Source: Arthrobacter sp. MYb227
GTDB lineage: Bacteria > Actinomycetota > Actinomycetes > Actinomycetales > Micrococcaceae
Direction: 5' to 3'
NCBI RefSeq assembly: GCF_002975435.1
Contig: NZ_PCPT01000017.1
Coordinates: forward strand, 1 to 58,485
DNA: 58,485 bases
Numbering within the stretch: position 1 is the first letter of the stretch; every line of letters begins with the position of its first letter. This document shows positions 1 to 58,485 of the stretch, in pieces. Position numbers and translations under genes: made by a program. The notes beneath the pieces are model-generated. The model ran no database searches, was not told the origin of the DNA, and worked only from the letters and a program-made list of their open reading frames with translations.

Positions 1-108
1 CTGCTGGCGAGCCAGCTCCGCGTCAATACGCTCGGCGATCTCCGGATCAAGCGTGGAAATATCCTGCGTCAGCGATGCAGGGGCCAGGGATTCGAAGGTA
101 GCGGTCAC
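1..108 (-). CDS. glyA: Serine hydroxymethyltransferase, N-terminal fragment
   Basis: Only the first 36 codons lie in the window; the gene continues past the left edge. It starts with GTG, and that start overlaps the gcvH stop in a GTGA junction, so the two genes are translationally coupled. The readable residues include the stretch [19 protein letters not shown], which fits the usual N-terminus of actinobacterial SHMT. SHMT interconverts glycine and serine using tetrahydrofolate in the cytoplasm and uses the methylene-THF made by the glycine cleavage system, so it fits as the last gene of this operon. The catalytic core and PLP lysine are outside the window, so the call rests on the N-terminus and context. 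Confidence 0.8.
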
Positions 109-485
109 GCTACATCGCCACCGTTGGCCGAGGCGTACTCTGCCGCAGTAAGCAGCGGGCCTTCCTCGGTCACCTCAACGGTGAACAGCCAGCCGGCGCC
201 GTATGGGTCTTCGTTAAGGATTGCCGGGTTGTCGATGGCGTCCTGGTTGACAGCAACGATGGTGCCGGTGACCGGTGAGTACAAATCGGATACCGACTTG
301 GTGGACTCAACTTCGCCACAGGTTTCGCCTGCGGTCACTGCGTCGCCAACCTCTGGCAGATCAACGTAGACAACGTCGCCCAGTGCATCTGCTGCTACCT
401 GGGTGATGCCGACCTTGGCAGGGGTCGCGTCATCGAGCCACTCGTGCTCGGCGGAGTAACGAAGGGAGGCAAGAACCTTGCTCAT
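105..485 (-). CDS. gcvH: Glycine cleavage system H protein
   Basis: 126-aa lipoyl carrier protein that shuttles the aminomethyl group between the P, T and L proteins of the glycine cleavage complex. The lipoylation motif [11 protein letters not shown] is present, with the modified lysine at residue 63, close to the position in E. coli GcvH. The start is the ATG giving MSKVLASL, preceded by GAGG about 9 bases upstream. A longer in-frame reading upstream lacks H-protein character and crosses the gcvT-gcvH spacer. It is the third gene of the minus-strand gcvP-gcvT-gcvH-glyA operon. Length is normal for the family. Confidence 0.97.
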
Positions 486-583
486 GATGATATTTCCTCT
501 CAAAGAATGTGATGGTAAAGCTGTAAAGCCGTGTGGTTGGTGGTGCGCTGAGCAACTAAATGCCTCGCACACCACCAACAACG

Positions 584-1696
584 TTACTTGGCTCGGGTGT
601 AGAACGGCAGCGCGACGACCTCAAAGGCCTCCGGCTTGCCACGCAAATCAACATCGACCTTGGTGCCGATTTCCGCGTGCTGCGGTTCAACATAGGCCAG
701 TGCCACCGGGAAGCCCAGGGTTGGGGACGGCTGACCGGAGGTCACAGCACCAATCTGGGTGCCATCAACCGAGACCGGGTAACCGCCACGACCGGCGCGA
801 CGTCCAAGACCCTTCAAGCCGACCAGTACCTTCTTGGCGCCCTCGGCCTTGATGGCCTCCAATGCCGTGCGGCCCACGAAGTCTTCTTCCTTCTTGAAGG
901 AGACGATGGGGCCTAGGTTGGCCTCGAACGGGTTGCCTTCTTCGGAGAGCTCGTTGCCGTACAGCGGCATGCCGGCCTCGAGGCGCAGCGAGTCGCGGCA
1001 GGCAAGACCTGCCGGGGTCAACCCGTGGTTTGCGCCGGCCTTCATGAGTGCTTCCCACAGTGCCGGGGCCTGATCGTTGGGCAGGTACAGCTCAAAGCCG
1101 TCCTCACCGGTGTAACCGGTACGCGCCAACAACACGTCGAAGCCACCAATGGTTGCCTCGTCCGCTGCGTAGTACGGCATCTCGGAGACAAGTGCCTTGT
1201 TTGCATCGTCGGCAAGCTCATGCAGGATGGCCACGGAGTTTGGACCCTGCACGGCAACCAGTGAGGTATCTGCCGAGGCATCGGTGACAACTACGTCAAA
1301 GCCAGCCGCACGTTCGGCAAGGGCTGCCGCAACAACCGGTGCGTTACCGGCGTTAGGAACCACCAGGAACTTTTCTTCGCCGCGGCGGTAGGTGATTAGG
1401 TCATCAATGATGCCACCTGCTTCGTTGCAGATCACCGAGTACTTGGCGCGGCCGATCTTCATGATCGCCATGTTGCCGGCCAGCGCCGAGTTCAGGAACT
1501 TCGCTGCTTCCGGGCCTTCAACCCAGACTTCGCCCATGTGGGAGAGGTCAAAGAGACCAGCGGTCTCGCGTACTGCCTTGTGTTCGGCCAATTCCGAACC
1601 GTACTTCAGCGGCATATCCCAGCCACCGAAGTCGGTGAAGGAAGCGCCTAGTTCCGCATGCTGGGCATGCAGGGAGGTTTTCTTCGGGTCGCTCAT
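584..1696 (-). CDS. gcvT: Glycine cleavage system T protein (aminomethyltransferase)
   Basis: 370-aa aminomethyltransferase. It takes the aminomethyl group from lipoylated GcvH, releases ammonia and passes the methylene to tetrahydrofolate. The protein opens with an [17 protein letters not shown] block typical of GcvT and ends with the usual barrel domain (PFYTRAK at the C-terminus). The ATG at 1696 is chosen because AAAGG lies 8 bases upstream; a TTG one codon earlier is possible but too close to that site. It lies 36 bp after gcvP and about 100 bp before gcvH. No truncation is seen. Confidence 0.97.
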
Positions 1697-1732
1697 CAAG
1701 CTACCTTTCGTGGGGTAAACGAGTTCTCGGGC

Positions 1733-4570
<2,838 letters not shown>

Positions 4571-4621
4571 GGGGAACTCCATTGGGTCATCGGCGTACGC
4601 GCACGCCGAACGAGCTGCAAG

Positions 4622-4837
4622 TTCCTCTCCGACCCTGTTTCTGTGACCTGAGAGTTTCCGCACCACCCGCTGGAGACGGGAGATTGCTTGCACCTTCGGT
4701 GAGCCGCAACGCCTTAGGCGATGTTGCTACTTTCCAGAGTTGCCTCTTCGCGGCGGTACGGGGGCCTGAGAGTTTCCCGGAGAGGAATTGCTCCTACGGC
4801 GCCCGACCAACTTACGTTGAGCGGGACTCTCCCGCCG
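4622..4837 (-). promoter_or_regulatory. Tandem glycine riboswitch (two aptamers) upstream of gcvP
   Basis: Read on the minus strand, the leader has two consecutive copies of the glycine-aptamer signature. The first has GGGAGAGTCCCGC, GGAGCAA and ACTCTCAGG. The second has CACCGAAGGTGCAAG and ACTCTCAGGTCACAG, and closes with GGAGAGG. The first aptamer occupies roughly 4755-4837 and the second roughly 4622-4745. This is the classic tandem arrangement in front of gcv operons, where glycine binding generally raises expression. The distance to the gcvP start is about 50 bases, so control of termination or of translation initiation are both possible. Aptamer limits are approximate. Confidence 0.9.
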
Positions 4838-5116
4838 CGTGTCAATGGCTATGCCCCCTGCGAGGCACGCCTTCCATCCTACCGCCGAAGCGTGAGCCAA
4901 ACAACATGTGGCATTGAATCGCAGATCAGCATGGCAATTTGAAAAAAACTTCTGACCTTTCCCCGCTTCCGATTCCATCGGCCGAAAGGAAATCGAACAC
5001 CTAGGCGAGATTTTATACTTGGGCTCAACGCGACACTCATGAACGAAGCCATGACTCAGTTCGGTACTCCTTTGGCCGTTTCCCGCACACTGCAGCGTCA
5101 TCTTCGGGCCTACACG
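4838..5116. other. Intergenic region, upstream of the gcv leader
   Basis: No convincing gene is seen here. The open frames that cross it overlap the riboswitch and read as shadows. The minus-strand promoter for the gcv operon must lie in this stretch, but I do not see a clear -35/-10 pair that I would defend. Confidence 0.5.
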
Positions 5117-5160
5117 TATAGGGGGCGACTAACCAATATTTTGGTTAGTCGCCCCTCTAT
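5117..5160. terminator. Hairpin terminator downstream of aqpZ
   Basis: A perfect 15-bp stem (arms at 5122-5136 and 5141-5155, GGGGCGACTAACCAA and its complement) with a TATT loop, extended by weaker pairing of the flanking TATAG/CTATA. It has no long T tract. It lies just past the aqpZ stop on the minus strand. Confidence 0.75.
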
Positions 5161-5189
5161 ACTCGAATGCATTTCAGAACGTGAAAAAC

Positions 5190-5942
5190 CTATACAAGTT
5201 CCTCGGTGGCCTTACGGTCCGGGAACAACACGTAGTAGGTGAGACCCGCGATTGCCGCGCCGATCAGTGGTGCCACGAAGAATAGCCACACCTGACCCAA
5301 GGCTTCAGGTCCGGCAAACCATGCGACCCCCAATGAACGCGCAGGGTTTACCGAGGTGTTGCTGATTGGAATGGCAACGAGGTGGATCAGGGTCAGTGAA
5401 AGACCAATAGCAATCCCGGCAAAACCAGCTGGCGCACGTAGATCCGTGGCCCCCAGAATCACATAGAGGAAGATCGCCGTGAGCACGATTTCGGCCACCA
5501 GCACCGAAGCCATTGAGTATCCATCCGGAGAACGCTCGCCATAACCATTTGAGGCGAATCCGGATTCGACGGCGTTGAAGCCATCCTTGCCATTGGCAAT
5601 AAGGAACAGCACGGCACCGGCAACGGAGGCTGCAATCAGCTGAGTCACGATATAAGGAAGTACAAGCTTCCATTCCACACGCTTGGCAAATGCGGCACCC
5701 ACGGTTACTGCCGGGTTGAAGTGTCCACCGGAGATGTGGCCAACCGCGTAGACCATCACCATGACCGTGAGACCAAAGGCCAGCGCAACGCCAAGAAATC
5801 CGATGCCCATGTTCACTGTCTCATCGGAGAGAACCTTTGCGGCGAAAATAGCCGAACCACAGCCGCCAAATACCAACACGAAGGTGCCCATAAATTCAGC
5901 GGAAAGTTTCGCACCGAGTGTTGGTGCATGTATCTCAGACAT
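5190..5942 (-). CDS. aqpZ: Aquaporin Z
   Basis: 250-aa MIP-family channel with six predicted membrane helices and the two half-helix NPA motifs, HFNPAV at residues 74-79 and SVNPARS at 197-203. The residues at the selectivity-filter positions appear to be F56, H187, T196 and R202. This set is typical of water-selective AqpZ rather than glycerol facilitators. A GGAGG ribosome site lies 9 bases before the ATG. The gene is alone, with a hairpin terminator after it. It allows osmotic water flow across the cytoplasmic membrane. Confidence 0.95.
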
Positions 5943-6228
5943 ATAAACCTACCTCCATCGTCGTCGTTGTTTATTGAGCCACAGAGGTTCGTACCACACT
6001 CACAAACCCACGTAAACGCATCCTAGGTCAGGGGTGACTCTGGGCGCTAGCTATGAGCACCAATTGATCGGCACCATAGAACAGCGAAATCAGCCTACGA
6101 CACCTCCCCAACAGGAATCGGAATTCAAACCGAGCCTTCCAAACACGTCACAAATTTGTCGCATGGTGGCACAAAACGTGGCACTACATCTGGTGCTCAT
6201 ACCCATAGTTCAGCACCGCTGCTCGATG

Positions 6229-6978
6229 CTATAGAACCCCTGAAACACCCAACCACGAACCAATGGCAAAGGTGACGGCGAGCGCCGCTGCCCCACCGAT
6301 CAGCACCCTGAGCGTAGGCCGTAGCATCGGAGCTCCGCCCAGCCGGGCACCCAACGCCCCGGTAATTCCCAGTGCGATCATCACGGCAATAAAGGTGATG
6401 GGGATTTTCAGTGCACCGGGAAGGAACACGGCAGTGGCGAAGGGCAGCGCGGCTCCCACGGAAAAGGCGATGGCGGAGGCGATGGCCGCGTTCCAGGGGT
6501 TGAGCACCTCGTCTTGATCGAGTTGTAGCTCGGCATCCAGATGGGCCGCCAGCGCATCATGTTCGGTCAGTTCGCGGGCCACCTGTGCCGCGGTTCTTGG
6601 GCTCAGTCCCTTGGCTTCGTAGAGCCCGGTCAGCTCGGCCAGTTCTTCCTGCGGCATGTGCTTGAGCTCTAGACGTTCCTTTTCGATCAGCGCCCGTTGC
6701 GAGTCGGCGGAGCTTGAGACCGAGACGTACTCCCCCAGTGCCATGGAGATGGCCCCGCCGATGGCCGCAGCAGCACCCGCGGCTAGAATTGGCCCGTTGG
6801 CAGTTGTGGCTCCGGCAACGCCAACCACTACCGCTGCCACCGAGACAATCCCATCATTGGCGCCCAGCACCCCGGCGCGTAGCCAGTTCAGCCGTTCGGC
6901 GACTCCCCGATTATGGGGTTCGTTCGCGTGTTTGCCTTGTGTATCCGGTGCCTCGTGGGATTTCTGTTGCCCGTCCAT
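6229..6978 (-). CDS. VIT1/CCC1-family Fe2+/Mn2+ transporter-like membrane protein
   Basis: 249-aa protein with the VIT family layout. An N-terminal block RLNWLRAGVLGANDGIVSVA leads into two hydrophobic helices, followed by a charged cytoplasmic domain (about residues 100-150) and three more helices at the C-terminus. The motif GALISMALGEYVSVSS appears here as GAISMALGEYVSVSS. Relatives in yeast and plants move iron and manganese, and bacterial members are usually annotated only by family. The ATG at 6978 with GGGGA close upstream is preferred; a TTG four codons earlier is an alternative. Substrate is inferred from the family only. Confidence 0.88.
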   Translation of the reverse strand: MDGQQKSHEAPDTQGKHANEPHNRGVAERLNWLRAGVLGANDGIVSVAAVVVGVAGATTANGPILAAGAAAAIGGAISMALGEYVSVSSSADSQRALIEKERLELKHMPQEELAELTGLYEAKGLSPRTAAQVARELTEHDALAAHLDAELQLDQDEVLNPWNAAIASAIAFSVGAALPFATAVFLPGALKIPITFIAVMIALGITGALGARLGGAPMLRPTLRVLIGGAAALAVTFAIGSWLGVSGVL

Positions 6979-7081
6979 GGTCCCCAGCAAATCATTTCCC
7001 GCAGCGTCTTGACTAGATGTGTGGCTGATCTTGCCGATTCAGGCAACGAACCCGAGGCATATCGCGCCGCGGACCCTAGAT

Positions 7082-7876
7082 TTAGGAGGCAAGCCCCTGC
7101 AGCGAAATATACTGCGGGTAGCGTGCCGAAAGGTGATCGCCCGATGAGGTGCCGGTGAGCCGACGTTTGATCCACGGTGCCAAGAATTCTTTGGCCCACA
7201 CGGCATCCGCGCGTGCCTTTTGAATCCTGGATTGCACCACCATCGGTGGCAGCACCGGGTCGGTGATGGCATTGGGCCCCGGGCCGAGGCCAAATCCTTC
7301 GCCCAAGACACCAAGCACTTTCTTGGCCATCAGGGTGTGTCCGGCTGCTCCCATGTGTAGCCGGTCGGTGGCCCAATAACGCCAGTCCTGAAATTCGTAC
7401 CAGTTCCAGTAGTCGGCAACACGTGCACCGTGGCGTTCGGCAATGGCCCGCACCCCCAGGTTGTAGATGGCCGTACGACCGCGGGTTTTTTCAAAGATCG
7501 CCGAACCATTTGAATCAAAGCCGGTAAACAGCAGCAGTTGCGCACCGGTGCCGGCCAGCTCGCCGACCATTGCATCGTATTTTTGCAGCAGGTTATCGAT
7601 ATCCACGCGCGGGCGCAAAATATCATTGCCACCCATATACAGGCTGATCAGGCTCGGGTTCATGCGCAGGGCCACGGGCAGCTGCTCGTCGATGATTTGC
7701 CCGACCTTCTTCCCGCGGATCGCCAGATTCGCATAACCCCAGTCTGGGTCCTGGCAGAGCTGTTCGGCTACCTTATCTGCCCAGCCGCGGACCTGATTGG
7801 GCCGTGTTGGATCAACATCGCCCATTCCTTCGGTGAAGGAGTCGCCAAGAGCCAGGTATCGTTTCGAGAATTCCAC
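7082..7876 (-). CDS. SGNH/GDSL-family hydrolase (lipase/esterase-like)
   Basis: About 264 aa. The SGNH blocks are visible: block I LALGDSFTEGMG with the nucleophilic serine at residue 13, the block III GGND, and the C-terminal block V TDRLHMGAAGH with the D-x-x-H pair. There is no signal peptide, so a cytoplasmic esterase or acyl hydrolase is likely. I chose the GTG at 7876 because the family domain begins immediately after it. Another GTG two codons upstream and an ATG at 7927 remain possible, and no start has a strong ribosome site. Substrate is unknown. Confidence 0.88.
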   Translation of the reverse strand: MEFSKRYLALGDSFTEGMGDVDPTRPNQVRGWADKVAEQLCQDPDWGYANLAIRGKKVGQIIDEQLPVALRMNPSLISLYMGGNDILRPRVDIDNLLQKYDAMVGELAGTGAQLLLFTGFDSNGSAIFEKTRGRTAIYNLGVRAIAERHGARVADYWNWYEFQDWRYWATDRLHMGAAGHTLMAKKVLGVLGEGFGLGPGPNAITDPVLPPMVVQSRIQKARADAVWAKEFLAPWIKRRLTGTSSGDHLSARYPQYISLQGLAS

Positions 7877-7984
7877 GCCCACCAGCCTATCCCGGGACAA
7901 CCCGGCCTTGCCCCCTAGATGACTCATGGTTTGTACCGGCCTTAGACACAGCCACCGCATAGTCTTGGCGCGCAGGCTCAAAGC

Positions 7985-8299
7985 ATGAAACATCACCTCG
8001 GTAAGAATCTCACGCATCAAAACCACCGGTCCACTGAGCTCGAAAACCACTCATACCCCGGCCATCCGGTGTTGGGACACGGTCAAGATCTTGGTCAAGC
8101 TGGCCCACACCAGGTTCCGCTAACCCTTAGTGAGGCGACCGATCAGGCAAAGGCTACTGATGAGTACATCATCCCGGTACACATCGTGTTCTTGCATCAG
8201 GCCAACACGCGGCGCAGCGCCGAGCCGGCGCAGATCCCCTGGCTAGAGGAACTTCGGGCCGATCAGTATCTCTCAGATTTACCTTCCGAAGTCATCTAA
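7985..8299 (+). CDS. Hypothetical protein, 104 aa
   Basis: Small open frame divergent from the SGNH hydrolase gene. Codon use looks protein-like, especially in the second half, which carries an amphipathic helical stretch (WLEELRADQYLSDLPSE). The first 40 residues are rich in His, Asn and Gln. I recognise no domain, signal peptide or membrane segment. The ribosome site is weak, so the start is uncertain and the gene itself is only probable. Confidence 0.4.
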   Translation: MKHHLGKNLTHQNHRSTELENHSYPGHPVLGHGQDLGQAGPHQVPLTLSEATDQAKATDEYIIPVHIVFLHQANTRRSAEPAQIPWLEELRADQYLSDLPSEVI

Positions 8300-8393
8300 G
8301 CGGATTTCTATCCCTGGCTAAGAGCTAAAGTTCTCGAAGAAGGTGCCCCTTTCCCTGCATTCGCACGGATTTCAGTTCCGTCGCGCCAAAGGA

Positions 8394-9563
8394 TTAGCCG
8401 CCCAACAGCACCTGGCGGCTCAGTACACTCAGGCGTCCACCGCGCGATCCGGTGCCGCCGGCCTCGGCTCGCGAAGGAATGTAGCCAAAGGCCAATCCGT
8501 AGGCCGGATCTGCATAGCCAAGCGAAGCATTAGCCCCATCGTGGCCAAAGGCGCGTGCTGATCCAAAGTCGTTGCCCGCATGCGCTTTCATGAAACCAAT
8601 GCCAAAGGCATTCTGGTTCCCAGAAGCACGGTCAAAACCATAAACCCGGTCTTGGCTGACCGCGGCGATGGTCTGTGCGGTGAGCAATGGTGCGTGTTCA
8701 TCACCCGATGCATCAACAAAGCCAGTGGTTACGGCCGCATAGAGCGTTGCTAAGCCATGTGCATTGGCAACCCCACCAATCGCGGCAAGTCCTGCCTCAC
8801 GTACGGCACGGGTATTTGGCACATCCATCAGTTCGAAGCTCGGACCTTCGGGTCCCACAAACCCGGCGGTGGAATTTAGCGCAAGTCCCAGCGTCGAGTA
8901 CGGATCGATGAACTGTGCCTCATCCCCGGCGGTGGCCTTGAGCACCGGGCGGAAGCGCTCCTCAAGAGATTCGGGCAACCCCAGGTAAAAATCGATGTCA
9001 TGCGGGGCACGCATGCGACGCTCAAAAATACTCTGCAACGATTCTTGGGCGGCCCGGCGAGCCAGCTCCTCCATGAAAACACCCATACTCAGTGCGTGAT
9101 AGGTAAAGATGCCGGGAGCATTCCAAAGCGGCTGAGCCGCAGCCAGAATCCCGGCGGCGAGCTGCGAATCAATGAGCTCTTCTTGGGTGAATCCACCCTC
9201 AACTCCGGGCAGGCCACCTTGGTGGCTGAGCAATTGGGCCACGGTCATGGCTTCCTTGCCGGCGGTGGCAAATTCCGGCCAGTATTCGGCCACCGTTGCT
9301 TCGAGCTCCAGCACGCCTTCTTGCACCAGCAACGCCATGACTAGCGCTCCTGCACCCTTGGAGCAGGAGAACACCCCCGTCATCGAATCGTCGCTGCAAT
9401 CATCACCAACATGCATGTCAACAACCAGTTCACCGTGCTGGTAGATGGCCAGCTGGCCCGAATACGTTGGATCGTCTTGAGCGTAGGACGCCAGCAGCTC
9501 GGCAACGGGGGCAAAACGTCGGTCAAGGGTCTTGGCATTTATCTGCGTAGTCACCTGCCCCAC
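8394..9563 (-). CDS. Serine hydrolase of the class C beta-lactamase / family VIII esterase fold
   Basis: 389-aa protein of the penicillin-binding-protein-like hydrolase family. The S-x-x-K motif is SCSK at residues 66-69, the second motif is Y155 in FTYHALS, and the third is HDG at 341-343 in place of KTG. The HxG variant is typical of family VIII carboxylesterases and related hydrolases rather than true beta-lactamases. No signal peptide is seen, which also argues for an intracellular esterase. The start is GTG at 9563 with AGG five bases upstream; a second GTG three codons later is possible. It lies 78 bp after the RNase H gene on the same strand. Confidence 0.88.
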   Translation of the reverse strand: MGQVTTQINAKTLDRRFAPVAELLASYAQDDPTYSGQLAIYQHGELVVDMHVGDDCSDDSMTGVFSCSKGAGALVMALLVQEGVLELEATVAEYWPEFATAGKEAMTVAQLLSHQGGLPGVEGGFTQEELIDSQLAAGILAAAQPLWNAPGIFTYHALSMGVFMEELARRAAQESLQSIFERRMRAPHDIDFYLGLPESLEERFRPVLKATAGDEAQFIDPYSTLGLALNSTAGFVGPEGPSFELMDVPNTRAVREAGLAAIGGVANAHGLATLYAAVTTGFVDASGDEHAPLLTAQTIAAVSQDRVYGFDRASGNQNAFGIGFMKAHAGNDFGSARAFGHDGANASLGYADPAYGLAFGYIPSRAEAGGTGSRGGRLSVLSRQVLLGG

Positions 9564-9641
9564 ATTACCTATTCACGTGGGCTCTCGGATGTCTTGCGAA
9601 CCATTCATGACGGTGTCACACCGTTTATGGCTCCTATGGCA

Positions 9642-10634
9642 CTAGCTGGAGGGGGTTTCTTGCCGGTAGCGCAGCAACCAGCGGCCCTCGATCCGATGCC
9701 AGAATGAGGAACACAAAATCACTTGGTGACCCGACTGCAATCTGTAGGCAAGCTGCACCATATTTGCACCCAGCGGGTTAGCGGCAAGCACCTGCAGGCT
9801 GCCACCCGGTGGCAGTGCCTGGCCCGCACCGAGTGCCGCAATGATCGTCGATCTGTCGGTCAGTGAGCCATCACGGCTAATCTCCTGGAATTCCGGGTGC
9901 AAGAATGCGAGCACCTCACGCACATCACCGCGCACCTCATCGGAAAGTAGTTCGCTTTCAAGTTCAAAGACCATGTGTAGATCGGAGGCCGATGCTTCTG
10001 GCTCACGCTGTACCGGAAGCGGGGCCACCGGCGCCTCGGCAATGGTGTGCGGTGGCGCTGCAGCGGGGCTTTGGCCCTGTGCATCCTCGAGCATGGCTAG
10101 CGTTTCGCTTTCCACCGGCGTGGAGGATATCTGCGCGCGTTTTGCCGCACGTTCCCCGGCATCGGGTGCGTCTTTGAGTCCCGGCCCGGCATCGGGTTCG
10201 CGCCCGGCCTGATACGCGGTGGCGGCCGCTCGAGCTCGGTCATCTGCGGCCTCATTCAGATCATGCCCGGCATGTCCCTTGACCCATTCAAAGCGGTAGT
10301 TCCGACCCTTGATGGCTTCATCGATCTCCTTGAGCAGTTCAAGGTTGAGCACGGGTTTTCCATCGGACTTTTTCCAGCCCTTTTTCTTCCAGCCCGGCAT
10401 CCATTTGGTCACCGAATTGATCACGTATTGCGAATCGCACAGGATGTGTAGCTCTTCATCCTTGCGGTGTGCGGTGGCGCGGAACAGGTCAAGCACCGCC
10501 ATGAGTTCGCCCATGTTGTTGGTGCCGTGTGCCCAACCACCGGAGGCCCATTGGTTATCGTCGATGTACCAAGCCCATCCGGCCGGGCCTGGGTTTCCGA
10601 GTGCTGAACCGTCTGCGGCTGCGGTGATCGTCAT
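9642..10634 (-). CDS. Ribonuclease HI fused to a DUF4440 (SnoaL-like) domain
   Basis: 330-aa two-domain protein. Residues 1-140 are RNase HI with the four acidic catalytic residues D8, E43 (NNMGELMA), D67 (CDSQYV) and D131, and the substrate-handling basic loop GWKKKGWKKS at 81-90. A linker of roughly 75 residues rich in Ala, Pro and Glu follows. Residues from about 217 to the end match the DUF4440/NTF2-like pattern (REVLAFLHPEFQEISRDG, then WRHIEGRWLLRYRQETP-like ending). RNase HI cuts the RNA strand of RNA-DNA hybrids; the role of the extra domain is unknown. Length is about twice that of a standard RNase HI because of the fusion. ATG start. Confidence 0.92.
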   Translation of the reverse strand: MTITAAADGSALGNPGPAGWAWYIDDNQWASGGWAHGTNNMGELMAVLDLFRATAHRKDEELHILCDSQYVINSVTKWMPGWKKKGWKKSDGKPVLNLELLKEIDEAIKGRNYRFEWVKGHAGHDLNEAADDRARAAATAYQAGREPDAGPGLKDAPDAGERAAKRAQISSTPVESETLAMLEDAQGQSPAAAPPHTIAEAPVAPLPVQREPEASASDLHMVFELESELLSDEVRGDVREVLAFLHPEFQEISRDGSLTDRSTIIAALGAGQALPPGGSLQVLAANPLGANMVQLAYRLQSGHQVILCSSFWHRIEGRWLLRYRQETPSS

Positions 10635-10718
10635 ATTTCAATCCTGCCACGTGCCCACCGACGCTTTCACATCGCCGCCCACGGCCCCCAAATCTTGCCT
10701 CAAGCTTTCTCGCGCTAC

Positions 10719-11276
10719 TCATACCGGTCCGCTCTCGTGCCGCTTCGATTCAAAGAGAAGGGAATCCCGAGCCACACCATCGATCGTTTTGTCGCCTACG
10801 AGGTAACCGATCCGATTCAAGCCAAGTTTCTCCAAGACGCGCACCGAAGCACTATTTTCTGGTCGACACGTTGCAACTAGTCGAGTAATCCCCTGTTCTT
10901 GGTGTGCCCACCGCATCACGGCTCCCGCTGCTTCGGTGGCAAACCCCCTGCCCCAGGAGTCTTGGCGCAGCACATAACCAATTTCGGCATCACCTTCCCG
11001 GCGTACCAGATCGGATTTTTCACGCATCAAGGCGATCGATCCAATGACTTTTCCCGCACGCGAAATGGCAAAGGTCCACGTCATCCGCGGGGTTTCGGTG
11101 CTTTCGGTCAAACATTGGGCAAGGAATGCTTGACTCTGAGCAATACTGTTAGGACCCCACTCGGAGAGCGCACACACCAGCGGATCCGAGGCGAATTCGT
11201 GCACATCGTTCAGGTCGGTTAGCAGATATTCACGCAAAACTAATCGTTCGGTGCTCAAGTCCATGCGCATTATCAT
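10719..11276 (-). CDS. GNAT-family N-acetyltransferase (RimJ/RimL type)
   Basis: 185 aa. The N-terminus STERLVLREY and the acetyl-CoA loop region DSWGRGFATEAAGAVMRWA are typical of RimJ/RimL-like GNAT enzymes, followed by ENSASVRVLEKLGL, the usual C-terminal block. GGGAAG lies 8 bases before the ATG at 11276, which selects it over two ATGs just downstream. The open frame runs further upstream but overlaps the divergent methyltransferase leader. Acceptor substrate is unknown (proteins, amino acids or small molecules). Confidence 0.88.
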   Translation of the reverse strand: MIMRMDLSTERLVLREYLLTDLNDVHEFASDPLVCALSEWGPNSIAQSQAFLAQCLTESTETPRMTWTFAISRAGKVIGSIALMREKSDLVRREGDAEIGYVLRQDSWGRGFATEAAGAVMRWAHQEQGITRLVATCRPENSASVRVLEKLGLNRIGYLVGDKTIDGVARDSLLFESKRHESGPV

Positions 11277-11403
11277 CACACACGCTTCCCGTGGACTTGG
11301 CGGTAGGCGGCAAAATTGGTACCGCGGATTCATCCCCAACCCGCCACCTCGCCTAGACTCGAAGTCGAACCCCACCAGCACTCCCACGCAAGAACCGGCG
11401 GCA

Positions 11404-12093
11404 ATGCAAAACAAAGATTCCTCAGTCCAGGCCACCTTCAACTCGGTCGCCCGACGCTATGACCTAATCAACCGCCTGATGACCCTGAACTCGCACCAAA
11501 TCTGGTGCCGCGAGGTCGCCGCCAAGGCCACCTCATTCCCGGGCTCCAGCTACCTTGACCTCGCCACCGGCACCGGTGTCATTGCCCGCGAAATTCGCAC
11601 CCAGTACCCGGCAGCAAAGATCATTGGCGCCGATTTCTCCGAATCGATGTTGGATCTTGCTCGGCAGATCAATGGCGGGGAGGGCATCGACTGGCAGTTT
11701 GCCGATGCCCATGAGCTTCCCTTTGCCGATGAGAGCTTCGATGCGGTGACCCACGGTTACCTGCTGCGCAATGTCAGCGATCTGGATAAGGTGCTTGCCG
11801 AACAGTTCCGTGTGCTCAAGCCAGGGGGCATGGTTTCGGCCCTTGAGTCTTCTCCCCCGGCCGGCCCGCTGACCCCGGTGATTCGTTTGGGCATGCGTAT
11901 CGTGATTCCAACCCTGGGTCAGTTCATTGGTAAGGATCGCCCGTCCTACGAGTACCTGGTTGATTCGACGCTTGGTTTCTTGTCCCCCGATGCGCTGCGT
12001 GAGCGTTTCATCAAGGCTGGCTTTGAAGATGTTCAGGTCAAGGCCAAGTACTTGAATACAAATATGATTTGGTCGGCACGTAAGCCCGCCTAG
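11404..12093 (+). CDS. UbiE/MenG-like C-methyltransferase
   Basis: 229-aa class I SAM-dependent methyltransferase. The N-terminus FNSVARRYDLINRLMTLNSH matches the conserved start of UbiE/MenG enzymes. SAM-binding motif I is LDLATGTG at residues 51-58, and the acidic loop IGADFSESML and post-motif VLKPGGM follow. In this group the family member would methylate demethylmenaquinone in the quinone pathway. However, no menaquinone genes are near and the sequence deviates in places, so a paralogue with another substrate is possible. The start at 11404 was chosen because family similarity begins there; the ribosome site is weak. Confidence 0.78.
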   Translation: MQNKDSSVQATFNSVARRYDLINRLMTLNSHQIWCREVAAKATSFPGSSYLDLATGTGVIAREIRTQYPAAKIIGADFSESMLDLARQINGGEGIDWQFADAHELPFADESFDAVTHGYLLRNVSDLDKVLAEQFRVLKPGGMVSALESSPPAGPLTPVIRLGMRIVIPTLGQFIGKDRPSYEYLVDSTLGFLSPDALRERFIKAGFEDVQVKAKYLNTNMIWSARKPA

Positions 12094-12597
12094 GTTTTTG
12101 CCTGCGCCTGCCGAGGTCTTTGCACGGGGCATGATCCAAGGTTTGCGCCGATCGGCTGACGTGCAAAGAACAATCAATAACGCACGATGCTTCGAGGTGG
12201 TGGATTACCGTCGGTAATCCACCACCCTTGCTTCACTCGGCATAACTCAGAAGCATTCGGTACAACTCAAAGCTCACGAAAATTGGCGTTCCGAGCCCGG
12301 ATTCTAGGCAATTTTTAGTTTTCCGCTACATTGCCAAGTCATCCCCCAACGCTTTGCTCCCCGCTGCGCACAGGCCCTTGCAACCACGCGCTCTTCTACA
12401 CCTAGATGTATTTTCGCGCCCGTCGAAGCTTTTTAAAAAGGTTGATCTAGGCTCGGAAACTCGGTCTTTTCAGCGACCCGATCACGTTCGTCGCTCTGTA
12501 CGATGCGGCTCTTGCCTTCCTTGCCTATGGGCAGTGATCGTTGCACCGCATCCCAACGTTTGTACAACATTTAGCAAAACTAGTTTAGGCTCGCTTC
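12094..12597. other. Intergenic region between two methyltransferase genes
   Basis: No gene seen. It holds the hairpin at 12196-12226 and, close to the right end, an AT-richer stretch with GTTTGTACAAC and CTAGTTTAGGCT that could form the promoter of the next gene. The promoter reading is tentative. Confidence 0.5.
12196..12226. terminator. Hairpin terminator after the UbiE-like gene
   Basis: Perfect 14-bp stem: GGTGGTGGATTACC at 12196-12209 pairs with 12213-12226 across a three-base loop. A short T-containing run (CTTG) follows. About 100 bp after the stop of the upstream gene. Confidence 0.75.
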
Positions 12598-13332
12598 ATG
12601 CAGTCCTTCCTCACCCCAGCGCAACACGCAGATCTTTACGACGCGGAAAACACCTGGACGATCGCCGAAGATTTCTTTCTCGAGTTCATTAACCAGCAAC
12701 CGTCCAGCCGAGTTCTTGACCTTGGGTGTGGCACCGGCCGACTGACCATAGCCCTGGCTCAGGCCGGCCACCAGGTCACCGGACTTGACCCGCATTCCGG
12801 TTCGTTGGATGCCGCACGGGCCAAGCCCGGGTCACACGCCGTGCACTGGATCGATGGCACTTCGGCCCAGCTGCCCGATGATGCAACATTTGATGCAGTA
12901 TTGATGAGCTCCCACGTGGCTCAGGCAATTACCCGCGACGATGAATGGTCCCGAACGCTGGCCGATGTTCAGGCTGCCTTGTGCCCCGGGGGTCGACTGG
13001 TCTTCGATTCGCGCGATCCGCAGGCGCGCGTTTGGGAACGCTGGACACCGGGTAGCACGCGTGCTCAGCACACGCTCTCGGATGGAACCGGGGTGCATTT
13101 ATGGATCGATGCACAGGAACAAGAGCACGGATTGGTAAACATCACCGAACATCGTTTACTGGCCGATGGAAATCGTGAATTTGAAGATGCCGTGCTTGCC
13201 TTCCGCAGCGAAGCGACGCTACGGAAGAATCTTGACGCCGCTGGTCTGATAGTCGATGAGGTCTATGGCGGGTGGGCGGGACAACCGGTCGGCGCCGGTC
13301 ATGGCGAGCTTATAGTCACCGCACACCGCTAA
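12598..13332 (+). CDS. Class I SAM-dependent methyltransferase
   Basis: 244 aa. Motif I VLDLGCGTG is at residues 39-47, followed by the acidic motif II LDPHSGSLDAA and a motif IV region with ATFDAVLMSSH. The C-terminal half (FRSEATLRKNLDAAGLIVDEVYGGWAG) fits the general small-molecule methyltransferase type (Methyltransf_25/11). The start ATG follows a long non-coding leader. A perfect hairpin terminates it 18 bp downstream. I cannot name the substrate. Confidence 0.88.
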   Translation: MQSFLTPAQHADLYDAENTWTIAEDFFLEFINQQPSSRVLDLGCGTGRLTIALAQAGHQVTGLDPHSGSLDAARAKPGSHAVHWIDGTSAQLPDDATFDAVLMSSHVAQAITRDDEWSRTLADVQAALCPGGRLVFDSRDPQARVWERWTPGSTRAQHTLSDGTGVHLWIDAQEQEHGLVNITEHRLLADGNREFEDAVLAFRSEATLRKNLDAAGLIVDEVYGGWAGQPVGAGHGELIVTAHR

Positions 13333-13350
13333 CAGTTGCGCAATTGTGTA

Positions 13351-13394
13351 AGACCATGGGCCTCACCCGATCCTTCGGGTGAGGCCCATGGTCT
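13351..13394. terminator. Bidirectional hairpin terminator
   Basis: Perfect 20-bp stem (arms 13351-13370 and 13375-13394, AGACCATGGGCCTCACCCGA and complement) with a TCCT loop, lying between two convergent genes that end at 13332 and 13411. Confidence 0.9.
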
Positions 13395-13410
13395 TTGCCT
13401 AAGAGTTCGC

Positions 13411-14523
13411 CTAGCTCAGCGGGTAGAGCGGGTTGTGTCCGGCCGTCACACGCTCGGAGTCGCGCACCGGTTCCGGTGCGGTGCCTGCGCCCCACGGGTT
13501 TGATCCCAGGGATTCGCGGCCGTGCGGTTCAAGCCAGTTCTCCAGCGCCGGTCCCTGGGGCACAATCTGGGTTGGGTTCACATCGGTATGCACCACGTAG
13601 TAGTGCTCCTTGATCTGAGCGAAGTCGATGGTGTCCCCAAAACCGGGCAACTGGAAAAGGTCCCGTGCGTAGGCCCAGAGATTTGGCATTTCGGTGAGCT
13701 TGTTCCGGTTGGCCTTGAAGTGGCCGTGGTAGACCGCGTCAAAACGTACAAGCGTGGTAAACAAGCGAATGTCGGCCTCGGTGATTGCATCGCCCATTAA
13801 GAAACGCTCAGTGGCCAAGCGTTCCTCGAGCCAGTCCATGGCGGCCCAGAGCCGATCGTAGGCTTCCTCATAGGCCTGCTGGGAACCGGCAAAACCGCAC
13901 CGGTAAACCCCATTATTGATCTCGGTGAAGATGCGCTTATTGACAATTTGCATCTCCTCGAGCTTGTCCGCGGGGAGCAAATCCGGGGCACCAACACGGT
14001 GGAAGGCCTTCCACTGGGTGGAGAAATCCAGCGTGATCTGCGGGTAATCGTTGGTCACCACCGCGCCGGTGGGCACCTCAACGATGGCCGGCACGGTAAT
14101 GCCGCGTGGGTAGTTCGCGAAGCGCTTGAAGTAGTTTTCCTGGATCCGTTCGGTGCCAAGCACCGGATCCACTCCGCCGTCATCAAGGTCGAAGGTCCAG
14201 GAGCGCACATCGTGCACTGGCCCCGGGGTGCCCAGCGAGATTGCATCTTCGAGGCCCAGCAGGCGGCGGATAATGATGGTGCGGTTGGCCCACGGGCAGG
14301 CGCGTGCGGCAATCAGGCGGTAGCGTCCGGCTTCTACGGGCCAGAGCTGTGCGCCGTCGGCAATCCCTGCATCAACATTGCCGATGGTGCCCTCGGTGGG
14401 TCCACCTGTTGCACGGACCTCGTCGGGATGAGCGACGATGCGGTCCTGAATGTAGTTTGTGTCGCGCGTGAATTCGGCACCGGTCACGTAGGCACCGGCG
14501 GTGCTATGTTCTTGTTCGCTCAT
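13411..14523 (-). CDS. Glutathionyl-hydroquinone-reductase-like protein (Xi-class GST, YqjG/ECM4 family)
   Basis: 370-aa protein with a thioredoxin-fold N-terminal domain and a helical GST C-terminal domain. The active-site block is ACPWANR with the catalytic cysteine at residue 76, as in S-glutathionyl-hydroquinone reductases. The C-terminal part (EADIRLFTTLVRFDAVYHGHFKAN is the type of sequence seen here) is also characteristic. Actinobacteria normally use mycothiol rather than glutathione, so the physiological thiol is probably different from the name; this is an inference. It is a single gene between two hairpin terminators. Confidence 0.88.
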   Translation of the reverse strand: MSEQEHSTAGAYVTGAEFTRDTNYIQDRIVAHPDEVRATGGPTEGTIGNVDAGIADGAQLWPVEAGRYRLIAARACPWANRTIIIRRLLGLEDAISLGTPGPVHDVRSWTFDLDDGGVDPVLGTERIQENYFKRFANYPRGITVPAIVEVPTGAVVTNDYPQITLDFSTQWKAFHRVGAPDLLPADKLEEMQIVNKRIFTEINNGVYRCGFAGSQQAYEEAYDRLWAAMDWLEERLATERFLMGDAITEADIRLFTTLVRFDAVYHGHFKANRNKLTEMPNLWAYARDLFQLPGFGDTIDFAQIKEHYYVVHTDVNPTQIVPQGPALENWLEPHGRESLGSNPWGAGTAPEPVRDSERVTAGHNPLYPLS

Positions 14524-14661
14524 GATCCAACCCTAGATTCGTGTGCTGCAAAGCACCATGGCAATAAAAATGGCCTGCCCGGCGGAACGGCACGGGCAGA
14601 CCCTTGGGCCATGAACTGTACGCATGGTCAGGGGAGATACCACGCGTTTTTTCACGGCCGT

Positions 14662-14710
14662 TCAGGTAGTGGCCTCAAGCAACCCCAAGTTTCTTGAGGC
14701 CACCACCTGA
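14662..14710 (-). terminator. Hairpin terminator after the FMN reductase gene
   Basis: 18-bp stem with one A/C mismatch: arms 14662-14679 (TCAGGTAGTGGCCTCAAG) and 14693-14710, with a 13-base loop. It lies 28 bp past the stop of the FMN reductase gene on the minus strand. Confidence 0.75.
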
Positions 14711-14738
14711 AGTTTCCCCCTTCGCGAGGGAAAGCTAG

Positions 14739-15314
14739 TTAGGCCGAAACCAGTGCTGCTTCGCGAACCGACTTCATGGCCGCGGTCCACGGAATCAGCT
14801 GATCCAGAACCGGCGCCAGCGATGCTGCCTGCATGTCGGTCGGCTTGAAGACGGAGAAGTTCTCGAAGTCGGTGAACAGGGAGAACATGCCGGTCTTCTG
14901 CACGTGTGCAACCTGAAGCTCGGAGAGGATGCCACGCAGGTGCTCCACGGCACGCACGCCGAAGGCCGAACCGTAGGAAACGATGCCGGCTGCCTTGTTG
15001 GCGAATTCAACGTTCAGGTAGGACAGCGCGTTGGCCAGCGCCGGTGCCACCGAGTGGTTGTACTCCGGGGTCACGAAGATGAAGCCATCGAATTCGTTGA
15101 TCTTCGCGGCCCAGGCCTTGGTGTGATCGTTCTGGTAGTTCTGGTAACCGGCCGGGTAAGCCTCGTCCAGAACCGGCAGGTTGAAGTCTGCAATGTCGAC
15201 GAGTTCGTAGTTTGCATCTCCGCGCAGGTTGGCCTGCTCGAGGACCCACTGGGCCACGCCTGCGTTGTTGCGGCCCGGACGGGTTGAACCGGTGATGATG
15301 GCAATCTTGTTCAT
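14739..15314 (-). CDS. NADPH-dependent FMN reductase-like flavoprotein
   Basis: 191 aa with the flavodoxin-like fold of the NAD(P)H:FMN/quinone reductase family. The phosphate-binding loop is IITGSTRPGRNNAGV near the N-terminus, and the second flavin contact VTPEYNHSVAPALANAL follows at about residues 80-100. AAGGAG lies 7 bases before the ATG. It is divergently transcribed from a MarR regulator with 127 bp between the two starts. That spacer contains two copies of a 12-bp sequence, so the gene is probably the main target of that regulator. Such pairs often respond to quinones or oxidants; the inducer here is unknown. Confidence 0.9.
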   Translation of the reverse strand: MNKIAIITGSTRPGRNNAGVAQWVLEQANLRGDANYELVDIADFNLPVLDEAYPAGYQNYQNDHTKAWAAKINEFDGFIFVTPEYNHSVAPALANALSYLNVEFANKAAGIVSYGSAFGVRAVEHLRGILSELQVAHVQKTGMFSLFTDFENFSVFKPTDMQAASLAPVLDQLIPWTAAMKSVREAALVSA

Positions 15315-15354
15315 GCGTGTTCTCCTTGAACTGTGGTGTCACGCCGCAATGTTG

Positions 15355-15414
15355 CTGACGTGTCAACTAAAACTTGTTGACTCAATCATTGCGTGAAACA
15401 ATTGACGTGTCAAC
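15355..15414. promoter_or_regulatory. Candidate MarR operator: two copies of TGACGTGTCAAC
   Basis: TGACGTGTCAAC occurs at 15356-15367 and again at 15403-15414, 47 bp apart, in the spacer between the divergent FMN reductase and MarR genes. Each copy is a near-palindrome TTGAC-GT-GTCAA (the left copy has CTGAC). A related TTGTTGACTCAA lies between them. Repeats of this kind between divergent genes are the usual binding sites of the encoded MarR protein. This is inferred from position and symmetry. Confidence 0.6.
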
Positions 15415-15441
15415 CAATTATTAAGAATTGTGAGGAGCACC

Positions 15442-15909
15442 ATGTCCGAACCCCTTTGGCTCAGCGCCACAGAACAAGAACTCTGGCTCGAATTCCGCGA
15501 ATTTCTCTGGGGCTTCCCCAGTGCCATGGACCGCCAACTCAATCACGATGCCGGTCTATCCACCGGCGAATACTCGGTGCTTGCCGCAGTCTCCGAGGCC
15601 GATGAAAGCCGCATGCGTTCCGGGGATCTTGCCTGCGCCCTAAAATGGGACCGCTCCCGCGTCTCCCACCTACTACGCCGCATGGAAGCCAAGGGACTCA
15701 TCTCCCGATGCGCGGCAAGCGGCGATGGCCGCGGTCAAGACATTATGCTCACCGATTCCGGCTGGGAAACCGTTAGGGCCACGGCCCCGGATCACGTGAC
15801 GTTTGTGCGCGAGACACTCTTCGACTCAATCTCCACCGACGAGCAAGAACAACTACGCACCATTCTTAACAAGATCCGCACTGCAGTAGTGGAGCGCGAA
15901 CTCTGGTAA
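15442..15909 (+). CDS. MarR-family transcriptional regulator
   Basis: 155 aa with the MarR winged-helix layout. The recognition region is SGDLACALKWDRSRVSHLLRRMEAKGLI at about residues 57-84, and the wing is RCAASGDGRGQDIMLTDSG. GAGGAG sits 6 bases before the ATG; an upstream GTG in the same frame overlaps that site and is rejected. It is divergent from the FMN reductase gene and probably represses it and itself through the repeats between them. Confidence 0.92.
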   Translation: MSEPLWLSATEQELWLEFREFLWGFPSAMDRQLNHDAGLSTGEYSVLAAVSEADESRMRSGDLACALKWDRSRVSHLLRRMEAKGLISRCAASGDGRGQDIMLTDSGWETVRATAPDHVTFVRETLFDSISTDEQEQLRTILNKIRTAVVERELW

Positions 15910-15991
15910 TCCTCCCGGCCCCCACCCAGAGTTATCCACAAATTCCATCTTCCTCGCCCACCGCCTAGCCATCGTGCCCATACTTGGGGAC

Positions 15992-17740
15992 ATGGAAACA
16001 ACGCGCTTTATCGAGGACGTCGTGGGACAGCACGACCCTCCGGGGCAGTCCCTGACCCCGGACGATAAATTGCGTGCCTTCATCGCCGCCACCCAACTTG
16101 CCGAAGACCTCGGCCGATCCATTGCCCACGACACGACCTCCCCGACGCGCGCAGCCCTCTACGCAAGCGCTTTGGAACATCATTCCCAAGCCGTGGAACT
16201 TGAGCAACTGCGCGCGGCCCAACTCGCCCAGCAAACCCTGCTTCATGAGCTTGTCCCCGAAGCGCTGAGCGCGATTCGCAGCATTGCAGATCATCCAACC
16301 GATTACGTTCACGGCCTCGTCAGCTTGCCGGCGGACCCGCAGATGGCACGCACCGGCCGGCTCGAATTCAAGAGCACCGCCGAGGCACTGCACGGCATGC
16401 TGGGCATTAGTTTTTACGATGCCCGAGACCGGCTCCAGGGCGGACGTTCATTACTTCCACACACCAGTGTCACGGGGCAGCCCACGGCTCCTCGTTTCCC
16501 CAAACTTGCCAAGCAAATCACCGAAGGTCGGGCACGGGTCAAGGATGTCTGCACGGCCGCCCGCCATCTTGAAAAGCTGCGTCCGACCATCGATGCCCAG
16601 CCCGATGCCAAGGATTTAGCCCGACGCGTCGAGGAGAAAGTTGCGGACTCTTTGACGCAGCAGCGGCCCGCCGAGACCAGAAAACTCATCGATGCCATCG
16701 GTCAGAAGCTCGAGGACTTGGAAAGCAGCCCAGCTCCGGCCGAAATCCGTGAAAAAACGGGGATCTTCATTACCCGTCGCACCCGCCACTTCACCTACTT
16801 GAGTGCATGCATGCTCAATTCCGATGCCGAAATCTTCCTCTCCCACTTCGCACAGTCCGATAACCCACGTACCCTTGCAGGAAATCGCCAGAACCTAACA
16901 GATTCTGCCACGCAGCCCGGCGCCGAGCCCACGATTGAAGACCAAAACTCCTTAGCCGCTCCCCCGGATTCGACGACTAGCGGAACGCTTGTTCAGGGCC
17001 CCGAAGAAACGCAGGCCCCGGTCACCCCATGGTTTACCGCCGATCCGGCGCTCGCGCTAGATCCAACACCGGCTCATCCGTCGAATGACGATTTCAGTGA
17101 CGTTGCCCAGGATCAGTTTAATTCCCGTGCCACAGGATGTGACGGACTCACGGCCCCACAACGCCATCTACAGACCTTGATCAACATTATGCGTAGCGCA
17201 AACCATCCATATGGCATCAAGAAAAATGGAAAGCTCACCGGCCTACCGGCGGGAAAGCTCTTGGTGATCATCAAATTCGAGGTGCTCATGGGACTTGCTC
17301 GGGGTGCTGGCTACACGGCGCACGGACTAGAAATCTCGGCCACCGAATGTAGACGCAGACTCGCCAACGATGGAGTCATCCCCCTAGTTTTGGGTGGTGA
17401 TGGAGAAATACTTGATCTGGGCCGTGAACGACGGCAGCTCAGTGAAAAACTCAAGCTTGCGGTGCAGGCTCGCGACGGCGGTTGCATCTTTCCGGGGTGT
17501 ACCGTTCCACCGGAACTCTGCGAATTCAACCACATCGATCAATGGCAACATGGCGGGCGCACCAGCGTGACAACGATCCATATGGCCTGCATCAATCACC
17601 ACCATATGATCGATAATGGCGAGTTGCGAGTCGTGATTTACCGCGGTTTACCGCATGTGATCCTGCCCAAATATTTGGATCCCGATCAGCTACCGCGTCG
17701 AAATAATTATTGGAAGCCACCGGAGCTCACGCTGTTCTGA
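15992..17740 (+). CDS. DUF222 domain protein with C-terminal HNH endonuclease domain
   Basis: About 582 aa. The large N-terminal part is the DUF222 helical domain common in multiple copies in actinobacterial genomes. It is interrupted around residues 280-370 by a low-complexity Pro/Ala/Thr-rich insert. The C-terminus is a standard HNH nuclease: RDGGCIFPGC, then CEFNHIDQWQHGG, then NHHHMIDNG, with two cysteines and histidines placed for zinc. I chose the ATG at 15992 (GGGGA upstream) over a GTG six codons earlier. In other genomes these genes are often found scattered; the biological role is not established. Confidence 0.9.
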   Translation: METTRFIEDVVGQHDPPGQSLTPDDKLRAFIAATQLAEDLGRSIAHDTTSPTRAALYASALEHHSQAVELEQLRAAQLAQQTLLHELVPEALSAIRSIADHPTDYVHGLVSLPADPQMARTGRLEFKSTAEALHGMLGISFYDARDRLQGGRSLLPHTSVTGQPTAPRFPKLAKQITEGRARVKDVCTAARHLEKLRPTIDAQPDAKDLARRVEEKVADSLTQQRPAETRKLIDAIGQKLEDLESSPAPAEIREKTGIFITRRTRHFTYLSACMLNSDAEIFLSHFAQSDNPRTLAGNRQNLTDSATQPGAEPTIEDQNSLAAPPDSTTSGTLVQGPEETQAPVTPWFTADPALALDPTPAHPSNDDFSDVAQDQFNSRATGCDGLTAPQRHLQTLINIMRSANHPYGIKKNGKLTGLPAGKLLVIIKFEVLMGLARGAGYTAHGLEISATECRRRLANDGVIPLVLGGDGEILDLGRERRQLSEKLKLAVQARDGGCIFPGCTVPPELCEFNHIDQWQHGGRTSVTTIHMACINHHHMIDNGELRVVIYRGLPHVILPKYLDPDQLPRRNNYWKPPELTLF

Positions 17741-17811
17741 GCCTGCACACGGAAACGCTCATCGCTCCGGGTGAATCCCCACAACGATGAGCAATCTCTG
17801 CTCCGCGACCT

Positions 17812-19749
17812 TTAGTGCGCGGACTCCAGCGCAGCATCGAACACTTCTTGCTCCCGGGCAGCTATCAATGCGGTGTAGGCGCCATTCGAAGAACGCAACA
17901 CCGCAGGTTCTCCCCGTTCGATGATGTTCCCGTCCTGCAGAACCACCAATTGGTCCGCATTTTCAACGGTTGAAAGCCGGTGGGCGATCATCAGCGTTGT
18001 GCGTCCGTGGGCAAGCTGGTCCAGCGCCTTTTGCACCAGCGCCTCGGTGGTGTTATCGAGTGCGCTTGTAGCCTCATCGAGCAGCAGGATCCGCGGATTG
18101 CGCAGGATGGTGCGGGCGATGGCCAGACGTTGCTGCTCACCACCGGAGAACCGATGCCCGCGTGCCCCCACCACGGTATCCAGGGATTCGGGCAGCGCGG
18201 CAATCAGGTCCGCAATCTGTGCGCTGGCCAAGGCTTCCCACAAGTGCGCATCGGTGGCCTCGGGGTCGGCAAGCAGCAGATTCTCGCGAATCGATGAGTG
18301 GATCAGGTAGGTCTCCTGAGAAACCACACCCACGATTTGGTTCAGGGTCTCGGGCGCCAGTTCACGGATGTCGATGCCGTCGATGGTGATCCGCCCGGAA
18401 CTTGGATCGTGCAGACGCGGCAGCAACGAACCAAGCGTTGATTTACCGGACCCCGTAGGACCCACGATCGCCGTTGAGCTACCCGGTTCAAGAACCAGGT
18501 CGATGCCGTGCAGCACCTCGGTGCCATCGTGGTAGGCAAACCTGACGTCCTCAAATTTCACCAGCCCCTGCACCCGCTGAGCATCGAGCTCATGGGGGTG
18601 GGTCGGTGCCTTGATCTCCGGTTCCAAATCCAGGTATTCGAAGATGCGGCTAAACAAGGCCATCGCGGTGACCCACTGAACCCCGACATTCAACAGCCCC
18701 ATGATGGGACGGAAAATTGCACCCTGTAGCGCGGTAAAGGCAACCAACGTACCAATGGTCATTCCGCCACTGGTCAACGGGAATCCGGCGGCCAGGTAGA
18801 TAATGGCGGGGATTGCGGCAAAGACGATGCTCATGGTGGCCATGCGCCAGCGTCCCGCCAACTGGCTGCGCAGCTCGAGATCTACCAGGCGGTGCGAGGA
18901 TGCACCGAAGCGGGCAACATCCCGGCCGGTGGTACCCAGGGTTTTAGCAAGGCGAATTCCGGAGACCGAGAGCCCCTCCTCGATTTGCGTATACATTCCG
19001 GCAAGCTCGGCCTGCCGGGCACTGGTAATATCGCGGCGCAGCAATGCCACCTTGCGTGAAAGCCAGATGGCCGGGGGTAGCACGATCAGTGAAAGCAGGC
19101 TCATCCGTGGGGAGAGCGCGATCATCGCGATGGCCGTTGCCACCGCGGTTGTCAGGTTTGAGGCCACCGAGGTAGCAGTGGAGGTGACAACCGACTGCAT
19201 TCCGGCAATGTCGTTGGTCAGGCGTGATTGCACTTCGCCGCTGCGGGTTCGGGTAAAGAAGCCCAGCGATTGGGCCTGCAGGTGGGTAAAGAGTCTGGTG
19301 CGCAGCGTGTGCATGACCTTTTGGCCCATTTTGGTCGCCATCCAGGTTTGGACAACCCCGATGGCCGCGCTGGCTGCTGCCACTGCCACCAACCCACCGG
19401 AAAGCCAGGCCAGCAGCGCGACGTTCTGGTGTGGCAGCGCATCATCGATAATTGCGCGGATCAAAAATGGTTGGGCCAGTCCGATGATGGATGCTGCGGA
19501 GATCAGCAATACGACGATCATGATGGTGATTTTGTGTGGTTTGAATAGTTCGGCAATCCGGGAAAGCTTCACCGGATGGAGTTTGACCTGCCGAATATCC
19601 GCGGGATTTTTGCGGGCTACGCGCCCACCGGGTCCGCCGCCGCGTCCCGAATCTGGTGTTTCACTGGCGCCACTGGCACCCGATGATTTAGTGGCCGAGC
19701 GGCCTTGGCCCGAGCGGGCTGCGCTGGAAATAGTAGGTGTTCCCGACAT
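17812..19749 (-). CDS. ABC exporter, fused permease and ATPase (multidrug/lipid type)
   Basis: 645-aa half-transporter of the MsbA/LmrA type. Residues 1-60 are a Gly/Ser-rich tail. Six membrane helices fall between about 70 and 350. The ATPase has Walker A GPTGSGKS at 430-437, Q-loop VSQET, signature FSGGEQ at 534-539, Walker B ILLLDE at 554-559 and switch histidine H590. It would work as a homodimer pumping a hydrophobic substrate outward. AAAGG lies before the ATG at 19749; the 14 codons upstream overlap the operator region and are excluded. It is divergent from a MarR gene with a perfect palindrome between them, so it is probably under MarR repression. Confidence 0.92.
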   Translation of the reverse strand: MSGTPTISSAARSGQGRSATKSSGASGASETPDSGRGGGPGGRVARKNPADIRQVKLHPVKLSRIAELFKPHKITIMIVVLLISAASIIGLAQPFLIRAIIDDALPHQNVALLAWLSGGLVAVAAASAAIGVVQTWMATKMGQKVMHTLRTRLFTHLQAQSLGFFTRTRSGEVQSRLTNDIAGMQSVVTSTATSVASNLTTAVATAIAMIALSPRMSLLSLIVLPPAIWLSRKVALLRRDITSARQAELAGMYTQIEEGLSVSGIRLAKTLGTTGRDVARFGASSHRLVDLELRSQLAGRWRMATMSIVFAAIPAIIYLAAGFPLTSGGMTIGTLVAFTALQGAIFRPIMGLLNVGVQWVTAMALFSRIFEYLDLEPEIKAPTHPHELDAQRVQGLVKFEDVRFAYHDGTEVLHGIDLVLEPGSSTAIVGPTGSGKSTLGSLLPRLHDPSSGRITIDGIDIRELAPETLNQIVGVVSQETYLIHSSIRENLLLADPEATDAHLWEALASAQIADLIAALPESLDTVVGARGHRFSGGEQQRLAIARTILRNPRILLLDEATSALDNTTEALVQKALDQLAHGRTTLMIAHRLSTVENADQLVVLQDGNIIERGEPAVLRSSNGAYTALIAAREQEVFDAALESAH

Positions 19750-19802
19750 GCGCACCACCTTTCTTGGTGGTTGTGGGTGCGGGATTCGCACCTCGTCATT
19801 AC

Positions 19803-19815
19803 TGAGGTTACCTCA
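19803..19815. promoter_or_regulatory. Candidate MarR operator palindrome
   Basis: TGAGGTTACCTCA is a perfect inverted repeat (6-bp arms, one central base) lying in the 106-bp spacer between the ABC exporter and MarR starts. A partial repeat GTGGTTACCAG follows at about 19820. Symmetry and position suggest a repressor site for both genes. Confidence 0.6.
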
Positions 19816-19855
19816 CTGTGTGGTTACCAGTCAACTCTGCGGTACGCTTAGCACT

Positions 19856-20308
19856 ATGCCAAATAGCCCAGATTCCGCCGCTCAGGGCGATCTTTCAGAC
19901 CTATTTCACCGAGCTTTTCGCGCTTTGCGACACTCCTGGGTTGAACAATTAGCACCCTTTGATCTGACACCCCACCAGTATCGGGCCATGGCGGCACTAG
20001 CGAAAAATAGCCTTGATCCTTCGAGCAACGATGGTCTTCGACTCAAGGACGTTGCACACCGGTTACGCATTGCTCCACGTTCGGCCACCGAGGTTATCGA
20101 CCAGCTCGAAGACAAAGACTTGGTCATCAGGACCCAAGATCCGCTTGATCGACGGGCAACATTGGTGCAGTTGAGCCCGGCAGGGTTTGACCTTTCGACC
20201 AAGGTACGCACCGCGCGTCGCGGCCATACCGAAGAATATTTTGGGCGCTTAACTGCTCGGGACCGCGCAGAACTCGCCCGCATCTTGACGCAATTGGGAC
20301 CAGAGTGA
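19856..20308 (+). CDS. MarR-family transcriptional regulator
   Basis: 150-aa winged-helix protein. Recognition helix region LRLKDVAHRLRIAPRSATEVIDQLEDKDLV sits at about residues 61-90, and the wing carries the typical D-R-R in TQDPLDRRATLVQLSPAG. The ATG at 19856 follows a GC-rich leader without a strong ribosome site; a long upstream extension in this frame is only the shadow of the ABC exporter gene. It is divergent from the exporter gene, which it most likely represses until a drug-like ligand is bound. Confidence 0.92.
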   Translation: MPNSPDSAAQGDLSDLFHRAFRALRHSWVEQLAPFDLTPHQYRAMAALAKNSLDPSSNDGLRLKDVAHRLRIAPRSATEVIDQLEDKDLVIRTQDPLDRRATLVQLSPAGFDLSTKVRTARRGHTEEYFGRLTARDRAELARILTQLGPE

Positions 20309-20359
20309 AGAATTCTTGCTCCCCCCCCTGCCACACCTAGTGGGATCAACAAGAAAAAA

Positions 20360-20408
20360 GTAGGGCATGGTGGCTCCCACTATTTAGCGGGAGCCACCAT
20401 GCCCTACT
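20360..20408. terminator. Bidirectional hairpin terminator
   Basis: Perfect 20-bp stem (arms 20360-20379 and 20389-20408, AGTAGGGCATGGTGGCTCCC and complement) with a 9-base loop, preceded by A-rich AAGAAAAAAG. It separates the convergent MarR gene and the siderophore operon. Confidence 0.9.
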
Positions 20409-20497
20409 GCTTTGAATCCTTGAATCCAGTTTGAGTCCAAACTTAGGCCGATATCTGCGGATGTTGCAGCCTAGGTTCGTAGCCCGTGGATCTTGGC

Positions 20498-22489
20498 TTA
20501 GCCCTCGGCCTTGCCGCGACGCCAGTAGCCCATGAAGGCAACCTGCTTGCGATCCATCCCCGCATCACGCACCAAATAGCGGCGTAGTTCCTTGATAGTT
20601 CCTGCTTCACCGGCAAGCCACGCGTAGAACGGTTGGGTCGACGCGGTGGCTGTTTCCCAGAGGATCTGCTCATCGACATCGATTTCTTCGGGCTCGGCAC
20701 CTGTCATCACGGCCCCGGCACCCGGAATGGCAACAGTTGCACGCACGGCCGAGGCCAAGAGCTCGCCATGCGGGTGCGAACCGCGCGGCAACCATTGAAC
20801 CGAAACACCCGAACGCGTTGAAGAACCCTGAATATCGCTGGTATTTGGAACTTCGATGAGCGCATGACCGGTGATTCCGGCTGGCAAGGATTCAAGAATT
20901 GAGCAGATGGCCGGAGCCGCCGTCTCATCGCCAGCCAAAAGAATACGTTTGGCCGACCCCGGACGGAACTCAATTCCTCCGTAGTCCGCAGTGCACAAGG
21001 CGGCATTGGGCCCCAACACCATGAGCCGGTCCCCCGCCTGTGCCGTTGCGGCCCAGTTGGTTGCCGGCCCGCCACCGGGCTTGCCGTCATCGCCCGTGAG
21101 ATGCAAGACAAAGTCGATGTCGATCTCCGCCTCGGTGCCACGGTTATCGCGGTGACCCGCGGGGCGCAGCGAACGCACTGTATAGGTGCGCATAAGCCCG
21201 CGTGCTTCTTCGGGTTCGGCGAGCCAACGTTTGTACCATCCGGTGGCCTGTGAGGCGGTAATCAGCGCGTCGGGGCGCAGTGATTCGAAAGCACCCAGAT
21301 GCGCGACTCCTGGGACGCTGGAGTTGCCGGCCGCCTGAAACATGAGCTTGATGCGCAAATCCCACGGTGCATCCCCGGCACCAAAATGCGCAAGATCGCT
21401 TCCCGCAAGGGTGATGCGCTTGAAATTATCCCCCAACGTGTCGGTGGCAACCACACGAGTTGAGAAGGCAAGCATTTCACTGATGCTTGATGCCGGAATT
21501 GGGGCTTCTAAGCCTAAATTCGCGGGAGTTTCGGTATTTTCTTCCGGTTCATCGGTCGCAAGGATTCCGGCGTCCGAGGACGTGGCCGGGGTTGCGTCTT
21601 GAGCCGCGAGGTGCGGAACAGTTGGTGCAGTAGTTGATAGTTCGGTGGCTGGATCCTGGGTACGGTAAATACCCTTGGCGGCGAGCACCGATTCGGTACG
21701 TAAGACGCGGTGGCGGCCAATGGGTAGCACCAGCGGGGTTCCGGCCACCGGGTCCGGGATCACCCGGCAGGGCATACCAAAAACGTTTTTGACCATTTCC
21801 TCGGTCACCACGGCGGCCGGGTGTCCGGCGGCAACAATCTTGCCTTCCTTGAGCGCCACGAGGTGATCTGCATAGCGTGCGGCAAGGTTGAGGTCATGCA
21901 GGACTATGACAACTGTGGTGCCGCGGGTGCGGTTGAGCTCGGAAATAACATCGAGCACCTCCAATTGGTGGGCAACATCAAGGTAGGTAGTTGGCTCATC
22001 GAGCAGCAACAACTCGGTTTCCTGCGCCAACGCCATGGCAATCCAGACGCGCTGGCGCTGCCCACCGGAAAGTTCATCGACGGGACGTTCGGCAAGTTCC
22101 AGGGTGCTGGTCATGCTCATGGCCCGCTCCACGGCTGCCTCATCCTCGGAATTCCAGCGCTTGAACCATCCTTGGTGCGGGTAGCGGCCACGGCCCACCA
22201 GTTCACGCACTGTAATGCCATCGGGCGCGGTGGGAGTCTGCGGCAACAGTCCCAACATCTTGGCTACCTCGCGGGCCGGGCGCGTGTGGATGTCATCGCC
22301 ATCGAGCAATACCTTGCCGCCGGCCGGCTTGAGCAACCGGGCTAAACCACGCAAAAGCGTTGATTTTCCGCAGCCATTGGCTCCGACGATGATTGTCACC
22401 TCGCCGGTGGGTAGCTCGAGGGAGAGCTCATCGACAATGCTCACCGAGTCATAGGCGAGCGTGAGATCCTGGGCTTGAAGTAGTGCCAT
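20498..22489 (-). CDS. Fusion protein: siderophore ABC transporter ATPase + siderophore-interacting ferric reductase
   Basis: 663 aa. Residues 1-255 are a FecE/FepC-type ATPase: Walker [10 protein letters not shown] at 36-44, signature LSGGQ at 140-144, Walker B with D164 and E165, and H198. Residues about 270-335 are a low-complexity linker rich in Ala, Thr, Pro and Glu. Residues about 340-663 are a complete siderophore-interacting protein: flavin-binding RTYTVR at 434-439, pyridine-nucleotide region GDETAAPA at 520-527 and the C-terminal signature GYWRRGK at 654-660. Normally these are separate proteins, one driving import and the other reducing the ferric siderophore inside the cell. The frame is continuous. 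It is the last gene of the operon, 10 bp after a permease gene. Confidence 0.93.
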
Positions 22490-22498
22490 GGGGGCGCT

Positions 22499-23692
22499 TC
22501 AGCTTCCTTCCTTGTTGGAGCGCACCAGGACCCAGATGAGGAACGGTGCTCCCAGCGCGCCGGTAACGACGCCGACTGGTAATTGTATGTCGGGCAAGAC
22601 GTTGCCCGCGATAAACGTAGCGAGCGTGACAAGCAGGGCACCGGTGATTGCCGCGGCGCCCAGGTGACTGCGCCCCTGACAAAGGCGCAGGGCCAGCGGC
22701 CCGGCCAGGAAGGAGACGAAGGCCAGCGGGCCGGTGACGGCGGTGGCCACCGCCGTGAGCCCCACACCCAGCAGGATCAAGCCCAGCCGGGTGTTTTTGG
22801 GGTTTAGGCCCAGCCCGGCGGCCGTGTCATCACCCAATTCGAGGATGCGTAACTTGGACGCCGCCGGTAGCAGCAGCGGGAAAAGGATTGCCAATGCTAC
22901 GCCAAGTAATCCGGCGCGCTCCCAGGTACTGGCACTGAGCGAACCGGTGAGCCAGCGCAGTGCATCGGCGGCACTGCGCACATCGCTCCGGGTGAGCAGG
23001 TACTGAATGATGCCTTGCAGCATTGCAGCCACGGCAATGCCGGCAAGGATCAGCCGCGGGCCTGTATGTTTTCCGGCATCGGCAATTTTATAGATCAGCA
23101 GCGCCACGACCATGGCACCAAGGCAGGCAATCAGGGACAGGCCGATGCCTTGGGCGCCAAAGAGTAGCATCCCGGCCACCGCCGCGGCGCTGGCTCCATA
23201 ACCAACACCTATCACATCGGGGCTGGCCAAGGGGTTGCGCAACATGCGCTGGAAGATGGCTCCCGAAGCACCAAAAGCGGCACCGGCAAGGATGCCCACC
23301 GCGGCCTGCGGCAGCCGGTCCTCCCAGAGGATAAAGGAGACCCCGGGAATCGCTTCACCGCTCAGGGCCGCGATCAGGTCAAGAACCGCGATGGGATGGC
23401 GGCCAAAGAGCAGGTTCAAAAGCACCGCCGCGAGGATGCCTAGGGTGCCGAAGCAGAGGACGGAGGTCAGTGGATTGGTGGAACGTGGCTTGCGTGCTGT
23501 GCCAGTGCCGGGCGTACCAAGGTTTTTGCCATGGCCTAGGTTTTGGGTCGTGACAACAAGGCCTGGATGGATGATGGGGTTTAGGTTCTGTTTGGTGGCA
23601 CGTTCAGGCTGTGTGCTGGGGTCCGTGGGTAGAGATTCTTGGATTGGGCGGGAGTCCGGAAGGATTATCGGATGGGTCATGGGTCGGCTCAT
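22499..23692 (-). CDS. Iron-siderophore ABC transporter permease (FecCD family)
   Basis: 397 aa. After an unusually long polar N-terminus of about 75 residues, nine to ten membrane helices follow with the family blocks MLRNPLASPDVIGVGYGAS and GPLAFVSFLAGPLALRL. The start ATG overlaps the stop of the preceding permease gene by four bases (ATGA), indicating coupled translation. It forms the heterodimeric channel with the other permease (378 aa) and is energised by the fused ATPase encoded next. Confidence 0.93.
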   Translation of the reverse strand: MSRPMTHPIILPDSRPIQESLPTDPSTQPERATKQNLNPIIHPGLVVTTQNLGHGKNLGTPGTGTARKPRSTNPLTSVLCFGTLGILAAVLLNLLFGRHPIAVLDLIAALSGEAIPGVSFILWEDRLPQAAVGILAGAAFGASGAIFQRMLRNPLASPDVIGVGYGASAAAVAGMLLFGAQGIGLSLIACLGAMVVALLIYKIADAGKHTGPRLILAGIAVAAMLQGIIQYLLTRSDVRSAADALRWLTGSLSASTWERAGLLGVALAILFPLLLPAASKLRILELGDDTAAGLGLNPKNTRLGLILLGVGLTAVATAVTGPLAFVSFLAGPLALRLCQGRSHLGAAAITGALLVTLATFIAGNVLPDIQLPVGVVTGALGAPFLIWVLVRSNKEGS

Positions 23693-24825
23693 AGCGATAC
23701 CTGCTTACCGCGGCGCAGCAGCCAGAGGAAGAGCGGCGCCCCTACAACTGCCGTCATGACACCCACCTGAATTTCCGCAGGTGGTGCAACCACCCGGCCA
23801 ATAATGTCGGCACCCAGCAGTAGCACCGGACCGGCAAGCATTGACAGGGGTAACAACCATCGATAATCGCCGCCGCTCAGCGCACGGATGGCATGCGGAA
23901 CAATCAAGCCAACAAAGCCGATGGGTCCGGCCAATGCGGTAGCCGCACCACAGAGCAGCACCACCCCGGCAGCGGAAATGGCCCGACCCCGGCCCACTTT
24001 GAAACCCAGCCCACGGGCCGAGTCATCACCCAATGCCACGGCGTTGAACAATCTTGCGCTCAATAGGATGGCGATGGCACCAATTAGCAGGAATGGTGCG
24101 ACACTCAGCATTTCTGGAACCTCACGGGCCCCCAGCGTGCCGACCTGCCAGAATCTGAACCTATCGAAGGCCTGATTGCCGATCATGAGTAGGGCGCTGG
24201 TCAGTGAGCCGAGCCCGGCGGCCATCGCGGCCCCGGCCAGGGCCAGCTTCAGCGGGGTTGCCCCGTCACGGCCCAGCGAAGCCACCAGATAAACAATCAG
24301 CGAGGCAGCGGCCGCGCCAAGGAATGCAAAAAGTATGTAACCGTTCAGCGTTGAGACCGCAAAAAAGTGAATGCCCGTAACTACTGCCAGAGCCGCTCCT
24401 GCATTCACACCCAGGATTCCGGGATCGGCCAAGGGGTTTCGGGTGATCCCCTGCATGCCGGCTCCGGCCAAGCCTAGGGCCGCGCCGATCAGGAGCCCGG
24501 CAATGGTGCGTGGGATGCGGGAGGCCACCACCGCGTGTTCACCATTGTTGAGGTCAGGGTGGAAGAGCGCGTCAAAAACGACAGCTGGGTGAATGGTGCG
24601 GGCACCGATGAGTAACGAGGCAAAGAGTGCAAGCAGCAGGGCAGCGAGTAGCACTAGCGCCAACACCGGTGCGTGGATGCGTTGACGTTTGACCGGTTCC
24701 TGCGACGTTTCGCGGTGTGCTGCCGGTCCGAGCGCGGGATGCGGCAGGGGCGGGGAAGGCGCGGTGGAATCCATTACTGCCCGAGTCTTGGCGACTGGTG
24801 CCTGCGCGTTGGTATTCATGCTCAT
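23689..24825 (-). CDS. Iron-siderophore ABC transporter permease (FecCD family)
   Basis: About 378 aa with a 45-residue polar N-terminus and the FecCD helices. Family blocks are GMQGITRNPLADPGILGVN and GFVGLIVPHAIRAL. It is the first gene of the permease-permease-ATPase unit. The ATG at 24825 is favoured; a GTG seven codons upstream and an ATG two codons downstream are alternatives and none has a strong ribosome site. The gene is divergent from an MBL-fold hydrolase gene across about 56 bp; that spacer holds the inverted repeat GCACCC-N6-GGGTGC at 24863-24880. Confidence 0.92.
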   Translation of the reverse strand: MSMNTNAQAPVAKTRAVMDSTAPSPPLPHPALGPAAHRETSQEPVKRQRIHAPVLALVLLAALLLALFASLLIGARTIHPAVVFDALFHPDLNNGEHAVVASRIPRTIAGLLIGAALGLAGAGMQGITRNPLADPGILGVNAGAALAVVTGIHFFAVSTLNGYILFAFLGAAAASLIVYLVASLGRDGATPLKLALAGAAMAAGLGSLTSALLMIGNQAFDRFRFWQVGTLGAREVPEMLSVAPFLLIGAIAILLSARLFNAVALGDDSARGLGFKVGRGRAISAAGVVLLCGAATALAGPIGFVGLIVPHAIRALSGGDYRWLLPLSMLAGPVLLLGADIIGRVVAPPAEIQVGVMTAVVGAPLFLWLLRRGKQVSL

Positions 24826-24881
24826 CGTTTCGTCGTCATTTCGCACTCGCCAAGACGAGCTAGCACCCTAGACTGGGTGCC

Positions 24882-25688
24882 ATGAGCCTTCAAGCTACTC
24901 GCGCCACCGATCTCGCATCGTACATATTGGCCCCCAACCCGGGTCCCATGTCCCTGGATGGCACCAATTCCTACATTTTGCGTGCCCCGGGTTCCGAACA
25001 CGCGATCATCGTGGATCCGGGCCCCGAGGATGCCGGGCACCTTGCCGCATTGGCCGCGCAATCGGTAGAACTGATCCTGATCACTCATCGACATGCAGAT
25101 CACACCGAGGGCATTGACACCCTGCACCGACTGACCGGCGCTCCGGTGCGTGCAGCACTGCCCGAATATTGCCGGGATGCCCCGGTGCTGCACGATGGTG
25201 AAGAAATCCGCGCCGCCGGTGTACTGCTGCGCGTGCTCGCCACCCCCGGACACACCTCGGACTCGCTCTCGTTCCTGTTGCCCGATGACGGGGCCAAGGG
25301 ATCGATGCTGACCGGGGACACCATTTTGGGCCGTGGCACCACAATTCTTGATGCACCCGATGGCACCCTTGGCGACTACTTGAAGTCGTTGGATGCACTG
25401 GGAGAAGCACCCGATGCCCGGGTGCTTCCGGCACACGGCCCGGTGTTGGACTCGCTGCATGAAATTGTTAGCCAGTATCGTATGCACCGGTTGGCGCGTT
25501 TGGAGCAGATTAGTGCCGCGCTGAAGCAGTTGCGCGGCACCAACCGAACCCCGGGCATCACCGAAGTCACCGAAGTCACCGAAGTCACCGATATTGTCTA
25601 TGCGGACGTGGATGCTTCCGTGCGTAAGGCAGCAGAGATCTCGGTGGCAGCCCAATTGAGCTACCTTGCCGAGTTCGATGCCTCTTAA
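24882..25688 (+). CDS. MBL-fold metallo-hydrolase (LACTB2-like)
   Basis: 268 aa with the metallo-beta-lactamase core. The metal-binding motif is THRHADHTEG (residues about 68-77), then PGHTSDS, then GDTILG and AHGP, giving the usual His and Asp ligands. A C-terminal winged-helix-like tail follows, as in LACTB2-type proteins. Three tandem copies of a 9-bp unit encode E-V-T-E-V-T-E-V-T near 25562-25590, just before the last helix. The gene sits between two halves of a siderophore uptake system but on the opposite strand, and I see no functional link. Confidence 0.9.
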   Translation: MSLQATRATDLASYILAPNPGPMSLDGTNSYILRAPGSEHAIIVDPGPEDAGHLAALAAQSVELILITHRHADHTEGIDTLHRLTGAPVRAALPEYCRDAPVLHDGEEIRAAGVLLRVLATPGHTSDSLSFLLPDDGAKGSMLTGDTILGRGTTILDAPDGTLGDYLKSLDALGEAPDARVLPAHGPVLDSLHEIVSQYRMHRLARLEQISAALKQLRGTNRTPGITEVTEVTEVTDIVYADVDASVRKAAEISVAAQLSYLAEFDAS

Positions 25689-25733
25689 CATGATGTCCTA
25701 GTCCGCTGTGCAGGTTTAGTTGCCGAGTTTTTG

Positions 25734-26798
25734 CTATTTTCCGGTGGCCGCGTGGGCGCCGGCGGCGAGAGCCGGGACTACCTTCTCAATGGCGTAGGGA
25801 ACCGACAGCGGTGAGGCAGCGGAGATGGAAAGAACTTCCATGTCATTGGCCGCTGCCACCAGGCCGCCCTTGGCAACCGCCGGGATCTGTGAGAACAGTT
25901 TGTTTGCCTTGATAGCGTCGGTGGTTGAACCGGCGGGGATCCAAGTGAAGAAGATATCGGATTCCAGTTCGTTACCGCGCTCGGCGGCCCACGGCAAGAA
26001 GAACTCGCCGTCCTTGACGTTTTCATCGACCATTGGTGCCTGCTTCATGCCCAAGGCGGTGAGGAAGCGTGGACGGGAGTCCCCCGTTGCATAGAGGTTG
26101 ATGCCGCCATCGGCCGGTTCCAGGTTTCCGGCGATGAAGACCGTGTCCTTGAAGACCGGGTTGGCGTCGGCAGCTGCCTTGAGTTTGCCTTCGACATCGG
26201 TGATCAGCGCGGTTGCCTCATCCTGCTGACCCAATGCTTGGCCCACAGCGGTGGTGACTTGCTGCCAGCTACTGGTGTAGTTGGGTGCGATGGGTGCGAT
26301 GACCGGTGCAATCTTGGAAAGCTTTTCGTATTCGTCCTTGGTCAGGCCCGAGTATCCGGCAACGATGAGATCCGGTTTGGTTTCGGCAATTGCCGTGAAG
26401 TTCACGCCGTCGGCTTCCGCATACTGCACCGGTGCCTTCTCGGTTCCAAGGGCGGCGCCCAGCTCGGTGAGCTTTGCGTCCTTCCAATCGGTGGAGCCCT
26501 GAGCATTGTTGCCCCAGACGTCTTCGGCCATCCCCACGGGAACCACACCCAAGGCCAGCACGGCATCGGCATTGACCCACGACACTGTGGCAATGCGTGT
26601 GGGTTTTTCGGTGATCTCGGTGGTGCCATAAATGTGTTTGATACTTACCGGGAAACTGGCCTCACCCGATGCCTCAGCGTTTGCCGTGCTACCCGATGAT
26701 TGGGGGGATGAACCCACCGGGGTTCCGCAGGCGCTGAGCGTCAGGGCGATGGTGGCCGAAGCTGCTGCGAGCAAGGCCGTACGACGAGTGAACTTCAT
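25734..26798 (-). CDS. Iron-siderophore ABC transporter substrate-binding lipoprotein
   Basis: 354 aa. A signal peptide with a twin-Arg-like start (KFTRR) ends in the lipobox LSAC with C24 as the lipid-modified cysteine. The mature part is a class III (FepB/FecB-type) binding protein: PTRIATVSWVNADAVLALGV and KPDLIVAGYSGLTKDEYEKLSKIAPVIA are typical. AAGGA lies upstream of the ATG. It is transcribed in the same direction as the permease-ATPase operon, from which it is separated by an opposite-strand gene, and is the likely partner of that system. An iron box lies about 120 bp upstream, so iron repression is expected. Confidence 0.93.
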   Translation of the reverse strand: MKFTRRTALLAAASATIALTLSACGTPVGSSPQSSGSTANAEASGEASFPVSIKHIYGTTEITEKPTRIATVSWVNADAVLALGVVPVGMAEDVWGNNAQGSTDWKDAKLTELGAALGTEKAPVQYAEADGVNFTAIAETKPDLIVAGYSGLTKDEYEKLSKIAPVIAPIAPNYTSSWQQVTTAVGQALGQQDEATALITDVEGKLKAAADANPVFKDTVFIAGNLEPADGGINLYATGDSRPRFLTALGMKQAPMVDENVKDGEFFLPWAAERGNELESDIFFTWIPAGSTTDAIKANKLFSQIPAVAKGGLVAAANDMEVLSISAASPLSVPYAIEKVVPALAAGAHAATGK

Positions 26799-26917
26799 CT
26801 GGTTGGAATCCTTCGTGATTCTGGAGCGTTGTGCGTGCGTGAGTGCAAGATTGCCTAGTTCAGCGCGGCAATGTAGTGGGTGGGGATCATGGAATGGACT
26901 TACCCCGCATTCCCCTG

Positions 26918-26936
26918 ACGAGTAAGGCTAACCTCA
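26918..26936 (-). promoter_or_regulatory. Candidate DtxR/IdeR iron box upstream of the binding-protein gene
   Basis: The stretch AGTAAGGCTAACCTCA contains the half-site AGGCTAACCT of the DtxR/IdeR consensus; by eye about 13 of 19 positions agree. It lies about 120 bp upstream of the binding-protein start and would place the gene under iron repression. Confidence 0.65.
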
Positions 26937-27345
26937 CACAAACCAATTAAGCAACGTCCAAGTAACCTATTTGGGCAGGCGGCGGACGGTTGATCCGGTG
27001 AAAAATCGCACCAGCTCGCGCAATTGGACGGCAAAAAGTGGGCTGCCGCACATTTTTGCGCCACCTCAAGCACACCTACGCTCGCCCCATTGCACCTGAG
27101 CCCACCAGCCCGCGACACCCTGGGGGGCAGCAAACCGCCCACACAAGCCCGTGGGTGCAGCAGAAAGCGGGCAATAGATGGCGCGGGATCAAGGAACGCA
27201 TCACATCGAACCCAGTCCCCGCGGGTTATCGAACCCCCCCTCACTTCGGGCGGTTCCGCTCAGTGGGACCCACTGTGAACCAAGTGTGACAGGGGTCATA
27301 GAAAAGAGTTTTAGGGAGCCGGAATCCGCGTAAACTCGGCGTAGC

Positions 27346-27364
27346 TTAGGCAAGCCTTGCTTGG
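27346..27364 (+). promoter_or_regulatory. Candidate DtxR/IdeR iron box (distal)
   Basis: TTAGGCAAGCCTTGCTTGG keeps the TTAGG arm and the central GCCT of the iron-box pattern; the right arm is degenerate. It lies about 155-170 bp upstream of the second binding-protein gene. Confidence 0.5.
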
Positions 27365-27408
27365 TAAAACGTGCCAAATGAGCGCCAGAACAGCCCACCG
27401 GCTTGCAC

Positions 27409-27427
27409 CTAGGCATGCCTTATCTAT
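27409..27427 (+). promoter_or_regulatory. Candidate DtxR/IdeR iron box (proximal)
   Basis: CTAGGCATGCCTTATCTAT resembles the iron-box pattern at about 12 of 19 positions and shares TAGGCA-N-GCCTT with the upstream site, 63 bp away. It is about 90 bp before the GTG start of the binding-protein gene, a reasonable operator position. Confidence 0.5.
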
Positions 27428-27517
27428 AGCGTTTCACTTGAGTTCATTTACGCAATGAGGTTGTTAGCTAATTACCCGGCCGGCCATCTCAGCACCATTT
27501 CATCGGAGAAAAGTACA

Positions 27518-28462
27518 GTGAAGATGTCTTTCCGCACCGCCCTGGGCACCGTAGCCGCGGGTGTATCACTGCTCGCATTGACCGCTTGTGGCGGTTCCCC
27601 CGAGGCAGGCGCCAACGCAGCCGATGGCAAGACCGTCGAGATCACCCACGCACAGGGAACCACCACGGTTCCTCTCAAGCCGGAAACCGTTTACACCTTC
27701 GATCTGGGTGTTCTTGATTCCATGAGCGCGCTGGACCTTACGGCTGATGGTGTGCCGGAAACCAAGTACCCCGAAGCTCTGGCCAAGTACAACGACAAGA
27801 GCGTCACCAAGATTGGTTCCATGAAGGAACCAGATTTTGAAGCGATCTCCAACGGCAACCCGGATCTGATCATCATCACCGGACGTACCGCGGGCTCCTA
27901 CGAAGAGCTCTCCAAGATTGCACCGACCGTCGATCTTTCGGTAGATGCCACCAAGCCACTTGATTCCTTCAAGGAACAGGCCGGCAAACTGGGTCAAATC
28001 TTCGATGTTGAATCACAGGTCACCGAGAAGCTCGCAGCCATCGACACCAAGATCAATGACGTCAAGGCCAAGAGCGCCGATGCCGGCAAGGGTCTGATCG
28101 TGATGACCTCCGGTGGCGAACTCACCGCCTACGGTGCCGGATCACGCTTCGGCCTGATCCACGACGTACTGGGAATTGCAACGGTTGCCGATATCAAGTC
28201 CGAGGGTTCCCACGGTGAATCGATCTCCTTCGAATTCCTCAAGACCAACAACCCGGACACCCTGTACGTGATTGACCGCGACTCGGCCATGGGCACTTCC
28301 GGTGCAGCTGCCTCCGCAGTACTGGATAACGAGCTGGTCAAATCGACAAATGCCGCAAAGAACAACAAGATCGTCAACCTAGACTCAAATGCTTGGTACA
28401 TGGTGGGCTACGGCCTAAACAACACAGCCAAGATGATCGATGAGGTAGCTGCGGGGCTCTAG
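27518..28462 (+). CDS. Siderophore-binding lipoprotein (YclQ/FatB/CeuE type)
   Basis: 314 aa. The signal peptide ends in the lipobox LTAC (C24). The mature sequence has features of the YclQ/FatB/CeuE group, which bind catecholate siderophores such as petrobactin or enterobactin fragments: VYTFDLGVLDSMSALDL, KEPDFEAISNGNPDLIII and GRTAGSYEELSKIAPTVDL. The GTG at 27518 is chosen because GGAG is 9 bases upstream; the ATG two codons later is too distant. It is the first gene of a four-gene operon with two permeases and an ATPase, and two iron-box-like sites precede it. Confidence 0.93.
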   Translation: MKMSFRTALGTVAAGVSLLALTACGGSPEAGANAADGKTVEITHAQGTTTVPLKPETVYTFDLGVLDSMSALDLTADGVPETKYPEALAKYNDKSVTKIGSMKEPDFEAISNGNPDLIIITGRTAGSYEELSKIAPTVDLSVDATKPLDSFKEQAGKLGQIFDVESQVTEKLAAIDTKINDVKAKSADAGKGLIVMTSGGELTAYGAGSRFGLIHDVLGIATVADIKSEGSHGESISFEFLKTNNPDTLYVIDRDSAMGTSGAAASAVLDNELVKSTNAAKNNKIVNLDSNAWYMVGYGLNNTAKMIDEVAAGL

Positions 28463-28498
28463 GCTCCCGCGGAAAGGTCCACTAGGGACACATCAACC

Positions 28499-29539
28499 AT
28501 GAGCGCACCAGTGCTACCGGAAGCGGTCGCCGCGGAAGAAATTCCGCTGGCGGCCGTTCCGCGTACCCGAAAGATTTCAGAAACTAGCTGGCTGATCATC
28601 GGCACCCTGGCGGTGCTGGTGATGGCGGGGGTGAGTTTGTTCGTCGGAGTTTCCGATGTCACGCTGCCCCAATTGCTTTCCGGTGATAAGGAAGCCTGGG
28701 AGCTGCTGTGGATTTCGCGGCTGCCACGCACCCTTGCCGTGATCCTCGCGGGAACCGCGGTGGCGGTTGCCGGATTGATCATGCAGCTGATGGTGCGCAA
28801 TAGATTTGTTGAGCCCTCCACGGTGGGAACCGTCGAATCGGCAACGCTTGGCATCTTGGTGGTCACCGTGGCGCTTCCGGCCGCACCCATGATGCTCAAA
28901 ATGGGTGTGGCATCGGTCTTTGCACTGGGCGGGACGGCCTTGTTCTTGGCCGTGCTGAACCGACTACCGGCCCGCAATACGCTGCTGGTTCCCATCGTGG
29001 GCATCATGCTTGGCGGCGTCATCGGCTCGGTGACAACATTCTTCGCCTATAAGTACGATCTGCTCCAGACGCTGAGCAACTGGATGATCGGAGACTTCTC
29101 CGGAGTGCTGCGCGGGCGTTATGAACTCTTATGGATCGTGGCGATCCTGACCGTCATTGGTTATATTGCCGCTGATAAATTTACTGTTGCCGGACTGGGT
29201 GCGGATTTCACCACGAACCTTGGCATGAACTACAAGGCAATCATGCGCCTGGGCCTGGTGCTTGTCTCACTGATTTCCGCGGTGGTTGTCACAACCGTGG
29301 GTGCGGTGCCATTCCTGGGGCTGATCGTACCCAACATCGTCTCGCTGATCTTTGGGGACAACCTGCGCCGCGCGGTGCCCTGGACAGCACTCTTTGGCGC
29401 GGGCTTCGTACTGCTCTGCGACATTATTGGCCGCACCATCCGCTACCCCTACGAGGTCCCGGTGGGCATGGTCATGAGCGTGCTCGGTGCCATCGCCTTC
29501 CTGATCCTGCTGCTACGAACCAGGAAACGAAATGCCTAA
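28499..29539 (+). CDS. Iron-siderophore ABC transporter permease (FecCD family, YclN-like)
   Basis: 346 aa with nine to ten membrane helices and the family blocks MVRNRFVEPSTVGTVESATL and PFLGLIVPNIVSL. The RFVEPSTVG variant in place of NPLADP is characteristic of the YclN/FatD subgroup. It follows the binding protein by 36 bp and overlaps the next permease gene by 8 bp, so the operon is tightly packed. It forms the heterodimeric channel with that permease. Confidence 0.93.
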   Translation: MSAPVLPEAVAAEEIPLAAVPRTRKISETSWLIIGTLAVLVMAGVSLFVGVSDVTLPQLLSGDKEAWELLWISRLPRTLAVILAGTAVAVAGLIMQLMVRNRFVEPSTVGTVESATLGILVVTVALPAAPMMLKMGVASVFALGGTALFLAVLNRLPARNTLLVPIVGIMLGGVIGSVTTFFAYKYDLLQTLSNWMIGDFSGVLRGRYELLWIVAILTVIGYIAADKFTVAGLGADFTTNLGMNYKAIMRLGLVLVSLISAVVVTTVGAVPFLGLIVPNIVSLIFGDNLRRAVPWTALFGAGFVLLCDIIGRTIRYPYEVPVGMVMSVLGAIAFLILLLRTRKRNA

Positions 29540-30593
29540 TCCGCTTGCCTCGCTACGTGAGCGACTACGCCCGGGACGCGGATTGACGCGCAACCCCTTT
29601 GACTCCGGGGGCTCGATGAGCAGCCGGGGATTCTCGTTCAAACGCATCTCGCCGGGTACGCTGATCACCATCCTTGCAGTGCTCACGCTTGTATGCGTGG
29701 TGCTGTTTATGACCATCGATCTCAAGGGGAATCTCTCCTACGCGCTTTCACGGCGCTCGATCCGCGTCGGTGCCATGCTGGTGGTTGCCATGGCAGTTGG
29801 CCTTTCCACGCTGATGTTCCAGACGGTCACCGCAAACCGCATCCTGACCCCATCGATCATGGGGTTTGATGCGCTGTACATCCTGATCCAAACCGCGCTG
29901 GTCTTTGCGCTGGGTTCCTCGACCCTGATGACCGCCACCCCGGCCCTGAAATTTGGTGTTGAGGTGGGGCTGATGGTGCTCTTCTCCGCGCTGCTCTACC
30001 GTTGGCTGTTCACCGGCGGGAACTCCTCGCTACACCTGATGCTGCTGGTGGGCATCGTGATTGGCACGCTCTTCCGCGGGTTCTCCTCACTGCTGCAACG
30101 CTTGATGGAACCCAGCGAATACATCGTGCTCCAGGACCTGTTCTTCGCCTCCTTCAACCAGGTAGATCCGGTACTGCTGGGGATCTCCGCGGTGGTGGTA
30201 GGCATTATTACGGTGATTGTCTGGCGATTGCGAAAGAGCTTTGACGTACTTGCGTTGGGCCGCGAAACGGCAATCAACCTGGGCGTCGATCATCAACGCG
30301 TGGTCACCTTGGTGCTGGTGCTGTGTTCAGTTCTTGTGGCGGTCTCCACCGCACTGGTGGGACCGGTAACCTTCTTTGGGCTACTGGTGGTCTCGCTGGC
30401 CTACCAAATGGTCCGCAAGTTCTCCCATGCCGCGCTCATTCCCATCGTCGCCCTGCTCGGTGCCATTACGCTCGTTGGTGGGCAGTTGGTACTTGAACGT
30501 GTCTTTGGTTTTGCCACCGCGCTCAGTGTGATCATTGAGTTTGCCGGCGGCCTGCTATTCCTCTACCTGCTTTTGAAGGGTTCCCTGAAGTGA
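29532..30593 (+). CDS. Iron-siderophore ABC transporter permease (FecCD family, YclO-like)
   Basis: 353 aa, second permease of the operon. A basic N-terminal tail of about 40 residues precedes the helices. The block TANRILTPSIMGFDALYILIQ and the C-terminal VGPVTFFGLLVVSLAYQMV are typical of the YclO/FatC subgroup. Its ATG lies inside the end of the preceding gene and its own stop overlaps the GTG of the ATPase gene. Confidence 0.93.
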   Translation: MPNPLASLRERLRPGRGLTRNPFDSGGSMSSRGFSFKRISPGTLITILAVLTLVCVVLFMTIDLKGNLSYALSRRSIRVGAMLVVAMAVGLSTLMFQTVTANRILTPSIMGFDALYILIQTALVFALGSSTLMTATPALKFGVEVGLMVLFSALLYRWLFTGGNSSLHLMLLVGIVIGTLFRGFSSLLQRLMEPSEYIVLQDLFFASFNQVDPVLLGISAVVVGIITVIVWRLRKSFDVLALGRETAINLGVDHQRVVTLVLVLCSVLVAVSTALVGPVTFFGLLVVSLAYQMVRKFSHAALIPIVALLGAITLVGGQLVLERVFGFATALSVIIEFAGGLLFLYLLLKGSLK

Positions 30594-31348
30594 TTCGCAT
30601 TGATTCGGTGTCCAAGTCCTATTCCGGGACCACGGTGGTGGATGCGGTCAGCACCGTCATACCCTCCGGTGGAGTCACCTCCATCATCGGGCCCAACGGC
30701 GCCGGAAAATCCACGCTACTCTCACTGATCTCCAGGTTGCTGCCCATGGACACGGGGTCGGTTTCCATCGCCGGGCTCGATGTGACAAAGACCGCGAGCA
30801 AGGATTTGGCCAAGTCGATGGCGATCCTGCGGCAGGATAACCACATCACCATGCGCTTGCGCGTGCGCGACCTGGTAGGTTTTGGGCGTTTCCCGCACTC
30901 GGGTGGGCACCCAACCTCGGTGGATCAAGAACACATTGAAAAGGCCATGGCGCAGCTGGATCTTACAGATTTGGCTGATAGGTTCCTTGACGAGCTTTCC
31001 GGTGGGCAACGCCAGCGTGCCTACATTGCCATGGTGCTGGCCCAGGATACCGAATACCTGCTGCTCGATGAGCCGCTGAACAACCTGGACATGAAGCATT
31101 CGGTGGAGATGATGCGGATGATCCGCAGGCTTGCCGATGAGCTGGGTAAGACGGTTGTGATAGTTATTCACGATATTAATTTTGCTTCATGCTATTCGGA
31201 TACGATCCTTGCCATGCGCCGGGGCGTATTGGTACATCAGGGTGCGCCGGCGCAGATCATGACGCAGGAAGTATTGCGCGATGTGTATGACATCGATATC
31301 CGTATTGAGGAGATCGATGGGAACCGGATTGGCGTGTACTTCGCCTAG
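30590..31348 (+). CDS. Iron-siderophore ABC transporter ATP-binding protein (YclP-like)
   Basis: 252 aa. Walker A GPNGAGKST lies near residue 35, the signature [19 protein letters not shown] follows, and Walker B is YLLLDEP. The switch histidine is in VIVIHDINFAS. It starts with GTG overlapping the TGA of the permease gene (GTGA). It energises the two permeases of this operon, giving a complete binding protein-permease-permease-ATPase set. Confidence 0.95.
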   Translation: MIRIDSVSKSYSGTTVVDAVSTVIPSGGVTSIIGPNGAGKSTLLSLISRLLPMDTGSVSIAGLDVTKTASKDLAKSMAILRQDNHITMRLRVRDLVGFGRFPHSGGHPTSVDQEHIEKAMAQLDLTDLADRFLDELSGGQRQRAYIAMVLAQDTEYLLLDEPLNNLDMKHSVEMMRMIRRLADELGKTVVIVIHDINFASCYSDTILAMRRGVLVHQGAPAQIMTQEVLRDVYDIDIRIEEIDGNRIGVYFA

Positions 31349-31730
31349 TTTGGCAGTTAGCATCTCGTTGAAAATGAGGCATCTACGCCCCGTGTTTGCG
31401 TGGATTCTTGTGTAACTGCCGGTAGAGGGGCTGACGATGGTAACCGCTAGGTCTAGCAGCAATATGCGGATCGCAGCATTGCTTACTGTTCGCCTAGGCC
31501 AGGCAAAGTAATCGGTTGAAATTCGCCCGCAGATGGCTATTTCGCTCGGTGGTGTCTCAAGGCATCAAGTTCTCGAAAATCGGCGAATTTGCGGCATCAT
31601 TACGGCAATTTTGGTATCTGCTTACAGCATCGCCACCGCCAGCCTTCATCTGGAACAAACTGCAACCCTATCCCAGCAGCTTGCCCAGGAACTCGGATCA
31701 ATACAAATAGCAATCTAGTGCGCAGCAAAA
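31349..31730. other. Intergenic region left of the recombinase relic
   Basis: No firm gene. A 61-codon frame starting at an ATG at 31533 has one hydrophobic segment (ICGIITAILVSAYSIATASL) and stops at 31718, 13 bp before the inverted repeat. It could be the remains of a gene cut by the element, but there is no recognisable family. Confidence 0.35.
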
Positions 31731-31801
31731 GATTATGCGAAGTCCACACGCTCTTTGCCGCGCATTCTGGACTTTGAAAGTATTCACGACTTCGCATAAT
31801 C
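31731..31801. repeat. Terminal-type inverted repeat beside the recombinase relic
   Basis: GATTATGCGAAGTC at 31731-31744 is repeated perfectly in inverted orientation at 31788-31801, with 43 bp between. Nested inside is a second inverted pair, AAGTCCA at 31740-31746 and TGGACTT at 31768-31774. The block begins 9 bp after the stop of the recombinase relic. Its position and nested structure suggest the end of a transposon-like element of the multi-recombinase (recombinase-in-trio) kind. Confidence 0.6.
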
Positions 31802-31809
31802 CTTGCTTA

Positions 31810-32052
31810 TTAGAGCAGGGTTCGTAACCACTTGACGAGGTCTGCGCGTTGTTCTTTGCCATAGGGGCTTTGGGGAACGATGTTCTGCTCGGCAGATTCG
31901 ATGGCTCGACGTTTGACTTCGGTGCTGGCCCTGGCATAAATCTCCGTGGTGGTGACACTTTCATGACCAAGAAAATCACGGATATAGACAAGATTCACGC
32001 CGGCATCTAGAAGATGCATAGCCTTCGAAAGCCGCTTATGTGGATGGTTTGG
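31810..32052 (-). pseudogene. Tyrosine recombinase/integrase, C-terminal relic
   Basis: The minus-strand frame is open from just after a TAA at 32053-32055 down to the stop at 31810, about 80 codons. It reads as the end of a phage-integrase-family recombinase. LSKAMHLLDAGVNLVYIRDF and LGHESVTTTEIYARA carry the conserved LGH box and the catalytic tyrosine. The region that should hold the catalytic R-H (normally PHxLRHxxAMH) is changed to PHKRLSKAMH, about one residue short. The N-terminal catalytic half is missing, so it cannot be active. It marks an old mobile element at the edge of the AT-rich islet. Confidence 0.75.
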
Positions 32053-32055
32053 TTA

Positions 32056-32525
32056 TGTGGCCATTGCGGTGTTTGTGCTGGTCAGACCGGTGGCGTAGCT
32101 GGCTTCGCACGCATAATCCCCGGGTACGCGGCTCAACGACTTGGTTCTTCCGCACATCTGGCCGGGTATCGGCCCTCGATATGTTCGAGTTTTCCGTGAC
32201 CGATTTTCTGCGCGGAAGACTGTTGCCGTCCCCGGACAAAGAGAAGAGTTGGCCTATCTGATCAACACCAGTAGGGAGCTCGATTCCCATGGAGGCATCA
32301 AATATTCGCAACGCGTCAGCGCAAGTGATCGACGCGTTGACGGCGGCATATACATAATATTCAAGTGTAAAACAAGCGTCTTTTGTACTTGAACTAGTGA
32401 TTAGAAAAAGTGCTGATTCCCATATATATTATGTTTTCCATCACTCGAAAAAAGAGTCTTCCTGAACAAGCCGAGCACTGAATCGTTTGTGAGGGGGGAA
32501 GACCCCGAAAGAAGAAGGCTCGCAA
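32056..32525. other. Unassigned stretch between recombinase relic and secreted-protein gene
   Basis: No gene that I can support. Overlapping open frames on both strands (about 70-90 codons) show no family similarity. Base composition turns markedly AT-rich from about 32,330. The end of the stretch must hold the promoter for the downstream gene; an AT-rich block CATATATATTATG lies near 32,425. Confidence 0.4.
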
Positions 32526-33731
32526 ATGCCTAACCTTGCATTAAAAAGACATCACAAAAAATCGCTTACAACGATGCTCGCAGCGACAACCGCATTCGCC
32601 TTAGTTTTTACTCTGGCAGATCCAACTATGGCGGCAGAAGACGCTTCACTCAGAACGGTATCTGAAGCCGCTTCCGCTTACGATGCCAACGATCCAAAAT
32701 CTATTGCAGCGTTGGCAGAGGCCGCTTCGCCAATCAATGCACTAACTCTTAGCGGTACTGATAACAGCTCGGTTTCTCTTACAGAGAGTGGGGCTTTCGT
32801 TTCTGTCGATGAGAAGGGAGTAGCTTCGCTTTCTGGCGTAGGGTCCCCAGAAATTTCAATTGGTGTGGCATCCCCGAACAATGATTCAACTCTGACAGAG
32901 GGTGTTTCTGTACAACGCAATGCTGCACCAGGTACTAACATCGTGACACGAGCTACTGCGAATGGTGCGCAGCTTATTGCTGTTCTTGAAGATTCGCAGG
33001 CTTCCTCTTCGCTTGACTTTGATCTTGATTTGCCGGCAGACGCTGAGCTTGTTGAAAATCCTGATGGGTCTGTCGCAATTGTTGCAGACGTAGAAATTGT
33101 GACGCCTGTGGATGAAAGCTTTGATGCTACTAGCGCCCAAATCGAATCAATTCTCGGAGATACGGACGACCCTGAAGAAATCACTCAGGAACAATGGGAT
33201 CAAATTGAAGCATTGCCTGAGGCTGAGACTCAAACGACAATAGCTCGACAACAGATTGCACTCATTGAGACGCCTTGGGCTGTAGACGCTGAGGGAGAGC
33301 ATCTTAAAACGCGTTTTGTTCTTAACGGAAATGGTTTAACCCAGATCATTGAAACTAATGAACAGACAGCTTTCCCTGTAACGGCCGACCCTAGCCTCGC
33401 TTGGTGGCTATGGACCGGGGCTACTTGCGCGGCAAATTTAGCTACAATTCTCTTCGGTGCAGCAAAACTAGTACAAGCTATAACAAAGATGAACGCTCTC
33501 GTTAAAAAGAGTGCAAAACTTTCTGCGGCCGTCAAAAAGCTCGGTGGAGCGAAGAAATTTCTTACTGCTATCTACAAGGCAGCCAAAGGATTCGTCGAAG
33601 GAAAGATCGGAAAGTACCTCACTAGAACGCAGATGTTAGCGCTTTCCTCTATCGGGTCTGGGGGGCTCGCACTTGTGGGGGATGCGTTAGGGATCGGGTC
33701 ATGCATCTCTCTGATCAAGGCAAAACTCTGA
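32526..33731 (+). CDS. Secreted protein with strongly cationic C-terminal domain, function unknown
   Basis: 401 aa. A basic start (LKRHHKKS) and hydrophobic core end near MAAED, giving a Sec signal peptide of about 37 residues. Residues 40-285 are acidic. At 249-289 there is the module PWAVDAEGEHLKTRFVLNGN ending in FPVTADPS, a pattern seen in other actinobacterial secreted proteins of unknown role. Residues 290-401 change character completely: WWLWTG, hydrophobic helices, about 15 Lys against two acidic residues after residue 310, and two cysteines (C301, C393). This looks like an acidic pro-region followed by a cationic, helix-rich peptide domain, as in precursors of membrane-active proteins. 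AAGAAGG precedes the ATG. The gene is AT-rich and next to a recombinase relic. Confidence 0.8.
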   Translation: MPNLALKRHHKKSLTTMLAATTAFALVFTLADPTMAAEDASLRTVSEAASAYDANDPKSIAALAEAASPINALTLSGTDNSSVSLTESGAFVSVDEKGVASLSGVGSPEISIGVASPNNDSTLTEGVSVQRNAAPGTNIVTRATANGAQLIAVLEDSQASSSLDFDLDLPADAELVENPDGSVAIVADVEIVTPVDESFDATSAQIESILGDTDDPEEITQEQWDQIEALPEAETQTTIARQQIALIETPWAVDAEGEHLKTRFVLNGNGLTQIIETNEQTAFPVTADPSLAWWLWTGATCAANLATILFGAAKLVQAITKMNALVKKSAKLSAAVKKLGGAKKFLTAIYKAAKGFVEGKIGKYLTRTQMLALSSIGSGGLALVGDALGIGSCISLIKAKL

Positions 33732-34090
33732 TGATTCTTGCCTTAGTATTTGGAACAATATACGGACTTTCAGCGGCTATATATCTAGTCATTGTATTGT
33801 CTGCAGCGAAGTCTAAGGGATTCCTTGGTGCACTGGTCGCAGGCATTCTAGTGACTGCCCAAGGGTTATTACTCTTCTTCAACGTTTCGTGGGCTCCGCG
33901 ACCCACTCATATTGCTGAGTCTTTCGGACTTAGCTTCAATGGAGATACCAAATTGACTATGTTTATAACGATTTTCGTGGTCACCGGAGGCATCCTAGCC
34001 ATCGCATATTTCAGTGGGTTAATCCGGTGGGTCTCACATTGGATCGACAGTATCGGAACTGGAAGATCTGAAAATGGGGAAAAAGCATAA
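33731..34090 (+). CDS. Small membrane protein coupled to the secreted cationic protein
   Basis: 119 aa with three hydrophobic segments (about residues 1-25, 33-53 and 80-105) and a short hydrophilic tail ending GRSENGEKA. Its ATG overlaps the TGA of the preceding gene (TGATG), so translation is coupled; an ATG ten codons upstream lies within the preceding gene and is less likely. I recognise no family. A small multi-pass protein coupled to a secreted, probably membrane-active protein would suit an immunity or export-helper role, but that is inference from arrangement only. Confidence 0.7.
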   Translation: MILALVFGTIYGLSAAIYLVIVLSAAKSKGFLGALVAGILVTAQGLLLFFNVSWAPRPTHIAESFGLSFNGDTKLTMFITIFVVTGGILAIAYFSGLIRWVSHWIDSIGTGRSENGEKA

Positions 34091-34128
34091 TTTCCAAAAC
34101 GGACTTTCCTAACACCAGGGCTCTGGAC

Positions 34129-34440
34129 ATGGCACTAAAGCTGAATTCAAACAGGCCCAGATTTCCGCGGAATATATTCTACAAAAACCTGTCGACAGTT
34201 GCCCGACTCGAGATAATTAATCTGAAGTCAGCTTACATCTGCTCCTTCAAAAATCTCATGAATCCGGGAAAATTCGAAGCAGTTTTGACCGAAATCCACT
34301 GGATCTGTACGAATAAATTATCTCGTGATGTCCAGACCCCTGAATCCGTCATTATTCTTTGTTTCTCATGGTTTGTGATTCTTGGCTTGCCGGTTGCAGG
34401 AGGTTTGGGATCGAAACTCACTGATGATTATGCAAAATAA
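34129..34440 (+). CDS. Hypothetical protein, 103 aa, possible third gene of the islet
   Basis: AT-rich open frame beginning 38 bp after the small membrane protein, with AGGG upstream of the ATG. The N-terminal two thirds are basic and polar; near the C-terminus there is one hydrophobic segment (VIILCFSWFVILGLPVAGGL). No family is recognised. It may be the last gene of the same unit or a chance frame in AT-rich DNA. Confidence 0.35.
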   Translation: MALKLNSNRPRFPRNIFYKNLSTVARLEIINLKSAYICSFKNLMNPGKFEAVLTEIHWICTNKLSRDVQTPESVIILCFSWFVILGLPVAGGLGSKLTDDYAK

Positions 34441-34623
34441 TTCATGGAGTTGCGGCTGGGTTTCGCCCGATGCAGGCACCGTCGAGCGTAAGATTCGCCA
34501 CAGTGGGAATGTCACACAAATACGTTGAACCCCTGATTGACCTGATGTTTGAAGATTTTTGACGCATCGCGGACGTAACAATGATGCAGTGGTCACACTT
34601 CCGAAGGATGGGAAGATTTATAC

Positions 34624-36093
34624 ATGACCACGCAAAAGATTGCACAGGGTGGAACCCGGCCCACACTGCGCCAACAACTAGGTGCCCGTAAGCCGATCGA
34701 GGCGTTCATCGCCGAGGCAGGAAACGGCACCGGGGACGGCCCCAAGCTACGCCGCACCCTCGGGCTACTGCACCTGACAATGATCAGCGTCGGTGCCACA
34801 CTGGGCACCGGCATTTTCGTCGTACTCTCCTCCTCGGTTCCTATGGCCGGTCCGGCCGTCTGGATTTCCTTTGCGATTGCCGGTCTTGCCGCGCTCTTTG
34901 CCGCGCTTTCCTATGCGGAGATGGCCGGCGCGGTTCCGGTCTCCGGGTCTAGCTACACCTACACCTACGCAACCATGGGCGAGGGGTTGGCCTGGATCTG
35001 TGGTTGGTGCTTGGTGCTTGAATATGCGGTCTCCGTGGCCGCGATCGCCGTGGGTGCCGGCGAATACCTCAACGAAATGGGCAGGACGCTGGGTCTAGAT
35101 CTACCCGCGGCGCTGACCAATCCCCCGGGCACCGACGGCGGAGTGTTCAATATCCCCGCGCTGATCATCGTGCTCTTTGCCACCGTGCTGCTGGTACGCG
35201 GCACCCGCGAATCCGCGGTGGTCAACACCGTGCTGGTGTTCATTAAGATCGCGGTGCTGGTGTTCTTCATCGCCATTGCCTTTAGCGCCTTCACCTCCGG
35301 AAACTTTGACCCGCTGCTGCCCATGGGCACCGCCGGTGTCTCGGCCGCCGCGGCACGCCTATTCTTCTCCTACATTGGTTTTGATGCGGCCTCAACGGCC
35401 GGTGAGGAAGCCAAAAACCCACAGCGCGATCTGCCGCGAGCCATCGTGCTCTCCATGGTCATCATTACCGTGCTGTATATTCTGGTGGCGATCACCGCGA
35501 TTGGTGCACGTGAATGGACCTGGTTTGAGGGCAAGGAAGCCGCGCTGGCGCAGCTGCTTGAAGAAGTCACCGGGCAGGGGTGGGTCTCGCTGCTCTTTGC
35601 CGCAGGTGCGGTTCTTTCCATCATTTCCATCGTGATCACCGTGCTCTACGGACAGACTCGTATCCTGGTGGCCATGAGCCGCGATGGCATGGTGCCGAAG
35701 GTCTTTGGCCGCCTCTCGCCACGCAATGGTGCGCCGGTGGCCGGCACCTGGATTACCGGTGGAGCCGTGGCCATCGTGGCCGGGTTGGTTCCGCTGGGCC
35801 AGCTGGCCGATGCCACAAGTATCGGTACGCTCTTTGCGTTCTCGCTGGTATCACTGGCCGTGATTATTCTGCGCCGTACCCAGCCGGAGCTGCCGCGTAC
35901 CTTCAAGGTGCCGCTCTACCCGCTGACTCCGATCCTCGCGATTCTCTTCTGTGGTTACCTGATGGCGAACCTTGGGGTGATCACCTGGGTGGTCTTTGGC
36001 ATCTGGATGCTGGTGGGTGCCGCCGTGTACCTGGGTTATGGACGTCGTAAGTCAGTGGTTGCCAATAACTGGGACAAAATAGTTTCCAAGTAG
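34624..36093 (+). CDS. APC-superfamily cationic amino acid permease
   Basis: 489 aa with about twelve membrane helices and an 45-residue cytoplasmic N-terminus. The first helix carries the APC substrate motif VGATLGTGIFV, followed by SYAEMAGAVPVSGSSYTY and, later, FFSYIGFDAASTAGEEAKNPQRD. These are typical of the CAT (cationic amino acid transporter) subfamily, also YfnA-like proteins. GGGAAG lies upstream of the ATG. It is a single gene closed by a hairpin. Substrate is inferred from the family. Confidence 0.92.
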   Translation: MTTQKIAQGGTRPTLRQQLGARKPIEAFIAEAGNGTGDGPKLRRTLGLLHLTMISVGATLGTGIFVVLSSSVPMAGPAVWISFAIAGLAALFAALSYAEMAGAVPVSGSSYTYTYATMGEGLAWICGWCLVLEYAVSVAAIAVGAGEYLNEMGRTLGLDLPAALTNPPGTDGGVFNIPALIIVLFATVLLVRGTRESAVVNTVLVFIKIAVLVFFIAIAFSAFTSGNFDPLLPMGTAGVSAAAARLFFSYIGFDAASTAGEEAKNPQRDLPRAIVLSMVIITVLYILVAITAIGAREWTWFEGKEAALAQLLEEVTGQGWVSLLFAAGAVLSIISIVITVLYGQTRILVAMSRDGMVPKVFGRLSPRNGAPVAGTWITGGAVAIVAGLVPLGQLADATSIGTLFAFSLVSLAVIILRRTQPELPRTFKVPLYPLTPILAILFCGYLMANLGVITWVVFGIWMLVGAAVYLGYGRRKSVVANNWDKIVSK

Positions 36094-36123
36094 GGATTTA
36101 TGACTTTGGCGTAAGGCCAACAT

Positions 36124-36159
36124 GACGATGCCCCGGGAATGGATTCCCGGGGCATCGTC
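36124..36159. terminator. Bidirectional hairpin terminator
   Basis: Perfect 17-bp stem: GACGATGCCCCGGGAAT at 36124-36140 and its complement at 36143-36159 with a two-base gap, between the convergent permease gene and the FtsX-like gene. Confidence 0.88.
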
Positions 36160-36177
36160 GTAACTAGGTGTGAGTGG

Positions 36178-37506
36178 CTAGTCGATGCGAACTAGCTTCA
36201 ACGTCTGGGATGTGGAGGTCAGAGCCACGGCTCCGCGTACGGCAAGCACTCCGGCAACCAGCGTGCCTAAGATGATCGCCACCGAGAGCGGGGCGAAGAT
36301 CATCGCCATACCGGCCAGCGGCAGCACCAGCACGCCGCTGATAATGATTGAGCCAAGCCCCACGCCGATCACCGGTCCCATGACCGAACCGACCCGGGCC
36401 TTTTCCATGGTTGAGCGTTGCACACCAAGCATGTTCAGCCCCGCATAGAGTTCGGCACGGTCAAGGGTTGTCGCGGCCTGAGTGATGGCCGTTGAACAGG
36501 CAACGGAGATGAAGGAAACGACGATGGTGATGATGACCCCTGTCATCACATCCGCACTAAGCAGCGCGTCGGGGCTACCCGGTGAAGATTCGGTACCGGC
36601 CATGTTCATCAACGCAGCTCCACTGCCACCGACTACAGCAACAAAGCAGGTCATGGCGATGCCGGAGACCTGTCGCCAAGCCTGAGCGGGATTTTCCAGG
36701 ATCATGCGTGCGGCAAGTAGCTTTTCGGGTGTTTCGGCCTTTTTCAGTTTTGCCTTACCGATCAGGCCCACTGCCCATGGACCGACCAGATTCAGTGCGC
36801 CAACCCCCAAGGCAAAACCACCAAGTAGCACTGCAAGCATGACGGCCAGATCCTTGAACACTGAAATCATCGAGAATGCTTGGGAGATGCCAGCAATCAG
36901 GCCAACGACGATGAGTGCTCGAATCCAGCGTGGTTTTGGCGTTTGGCTGCGGTTGCGCACTCCCAGTGGAGAGACGATGATTTTTCGCATGCCAAAACCT
37001 GACGAAAGCGCGGCAATCAGTACAACGCCAAGCACTACCAGGGCGATGATTCCGGGGTTGAGCCAAATGGCGGCACCAATGGCCGAACCTTGGAATTGAA
37101 TCATTCCTACAAGTGGTGCCATACCGGCGTACAGCGCGATGCCTGCCATTGCTCCGGTGAAGGCAACCAGCGCGGATTCCACAACGGTAATACCGAGGAC
37201 CAGTCCCGGGGTGCCGCCAAGTAGCCGAACCGTGGAGAGCCGGAGGTCTTGGCTGCGGGCCGAGAGCCGGGCTGCGGCGGAGCCAAGCACGGCAAGCGGC
37301 ACGATCAGCAAGACGCAGGCTAGTCCGGCAAGCATCAAATACATGCCGCTGAGTTCGTTTTGAATGCGGTTGAAGGACAGTGCGCCGGCAATAGTTGTCA
37401 GTACCAGTGCAGAGACCAGGCCGTAGGCGCCTGCGGTGAGCAGCATCGGGGCTCGGCGTGCGGCCGTGGGTTTGCCCAGCAGCCAGGCCAGGGAGAGGGT
37501 ACGCAT
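36178..37506 (-). CDS. FtsX-like ABC transporter permease
   Basis: 442 aa, membrane protein with about eight hydrophobic segments in two groups, without an obvious large extracellular domain. Lengths and repeats fit the FtsX/BceB-like permease family of MacB-type systems. The start MRTLSLAWLLG overlaps the stop of the ATPase gene by one base (TAATG). The longer upstream frame lies inside that ATPase gene. With the ATPase it would form an exporter or mechanotransmission system for peptides or lipoproteins. Confidence 0.85.
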   Translation of the reverse strand: MRTLSLAWLLGKPTAARRAPMLLTAGAYGLVSALVLTTIAGALSFNRIQNELSGMYLMLAGLACVLLIVPLAVLGSAAARLSARSQDLRLSTVRLLGGTPGLVLGITVVESALVAFTGAMAGIALYAGMAPLVGMIQFQGSAIGAAIWLNPGIIALVVLGVVLIAALSSGFGMRKIIVSPLGVRNRSQTPKPRWIRALIVVGLIAGISQAFSMISVFKDLAVMLAVLLGGFALGVGALNLVGPWAVGLIGKAKLKKAETPEKLLAARMILENPAQAWRQVSGIAMTCFVAVVGGSGAALMNMAGTESSPGSPDALLSADVMTGVIITIVVSFISVACSTAITQAATTLDRAELYAGLNMLGVQRSTMEKARVGSVMGPVIGVGLGSIIISGVLVLPLAGMAMIFAPLSVAIILGTLVAGVLAVRGAVALTSTSQTLKLVRID

Positions 37507-38312
37507 TAGTGCTGCGCCCCCGGTGCGATGGTGTTCGGTGATCCGGGACGGGTTTCGGAGGTGATCTTGCCATCGCGCAGCGAAATGATCCGATCGCAAC
37601 GTGCGGCAACATCGGCATCGTGGGTAACCATCACCAACGTGTTGCCGCGTCCAACTGTGGATTCCATCAGGACGTTAAGCACCTCGGTGCCAGTCGCGGA
37701 GTCGAGGGCGCCGGTGGGTTCATCGGCAAAGATGACCTTTGCGCCGGTAACCTGGGCGCGGGCTATTGCAACGCGTTGGGCTTGGCCGCCGGAGAGTTGG
37801 CCAATGCGACGTTCCTCCATCCCGGCAAGACCCAGCGCGCTAAGCCACTGGTTGGCCTGCGGAAGTGCTGCGGCTCGTGGCAGTCCGTTGATCATTAGCG
37901 CCATGGCGACGTTTTCCACGGCGGTGAGTTCGGGGATCAGTAGCCCGGATTGGAAGACAAAGCCGAAGGCCTCGCGGCGCAGCTTGGATCGGGCGCTCTC
38001 CCCCAGCGTGGTGATGTCTTGCTGGCCGGCGGACGAAGCGAGCAGTACAGATCCGGAATCCGGCTTTTCGATACCCGCAAGGGTGTGTAGCAGCGTTGAT
38101 TTGCCCGAACCCGAGGGACCCATGATTGCCACCGATTCCCCGGTGAGGATCTCCAGATCCACGCCATCGAGCGCCAAGGTAGATCCATAGGCGCGGCGTA
38201 GGGCTCGGGCGCTGAGCACCGGGGCTGAAGAGTGCTGGGTGGGGTTGTTGCTTGCGGCATGGCTGAAAATGGTGCCGGGTGCCTGTTCTGGTGCGGAGTT
38301 TGCTTCGATCAT
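37506..38312 (-). CDS. ABC transporter ATP-binding protein (LolD/MacB type)
   Basis: 268 aa. Walker A is GPSGSGKST, then FVFQSGLLIPELTAVENVAM, the signature LSGGQAQRVAIARA, and Walker B VIFADEPTGALD, which is the characteristic ending of MacB/LolD ATPases. About 30 extra residues precede the nucleotide-binding domain; a later start is possible but none is better supported. Immediately followed by the FtsX-like permease gene in one operon. Confidence 0.92.
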   Translation of the reverse strand: MIEANSAPEQAPGTIFSHAASNNPTQHSSAPVLSARALRRAYGSTLALDGVDLEILTGESVAIMGPSGSGKSTLLHTLAGIEKPDSGSVLLASSAGQQDITTLGESARSKLRREAFGFVFQSGLLIPELTAVENVAMALMINGLPRAAALPQANQWLSALGLAGMEERRIGQLSGGQAQRVAIARAQVTGAKVIFADEPTGALDSATGTEVLNVLMESTVGRGNTLVMVTHDADVAARCDRIISLRDGKITSETRPGSPNTIAPGAQH

Positions 38313-38576
38313 GACTTTAGTTTTTCAAAAATGATCCGGTACGGCATCGGAGCAGATGATGAAGTATGCGTTCGATGGCTCCTACCTAGGGTGGAGATGA
38401 ACGGTTCCGGAATGCTACCTGTGAGGTTTGAAGGTAAAAATCTACCGATTAGTGATATTTGGCGCTATGGTTGGCTGAACTGAAGGTGTTTTAGGTGGTC
38501 AGCAAGGATTTTTGATTCCCTGGAACGCCCTCATGTTTGTCTGGTCTTGGTTCGGCTCTTGAGGGGGAAGTTGGAC

Positions 38577-39140
38577 ATGGAAAATATGACATCGTGGACG
38601 CGCATGCTGGGCATTTCGTTGCGTCCATTCACCGGGCATGCCCCGCTATCGCTAATAATTCGAGGTGCAATTCAAGCGGCAGTCAGTATTTTCTTCTTGG
38701 TGATTGGCATCAAGATGCAAGGGACGCTGAACGAAGTTTCGGCGGTCGATGCAGGGGCTAAGCAGCTAAGCGGACTGTTCGTCATGTTTGGCTTTGTCGT
38801 GGTGATGATGCTGATTTACGGGTTGGCAAAAGTCGTCGTCGGCATCCTCGATTTGGTGCCACGCAGCACGGTGCCGGGAACCGTGGTGAGCATTTCCGAA
38901 CGAAAATTCTTAGACTTCCTGCCCGACGTTGTGAACAACGCGTTATGGGACAGGGGAAATAACACCGGACAATCATGGTCCGAAAAACGCAGGGTCCGCC
39001 ACGAAGTGGTGGTTGATACTGGAGCGGGAACTAAGGCTTGGACCGTGCGGAACCTGAAGAAGGTACGCGCCCTAGTCCCGGGCCAGCGCATCACCCTGAC
39101 GGTGAGCCCAATTGTTGGCTACGTCGAAAAAATTGAGTAA
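38577..39140 (+). CDS. Hypothetical membrane protein, 187 aa
   Basis: Two hydrophobic segments at about residues 27-50 (PLSLIIRGAIQAAVSIFFLV) and 67-95, then a soluble C-terminal half of about 90 residues with strand-like sequence (PGTVVSISERKFLDFLP, HEVVVDTGAG, GQRITLTVSPIVGYVEKIE). I do not recognise the family. A purine-rich GGGGGAAG site precedes the ATG. The next gene, a lipoprotein, starts 64 bp later and is probably in the same operon. Confidence 0.8.
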   Translation: MENMTSWTRMLGISLRPFTGHAPLSLIIRGAIQAAVSIFFLVIGIKMQGTLNEVSAVDAGAKQLSGLFVMFGFVVVMMLIYGLAKVVVGILDLVPRSTVPGTVVSISERKFLDFLPDVVNNALWDRGNNTGQSWSEKRRVRHEVVVDTGAGTKAWTVRNLKKVRALVPGQRITLTVSPIVGYVEKIE

Positions 39141-39204
39141 CAGTTTCTTGGGACTGGCAAAGATACTGACACGAAAACCACGAACAAAGGGATTTAGCAG
39201 CGCA

Positions 39205-39633
39205 ATGAGTACTGCAATCAAGAAACTTAGCTGGGCAAGCATTGGTGCATTGTTGGTGGTGGGACTAGTTGGATGCGGCGGTTCGAATCCTGACGCCTCG
39301 GCAACACCACAGGCAACGACACCCTCCGCAAAGCAACCCGCGACGGAACAACCGGCATCAAACGCACTCTCGGAATCGGCAGCCCAAGCGAGCACCCCGA
39401 TTGGCACGCGCAAGGATGTCACTTGGGTTTTGGAGCAGCAGCTCGAAGAATACAACGCCAAGGCGCGCTGGGAGGGTGACACCTTGTACATGAGCATGGA
39501 CGGTGAACGGGAAAATCCTCTCAATGGCAGGCACTGCAGACTCATGGATACTCTGCTTGAACCCACTGACAGTTTTGTGCTCGAATTCCCCGATGGCACT
39601 ATCCCGTGCAGCGAAATTCCCGGCGCTGAGTAA
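39205..39633 (+). CDS. Small lipoprotein, function unknown
   Basis: 142 aa. Signal peptide with lipobox LVGC (C24). It is followed by a low-complexity linker rich in Ala, Thr, Pro and Gln (residues 28-70) and a small folded domain of about 65 residues with two cysteines (in GRHCRLMD and TIPCSEIP) that could pair. The ATG at 39205 begins the signal peptide; the longer frame overlaps the preceding gene. Likely tethered to the outer face of the membrane; no family is recognised. Confidence 0.78.
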   Translation: MSTAIKKLSWASIGALLVVGLVGCGGSNPDASATPQATTPSAKQPATEQPASNALSESAAQASTPIGTRKDVTWVLEQQLEEYNAKARWEGDTLYMSMDGERENPLNGRHCRLMDTLLEPTDSFVLEFPDGTIPCSEIPGAE

Positions 39634-39666
39634 CTGTAAAGTCACTGAGCACCAGGAACATTCTGC

Positions 39667-40836
39667 TTAACCGAGGTTGGCGAAGGCCTGCGCTAAATGG
39701 GTGGGGACCATGGCGATGAGTGGCATCTCGTCGCGGTCAATGACCGCTGACTTGTACTTGCGCAGCACCGCTGCTCCATCATTCGGCCAGGAGAAGTCAG
39801 GCAGGCCGAGGGCAACCTGGTAGAGCTCAGCTACCGTGCTGGGGTGAGCCTCGGCCAACATCTGGAGGACAAAGGCCGGGATTTGGGTATCTTCAAGGTA
39901 GCCACGCAGGACTTCGGCTCCCGGATCATTGGCGCTTTCCGGGGGCGTTGTGTGAGCATCCTCGAACACATCGTAATCGACAAGGAAAACTGCACCCTTG
40001 ACCGGGTGATGGGTAAGCCTGACACCCTCACGTTGGGCAAACCCGGCGGGGAATGAGGCATCCGGGGCCAAATCCGTGCCATCAATCGCTGTGTTCTCGG
40101 TCTTTTCCTCGCCAAGCATGGATTCTTGGGTGCAAGTTACTAGGAATTTTCGGTAGGCCTCGATCATTTGGGCGCCTGTGCCGATGATCGTCGTTGCACC
40201 AAAGAGCTCGGTGAAAATACGGTGTTGGTTGGCTACCGTTGCGCTTGCCTTGGCGAGTTTCGCCGGGTTACGGAAGGGCAGCGAGTGATCGACGCTTAGC
40301 AATTTGGCGGCCATTGAATAAGCGGTGTTGGTGTCCTGCGGGCCAAAGTTTTTGGTGGTTCCGCTGAGCGTATAGACGTTGCCGATTGGAACGATGCGGG
40401 TCATGACATAGCCATTGACAGTGACAGGGCTGATTGCCTCGGAACCCTGCGAAGAGTAGGTGGGGTAGTCGAGTTCATCGATGAGGTTACGTAGCAGCAT
40501 GCGTTCGTTCTTGTGCTCGATTACCTTGAAGATCCCGAAGACTGCGTGCTCACGCCAAGATTCATAGATTGCACGGTCTTGCGTGCTGAGGGTCTTATTT
40601 GTACGCAGGAAGCGGTCGATCAATGGCTCGGAGCCCGGTCCGCGGTCATAGATGATCGATTCGAGGGCCTCGTAGATAGCGTTTTCTTGGCTCAGTCCGG
40701 TGCCTGCCAGTGACTGAAAACGCGCTGCCAAACGCTTCTTGAAACCCGGTGAAGTTGCATATGAGACAAGCGCGCCCTTGAGCTCGGCTGTCTTGTCAAT
40801 CAGGGTTTGCAGGCCTTGCGCTGTCAATGAGTCCAT
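39667..40836 (-). CDS. Conserved-looking cytoplasmic protein, 389 aa, function unknown
   Basis: Full-length open frame with normal high-GC codon use. No signal peptide or membrane helices. The N-terminal third is helical and charged, with GPGSEPLIDRFL and WREHAVFGIFKVIEHKNER. The middle has strand-like segments with VNGYVMTRIVPIGNVYTLSG. I do not recognise a named domain. The ATG at 40836 starts MDSLTAQGLQTL. It is downstream of, and in the same direction as, the sugar operon but separated from it by about 60 bp, so it may be co-transcribed with it. Confidence 0.75.
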   Translation of the reverse strand: MDSLTAQGLQTLIDKTAELKGALVSYATSPGFKKRLAARFQSLAGTGLSQENAIYEALESIIYDRGPGSEPLIDRFLRTNKTLSTQDRAIYESWREHAVFGIFKVIEHKNERMLLRNLIDELDYPTYSSQGSEAISPVTVNGYVMTRIVPIGNVYTLSGTTKNFGPQDTNTAYSMAAKLLSVDHSLPFRNPAKLAKASATVANQHRIFTELFGATTIIGTGAQMIEAYRKFLVTCTQESMLGEEKTENTAIDGTDLAPDASFPAGFAQREGVRLTHHPVKGAVFLVDYDVFEDAHTTPPESANDPGAEVLRGYLEDTQIPAFVLQMLAEAHPSTVAELYQVALGLPDFSWPNDGAAVLRKYKSAVIDRDEMPLIAMVPTHLAQAFANLG

Positions 40837-40894
40837 CTGGGTATTTTCTCCCGGTCCGGCTCAGCTAGGCAAACCCGCCACATCTTGGTGGATA

Positions 40895-41917
40895 CTAACT
40901 CTGGTTGCTAAATGCAGCATCGAAGCTTGCTGTTGGGGTTTCCCAGAGCAGCGAGCGAATGAAGTCATGTGCTTCGGCCGCCCCGTGCAGCCGATCCATT
41001 CCCGCGTCCTCCCATTCCACCGAGATGGGCCCGGTGTAACCGATGGAGCGTAGCGCGCGGAAGGCGTCTTCCCACGGCACGTCCCCGCGCCCGGTCGAGA
41101 CAAAGTCCCAGCCACGGCGCGGGTCGCCCCAGGGCAGGTGGGAGCCGAGCACCCCGGAACGGCCATTGGGGGTGCGCATCCGGGTGTCCTTGCAATCCAC
41201 GTGATAGATGCGGTCCTTGAAGTCCCAAATGAAGGCGACCGGGTCGATGTTTTGCCACATCATGTGGCTCGGATCCCAGTTGAAGCCGAACGCTTCGCGG
41301 TGCCCAATGGCCGCCAGCGTGCTGATTGAGGAGTGGTAGTCGTAGGCGATCTCGGAGGGGTGGACCTCGTGGGCGAAGCGCACACCGTGATCGTCGAACA
41401 CATCAAGAATTGGATTCCAGCGGTCAGCGAAATCCTGGTATCCGGCCTCGATGACCGAGGCCGGGACCGGTGGGAACATCGCAATGTATTGCCAGATGCT
41501 TGAGCCGGTGAAGCCAACGACGGTGTCCACCCCGAGTTTGCGTGCCACCCGGGCGGCACGCTTCATATCCTGTGCGGCGCGCTGGCGCACGCCCTCGGGA
41601 TCCCCATTGCCCCAGGTGTAATCGCGGAGAATATTTTGGTGGCGGAAATCGATCGGGTCATCACAGACCGCCTGACCGGTGAGGTGGTTGGAGATTGCAT
41701 AGACCTTCAGCCCATGCCGATCCAGGATATCCAGCCGGGATTGCAGGTAAGCATCGTCCTCATCGGCACGCAACAGGTCCAGGTGATCCCCGGAGGCCGC
41801 GATCTCCAGCCCGTCATAGCCCCAGGAAGCTGCCAAGCGTGCAACTTCTTCGAAGGGAAGATCCGCCCATTGTCCGGTGAATAGGGTGACCGGATGGGTG
41901 GAAGCGTTGGTGCTCAT
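40895..41917 (-). CDS. Sugar phosphate isomerase/epimerase (xylose-isomerase-like TIM barrel)
   Basis: 340 aa, AP-endonuclease-2-type TIM barrel. Metal-ligand regions are visible in barrel order: HEVHPSE, WDPSHMMW, HVDCKD and SVEWED, giving the usual Glu-Asp-His-Glu set. The start MSTNAS has AAAAGGA upstream; a longer frame overlaps the spacer. It is the last gene of the ABC-dehydrogenase-epimerase operon, 130 bp after the Gfo/Idh gene, and would act on the sugar or polyol oxidised by that enzyme. Substrate cannot be read from the sequence. Confidence 0.92.
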   Translation of the reverse strand: MSTNASTHPVTLFTGQWADLPFEEVARLAASWGYDGLEIAASGDHLDLLRADEDDAYLQSRLDILDRHGLKVYAISNHLTGQAVCDDPIDFRHQNILRDYTWGNGDPEGVRQRAAQDMKRAARVARKLGVDTVVGFTGSSIWQYIAMFPPVPASVIEAGYQDFADRWNPILDVFDDHGVRFAHEVHPSEIAYDYHSSISTLAAIGHREAFGFNWDPSHMMWQNIDPVAFIWDFKDRIYHVDCKDTRMRTPNGRSGVLGSHLPWGDPRRGWDFVSTGRGDVPWEDAFRALRSIGYTGPISVEWEDAGMDRLHGAAEAHDFIRSLLWETPTASFDAAFSNQS

Positions 41918-42046
41918 CGGCGTTTTCCTTTTGTTTGCAAGTTTTCGGCTAGACCACGCAATCTGTGGCGAGGGGTGTGGTGCTTGGAACCAGAGTTGGC
42001 CTCCCACCGGTAAGTAAGTAGGAGGCTATCAAACACCCTGTACCTG

Positions 42047-43201
42047 TTAGCTGCTCATTTCGGCAGCAAGGGAAATTCGTGTGCTGCGGTCAGCTGCGCT
42101 GTGTTCCATTGCTTCGAGCACCCGTTGGACTTCGAGACCCTCTGCAAATGATGGAGAAGGCTCGGTCCCATCCTTGATGGCCAACAAAAAGTCGCGCATT
42201 TGGTGGATGAAGGTGTCATCCCAACCCAGCACATGTCCGGTGGGCCACCACCCATCAAGGTAAGGATGTTCGGGTTCGGTGACCAGAATTGAGGTGAATC
42301 CTTGTTCCCCTGCAGGACGGTTGGTTTCACATAGTTGCAGGTGGTTCAGTGATTCTAGGTCAAATGCGAGGCTTCCTTCGGACCCATAGACCTCAATCCT
42401 GAAGGCATTCTTCCTACCCGTAGCCATGCGGGAAGTTTCAACTGTTGCTACGGCACCGTTCTCGAGTTCAAGCGTTGACCACATGGCGTCGTCGACACTC
42501 ACCTCTTCTTGGCCCGAGGCACCGGGCCTGTGGGTGACGAAGGTCCGTGTTGAGGCAGATACCGAGGTAATTTCCGCACCCGTCAGGAAACGTACCTGGT
42601 CCACCGCGTGAGATCCCAGATCCCCCAGGGCTCCGGATCCCGCGTCTTGCTTGCGCAAACGCCAGCTCATCGGTGAATTTTCATCGACAAGCCAATCCTG
42701 GTAGTAACGGATGTTGAGCTGCCGCAAGTCGCCGAGCCTGCCGGCGGCAATAAGTTTGCGGGCCAAGGCCAGTGCAGGAACTCGGCGGTAATTAAACCCC
42801 AGCATTGATTTCACGCCGATTGTTGAGGCTTTTGCGGCGGCTTCGCTCATTTCGGCGGCTTCACTCACCGTATTTGCCAGCGGCTTTTCGACCAGCACGT
42901 GTTTTCCGTGGGCCAGGGCAAAAAGTGCTATCTCTGCATGCGATGCACCGGGGGTGCAAATATCTACGATGTGGATATCATCGCGCAGGATGGTTTCGCG
43001 CCAATTGGTGCTTGATTCTTCCCAACCGTACCGCCGTGCGGACTCGTCGACAGTCTTGGCATCCCTGCCGACGAGTACGCGCTGAACCACGGCCGGAGTT
43101 TCAAATGTAGCGTTGACGTTGCGCCAGGCCTGTGAATGGGCCTTGCCCATGAACGAATGGCCGATGACTGCCACTCCGAGGGCCGAGCTAGTCCGAGACA
43201 T
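42047..43201 (-). CDS. Gfo/Idh/MocA-family oxidoreductase
   Basis: 384 aa. The N-terminal Rossmann domain has GHSFMGKAHS where the family has the Gly-rich NAD(P) loop, and the hallmark HVLVEKPLANT with the catalytic-region lysine near residue 104. The C-terminal domain is the usual beta-sheet substrate domain (GDLGSHAVDQVRFLTG). AAGGAG lies before the ATG. Members oxidise sugars or inositol-type polyols. It follows the binding-protein gene by about 60 bp and is part of the sugar operon. Confidence 0.93.
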   Translation of the reverse strand: MSRTSSALGVAVIGHSFMGKAHSQAWRNVNATFETPAVVQRVLVGRDAKTVDESARRYGWEESSTNWRETILRDDIHIVDICTPGASHAEIALFALAHGKHVLVEKPLANTVSEAAEMSEAAAKASTIGVKSMLGFNYRRVPALALARKLIAAGRLGDLRQLNIRYYQDWLVDENSPMSWRLRKQDAGSGALGDLGSHAVDQVRFLTGAEITSVSASTRTFVTHRPGASGQEEVSVDDAMWSTLELENGAVATVETSRMATGRKNAFRIEVYGSEGSLAFDLESLNHLQLCETNRPAGEQGFTSILVTEPEHPYLDGWWPTGHVLGWDDTFIHQMRDFLLAIKDGTEPSPSFAEGLEVQRVLEAMEHSAADRSTRISLAAEMSS

Positions 43202-43261
43202 CTAAAACTCCTTGTAATTGGTGGTGTTATTCGGTGAGGACGGGAATCGTGCGAACCCTCT

Positions 43262-44326
43262 TTAGGATTCGAAGGCCGTCGGTAGGTACTTCTCGACGTT
43301 TTCCTTGGTGACTACCGCCGCGTAGAGCACGATTTCGCGTGGAACTTCAATATCCAGCAGATCGCCCAATGCCTTATCCTGGGCCACCAGACGAGCTACA
43401 CGTACACCGTCGGCTGCTTGGTAGGCCGGGTAAACGGTGGTGGCGCGAACTACCGAATTTCCACTCTGGATTTCACGCATCATATTTGCCGAACCACCAT
43501 TGCCGACCATGAAGAATTCGTCGCGGTTCGCTGCCTTGATGGCTGCCATGACGCCGACTCCCTGGTCGTCGTCATGGTTCCAAATGGCGTCCAGATGCGG
43601 TGCTGCTTGCAAAAGGTTGGAGGCTGCCTTCTCACCTGATTCAACGGTGAATTCTGCAGGTACTCGGTTGGAAACCTCGAGCCCGCACTTGGCTAGTGCG
43701 TCCTTGAAACCACGGCTGCGGTCCTGAGTCAGTGGCAGTGAGTCGATGCCTGGGATCTCGCCGATCTTTGCATCTTTTTTGCCGTCGAGTTCCTTGCAGA
43801 TGAAGTCACCTGCCGAGACACCCACACCATAGTTATCGCCCAGTACCGTCACGCGGGAGGACTGGGCGGTGCTAAATTCGCGGTCAACGTTGATGACCGG
43901 GATTCCTGCATCCATGGCCTTTTGGGCCACCTGGGTCAGTGCAGCACCATCGAACGGCAGCAGCACTATTGCATCTACCTTGTCGTTGATCATTGTCTCG
44001 ACCTGGCTGATCTGGACGTTTACATCGTTAGTTCCCTCGGAAACCTTTAGATCAACGTCCGGGTATTCCTTGGCCGTCTCGACGGCCAGGTCGGTCATTG
44101 CCGCCATGAATCCGTGGTCGGCTGCTGGAACGGAGAAACCGATGGTTACCTTCTTGCCTGCCTCGGCGTTGCCGCCGGCTGCTACAGCCGTTGCGGCAGT
44201 TGTTGCGTCGGCCTTTGGTGCTTCGGCCGGGGCATTTGAAACGCAACCGGTGAGCAACATGGCCGAGCTGGCCAGCAATGCTGCTGCCCCAAGAATCTTG
44301 CGGTGAGGTGCGATGGACTTGAACAT
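43262..44326 (-). CDS. Sugar ABC transporter substrate-binding lipoprotein (RbsB-like)
   Basis: 354 aa with a signal peptide ending in the lipobox LTGC (C28). The mature protein is a periplasmic-binding-protein type I fold (peripla_BP_4): KKVTIGFSVPAADHGFMAAM, then VDAIVLLPFDGAALTQVAQK and GIPVINVDREF. The start MFKSIAPHRK has AAAGGAGAA upstream; a much longer frame through the permease gene is a shadow. It delivers a sugar or polyol to the permease and ATPase encoded just upstream. Confidence 0.94.
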   Translation of the reverse strand: MFKSIAPHRKILGAAALLASSAMLLTGCVSNAPAEAPKADATTAATAVAAGGNAEAGKKVTIGFSVPAADHGFMAAMTDLAVETAKEYPDVDLKVSEGTNDVNVQISQVETMINDKVDAIVLLPFDGAALTQVAQKAMDAGIPVINVDREFSTAQSSRVTVLGDNYGVGVSAGDFICKELDGKKDAKIGEIPGIDSLPLTQDRSRGFKDALAKCGLEVSNRVPAEFTVESGEKAASNLLQAAPHLDAIWNHDDDQGVGVMAAIKAANRDEFFMVGNGGSANMMREIQSGNSVVRATTVYPAYQAADGVRVARLVAQDKALGDLLDIEVPREIVLYAAVVTKENVEKYLPTAFES

Positions 44327-44373
44327 GACTTCTCCTTTGAAACAGTGTTTGGTTCTGGTGCGGGCGGTGGAGC

Positions 44374-45402
44374 TTAGGTTCGAGATTGTCGTGCTGCGAG
44401 CTGACGCTGGATCAGCACCGCGATCACGATGATGGCGCCCTTGGCGACAAGCTGTACCGAAAGCGAAAGGTTGTTGAGGGTGAAGATGTTGGTCAACGTC
44501 GAAAAGATCAAAACACCTAGGACTGTGCCGAAAATTGAGCCTCGTCCACCGGTGAGCAGAGTTCCGCCGATAACTACCGCGGCAATGACATCGAGCTCGA
44601 GACCCGTACCGTGGGTGGCGCTGCCGGTGGTGGTGCGAGCCATGAGCATGACCGCGCCAATTCCCGCGCAGAGGCCGGCAAGTGCGTAGATCATCATGGT
44701 GTGGCGTTCGACCTTGACACCTGCAAGTCGGGCGGCTTCGGGGTTGCCACCAATGGCAAAGGTGCGGCGGCCAAATGTTGTGCGGTTCAGTAGCACCCAA
44801 CCGCCTAGCGAAACCGCAATAAAGATCAGCACAATCACGGGGATGCCCAGGAGGTCCCCACCGATGGTCTCCAAGAACCCATCGACGGTAATAATCTGGG
44901 TTTTCTTGTCCGAAATAATCTCGGCAAGACCACGTGCCGCTGCCATCATGGCCAGAGTAGTGATGAAGGCGACGACCTTGCCGTAGGCGATCAGAATGCC
45001 ATTGACCAAACCTGCGAGGGTTCCAATCAGCATGGCGGTGAACACCATGAAGATCCAATGGGTGTTTTCGGCGAAGACTTGCCCGGAAAGGGTACTGGCC
45101 CAGACCGCGGAGAGCGCGAGAATCGCCCCTACCGATAGGTCGATGCCGGCAATGGTGATCACAAATGTTGCGCCAATGCTGACAACACCGGTCACTGCTG
45201 CCAGACGAACGATGGTCATCATATTGTTCGAGTCGGCAAAGCGATCACCCGCCGTGAATACTCCCACGGCCCCGAGCAGAATCAGGGCCAAGATGAGGCC
45301 CATATTTCTGCGCAGTCCGGCATCGAGTAGCCATCTCATGGCGGTTCGCCTCGGTGGGGTGAGCGGTGCCCGTTTCACTTCGGTTTTGGCCGAGGTGCTC
45401 AT
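44374..45402 (-). CDS. Sugar ABC transporter permease (RbsC-like)
   Basis: 342 aa with about ten membrane helices. The blocks SIGATFVITIAGIDLSVGAI and AVVIGGTLLTGGRGSI are typical of the ribose/xylose/galactose-type (BPD_transp_2) permeases. The start ATG overlaps the stop of the ATPase gene by four bases (ATGA). Middle member of the ATPase-permease-binding-protein set. Confidence 0.95.
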   Translation of the reverse strand: MSTSAKTEVKRAPLTPPRRTAMRWLLDAGLRRNMGLILALILLGAVGVFTAGDRFADSNNMMTIVRLAAVTGVVSIGATFVITIAGIDLSVGAILALSAVWASTLSGQVFAENTHWIFMVFTAMLIGTLAGLVNGILIAYGKVVAFITTLAMMAAARGLAEIISDKKTQIITVDGFLETIGGDLLGIPVIVLIFIAVSLGGWVLLNRTTFGRRTFAIGGNPEAARLAGVKVERHTMMIYALAGLCAGIGAVMLMARTTTGSATHGTGLELDVIAAVVIGGTLLTGGRGSIFGTVLGVLIFSTLTNIFTLNNLSLSVQLVAKGAIIVIAVLIQRQLAARQSRT

Positions 45403-46937
45403 AGTGTTGTCCCTTCCATCACAAGATCTAGAATCTGGTGTTCGCTTAACTCGGCGGCTGGTGCTTGGTGCACAATGCGGTTCTCCGACACGACAAGCAC
45501 CTGGTGCGAGAGTCCAAGGACTTCCTCAAGTTCGCTGGAGACCACGATGATGGCAATGCCGGCTCGGGAAAGTCCCGAGATGAGGTTGTAAATTTCGCTT
45601 CGTGCCCCGACATCCACCCCGCGTGAGGGTTCATCTAGCAGCAGCACCCTGCAACCATGTGAAAGCCAGCGCCCCAGGACAACCTTTTGTTGGTTTCCTC
45701 CCGAAAGCGTGCGGGCTTCACGTGTTGGATCCGCTGGGCGCAGTTCGAGGCTTTGTACTTGTTCCATGCTGGCTTGGTATTCGCGTTGCTGGCTGGTGAA
45801 TCCGGCGGTGGCGTAGCGACCGATACTGGCGAGGGTGAAGTTTGCAATCAAGGTATCGTCTAGCAGCAGGGCCTGGCTTTTACGTTCTTCCGGGCACAAT
45901 CCCATGCCCGCTTTGACCGCAGAAACAGTTGATCCCGGGCGTAGTTTCCGTCCGTCGATGGTGACGCTGCCGGAAACTGGTTTGTTGATGCCGTAGATGG
46001 CCCCCAAAATCTCCGAGCGTCCCGATCCCACAAGCCCGGCCAGCCCCACGACTTCACCGGCACGCACGCTAAAGGAGATGGGAGAATGTCCCGGTGCGAC
46101 CACCAAATCGTTGATCGTAATAATTTCCGCAGCATCATCTTCGATCGCTACCCGTGGTGGAAAAATATTGGTGATTGAGCGGCCGGTCATGAGTTTGATG
46201 AGTTCGGCGTTGGGCGTCTGGGAAACCAAGAGATTAGAGGCGACTGCCTGGCCGTCTTTCAATACCGTGATTCGGTCACCAATAATGCGGATTTCTTCTA
46301 GTCTGTGGGAGATGTAGATGACGGCAACTCCGCTGGAGGTCAGTGCGCGGACCGTATCAAAGAGGTTTCGGACTTCCTCGGAGTCAAGTACCGCCGAGGG
46401 TTCGTCCATGACGATCACTCGAACATCGCGCGATAGCGCTCGAGCCATCGAGACTATTTGTTGGCCCGCTGCGGAAAGTTCACCGACTTCCATGGCCGGG
46501 GATATTTCCGGGTGCCCCAAGCGTGCAAGTAATCCTGCAGCTGCACGTTGTTCGTCCTTCCGTGCGCTAAATCCGCGGATTGATTTTTCGTGACCTAGGA
46601 AAATGTTTTCGGCAACCGTCAGTGACTCAACAAGATCGAGTTCTTGATACATGGTTCCGATACCGGCCTTGATGGCATCGTCCGGATTGGAAAATGTCGC
46701 TGCCTTGCCATCGAGCAGGATCTGTCCCTCATTGGGTTGGTGTACCCCGGCCAGCACCTTGATCAGGGTTGACTTGCCTGCACCGTTTTGGCCCAACAGG
46801 CAATGTACTTCGCCCGCAGTTACTTCAAAAGAAACGTTTTGCAGGGCGATGATGCCGGGGAACCGTTTTTCGATCCCCCGCATTTGGAGAAGATGTGCTC
46901 CGCCCCCGGCTGCGTCTTTGACTTCACTCTCGCTCAT
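45399..46937 (-). CDS. Sugar ABC transporter ATP-binding protein (RbsA-like, double ATPase)
   Basis: 512 aa with two nucleotide-binding domains. The first has Walker A GQNGAGKST, signature LSAAGQQ and Walker B VIVMDEPSAVLD. The second has a degenerate Walker A (GLVGSGRSE), signature LSGGNQQKVVLGRWL and Walker B VLLLDEPSRGVD. This asymmetry is normal in RbsA/XylG/MglA proteins. It is the first gene of the sugar operon and divergent from the ROK regulator. Confidence 0.95.
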   Translation of the reverse strand: MSESEVKDAAGGGAHLLQMRGIEKRFPGIIALQNVSFEVTAGEVHCLLGQNGAGKSTLIKVLAGVHQPNEGQILLDGKAATFSNPDDAIKAGIGTMYQELDLVESLTVAENIFLGHEKSIRGFSARKDEQRAAAGLLARLGHPEISPAMEVGELSAAGQQIVSMARALSRDVRVIVMDEPSAVLDSEEVRNLFDTVRALTSSGVAVIYISHRLEEIRIIGDRITVLKDGQAVASNLLVSQTPNAELIKLMTGRSITNIFPPRVAIEDDAAEIITINDLVVAPGHSPISFSVRAGEVVGLAGLVGSGRSEILGAIYGINKPVSGSVTIDGRKLRPGSTVSAVKAGMGLCPEERKSQALLLDDTLIANFTLASIGRYATAGFTSQQREYQASMEQVQSLELRPADPTREARTLSGGNQQKVVLGRWLSHGCRVLLLDEPSRGVDVGARSEIYNLISGLSRAGIAIIVVSSELEEVLGLSHQVLVVSENRIVHQAPAAELSEHQILDLVMEGTTL

Positions 46938-46974
46938 AGTGATGGACGCTACACATACTTTTGATTATTGTCGA

Positions 46975-47027
46975 GCATAAGTCGATAAATGGATGTTATT
47001 AGTCGGCTCAATCCGCTCAACTTATGC
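46975..47027. promoter_or_regulatory. Candidate operator: inverted GCATAAGT / ACTTATGC half-sites
   Basis: GCATAAGT at 46975-46982 and its inverse ACTTATGC at 47020-47027 lie in the short AT-rich spacer between the sugar operon and the ROK gene. An AT-rich stretch (GATAAATGGATGTTATTAG) lies between them. Position suggests binding by the ROK regulator, possibly with looping of the 37-bp gap. Confidence 0.4.
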
Positions 47028-47048
47028 ATAATATGCTTCACTGGTTAC

Positions 47049-48275
47049 ATGTCCATGACGATCTCTTCGACGAAAATTCAGCCAACAGTCACCGGAGCCG
47101 GAGAGCTGTTCCAGCACCTGCGTGACGGTGCGCCACGGACGCGGTCCGAGCTCGCGGCGGTGACGGGACTATCCCGGTCCACGATTGCCGCACGAGTCGA
47201 CGCGCTTTTGGACATCGGACTGATCGGGGCCGTGGGATCTGCCATGTCTTCAGGCGGAAGACCCCCCTCAACCTTTGCTTTCGCGCCCGAGTCACGCACG
47301 GTTCTGGCAGCAGACCTCGGCGCCGCCCACGGGATCTTGGCCCTCACCGATCTGGCTGGTCGCGTGATTGACCAGCTGCGTGCCGACATTGATATCAATG
47401 AAGGTCCCCTCCCGGTGCTGGAATGGGTGGTCAGCAGCTTCGCAGAGCTACTCGAGCGCAATAACCGAGATGTCTCGACGCTGTCGGGGATCGCGATAGG
47501 TGTCCCGGGGCCGGTTGAACATTCAACGGGACGGCCTACCAAGCCACCCATCATGCCCGGCTGGAATGACTTCGATATTCCCGGAACCATTCAGCAGACC
47601 TTCAAGGTCCCGGTTCTTGTCGATAACGATGTAAATATCATGGCGTTGGGCGAACAATCATTTAATTGGCCGGATACCGAGAATCTCATCTTCGTGAAGG
47701 TAGCAACCGGTATCGGAGTTGGCATCATCAGCGGCGGCGCGCTGCAGCGCGGCGCCCAGGGATCCGCGGGCGATCTGGGCCATGTGCAGGTTCCGGGAGG
47801 TGCCGAAATTCATTGCCGTTGCGGCAATAGCGGTTGCCTGGAAGCCCTGGCCGGAGGTCCCGCGGTGGCCAAGAGCCTAGCTGACCTGGGACTAGAAGCA
47901 CATACCCCCTCCGAGGTAGTGCGCCTTGCCGAATCGAATGATCCGGCAGCCATCGCCGTACTACGCCAAGCAGGACGTGATATCGGTTCGGTGCTTGCCA
48001 TGTGCGTCAATTTACTCAACCCATCGGTCATCGTGCTCGGCGGACGATTGGCAGATGCTGGGGAGCATGTCATCGCGGGAGTGCGTGAACTCGTGTACTT
48101 CCGCTCTACCCCTCTTGCCACCCAACATTTGGTCATCGTCGGTTCGGCCTCGGGAGACATGGCAGGTGTCCATGGTGCCAGCATGCTGGTCATCCAACAC
48201 GTGCTTTCCGCACGTGCCGTCGATAAATTAATCCAAGATCGAAACCCTGCCTCAATTCCCGAATTCACTAGGTAA
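47049..48275 (+). CDS. ROK-family transcriptional regulator
   Basis: About 408 aa. An N-terminal winged helix (TRSELAAVTGLSRSTIAARV) is followed by the ROK sugar-kinase-like domain. It includes the zinc-binding motif CRCGNSGCLEALA and the phosphate region GGALQRGAQGSAGDLGHV. It is divergent from the sugar ABC operon and is probably its repressor, relieved by the sugar. The ATG at 47049 or one two codons later is chosen; codons further upstream fall in the putative operator and have no ribosome site. Confidence 0.9.
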   Translation: MSMTISSTKIQPTVTGAGELFQHLRDGAPRTRSELAAVTGLSRSTIAARVDALLDIGLIGAVGSAMSSGGRPPSTFAFAPESRTVLAADLGAAHGILALTDLAGRVIDQLRADIDINEGPLPVLEWVVSSFAELLERNNRDVSTLSGIAIGVPGPVEHSTGRPTKPPIMPGWNDFDIPGTIQQTFKVPVLVDNDVNIMALGEQSFNWPDTENLIFVKVATGIGVGIISGGALQRGAQGSAGDLGHVQVPGGAEIHCRCGNSGCLEALAGGPAVAKSLADLGLEAHTPSEVVRLAESNDPAAIAVLRQAGRDIGSVLAMCVNLLNPSVIVLGGRLADAGEHVIAGVRELVYFRSTPLATQHLVIVGSASGDMAGVHGASMLVIQHVLSARAVDKLIQDRNPASIPEFTR

Positions 48276-48371
48276 TCCACGTGCCTTCAGCGCTCCCTTC
48301 AGGGCTCGAGGAGTCTTCCGGTCTGGAGACGGCGCGCCGTCAGTTCGCGGTACCGGAGAATCTTGGGAACA

Positions 48372-49031
48372 ATGGGGCAGGTGACTTCCCTTCCGTTTGA
48401 GACAATCCCCGCGCCGTGCCTAGGCAGAGTCGTAGCCGACTCCGAAGACCGGATCGCCTGGTTGCGTGCTCGTTCACAGGGAATCACAGCCACCGATGCC
48501 GCAAAACTTTCAACCCCGCGCTCCATCCAATCAGCGGCCTGGGACAAGTTGAATGGAACGAGTTTTGGTGGGAATTCCTACACCGAACATGGCCGGGCCC
48601 GTGAACCGGTGATCGCGGCCTGGGTACAGGAAAATTATGGGATTGCACCCTCTTCCCAGCTCTTTCACGCCGCCGAAAACCGCATTCACCTAGCCACTCC
48701 CGATGGGCTGGGAATCCGGGACACGGGCAAGGTTGAGCTTGCGGAAATCAAGACGACTAACAAGCCGTTCAAAACGATTCCACGCAATTATCTGCGCCAA
48801 ATCTTTTGGCAACAGTACGTCTTAGGCGCCGAACGCACGCTCTTTGTCTGGGAGCCGCATGTTAATTTTGTGCCAACCCACGATGAACCACTGACCCGCT
48901 GGGTGGATCGCGACGATTCGGAAATTGACGACCTGATTGGCAAGGTCGATCAGATGGTCGCGATCTTACGTCGCCAAACTGCCGCAGCCCGCCGTCGCGA
49001 AGATTACGGGCCCGCGGCACTTCACCTCTAG
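48372..49031 (+). CDS. YqaJ-type (lambda-exonuclease-fold) nuclease-like protein
   Basis: 219 aa. The sequence follows the YqaJ viral recombinase pattern. WLRARSQGITATDAAKL comes at the start, then TEHGRAREPVIAAWVQENYG with an active-site glutamate, LATPDGLG with the catalytic aspartate, and ELAEIKTT carrying the E-x-K motif. No recombinase partner (RecT/Bet) or phage gene is near. The ATG at 48372 is used; a TTG three codons upstream and a GTG three codons downstream are possible. Function outside phages is not established. Confidence 0.82.
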   Translation: MGQVTSLPFETIPAPCLGRVVADSEDRIAWLRARSQGITATDAAKLSTPRSIQSAAWDKLNGTSFGGNSYTEHGRAREPVIAAWVQENYGIAPSSQLFHAAENRIHLATPDGLGIRDTGKVELAEIKTTNKPFKTIPRNYLRQIFWQQYVLGAERTLFVWEPHVNFVPTHDEPLTRWVDRDDSEIDDLIGKVDQMVAILRRQTAAARRREDYGPAALHL

Positions 49032-49446
49032 GTTGCTGGGTCGCCAAGCCTCGAGTTGCGAATCTATGACTCATCTAAAATTCACACAAAGCAAAACGCG
49101 TAGATAGATTCTGGACTGCCGCACATGATTATCAGCCGGGGCAGTGCCATTTATTGCGAAAGCCCGGACTTTGGAGGGCAGTTTCCGATGGGCGTTCTCG
49201 AATCTAGAAAACCTCATATGCGGGCATTTTTACAGCGGTAGATCGCTTGAGAATTCTCCTGAAAAACGTCCCATTCGAGCCCTAGCGGTATCCCCACCTA
49301 CTGGCCAAACGATTCTCATAACCGCTCGTCAGACATGCAATGGCCGCTCACTCAATGGTGACCTTCAGCACTTCTCGACGCTACGTCTGTGGCACAATTA
49401 TTTCGTGACGTATGTCATCAACTTTTTCCGAAAGAAACAGGTCTCA
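49032..49446. other. Intergenic region
   Basis: No gene seen. An open frame runs through from 49144 into the next gene but the upstream part lacks family character and a ribosome site. Near the right end lies the short inverted repeat TGACGTATGTCA (49406-49417). Confidence 0.45.
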
Positions 49447-49926
49447 ATGTTTGAAAAAAAGATCGGCGATTCAATGAATCGACGCACCATCGTCAAGGGA
49501 GCAGCTTGGTCTGTTCCCGTTGTCGCATTAGCAGTAGCCGCACCAAGTGCCGCTGCTAGCGGCAATCCTGTAGCGGCAACCTTCTGGGGCACCTCAGCAA
49601 CAGCCTCTGTAATCAGTGGCAACACAACGAAGTATGTGCTTGATGGACAGGATGCTCTTTCAGATCCAGCTCTACTGCCAATTGGTTCACAGATGACGCT
49701 GACTCCAGGTCCGGGTGTGACTCTAACAATGGTTCGCAGCTCAGCTGGTGTTCTCGTGGAGCCCCAGACTGACGGATCTATCATCGTGACTATCATCGCT
49801 GCGGATATTACAGAAGTTGATCTTCGGTTCAGCCCAGTAGGCCCAGCAGGCTCGGGCTACACCATCACTACGAGCGTCCCCAACATCGCTCCGTTTACCG
49901 AAGACATCAACGTAGTTCTCCAGTAA
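49447..49926 (+). CDS. Secreted protein with twin-arginine-type signal, function unknown
   Basis: 159 aa. The N-terminus MNRRTIVKGAAWSVPVVALA followed by an Ala-rich cleavage region is a form frequent in actinobacterial exported proteins and contains twin arginines, so Tat export is likely. The mature part (about 120 residues) is rich in Thr, Ser, Val and Pro and appears all-beta; it has no cysteine, no membrane anchor and no LPXTG. Two starts are possible: ATG 49447 (nine extra residues) and ATG 49474 (directly at the signal). I recognise no family. Confidence 0.72.
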   Translation: MFEKKIGDSMNRRTIVKGAAWSVPVVALAVAAPSAAASGNPVAATFWGTSATASVISGNTTKYVLDGQDALSDPALLPIGSQMTLTPGPGVTLTMVRSSAGVLVEPQTDGSIIVTIIAADITEVDLRFSPVGPAGSGYTITTSVPNIAPFTEDINVVLQ

Positions 49927-50024
49927 CTATTTCTCTGCAACTTTCTCAAGTGCGCGTCCATGCTCGCGCGAACGCCCAATGAGCAGAATCTGTGAAACAC
50001 ATGTGACAGCAGATTGAGTGCGAA

Positions 50025-50078
50025 GGAACTCTCGTTCGGTCAGATACAGCTTGATGCATTTGACCGAACGAGAGCTCC
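50025..50078. terminator. Hairpin terminator between convergent genes
   Basis: 18-bp stem with one mismatch: GGAACTCTCGTTCGGTCA at 50025-50042 and its near-complement at 50061-50078, with an 18-base loop. It is followed by TTATTTTGATTATTC on the plus strand. The rest of the interval 49927-50265 has no gene that I can support. Confidence 0.75.
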
Positions 50079-50265
50079 TTATTTTGATTATTCTCGTTAG
50101 CCAGTTTCCCACTCGCCCTAGTTCTTGTTTCCAAGTAAGCGCGGCAACCAATCTTTTCCGCCCTCCGATCCGTCAGCGCATACGCAAGGTATAGATACTC
50201 TCGTCTGAGCAACCGAGTCGGCGTTTCCTAGTTTGCAGGTCACTTATTAACCAATAGTCAAACCG

Positions 50266-51372
50266 TTAGACCGGCTGCACGCCGCCGCTAAGCGGCTTGG
50301 GCAGGGCTTCGGGATAGTCGCGACCCAGCTCCGCAATGAGATGCTCACGAACATAGTTGCGTAATTCGTAGAGGTCTCCGGGGTTCCGGGCGCTCACCGC
50401 GATGGTGACCTTGAGAATTCCACCAATGGCGTCGGTAACGTTCAGCGAGCCTACGCGGCCATCCCACCAATCAGATGCCGCAAGAAGTTGCTCGGTGCGC
50501 GTGCGCAGATGCTCAATTGGCGCATTCCAGTTCAGATCCAAGAGCACCGTGCCATTGATTTCGGTGCTGCGCCGCGACCAGTTCTCAAAGGGTGTTGTCG
50601 TGAAGTAGGTGGAGGGAATGATCATCCGACGTCCATCGAGTAAGAGCACCACAACATAGGTCAGGGTGATTTCTTCAATGGTGCCGCGCTGGGTCTCAAC
50701 AACCACTGTGTCATTGACGCGAATAGCGTCGGTGAAGGCAATCTGCAGCCCGGCAAAAACATTGGCAAGCGACGATTGCACGGCCAGGGCTGCCACCACG
50801 GAGATCAAACCTGCCGAGGCCAAGAGTCCGGCACCCAAGGCGCGAACTTCCGGGATGGTCAGCAACGTTCCGGCCACGGCAAGGACAAGAATCAGCGCCG
50901 TTGCCACCCGACGGAGCAGCCCCACCTGGGTCTGAATTTTAGCCAGTCGGCGCGGATTTTCAAGATCCACCCGATATTTGGCAAGCACCATATCTTCAAG
51001 CAGTGCCAGCAGCACGATGATCAGCCAGGCAATGGAGACGACAAGCCCAATAAGCAGCAAGAACTGCCAGAGCCGTAACCACTCATTGTCTTTGAGCGTG
51101 ATGGCCAAGGAAATCTTGACCGAGGCAAAACTCAGTGCCCACCACAGTGGCATCCGGCCCTTGGCCGCATCCTTGGCCAGCGTGGGACGTTTGCGCAATA
51201 GCTGAGCCACCATCAGGGCAGCAACCATGGCAATGACGAAGGCAGCGGCTAACCCAACGGCAATTACCACCCAGGGACGCACGGGTTCCGGAATGGATTC
51301 GGTATTGGTGATAACCCCATCGAGCGTCGCATCAAGGGTTGTATCTAGCGGTGTGGTGGAGAAAAACAGCAT
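50266..51372 (-). CDS. MscS-family mechanosensitive ion channel
   Basis: 368 aa with four to five membrane helices at the N-terminus. The MscS pore and beta domain follows: GLLASAGLISVVAALAVQSS as the pore helix, then FAGLQIAFTDAIRVNDTVVV and GTIEEITLTYVVVLLLDGRR. It would release solutes on hypo-osmotic shock, though small MscS-like proteins can have other roles. ATG start. Single gene. Confidence 0.92.
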   Translation of the reverse strand: MLFFSTTPLDTTLDATLDGVITNTESIPEPVRPWVVIAVGLAAAFVIAMVAALMVAQLLRKRPTLAKDAAKGRMPLWWALSFASVKISLAITLKDNEWLRLWQFLLLIGLVVSIAWLIIVLLALLEDMVLAKYRVDLENPRRLAKIQTQVGLLRRVATALILVLAVAGTLLTIPEVRALGAGLLASAGLISVVAALAVQSSLANVFAGLQIAFTDAIRVNDTVVVETQRGTIEEITLTYVVVLLLDGRRMIIPSTYFTTTPFENWSRRSTEINGTVLLDLNWNAPIEHLRTRTEQLLAASDWWDGRVGSLNVTDAIGGILKVTIAVSARNPGDLYELRNYVREHLIAELGRDYPEALPKPLSGGVQPV

Positions 51373-51590
51373 GGGTTACACATTGCCACAAGTCCTTGGT
51401 CGGTTGCTGAACGTGATCTTGGGGCTCGTTCGATCACCGAGTCATTACATGCTTAGCAAGATTGGATATATCCCCTTGAACTAGGACAATTTTGCGCGCA
51501 CGCTGATCCTGCCGAACATACTTTTTAGCTCCCGAGTTGATCCAGCTTTTCTTGTGTCGGCTCAAAATTTTTCAAGGATGTGAATGCATA

Positions 51591-52148
51591 ATGAACAAGA
51601 AAATCACCGCCTCGCTGGCCGGGATTTTGCTGGTGGCGGGGCTGGGTATCGGGCCCGGTGCCACCGCAACAACGGCCGCGACCGCCCCGTATTGCGGGAT
51701 TACTTGGGGTTCGCTCGCCGATAGGACAACCGGTTCAACAACAGCAACAATTTCCAATGTCCGCACCGGAGAACACACATGCTACGACCGGATGGTCATT
51801 GACCTCAAGGGCAAAATCAAGGGCTACGATGTACGCTACGTCAGCGCCTTCTACACCGAGGGACAAGGCAAGCTCGTCCCACTAACCGGTGCAGCAGATC
51901 TGCGCATCATCGTTAACGCACCGGCCTACAACCGTTATGGGACGCCAACCTATAACCCCACCCATAGGCTGCACGTACGCAATGTCAGCGATTATCGGAC
52001 CTTTGATCAGGTTGCCTTCCTGGGCAGCTTTGAGGGACAGTCATCCTTTGGGCTGGGCGTGCGCGCCAGGCTTCCTTTTAGGACCTTTGTGCTGACCGGC
52101 CCCGGAGATACAAGCCGGCTGGTCATTGACGTTGCTCATCGCTGGTGA
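51591..52148 (+). CDS. Secreted protein with AMIN-like domain
   Basis: 185 aa. Signal peptide (MNKKITASLAGILLVAGLGI, cleavage after an Ala/Thr-rich stretch) followed by a domain of about 135 residues. It has CGITWGS, then YDRMVIDLKGKIKGYDVRYV and a C-terminal RLVIDVAHRW, which match the AMIN-like beta-sandwich of actinobacterial secreted proteins. Two cysteines are placed to pair. AMIN domains often bind the cell envelope. The upstream frame is not part of the gene. A strong terminator follows. Confidence 0.85.
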   Translation: MNKKITASLAGILLVAGLGIGPGATATTAATAPYCGITWGSLADRTTGSTTATISNVRTGEHTCYDRMVIDLKGKIKGYDVRYVSAFYTEGQGKLVPLTGAADLRIIVNAPAYNRYGTPTYNPTHRLHVRNVSDYRTFDQVAFLGSFEGQSSFGLGVRARLPFRTFVLTGPGDTSRLVIDVAHRW

Positions 52149-52178
52149 TCGCTGAACCCACACAGCAAAATCATCGTC

Positions 52179-52223
52179 CGTGGTGCCTTCTCCCCTGATT
52201 CTTTGGGGCAAGAAGGCACCACG
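52179..52223 (+). terminator. Rho-independent terminator after the AMIN-like gene
   Basis: 13-bp stem CGTGGTGCCTTCT (52179-52191) with 52211-52223, extended by inner CCCC/GGGG pairing, and followed by a CTTTTAT run on the plus strand. Confidence 0.9.
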
Positions 52224-52304
52224 CTTTTATCCGTATGTTGCACTGCATGACAAAAGCACGTCATCCCGGAGCACAAGCGCCTTGCTATGTGCCACGATTC
52301 AGTT

Positions 52305-53300
52305 ATGAGTATCGCGCGCCCCTATCAGCAAGTCGACGTTTTCTCTTCCGGCCCCTATTCGGGCAATGGATTAGCCGTAGTTCTCAACGGTGAAGACCTC
52401 ACCGACGAGCAGATGCTGAACTTCGCCAACTGGACTAATCTCGCCGAAACCGCGTTTCTGCTTCCGGCGACCGAGCCGACGGCCGACTACCGGGTACGAA
52501 TCTTCACCACCACCACCGAGCTGCCCTTTGCCGGGCACCCAACCTTGGGAGCCGCACATGCGTGGCTGCAATCCGGTGGAGTGCCAAAAAATCCTGCCGG
52601 CATCATTCAGCAGTGCGGGGCCGGACTGATTGAAGTTCGCCGAGTTCCGACCGGAGGTTCGTCCGATCTTGAACGTCTTGCCTTCAAGGCTCCAGCCTTG
52701 GTACGAACCGGTGAGCTGGAACCCGATGTTCTTGAATGGGCAATTTCCGGGCTAGGGCTAGCCCCCGAAGATGTGTTGGCCCACCAATGGCTTGTCAATG
52801 GCCCAAACTTTGCCGGCCTGCTATTGCGCGATGCAGATCTGGTCTTGGGACTCGAACCCGATTATCAGGCCCTGCAGGGCCTTGAGGTCGGCGTCATTGG
52901 TGCCTTCACCAATGCCGGAATCCCGGCACCATCCTATGATCCGCAGACTCGCTCGGAACGACCGGCCGGGGCACGCGAAGAATTACGTGCTGTGTCAGCG
53001 GCCGATGAGCGCCGCAGTTCCCAACGTTTCCGCAATGTTGTGACAGGTGCCCCGGCAGATTATGAGGTGCGTGCCTTTATCCCCGGCGAAGGACTCCCGG
53101 AAGATCCGGCAACTGGTTCATTGAATGCCGGCTTTGGCATCTGGCTCACCGAATCGGGTCTTGCACCGGAAAACTACACCGTCCGTCAGGGCACCCGTTT
53201 GGGACGTTCGGCAATCTTGCATGTTGACCGCAGCGGCGCCGATGTCTGGATCTCCGGCCATGCCGTGACCTGCATCGAAGGCGTCGTGCATCTTCCCTAG
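52305..53300 (+). CDS. PhzF-family isomerase/epimerase
   Basis: 331 aa with the two-lobed PhzF/diaminopimelate-epimerase-like fold. The first lobe has NLAETAFLLP with the catalytic-position glutamate and PFAGHPTLGAAHAW; the second has EDPATGSLNAGFGIWL. These blocks identify the family clearly. Physiological substrates of most members are unknown. The ATG at 52305 is favoured; a frame six codons longer also exists. Single gene between a terminator and an MFS gene on the same strand. Confidence 0.92.
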   Translation: MSIARPYQQVDVFSSGPYSGNGLAVVLNGEDLTDEQMLNFANWTNLAETAFLLPATEPTADYRVRIFTTTTELPFAGHPTLGAAHAWLQSGGVPKNPAGIIQQCGAGLIEVRRVPTGGSSDLERLAFKAPALVRTGELEPDVLEWAISGLGLAPEDVLAHQWLVNGPNFAGLLLRDADLVLGLEPDYQALQGLEVGVIGAFTNAGIPAPSYDPQTRSERPAGAREELRAVSAADERRSSQRFRNVVTGAPADYEVRAFIPGEGLPEDPATGSLNAGFGIWLTESGLAPENYTVRQGTRLGRSAILHVDRSGADVWISGHAVTCIEGVVHLP

Positions 53301-53400
53301 TGGGCATCCAAAGCATGAAGAAATAAGAGGGGCTTTGGCCGCATGTGAGGTGCGGCTCAAGACCCTATTGTTGATCCGTCATCGGGCGTAAGCTCTATCG

Positions 53401-54927
53401 GTGAGCGTGAATAAGACCGATGCCGAAGCGGCACAAGACAAAATTGCCTGGGGTGCCCTGTGGGCGCTAGTTATCGGGTTCTTCATGATTTTAGTGGACT
53501 CCACCATCGTCTCCACCGCCATGCCGGCCATCATGAGCGGACTAGACACCGACATTAACGGTGTCATCTGGGTCAACAGTGCCTATCTTTTGGCTTTTGC
53601 CGTGCCGCTGCTGATCACGGGACGTTTGGGTGATCGATTTGGGCCGCGCACCATCTTCTTGATCGGTCTATTCGTTTTTACCGCCTCATCGCTGTGGTGT
53701 GGTTTGTCCTCAAGTGTTGAATCGTTGATCATTGCCCGCGTGGTGCAGGGGCTTGGCGCCTCGATGATGAGCCCGCAGACCATGACCTTCATTACCCGCA
53801 TGTTCCCCTATGCTCGCCGTGGTGCTGCCATGGGCGTCTGGGGCGCGGTTGCGGGTATTGCAACACTTGTGGGTCCGATCCTTGGTGGCATCTTCGTTGA
53901 CACCCTGGGCTGGGAATGGATCTTCTTTGTCAACGTGCCGGTGGGCATCTTGGCCATCTGGCGAGTATTTCTCAAGGTGCCGGAACTCCCGCGCCATTCA
54001 CATTCCTTTGACTGGCTCGGTGTGGGGCTCAGCGCCGTAGCCATGTTCTTGCTGGTCTTTGGCATTCAGGAAGGCAACGGACACGATTGGCAGGCCTTTA
54101 TTGGCCCCATCGGCTCCTGGCATATGATTGTCGCCGGCATCGTGCTGCTGGTACTTTTCGTCATCTGGCAAGCCAAAATCAAGGCAGAACCGTTAGTCCC
54201 CTTAGGGCTCTTCAAGGACCGAAATTTCTCCCTAGCCAACGTGGCAATCACCTTCATGGGTTTGGCGATCACCGCCATGAGCTTCCCCATGATTCTGTAC
54301 CTACAGTCGGTACGCGGGCTGACCCCAACGCTTTCGGCCCTGATGCTCGCACCCATGGCCGTAGTAGCTGGAGTGCTGGCACCAATCGTTGGCAAGAATG
54401 TGTCAAAGGTTGAGGCCAAGTTCTTTGCGATTCCCGGGTTCTTCCTCTTTGGCGCAGCAATTACCGCGTACGGGTTGATCCTGCGCGAAGACACACCGTT
54501 CTGGGTACTGCTGATTCCGCCGGTATTCATGGGCTTGGGCTCGGCAATGATCTGGCCGTCGGTCTCGTTGACAGCCACCCGAGATTTGGGTCAGGCAGAT
54601 GCCGGTGCCGGCTCCGGAATTTATAACACCACCCGTCAGGTTGGTGCAGTGCTTGGCTCGGCCTTGATTGCGTTGATGATGGAATCGCGTATCTCCGCGG
54701 AATCACAGAAGGCGCTCGAAGCTGCGGCTTCCAGCGCCCAGGGGGCAGCCTCCGTGGCCAGTGGCGCTGGATCAGAGGTAGGCATGGGGGCAGTAGTTCC
54801 AGAGTTCCTGCATCAGGCGTTCTCCTTGGCCTTAGGCCAGGCACTGCTCTTGCCGGGGTTGATTGCCATGGCCGGTGCCATCGTAGCGCTATTCTTCCGC
54901 AAGGGTGCCAAACCCAAGAGCAAATAG
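53401..54927 (+). CDS. MFS drug exporter, DHA2 (14-helix) type
   Basis: 508 aa with about fourteen membrane helices. Motifs include LVDSTIVSTAMPAIMSGL in the first helix, GRLGDRFGPRTIF (motif A) and GVWGAVAGIATLVGPILGG (antiporter motif C). These match proton-coupled drug:H+ antiporters of the EmrB/QacA group. It starts with GTG at 53401; a second GTG two codons on is possible. A long perfect hairpin follows the stop. Substrate unknown. Confidence 0.93.
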   Translation: MSVNKTDAEAAQDKIAWGALWALVIGFFMILVDSTIVSTAMPAIMSGLDTDINGVIWVNSAYLLAFAVPLLITGRLGDRFGPRTIFLIGLFVFTASSLWCGLSSSVESLIIARVVQGLGASMMSPQTMTFITRMFPYARRGAAMGVWGAVAGIATLVGPILGGIFVDTLGWEWIFFVNVPVGILAIWRVFLKVPELPRHSHSFDWLGVGLSAVAMFLLVFGIQEGNGHDWQAFIGPIGSWHMIVAGIVLLVLFVIWQAKIKAEPLVPLGLFKDRNFSLANVAITFMGLAITAMSFPMILYLQSVRGLTPTLSALMLAPMAVVAGVLAPIVGKNVSKVEAKFFAIPGFFLFGAAITAYGLILREDTPFWVLLIPPVFMGLGSAMIWPSVSLTATRDLGQADAGAGSGIYNTTRQVGAVLGSALIALMMESRISAESQKALEAAASSAQGAASVASGAGSEVGMGAVVPEFLHQAFSLALGQALLLPGLIAMAGAIVALFFRKGAKPKSK

Positions 54928-54960
54928 TCACAGCACATAGCCCCATGGGCTTAGGGCTCA

Positions 54961-55013
54961 AAATGTTTGTGGCTGCGGCCAACCTTAGAGGTTGGCCGCA
55001 GCCACAAACATTT
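54961..55013. terminator. Bidirectional hairpin terminator
   Basis: Perfect 24-bp stem (arms 54961-54984 and 54990-55013, starting AAATGTTTGTGGCTGCGGCC) with a five-base loop between the convergent MFS and DoxX genes. The stem ends are A/T-rich, giving a T run in either direction. Confidence 0.92.
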
Positions 55014-55053
55014 ACGCGACAGCCATCATTCAAGCCATATGGTTCGGGCTTGG

Positions 55054-55503
55054 TTAGTTCTTGACCGCCTTGGCGACTTCCTTAATCTTGGTTTTGTTTT
55101 TGCCGCGACCAAAGACCATCGCTACGGCCATGCCAGCAAGCCAGAAGTCCTTGGCTAGGGCTACGCCGTTGGCGGATGGGCGAATGCCGTCGGATTCGGT
55201 CATCCCCGGCGTCTTGAGGTACACGGCGACAAGGCCAGCGGCGAAGGCGCCAAGGCCCAGACCGACGAGCCGTGAGGGAAGGAATGGAGTCAGTAATGCT
55301 GCTCCCAAACCAATCTCGCCCACGGCAAGCGCCTTACCAAAGACGGCTGGTTCAAGCTTTTCCACCTGAGGTATAGCGTTAGCGGTCATTGCTTGCAGGC
55401 CCTGTGCGGATTCTGCGGGCAGGCGTAGTTTTCCAACGCCACTATTGAGAATGTAGGCACCCGATACGAGTCGCAATGCTAGGTTGGCAATGTTCAAGGC
55501 CAT
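55054..55503 (-). CDS. DoxX-family small membrane protein
   Basis: 149 aa with four hydrophobic segments. The first helix LRLVSGAYILNSGVGKL and the pair EPAVFGKALAVGEIGLGAALL fit the DoxX/DoxD-like family, which is commonly found with thiol-redox or integral membrane partner proteins; the biochemical role varies. AGGAGAAA precedes the ATG at 55503. A longer frame upstream lacks family character. C-terminus is lysine-rich and cytoplasmic. Confidence 0.85.
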   Translation of the reverse strand: MALNIANLALRLVSGAYILNSGVGKLRLPAESAQGLQAMTANAIPQVEKLEPAVFGKALAVGEIGLGAALLTPFLPSRLVGLGLGAFAAGLVAVYLKTPGMTESDGIRPSANGVALAKDFWLAGMAVAMVFGRGKNKTKIKEVAKAVKN

Positions 55504-55640
55504 GAGGGTTTCTCCTGATCGTTGGGGGCATGAGTTCTTTCCCACTCTCCACCCTATGGTTCGGACGCCCCGATGAGCTAGTACCGATCGTAATTATGTA
55601 CAGATTCCCATTACGAGTTGTTTGCTACAAACTTTGATCT

Positions 55641-56729
55641 CTAGAAAGACCGCACTGGCTGAAGAGACTTTTTCCAGAGGTGAGTAGCACCGAAGATCAT
55701 CTTGTTCCACGATTTTTCGGTGATGAAGATGAAATCGACTGCTATGAGAGTCAGTGAGAACCAGGGAAGCCCCATGAGCACGGCAATGCCTAGGTGGAAT
55801 GCCATGATGCCTACAAGAGCTATGACGCGAGTCGGGTGAGTCAAGAGCATCATCGGGAAGAGCATCTGCAAGATCACCGAACCCCAGGTAGCGATCGCTA
55901 CCGTCCATCCGAAGGTCGTTGCTAGCTCCGATAGACCAGGCCACGTACCAAATTGGATAGTTTGCAATGGTGCATACACGGCAGTTCCGTCTTGCCATGG
56001 TGTTCCTGCGGCCTTATATAGGGCCCCAGAAGCATAGACGAAGCACACCTGTGCCGTCAGTGCCACCAACACCAAGTTGTTGAACAAGTTGGAATAAGCA
56101 GGATTCTTTTCAAAGATCCGCTCTCCCCGCCACACACGCACGACCCACGGCCCAGAGGATTGTTGCGTATTTTTAGCTCGACGGCGCGAATCTAGGGACC
56201 ATACCTGAGTGGCATCGGCAAAGAAGAACAGCAGCAACGCTATGCGGTACATGTTGTCGCCCTGATCGCCCAGTTGGTCTTGCGATTCAATGAAACTAAC
56301 CCAGAGCACGAAGTACACCGGAAGCACCAATTTGAAGCGCCAACCTACGGTAACCAGTATCGCTAAGACCAACAGGAACAGATACATCAGCGTGAAGAGT
56401 GTCGCCGAGGGCATGACGGTACGGAACGTACTGAAGAGCCAGATCTCGGGAAATGCACTGCTGGGTGCTGCCCACTCGCCGTTCCACATCGATCCAGGTC
56501 CCATTGAATACAACCGTGTGGACCAGTTACTGAGCAGAATTCCGATTCCCGCGATGCCGAAAGCCATACGAGCTACCGAAAGCCCATGCTTTGCTTTCTT
56601 GGATCCCAGCAACCAGTTCTCACAGAAAACCAGAATATTGCGGATAGTTTCGACCACCCTGAGCAGAAGCTTCTGAATTGTCAGGCCAATGAAGCGGCCG
56701 GAACGCTGAATCACACGTACGGGGTTCAT
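55641..56729 (-). CDS. HTTM-domain membrane protein (vitamin K-dependent carboxylase-like)
   Basis: 362 aa with about six to eight membrane helices after a 50-residue basic N-terminus. The run HGLSVARMAFGIAGIGILLS, SSAFPEIWLFSTF and RIALLLFFFADATQVWSLD is typical of HTTM (horizontally transferred transmembrane) proteins, which are related to gamma-glutamyl carboxylase. The C-terminal catalytic lumenal domain of true vitamin K carboxylase is not present in full. The ATG overlaps the stop of the DUF5819 gene by four bases (ATGA), so the two are coupled. Bacterial HTTM proteins have no settled function. Confidence 0.88.
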   Translation of the reverse strand: MNPVRVIQRSGRFIGLTIQKLLLRVVETIRNILVFCENWLLGSKKAKHGLSVARMAFGIAGIGILLSNWSTRLYSMGPGSMWNGEWAAPSSAFPEIWLFSTFRTVMPSATLFTLMYLFLLVLAILVTVGWRFKLVLPVYFVLWVSFIESQDQLGDQGDNMYRIALLLFFFADATQVWSLDSRRRAKNTQQSSGPWVVRVWRGERIFEKNPAYSNLFNNLVLVALTAQVCFVYASGALYKAAGTPWQDGTAVYAPLQTIQFGTWPGLSELATTFGWTVAIATWGSVILQMLFPMMLLTHPTRVIALVGIMAFHLGIAVLMGLPWFSLTLIAVDFIFITEKSWNKMIFGATHLWKKSLQPVRSF

Positions 56730-57562
56730 TTTTGAAGCTCCTTGTACAGTCGTGTGAAGGTCTCCGCAAAGTCCCTTTCAGATTGTCCGGCTGCTACTTG
56801 CAGTCCACGCCAACCGCTCAGAGTCTGTTGCGTAGCGGGTCGCTGAGCGTCTGGATTATTGCGTTCCTTAAACGGGATCACGTTTTGACGTTGCATTTGG
56901 AATTGCACTCGAACTACGTTTTCTCCCCAGATTGCTCGAGCTACTTGAGTTGAATACCTGACCGCACGAAATTCTGCGTTGATGTACCCATTGATAGCTG
57001 CGTGATTATCACCCTGGGCATAGAGTGCTTGGGTCACACGGGGAGCCCAATCATCACCCTTAAAGAAGCCAAGATTCACGGTTTCTTTTTGCTCTGCAGA
57101 AAGCTTGGCATATGCCGAGCGATAGGAGGAAGCCAGATCGATGCTGTGGTTCCCTGCTCGTGCGGGGAATAGCTGGCGGGTAAGCAATTGTGATTCAACA
57201 TCTGTGACGTTGAGCCACTCGGTGGTGTGTTCTTTCCCGTCTTCGGACAACACTGCACGGACCAGCATTCGGTTATCCCCATTGATCGGTTCGGGAGCAA
57301 AAACGCTCCATGATTGGCCAAACATGGGAAGCATATATTTCGAAAGTGCATTTCCTGGGACTACGTCACGCAGGGGTGAGGCTGGTGCAATCCAAAGGAA
57401 CGATGCAAAAACATGCCAAGCAGTGAATAGCACCGCTGCAACTGTCACAATCCGCAAAACCATGCTGGGTTTCTTTCCTTGCGGGATCTGTGACGTTTGT
57501 TCTGCGGGCTCCTCGCTTGTGTCTGCGATGGATCGTTCAACGGAAATTTCCGTTTGACGCAC
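56726..57562 (-). CDS. DUF5819-family protein
   Basis: 278 aa. A cytoplasmic N-terminus of about 33 residues is followed by one membrane helix (VLRIVTVAAVLFTAWHVFAS) and an external domain. The external domain starts with the family hallmark LPMFGQSWSVFAPEPINGDN and continues with Tyr/Arg-rich helices to LYKELQK. GTG start with GAGGAG upstream. It is translationally coupled to the HTTM gene. DUF5819 and HTTM are found together in many actinobacteria, so a shared membrane complex is likely. Confidence 0.85.
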   Translation of the reverse strand: MRQTEISVERSIADTSEEPAEQTSQIPQGKKPSMVLRIVTVAAVLFTAWHVFASFLWIAPASPLRDVVPGNALSKYMLPMFGQSWSVFAPEPINGDNRMLVRAVLSEDGKEHTTEWLNVTDVESQLLTRQLFPARAGNHSIDLASSYRSAYAKLSAEQKETVNLGFFKGDDWAPRVTQALYAQGDNHAAINGYINAEFRAVRYSTQVARAIWGENVVRVQFQMQRQNVIPFKERNNPDAQRPATQQTLSGWRGLQVAAGQSERDFAETFTRLYKELQK

Positions 57563-57587
57563 TGAAATGACTCCTCAAAAATTAGGG

Positions 57588-57633
57588 GCCATAAGGCTCT
57601 TAGCACCTGGAAAGGTGCCAAGAGCCCTATGGC
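57588..57633 (-). terminator. Hairpin after the wall-anchored repeat-protein gene
   Basis: About 19 base pairs with three mismatches: GCCATAAGGCTCTTAGCACC (57588-57607) folds onto the complementary stretch ending at 57633. It is 46 bp past the stop of the repeat protein on the minus strand and about 25 bp before the DUF5819 start, and could be a terminator or attenuator. Read-through would link the two transcription units. Confidence 0.7.
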
Positions 57634-57678
57634 GTGGGTCTGCCTATGACAGGCTGACCGATATGGCTTAGAGCCTGA

Positions 57679-58485
57679 TTATGCGCGGCGGCGGCGTGAG
57701 ACCACGACGGCTGCTGCACCAGCGGCCAGCAGCAATGCGCCACCGATGGAAGCTATCAGTGCACCAGCGTTCAAGCCGGTGTCAGCCAGGTTGTTATCCG
57801 GCTTGCTCGCTTCGTCGTTCTTGTCACCGTTTGCACCAGCGTTAGCATCAGCACCAGCTTCAACGTCCTTGCCAGCCTCAGTGTTAGCATCAGCACCAGC
57901 CTCTACGTCCTTGCCAGCCTCAGCATTTGCATCAGCACCAGCCTCTACGTCCTTGCCAGCCTCAGCGTTAGCATCAGCACCAGCCTCTACGTTTGCATCT
58001 GCGCCAGCTTCAACGTCCTTGCCAGCCTCAGCGTTAGCATCAGCACCAGCCTCTACGTTTGCATCTGCGCCAGCCTCAACGTCCTTGCCAGCCTCAGCGT
58101 TAGCATCAGCACCAGCCTCTACGTTTGCATCTGCGCCAGCCTCAACGTCCTTGCCAGCCTCAGCGTTAGCATCAGCACCAGCCTCTACGTTTGCATCTGC
58201 GCCAGCCTCAACGTCCTTGCCAGCCTCAGCGTTAGCATCAGCACCAGCCTCTACGTTTGCATCTGCGCCAGCCTCAACGTCCTTGCCAGCCTCAGCGTTA
58301 GCATCAGCACCAGCCTCTACGTTTGCATCTGCGCCAGCCTCAACGTCCTTGCCAGCCTCAGCGTTAGCATCAGCACCAGCCTCTACGTTTGCATCTGCGC
58401 CAGCCTCTACGTCCTTGCCAGCCTCAGCGTTAGCATCAGCACCAGCCTCTACGTCCTTGCCAGCCTCAGCGTTAGCATCAGCACC
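57679..58485 (-). CDS. LPXTG-type cell-wall-anchored repeat protein, C-terminal part
   Basis: The gene enters from the right edge; its N-terminus is outside the window. The visible 268 codons are almost all repeats built of 22-residue units (G-K-D-V-E-A, then G-A-D-A-N-V-E-A, then G-A-D-A-N-A-E-A). There are no aromatic residues and many Glu and Asp. The last 60 residues are a wall-sorting signal: the sortase motif LADTG (57775-57789), a hydrophobic segment ALIASIGGALLLAAGAAAVV and the tail RRRRA. Sortase would link it to peptidoglycan. The repeat region is probably an extended acidic stalk. It lies just upstream of the DUF5819-HTTM unit on the same strand. Confidence 0.9.
   Translation of the reverse strand, partial: GADANAEAGKDVEAGADANAEAGKDVEAGADANVEAGADANAEAGKDVEAGADANVEAGADANAEAGKDVEAGADANVEAGADANAEAGKDVEAGADANVEAGADANAEAGKDVEAGADANVEAGADANAEAGKDVEAGADANVEAGADANAEAGKDVEAGADANVEAGADANAEAGKDVEAGADANAEAGKDVEAGADANTEAGKDVEAGADANAGANGDKNDEASKPDNNLADTGLNAGALIASIGGALLLAAGAAAVVVSRRRRA
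57838..58485. repeat. 66-bp tandem repeat array in the wall protein gene
   Basis: The unit is 66 bp. The marker sequence TCTACGTTTGCATCTGCGCC recurs at about 57986 and then every 66 bp to about 58382 (seven copies), nearly identical in sequence. Copies nearer the gene end (57838-57985) are degenerate and shorter. The array continues off the window, so copy number is unknown and assembly collapse is possible. Confidence 0.9.

Follow-up and report, generated by a model that had tools for sequence, protein, structure and literature searches.

P0001 and P0002, two overlapping genes of Arthrobacter sp. MYb227, probably encode a closticin-574-like preprobacteriocin on a polymorphic-toxin carrier and its membrane immunity protein, respectively. 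They lie in a contig of 58,485 nt, hereafter the window, which is the whole stretch of DNA that was analysed. The best interpretation of the locus is a new member of the closticin-like group. According to the sequence searches, the family of P0001 is large and mostly actinobacterial, and in its alignments Asp288-Pro289 is the exact edge between a shared carrier and a variable domain. A previous sequence-only reading had proposed a pro-region with a detachable, membrane-active C-terminal peptide. This central guess is right in kind: the swapped ends and the class-specific partners described below point to such a peptide, which is probably membrane-active.

The gene pair and its islet

By inspection, the N-terminus of P0001 reads as a Sec signal peptide. 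Residues 37-289 comprise 45 acidic and 8 basic residues, and residues 290-401 comprise 16 basic and 2 acidic residues, in agreement with the 401-aa secreted protein with an acidic middle and a cationic C-terminal domain described in the sequence-only reading. The tryptophan at the junction and the two cysteines that it pointed out are also borne out, as Trp293, Trp294, Cys301 and Cys393 are invariant in alignment A1 (seven rows, P0001 and six relatives) and in the 11-row alignment A4 of the C-terminal domain. A structural model of mean pLDDT 58 shows strands in the carrier, and that of the C-terminal domain is all-helical (pLDDT 76.5, pTM 0.65). The carrier matched no Pfam or NCBIfam model, and P0001 showed no LXG or other Pfam domain above cut-off. 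The module profile A3, built from 24 aligned modules, matches the window at 33036-33392 and 32883-33086.

The predicted coupling to a 119-aa membrane protein was recovered as well: the TGA stop of P0001 overlaps the ATG of P0002 (TGATG), which exhibits three hydrophobic segments. An alternative in-frame start of P0002, the ATG at 33701, would give 129 aa. No protease gene adjoining P0002 was read in the window. The third small gene that had been considered possible, at 34129-34440, was dropped, as this ORF had no Pfam or NCBIfam match and tblastn in ten stretches gave chance-level pieces only.

An AT-rich islet of about 3.25 kb contains both genes (Table 1). The GC content is 0.45-0.53 over 31250-34749 and mostly 0.55-0.64 in the flanks shown (25000-42000). 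A second local dip, to 0.50, is observed outside the islet at 38250-38749 (near 38500). The islet is flanked upstream by an ABC-ATPase gene and downstream by a permease gene, both identified from sequence reading. These two genes are matched in all 15 genomes of the genus, including the window's own, and the best matches are adjacent and in one orientation in 12 of the other 14; G074 and G111 show a different arrangement. The spacing between the flank matches is 182-271 nt in nine of the 12 and 503, 877 and 1171 nt in the other three, compared with 3275 nt in the window. In the DNA comparison, which covered six of the 12 congeners, homology breaks at the ATPase stop (31346-31351) and picks up just ahead of the permease gene (34601-34621) in all six. 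Because the site is empty in congeners, gain of the unit as a cassette is the simplest reading, in line with the low GC content and acquisition put forward in the sequence-only reading. The recombinase relic that it mentioned was found as a piece covering positions 139-170 of the 172 of Phage_integrase, below the Pfam cut-off. This tyrosine recombinase relic fits entry of the islet but is no proof of the route.

Table 1. Features of the P0001-P0002 locus, in window positions
Feature	Positions	Strand	Basis
P0001, preprobacteriocin-like protein, 401 aa	32526..33731	+	ORF; 1 of 140 unique ORFs; matches phage protein annotated 'putative closticin'
Signal peptide, residues 1-36 (KRHHKK, hydrophobic core, TMA/AED)	32526..32633	+	By inspection
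Acidic beta-rich carrier/pro-region, residues 37-288, with PWAxDAxG...FPVTAD module	32634..33389	+	Module profile A3, charge count, model strands
Asp288-Pro289 junction, proposed processing site	33387..33392	+	Invariant in 24-row A3; predicted closticin-like mature start
C-terminal toxin/bacteriocin domain, residues 289-401	33390..33728	+	Alignments A1 and A4; helical model
P0002, 119-aa membrane protein, proposed immunity protein	33731..34090	+	Three hydrophobic segments; TGATG; homologue beside decayed class A domain in G180; orphan homologues
Islet, missing at this site in 6/6 congeners compared	31349..34600	.	DNA comparison
Tyrosine recombinase relic, C-terminal piece	31813..32019	-	Phage_integrase PF00589, E 1.2e-4, below cut-off

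A common carrier and its C-terminal ends

P0001 matched 50 of the 295 genomes of its bacterial family, its own included (E<=1e-3), and the relatives share a module ending in FPVxADP. In the window's order, profile A3 matched 72 of 396 genomes, in 40 of 110 genera; in the phylum it matched 19 of 396 genomes, with E below 1e-20 in seven (the window's own included). In the phylum of a Lachnospiraceae MAG, nine of 329 genomes were matched, strongly in the MAG alone. Carriers include Glutamicibacter, Microbacterium, Streptomyces, Leucobacter, Curtobacterium, Demequina, Kocuria polaris and Bifidobacterium bombi. Four loci of Streptomyces caatingaensis with equal match scores each occupy a separate contig, at about 10 kb or less from one of its ends, which suggests copies or terminal repeats.

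With regard to mobile elements, a search of 72,556 plasmid records gave 16 matching records with P0001 as query and 20 with the phage module, and plasmid carriers were found in Streptomyces, Rhodococcus, Clavibacter and Arthrobacter. On the Clavibacter capsici plasmid pCM2_1101, typed as mobilizable, a DUF4258-annotated carrier is followed by DUF2283, with peptidase and pectate lyase genes nearby. Two phages, in four records, also carry the module. In Microbacterium phage Min1, the member adjoins a 61-aa protein that is hydrophobic by eye; in Paenibacillus phage BN12, the member, annotated 'putative closticin', is followed by a 120-aa protein, also hydrophobic by eye, and the pair lies between transposase and lysis genes. 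The module further occurs in large ORFs of about 1,000-4,300 aa, mostly with weak scores and in one case with FG-GAP repeats, and in a Rhodococcus plasmid protein of roughly 894 aa annotated as TNT domain-containing (together L070-L086 and L299), as well as in plasmid proteins named DNRLRE. As the module is present in the large ORFs and in the TNT-annotated protein, the carrier may also be a piece of larger toxins.

The 166 loci collected comprised 159 ORFs with a module end, 153 of them unique, of which 13 were dropped by length rules and 140 were clustered. Among these 140 members, 9537 of 9730 module pairs were linked (E<=1e-3), compared with 753 of 9730 pairs of C-terminal domains, which formed 20 clusters; the members were collected via the module or P0001, a bias that raises module links relative to those of the C-terminal domains. 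Class names A to K were assigned by eye over the BLAST clusters, A and B forming one cluster and the singleton L064 being placed in B. Ten unclassified members were excluded from the identity-profile, pair-conservation and partner-link comparisons. For the remaining 130, anchored at Asp-Pro, the identity between classes is 1.00 at Asp, 0.99 at Pro and 0.06 at the next residue; anchoring on DP inflates the count at this residue pair, not the later drop. DP stands at the boundary between carrier and domain in 129 of the 130 and is invariant in the 24-row A3. The pro-region is acidic in 122 of the 130 and the C-terminal domain basic in 120.

The nearest module neighbour belongs to the same class in 109 of the 130, and modules up to 58% identical carry different ends. 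Module and end are usually inherited as one. The sequence-only reading proposed to check whether the C-terminal domain varies faster than the pro-region. This was not observed: ends are swapped outright between members, and in the 15 most extreme same-class pairs, which are the top of a list and not an average, conservation of the C-terminal domain exceeds that of the module by 25-36 points.

The ends are of diverse types. The window's class A comprises 11 members with two invariant cysteines and an invariant tryptophan pair, and further ends include short cationic bacteriocin-like types. One scanned member per class showed an EndoU_bacteria end (L094, E 3.9e-6) and a DUF4258 end (L136, E 7.9e-8), both above cut-off. 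Of 26 members scanned, three matched DUF2599, after which a class of 40 was named by eye. The WHH-like class has no Pfam WHH match, and its pattern is nearly the one that PMC3482391 gives for Tox-WHH; according to the same paper, EndoU is common in polymorphic toxin systems. In the three nuclease classes (L007, L013, L042, L053, L094, L122), the residues after Asp-Pro form a hydrophobic start, FWIPAL, FWIPAI, WFIPLIPIAL or LPLIAIAL, which is possibly a common entry helix taking the enzyme across the target membrane. Three members (L055, L105, L114) exhibit a 48-residue C-terminal domain (IWLAPWxVKCLIGIGI...) and a conserved soluble downstream protein of 97-104 aa, which we take to be reminiscent of class II bacteriocin immunity.

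Partner genes and the proposed role of P0002

Downstream partners were called mechanically, as small ORFs starting -40 to +120 nt from the stop, with membrane segments defined by hydropathy over 19 residues. The test covered 139 of the 140 members, the downstream sequence of one being missing, and, as controls, 209 genes taken from 20 stretches, each of 20 kb. Such an ORF with one or more membrane segments follows 101 of the 139 members and 9 of the 209 controls; at least two segments were found for 68 and 5, respectively. By class, at least one segment was found in 9/11 (A), 7/7 (B), 1/1 (C), 34/40 (E), 39/49 (F), 2/2 (J) and 3/3 (K), and at least two in just 1/7 of class B. The nuclease classes gave 0/5 (D), 0/4 (G) and 1/4 (H), together 1/13, class I gave 0/3 and the unclassified members 5/10. 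The sequence-only reading had asked whether the two genes stay adjacent; they do in most of class A, but L003 and L063 have no adjacent small membrane ORF by this test.

The WHH-like class D is followed by proteins of 307-341 aa in five of five tested, with DUF1963 in both of the two scanned, and class G by proteins of 177-196 aa. DUF2283 was found in all three partners scanned of the DUF4258 class H, which has four members. Class I, with 48-aa ends, has soluble partners, and class E has membrane or, by eye, lipoprotein-like partners. As the partner type differs among classes, modes of action probably vary within the family.

Similarity links between the downstream proteins of different loci fall within one class in 55 of 55 cases, with none across classes (chance share 0.24); L191 was added by hand to class A for this comparison. 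Shared descent contributes to these links, because members of one class also have more similar modules. Nevertheless, modules link across nearly all pairs, and partners never across classes.

Homologues of P0002 were found in three of 148 genomes searched, namely twice in its own genome (57% and 36%), in G180 and in G210. In G180, which has the homologue at a site other than that of the window, it is in two frames and begins 8 nt past the matched part of a decayed class A domain. One copy in the window's own genome adjoins a gene that reads as MerR-like. Two species of the genus also have a P0002-like gene next to secG-like and pgl-like genes (L278:3391-3777 and L279:3553-3975, own genome and G210), possibly a domesticated immunity gene. 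At L191, a class A piece overlaps a membrane ORF like the partner of L155, and the module profile search of the order's genomes lists no module match there. Judged from their surroundings, the P0002 homologues without a nearby toxin domain look like orphan immunity genes. By these comparisons P0002 behaves like an immunity gene, and we infer that it protects the producer. Of the two roles offered in the sequence-only reading, immunity or secretion, the first is retained and the second is disfavoured, as partners track the class of the end.

Closticin 574, known toxin systems and meaning

Closticin 574 of Clostridium tyrobutyricum is described as a pre-protein of 309 aa that carries a probable signal peptide in its first 27 residues and is most probably processed extracellularly to an 82-aa antimicrobial peptide (PMC10888436). 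P0001 resembles it in the signal peptide and the long pro-region, with a C-terminal peptide that in closticin 574 is freed outside the cell (PMC10888436). It differs in that the proposed domain has 113 residues instead of 82 and is weakly alignable to the closticin type, in its actinobacterial origin and in the membrane partner proposed. The BN12 protein annotated 'putative closticin' (gp25) matches P0001 residues 241-317 (41.5%) and scores 100.6 bits on A3, the sequence compared being the annotated phage protein. By eye, closticin-like ends are also present in L289 (Lachnospiraceae) and L290 (Clostridiales). With the shared tail removed, hhalign of class A against the closticin-type class B gave 47.5% (E 1.9e-4), the best of 50 column shuffles reaching 4.4%, and the two classes are probably remote relatives. 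The sequence-only reading regarded the FPVTADP module as one without a function. The module is real, but the closticin 574 type that bears it has a published function.

The primer given in PMC10888436 for the predicted mature end of the closticin-like peptide CLB reads PDWSKIAA in our translation, so the predicted mature CLB starts at the Pro of Asp-Pro. The class B member L017 reads PDWGKIGM at the same place. The predicted start of CLB is consistent with the cut near residue 289 anticipated in the sequence-only reading. A cell-free closticin-like product was, however, inactive against two indicators (PMC10888436), which counts against the link. Closticin is listed among Paenibacillus larvae prophage genes (PMC9341999) and is mentioned in passing alone in PMC11322243; PMC10731318, also in passing, places closticin 574 among the peptides for which N-terminal sequencing failed. 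The original closticin 574 paper reportedly conflicts with the report of failed N-terminal sequencing.

As in polymorphic toxins, the family combines a conserved N-terminal part with exchangeable ends, separated by a sharp edge. Some ends, EndoU_bacteria and DUF4258 with scores above cut-off, also occur in other toxin systems, orphan cassettes are present (L191, the orphan P0002 homologues and the relic pair of G180), and an immunity gene directly downstream is indicated by comparison only. MafB of Neisseria has an N-terminal domain different from the P0001 carrier, belongs to another phylum and, to our knowledge, is not processed at Asp-Pro; the end of P0001 is no nuclease. P0001 differs from Rhs/CDI-type toxins in its small carrier (about 250 aa) and in showing no RHS or other repeats by Pfam. 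MafB/MafI shares with P0001 signal-peptide-dependent secretion, variable toxins including EndoU and a specific immunity gene directly downstream (PMC4287609), and Rhs/CDI-type toxins share the conserved carrier, exchangeable toxin ends and cognate immunity genes (PMC3482391). TspA/TsaI of Staphylococcus aureus likewise comprises a polymorphic membrane-depolarising C-terminal domain and an adjacent polytopic membrane protein that neutralises it, with several immunity homologues at the locus (PMC7456083). TspA differs in that it is a substrate of type VII secretion and that its DUF443 immunity proteins have five predicted membrane segments, and an acidic cleavable carrier is not described in the available text of PMC7456083. 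Two other assignments do not fit. For an LXG/WXG type VII toxin, no such N-terminal domain was found at E up to 1 (Pfam, NCBIfam), and a signal peptide is seen by inspection instead. Circular bacteriocins have a short leader of 2-48 residues and head-to-tail closure (PMC10888436), whereas 288 residues precede the proposed mature domain.

P0001 would be exported by the Sec pathway, with signal peptidase taking off about 36 residues, as its N-terminus suggests. The acidic beta-rich carrier, judging from its charge, would keep the cationic C-terminal domain inactive until Asp288-Pro289, the edge seen in the alignments, is cut outside the cell, as the closticin precedent suggests. The freed 113-residue Trp-rich helical protein, probably with a Cys301-Cys393 disulphide, would insert into and depolarise the membrane of related non-immune cells. 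P0002, translationally coupled and paired with P0001 by comparison, would block this depolarisation in the producer membrane, as TsaI does on TspA (PMC7456083).

The C-terminal domain could also be antibacterial without pores, through a specific envelope target (receptor, lipid II or transporter) masked by P0002. Partner types do vary by class, from soluble in class I to membrane or lipoprotein-like in class E, and P0002 is a membrane protein in both readings. The 16 basic and 2 acidic residues, the Trp at the start and the all-helical predicted fold favour direct membrane action, and we regard a specific target as unlikely. It is very unlikely that P0002 is a secretion or processing partner of P0001: translational coupling would suit this role, and no protease gene is read beside P0002 in the window, but partners track the C-terminal class and not the shared carrier (55/55 links), P0002 homologues occur without a toxin domain nearby, and nuclease classes carry soluble partners.

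P0001 could alternatively be a structural or enzymatic secreted protein whose ends reflect surface or substrate diversity, a reading to which the large module-bearing ORFs, of which one has FG-GAP repeats, and the DNRLRE plasmid proteins lend some colour. The occurrence of EndoU, DUF4258/DUF2283, WHH-like/DUF1963 and closticin-annotated ends on one carrier, with class-specific neighbours, makes it highly improbable. We give just as little credit to delivery by cell contact (type VII or wall-anchored) in place of diffusion. Some Gram-positive polymorphic toxins are delivered by type VII (PMC5555719, PMC7456083), but P0001 has an N-terminal signal peptide and no LXG or other Pfam domain above cut-off, and closticin 574, the precedent, is secreted and most probably processed extracellularly (PMC10888436). 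The sequence-only reading had left the choice between a bacteriocin-like and a contact-dependent unit; the bacteriocin-like option, of the closticin type, is kept, and contact-dependent delivery is rejected, no evidence for it having been found.

On balance, the closticin 574 precursor would be the one tested member of an unrecognised Sec-dependent polymorphic-toxin chassis with interchangeable payloads released at one Asp-Pro bond. The small acidic carrier with its terminal Asp-Pro is frequent in one order of Actinomycetota and sparser across that phylum; it also occurs on plasmids and in two phages, and few Bacillota have it. The payloads of such a chassis would be membrane-active bacteriocins with class-specific membrane guards and nucleases with soluble antitoxins. 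No description of the family, or of closticin combined with polymorphic toxins, was found in the literature search, outside which most subscription papers lay, and the family-level picture of the closticin carrier as a polymorphic-toxin chassis with nuclease and bacteriocin payloads was not found in print. If it is true, a single release step serves both bacteriocins and polymorphic nuclease toxins, and the residue after Asp-Pro would directly mark the start of new bacteriocins. For large families of 'hypothetical secreted proteins' from Actinomycetota, some of which contain DUF2599, there is now a function that can be tested, together with predictions of the processing site and the immunity genes. 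Should the reading be correct, the family would supply many protein bacteriocins along with the resistance gene of each, and a bacteriocin known since 2003 would be tied to polymorphic toxins.
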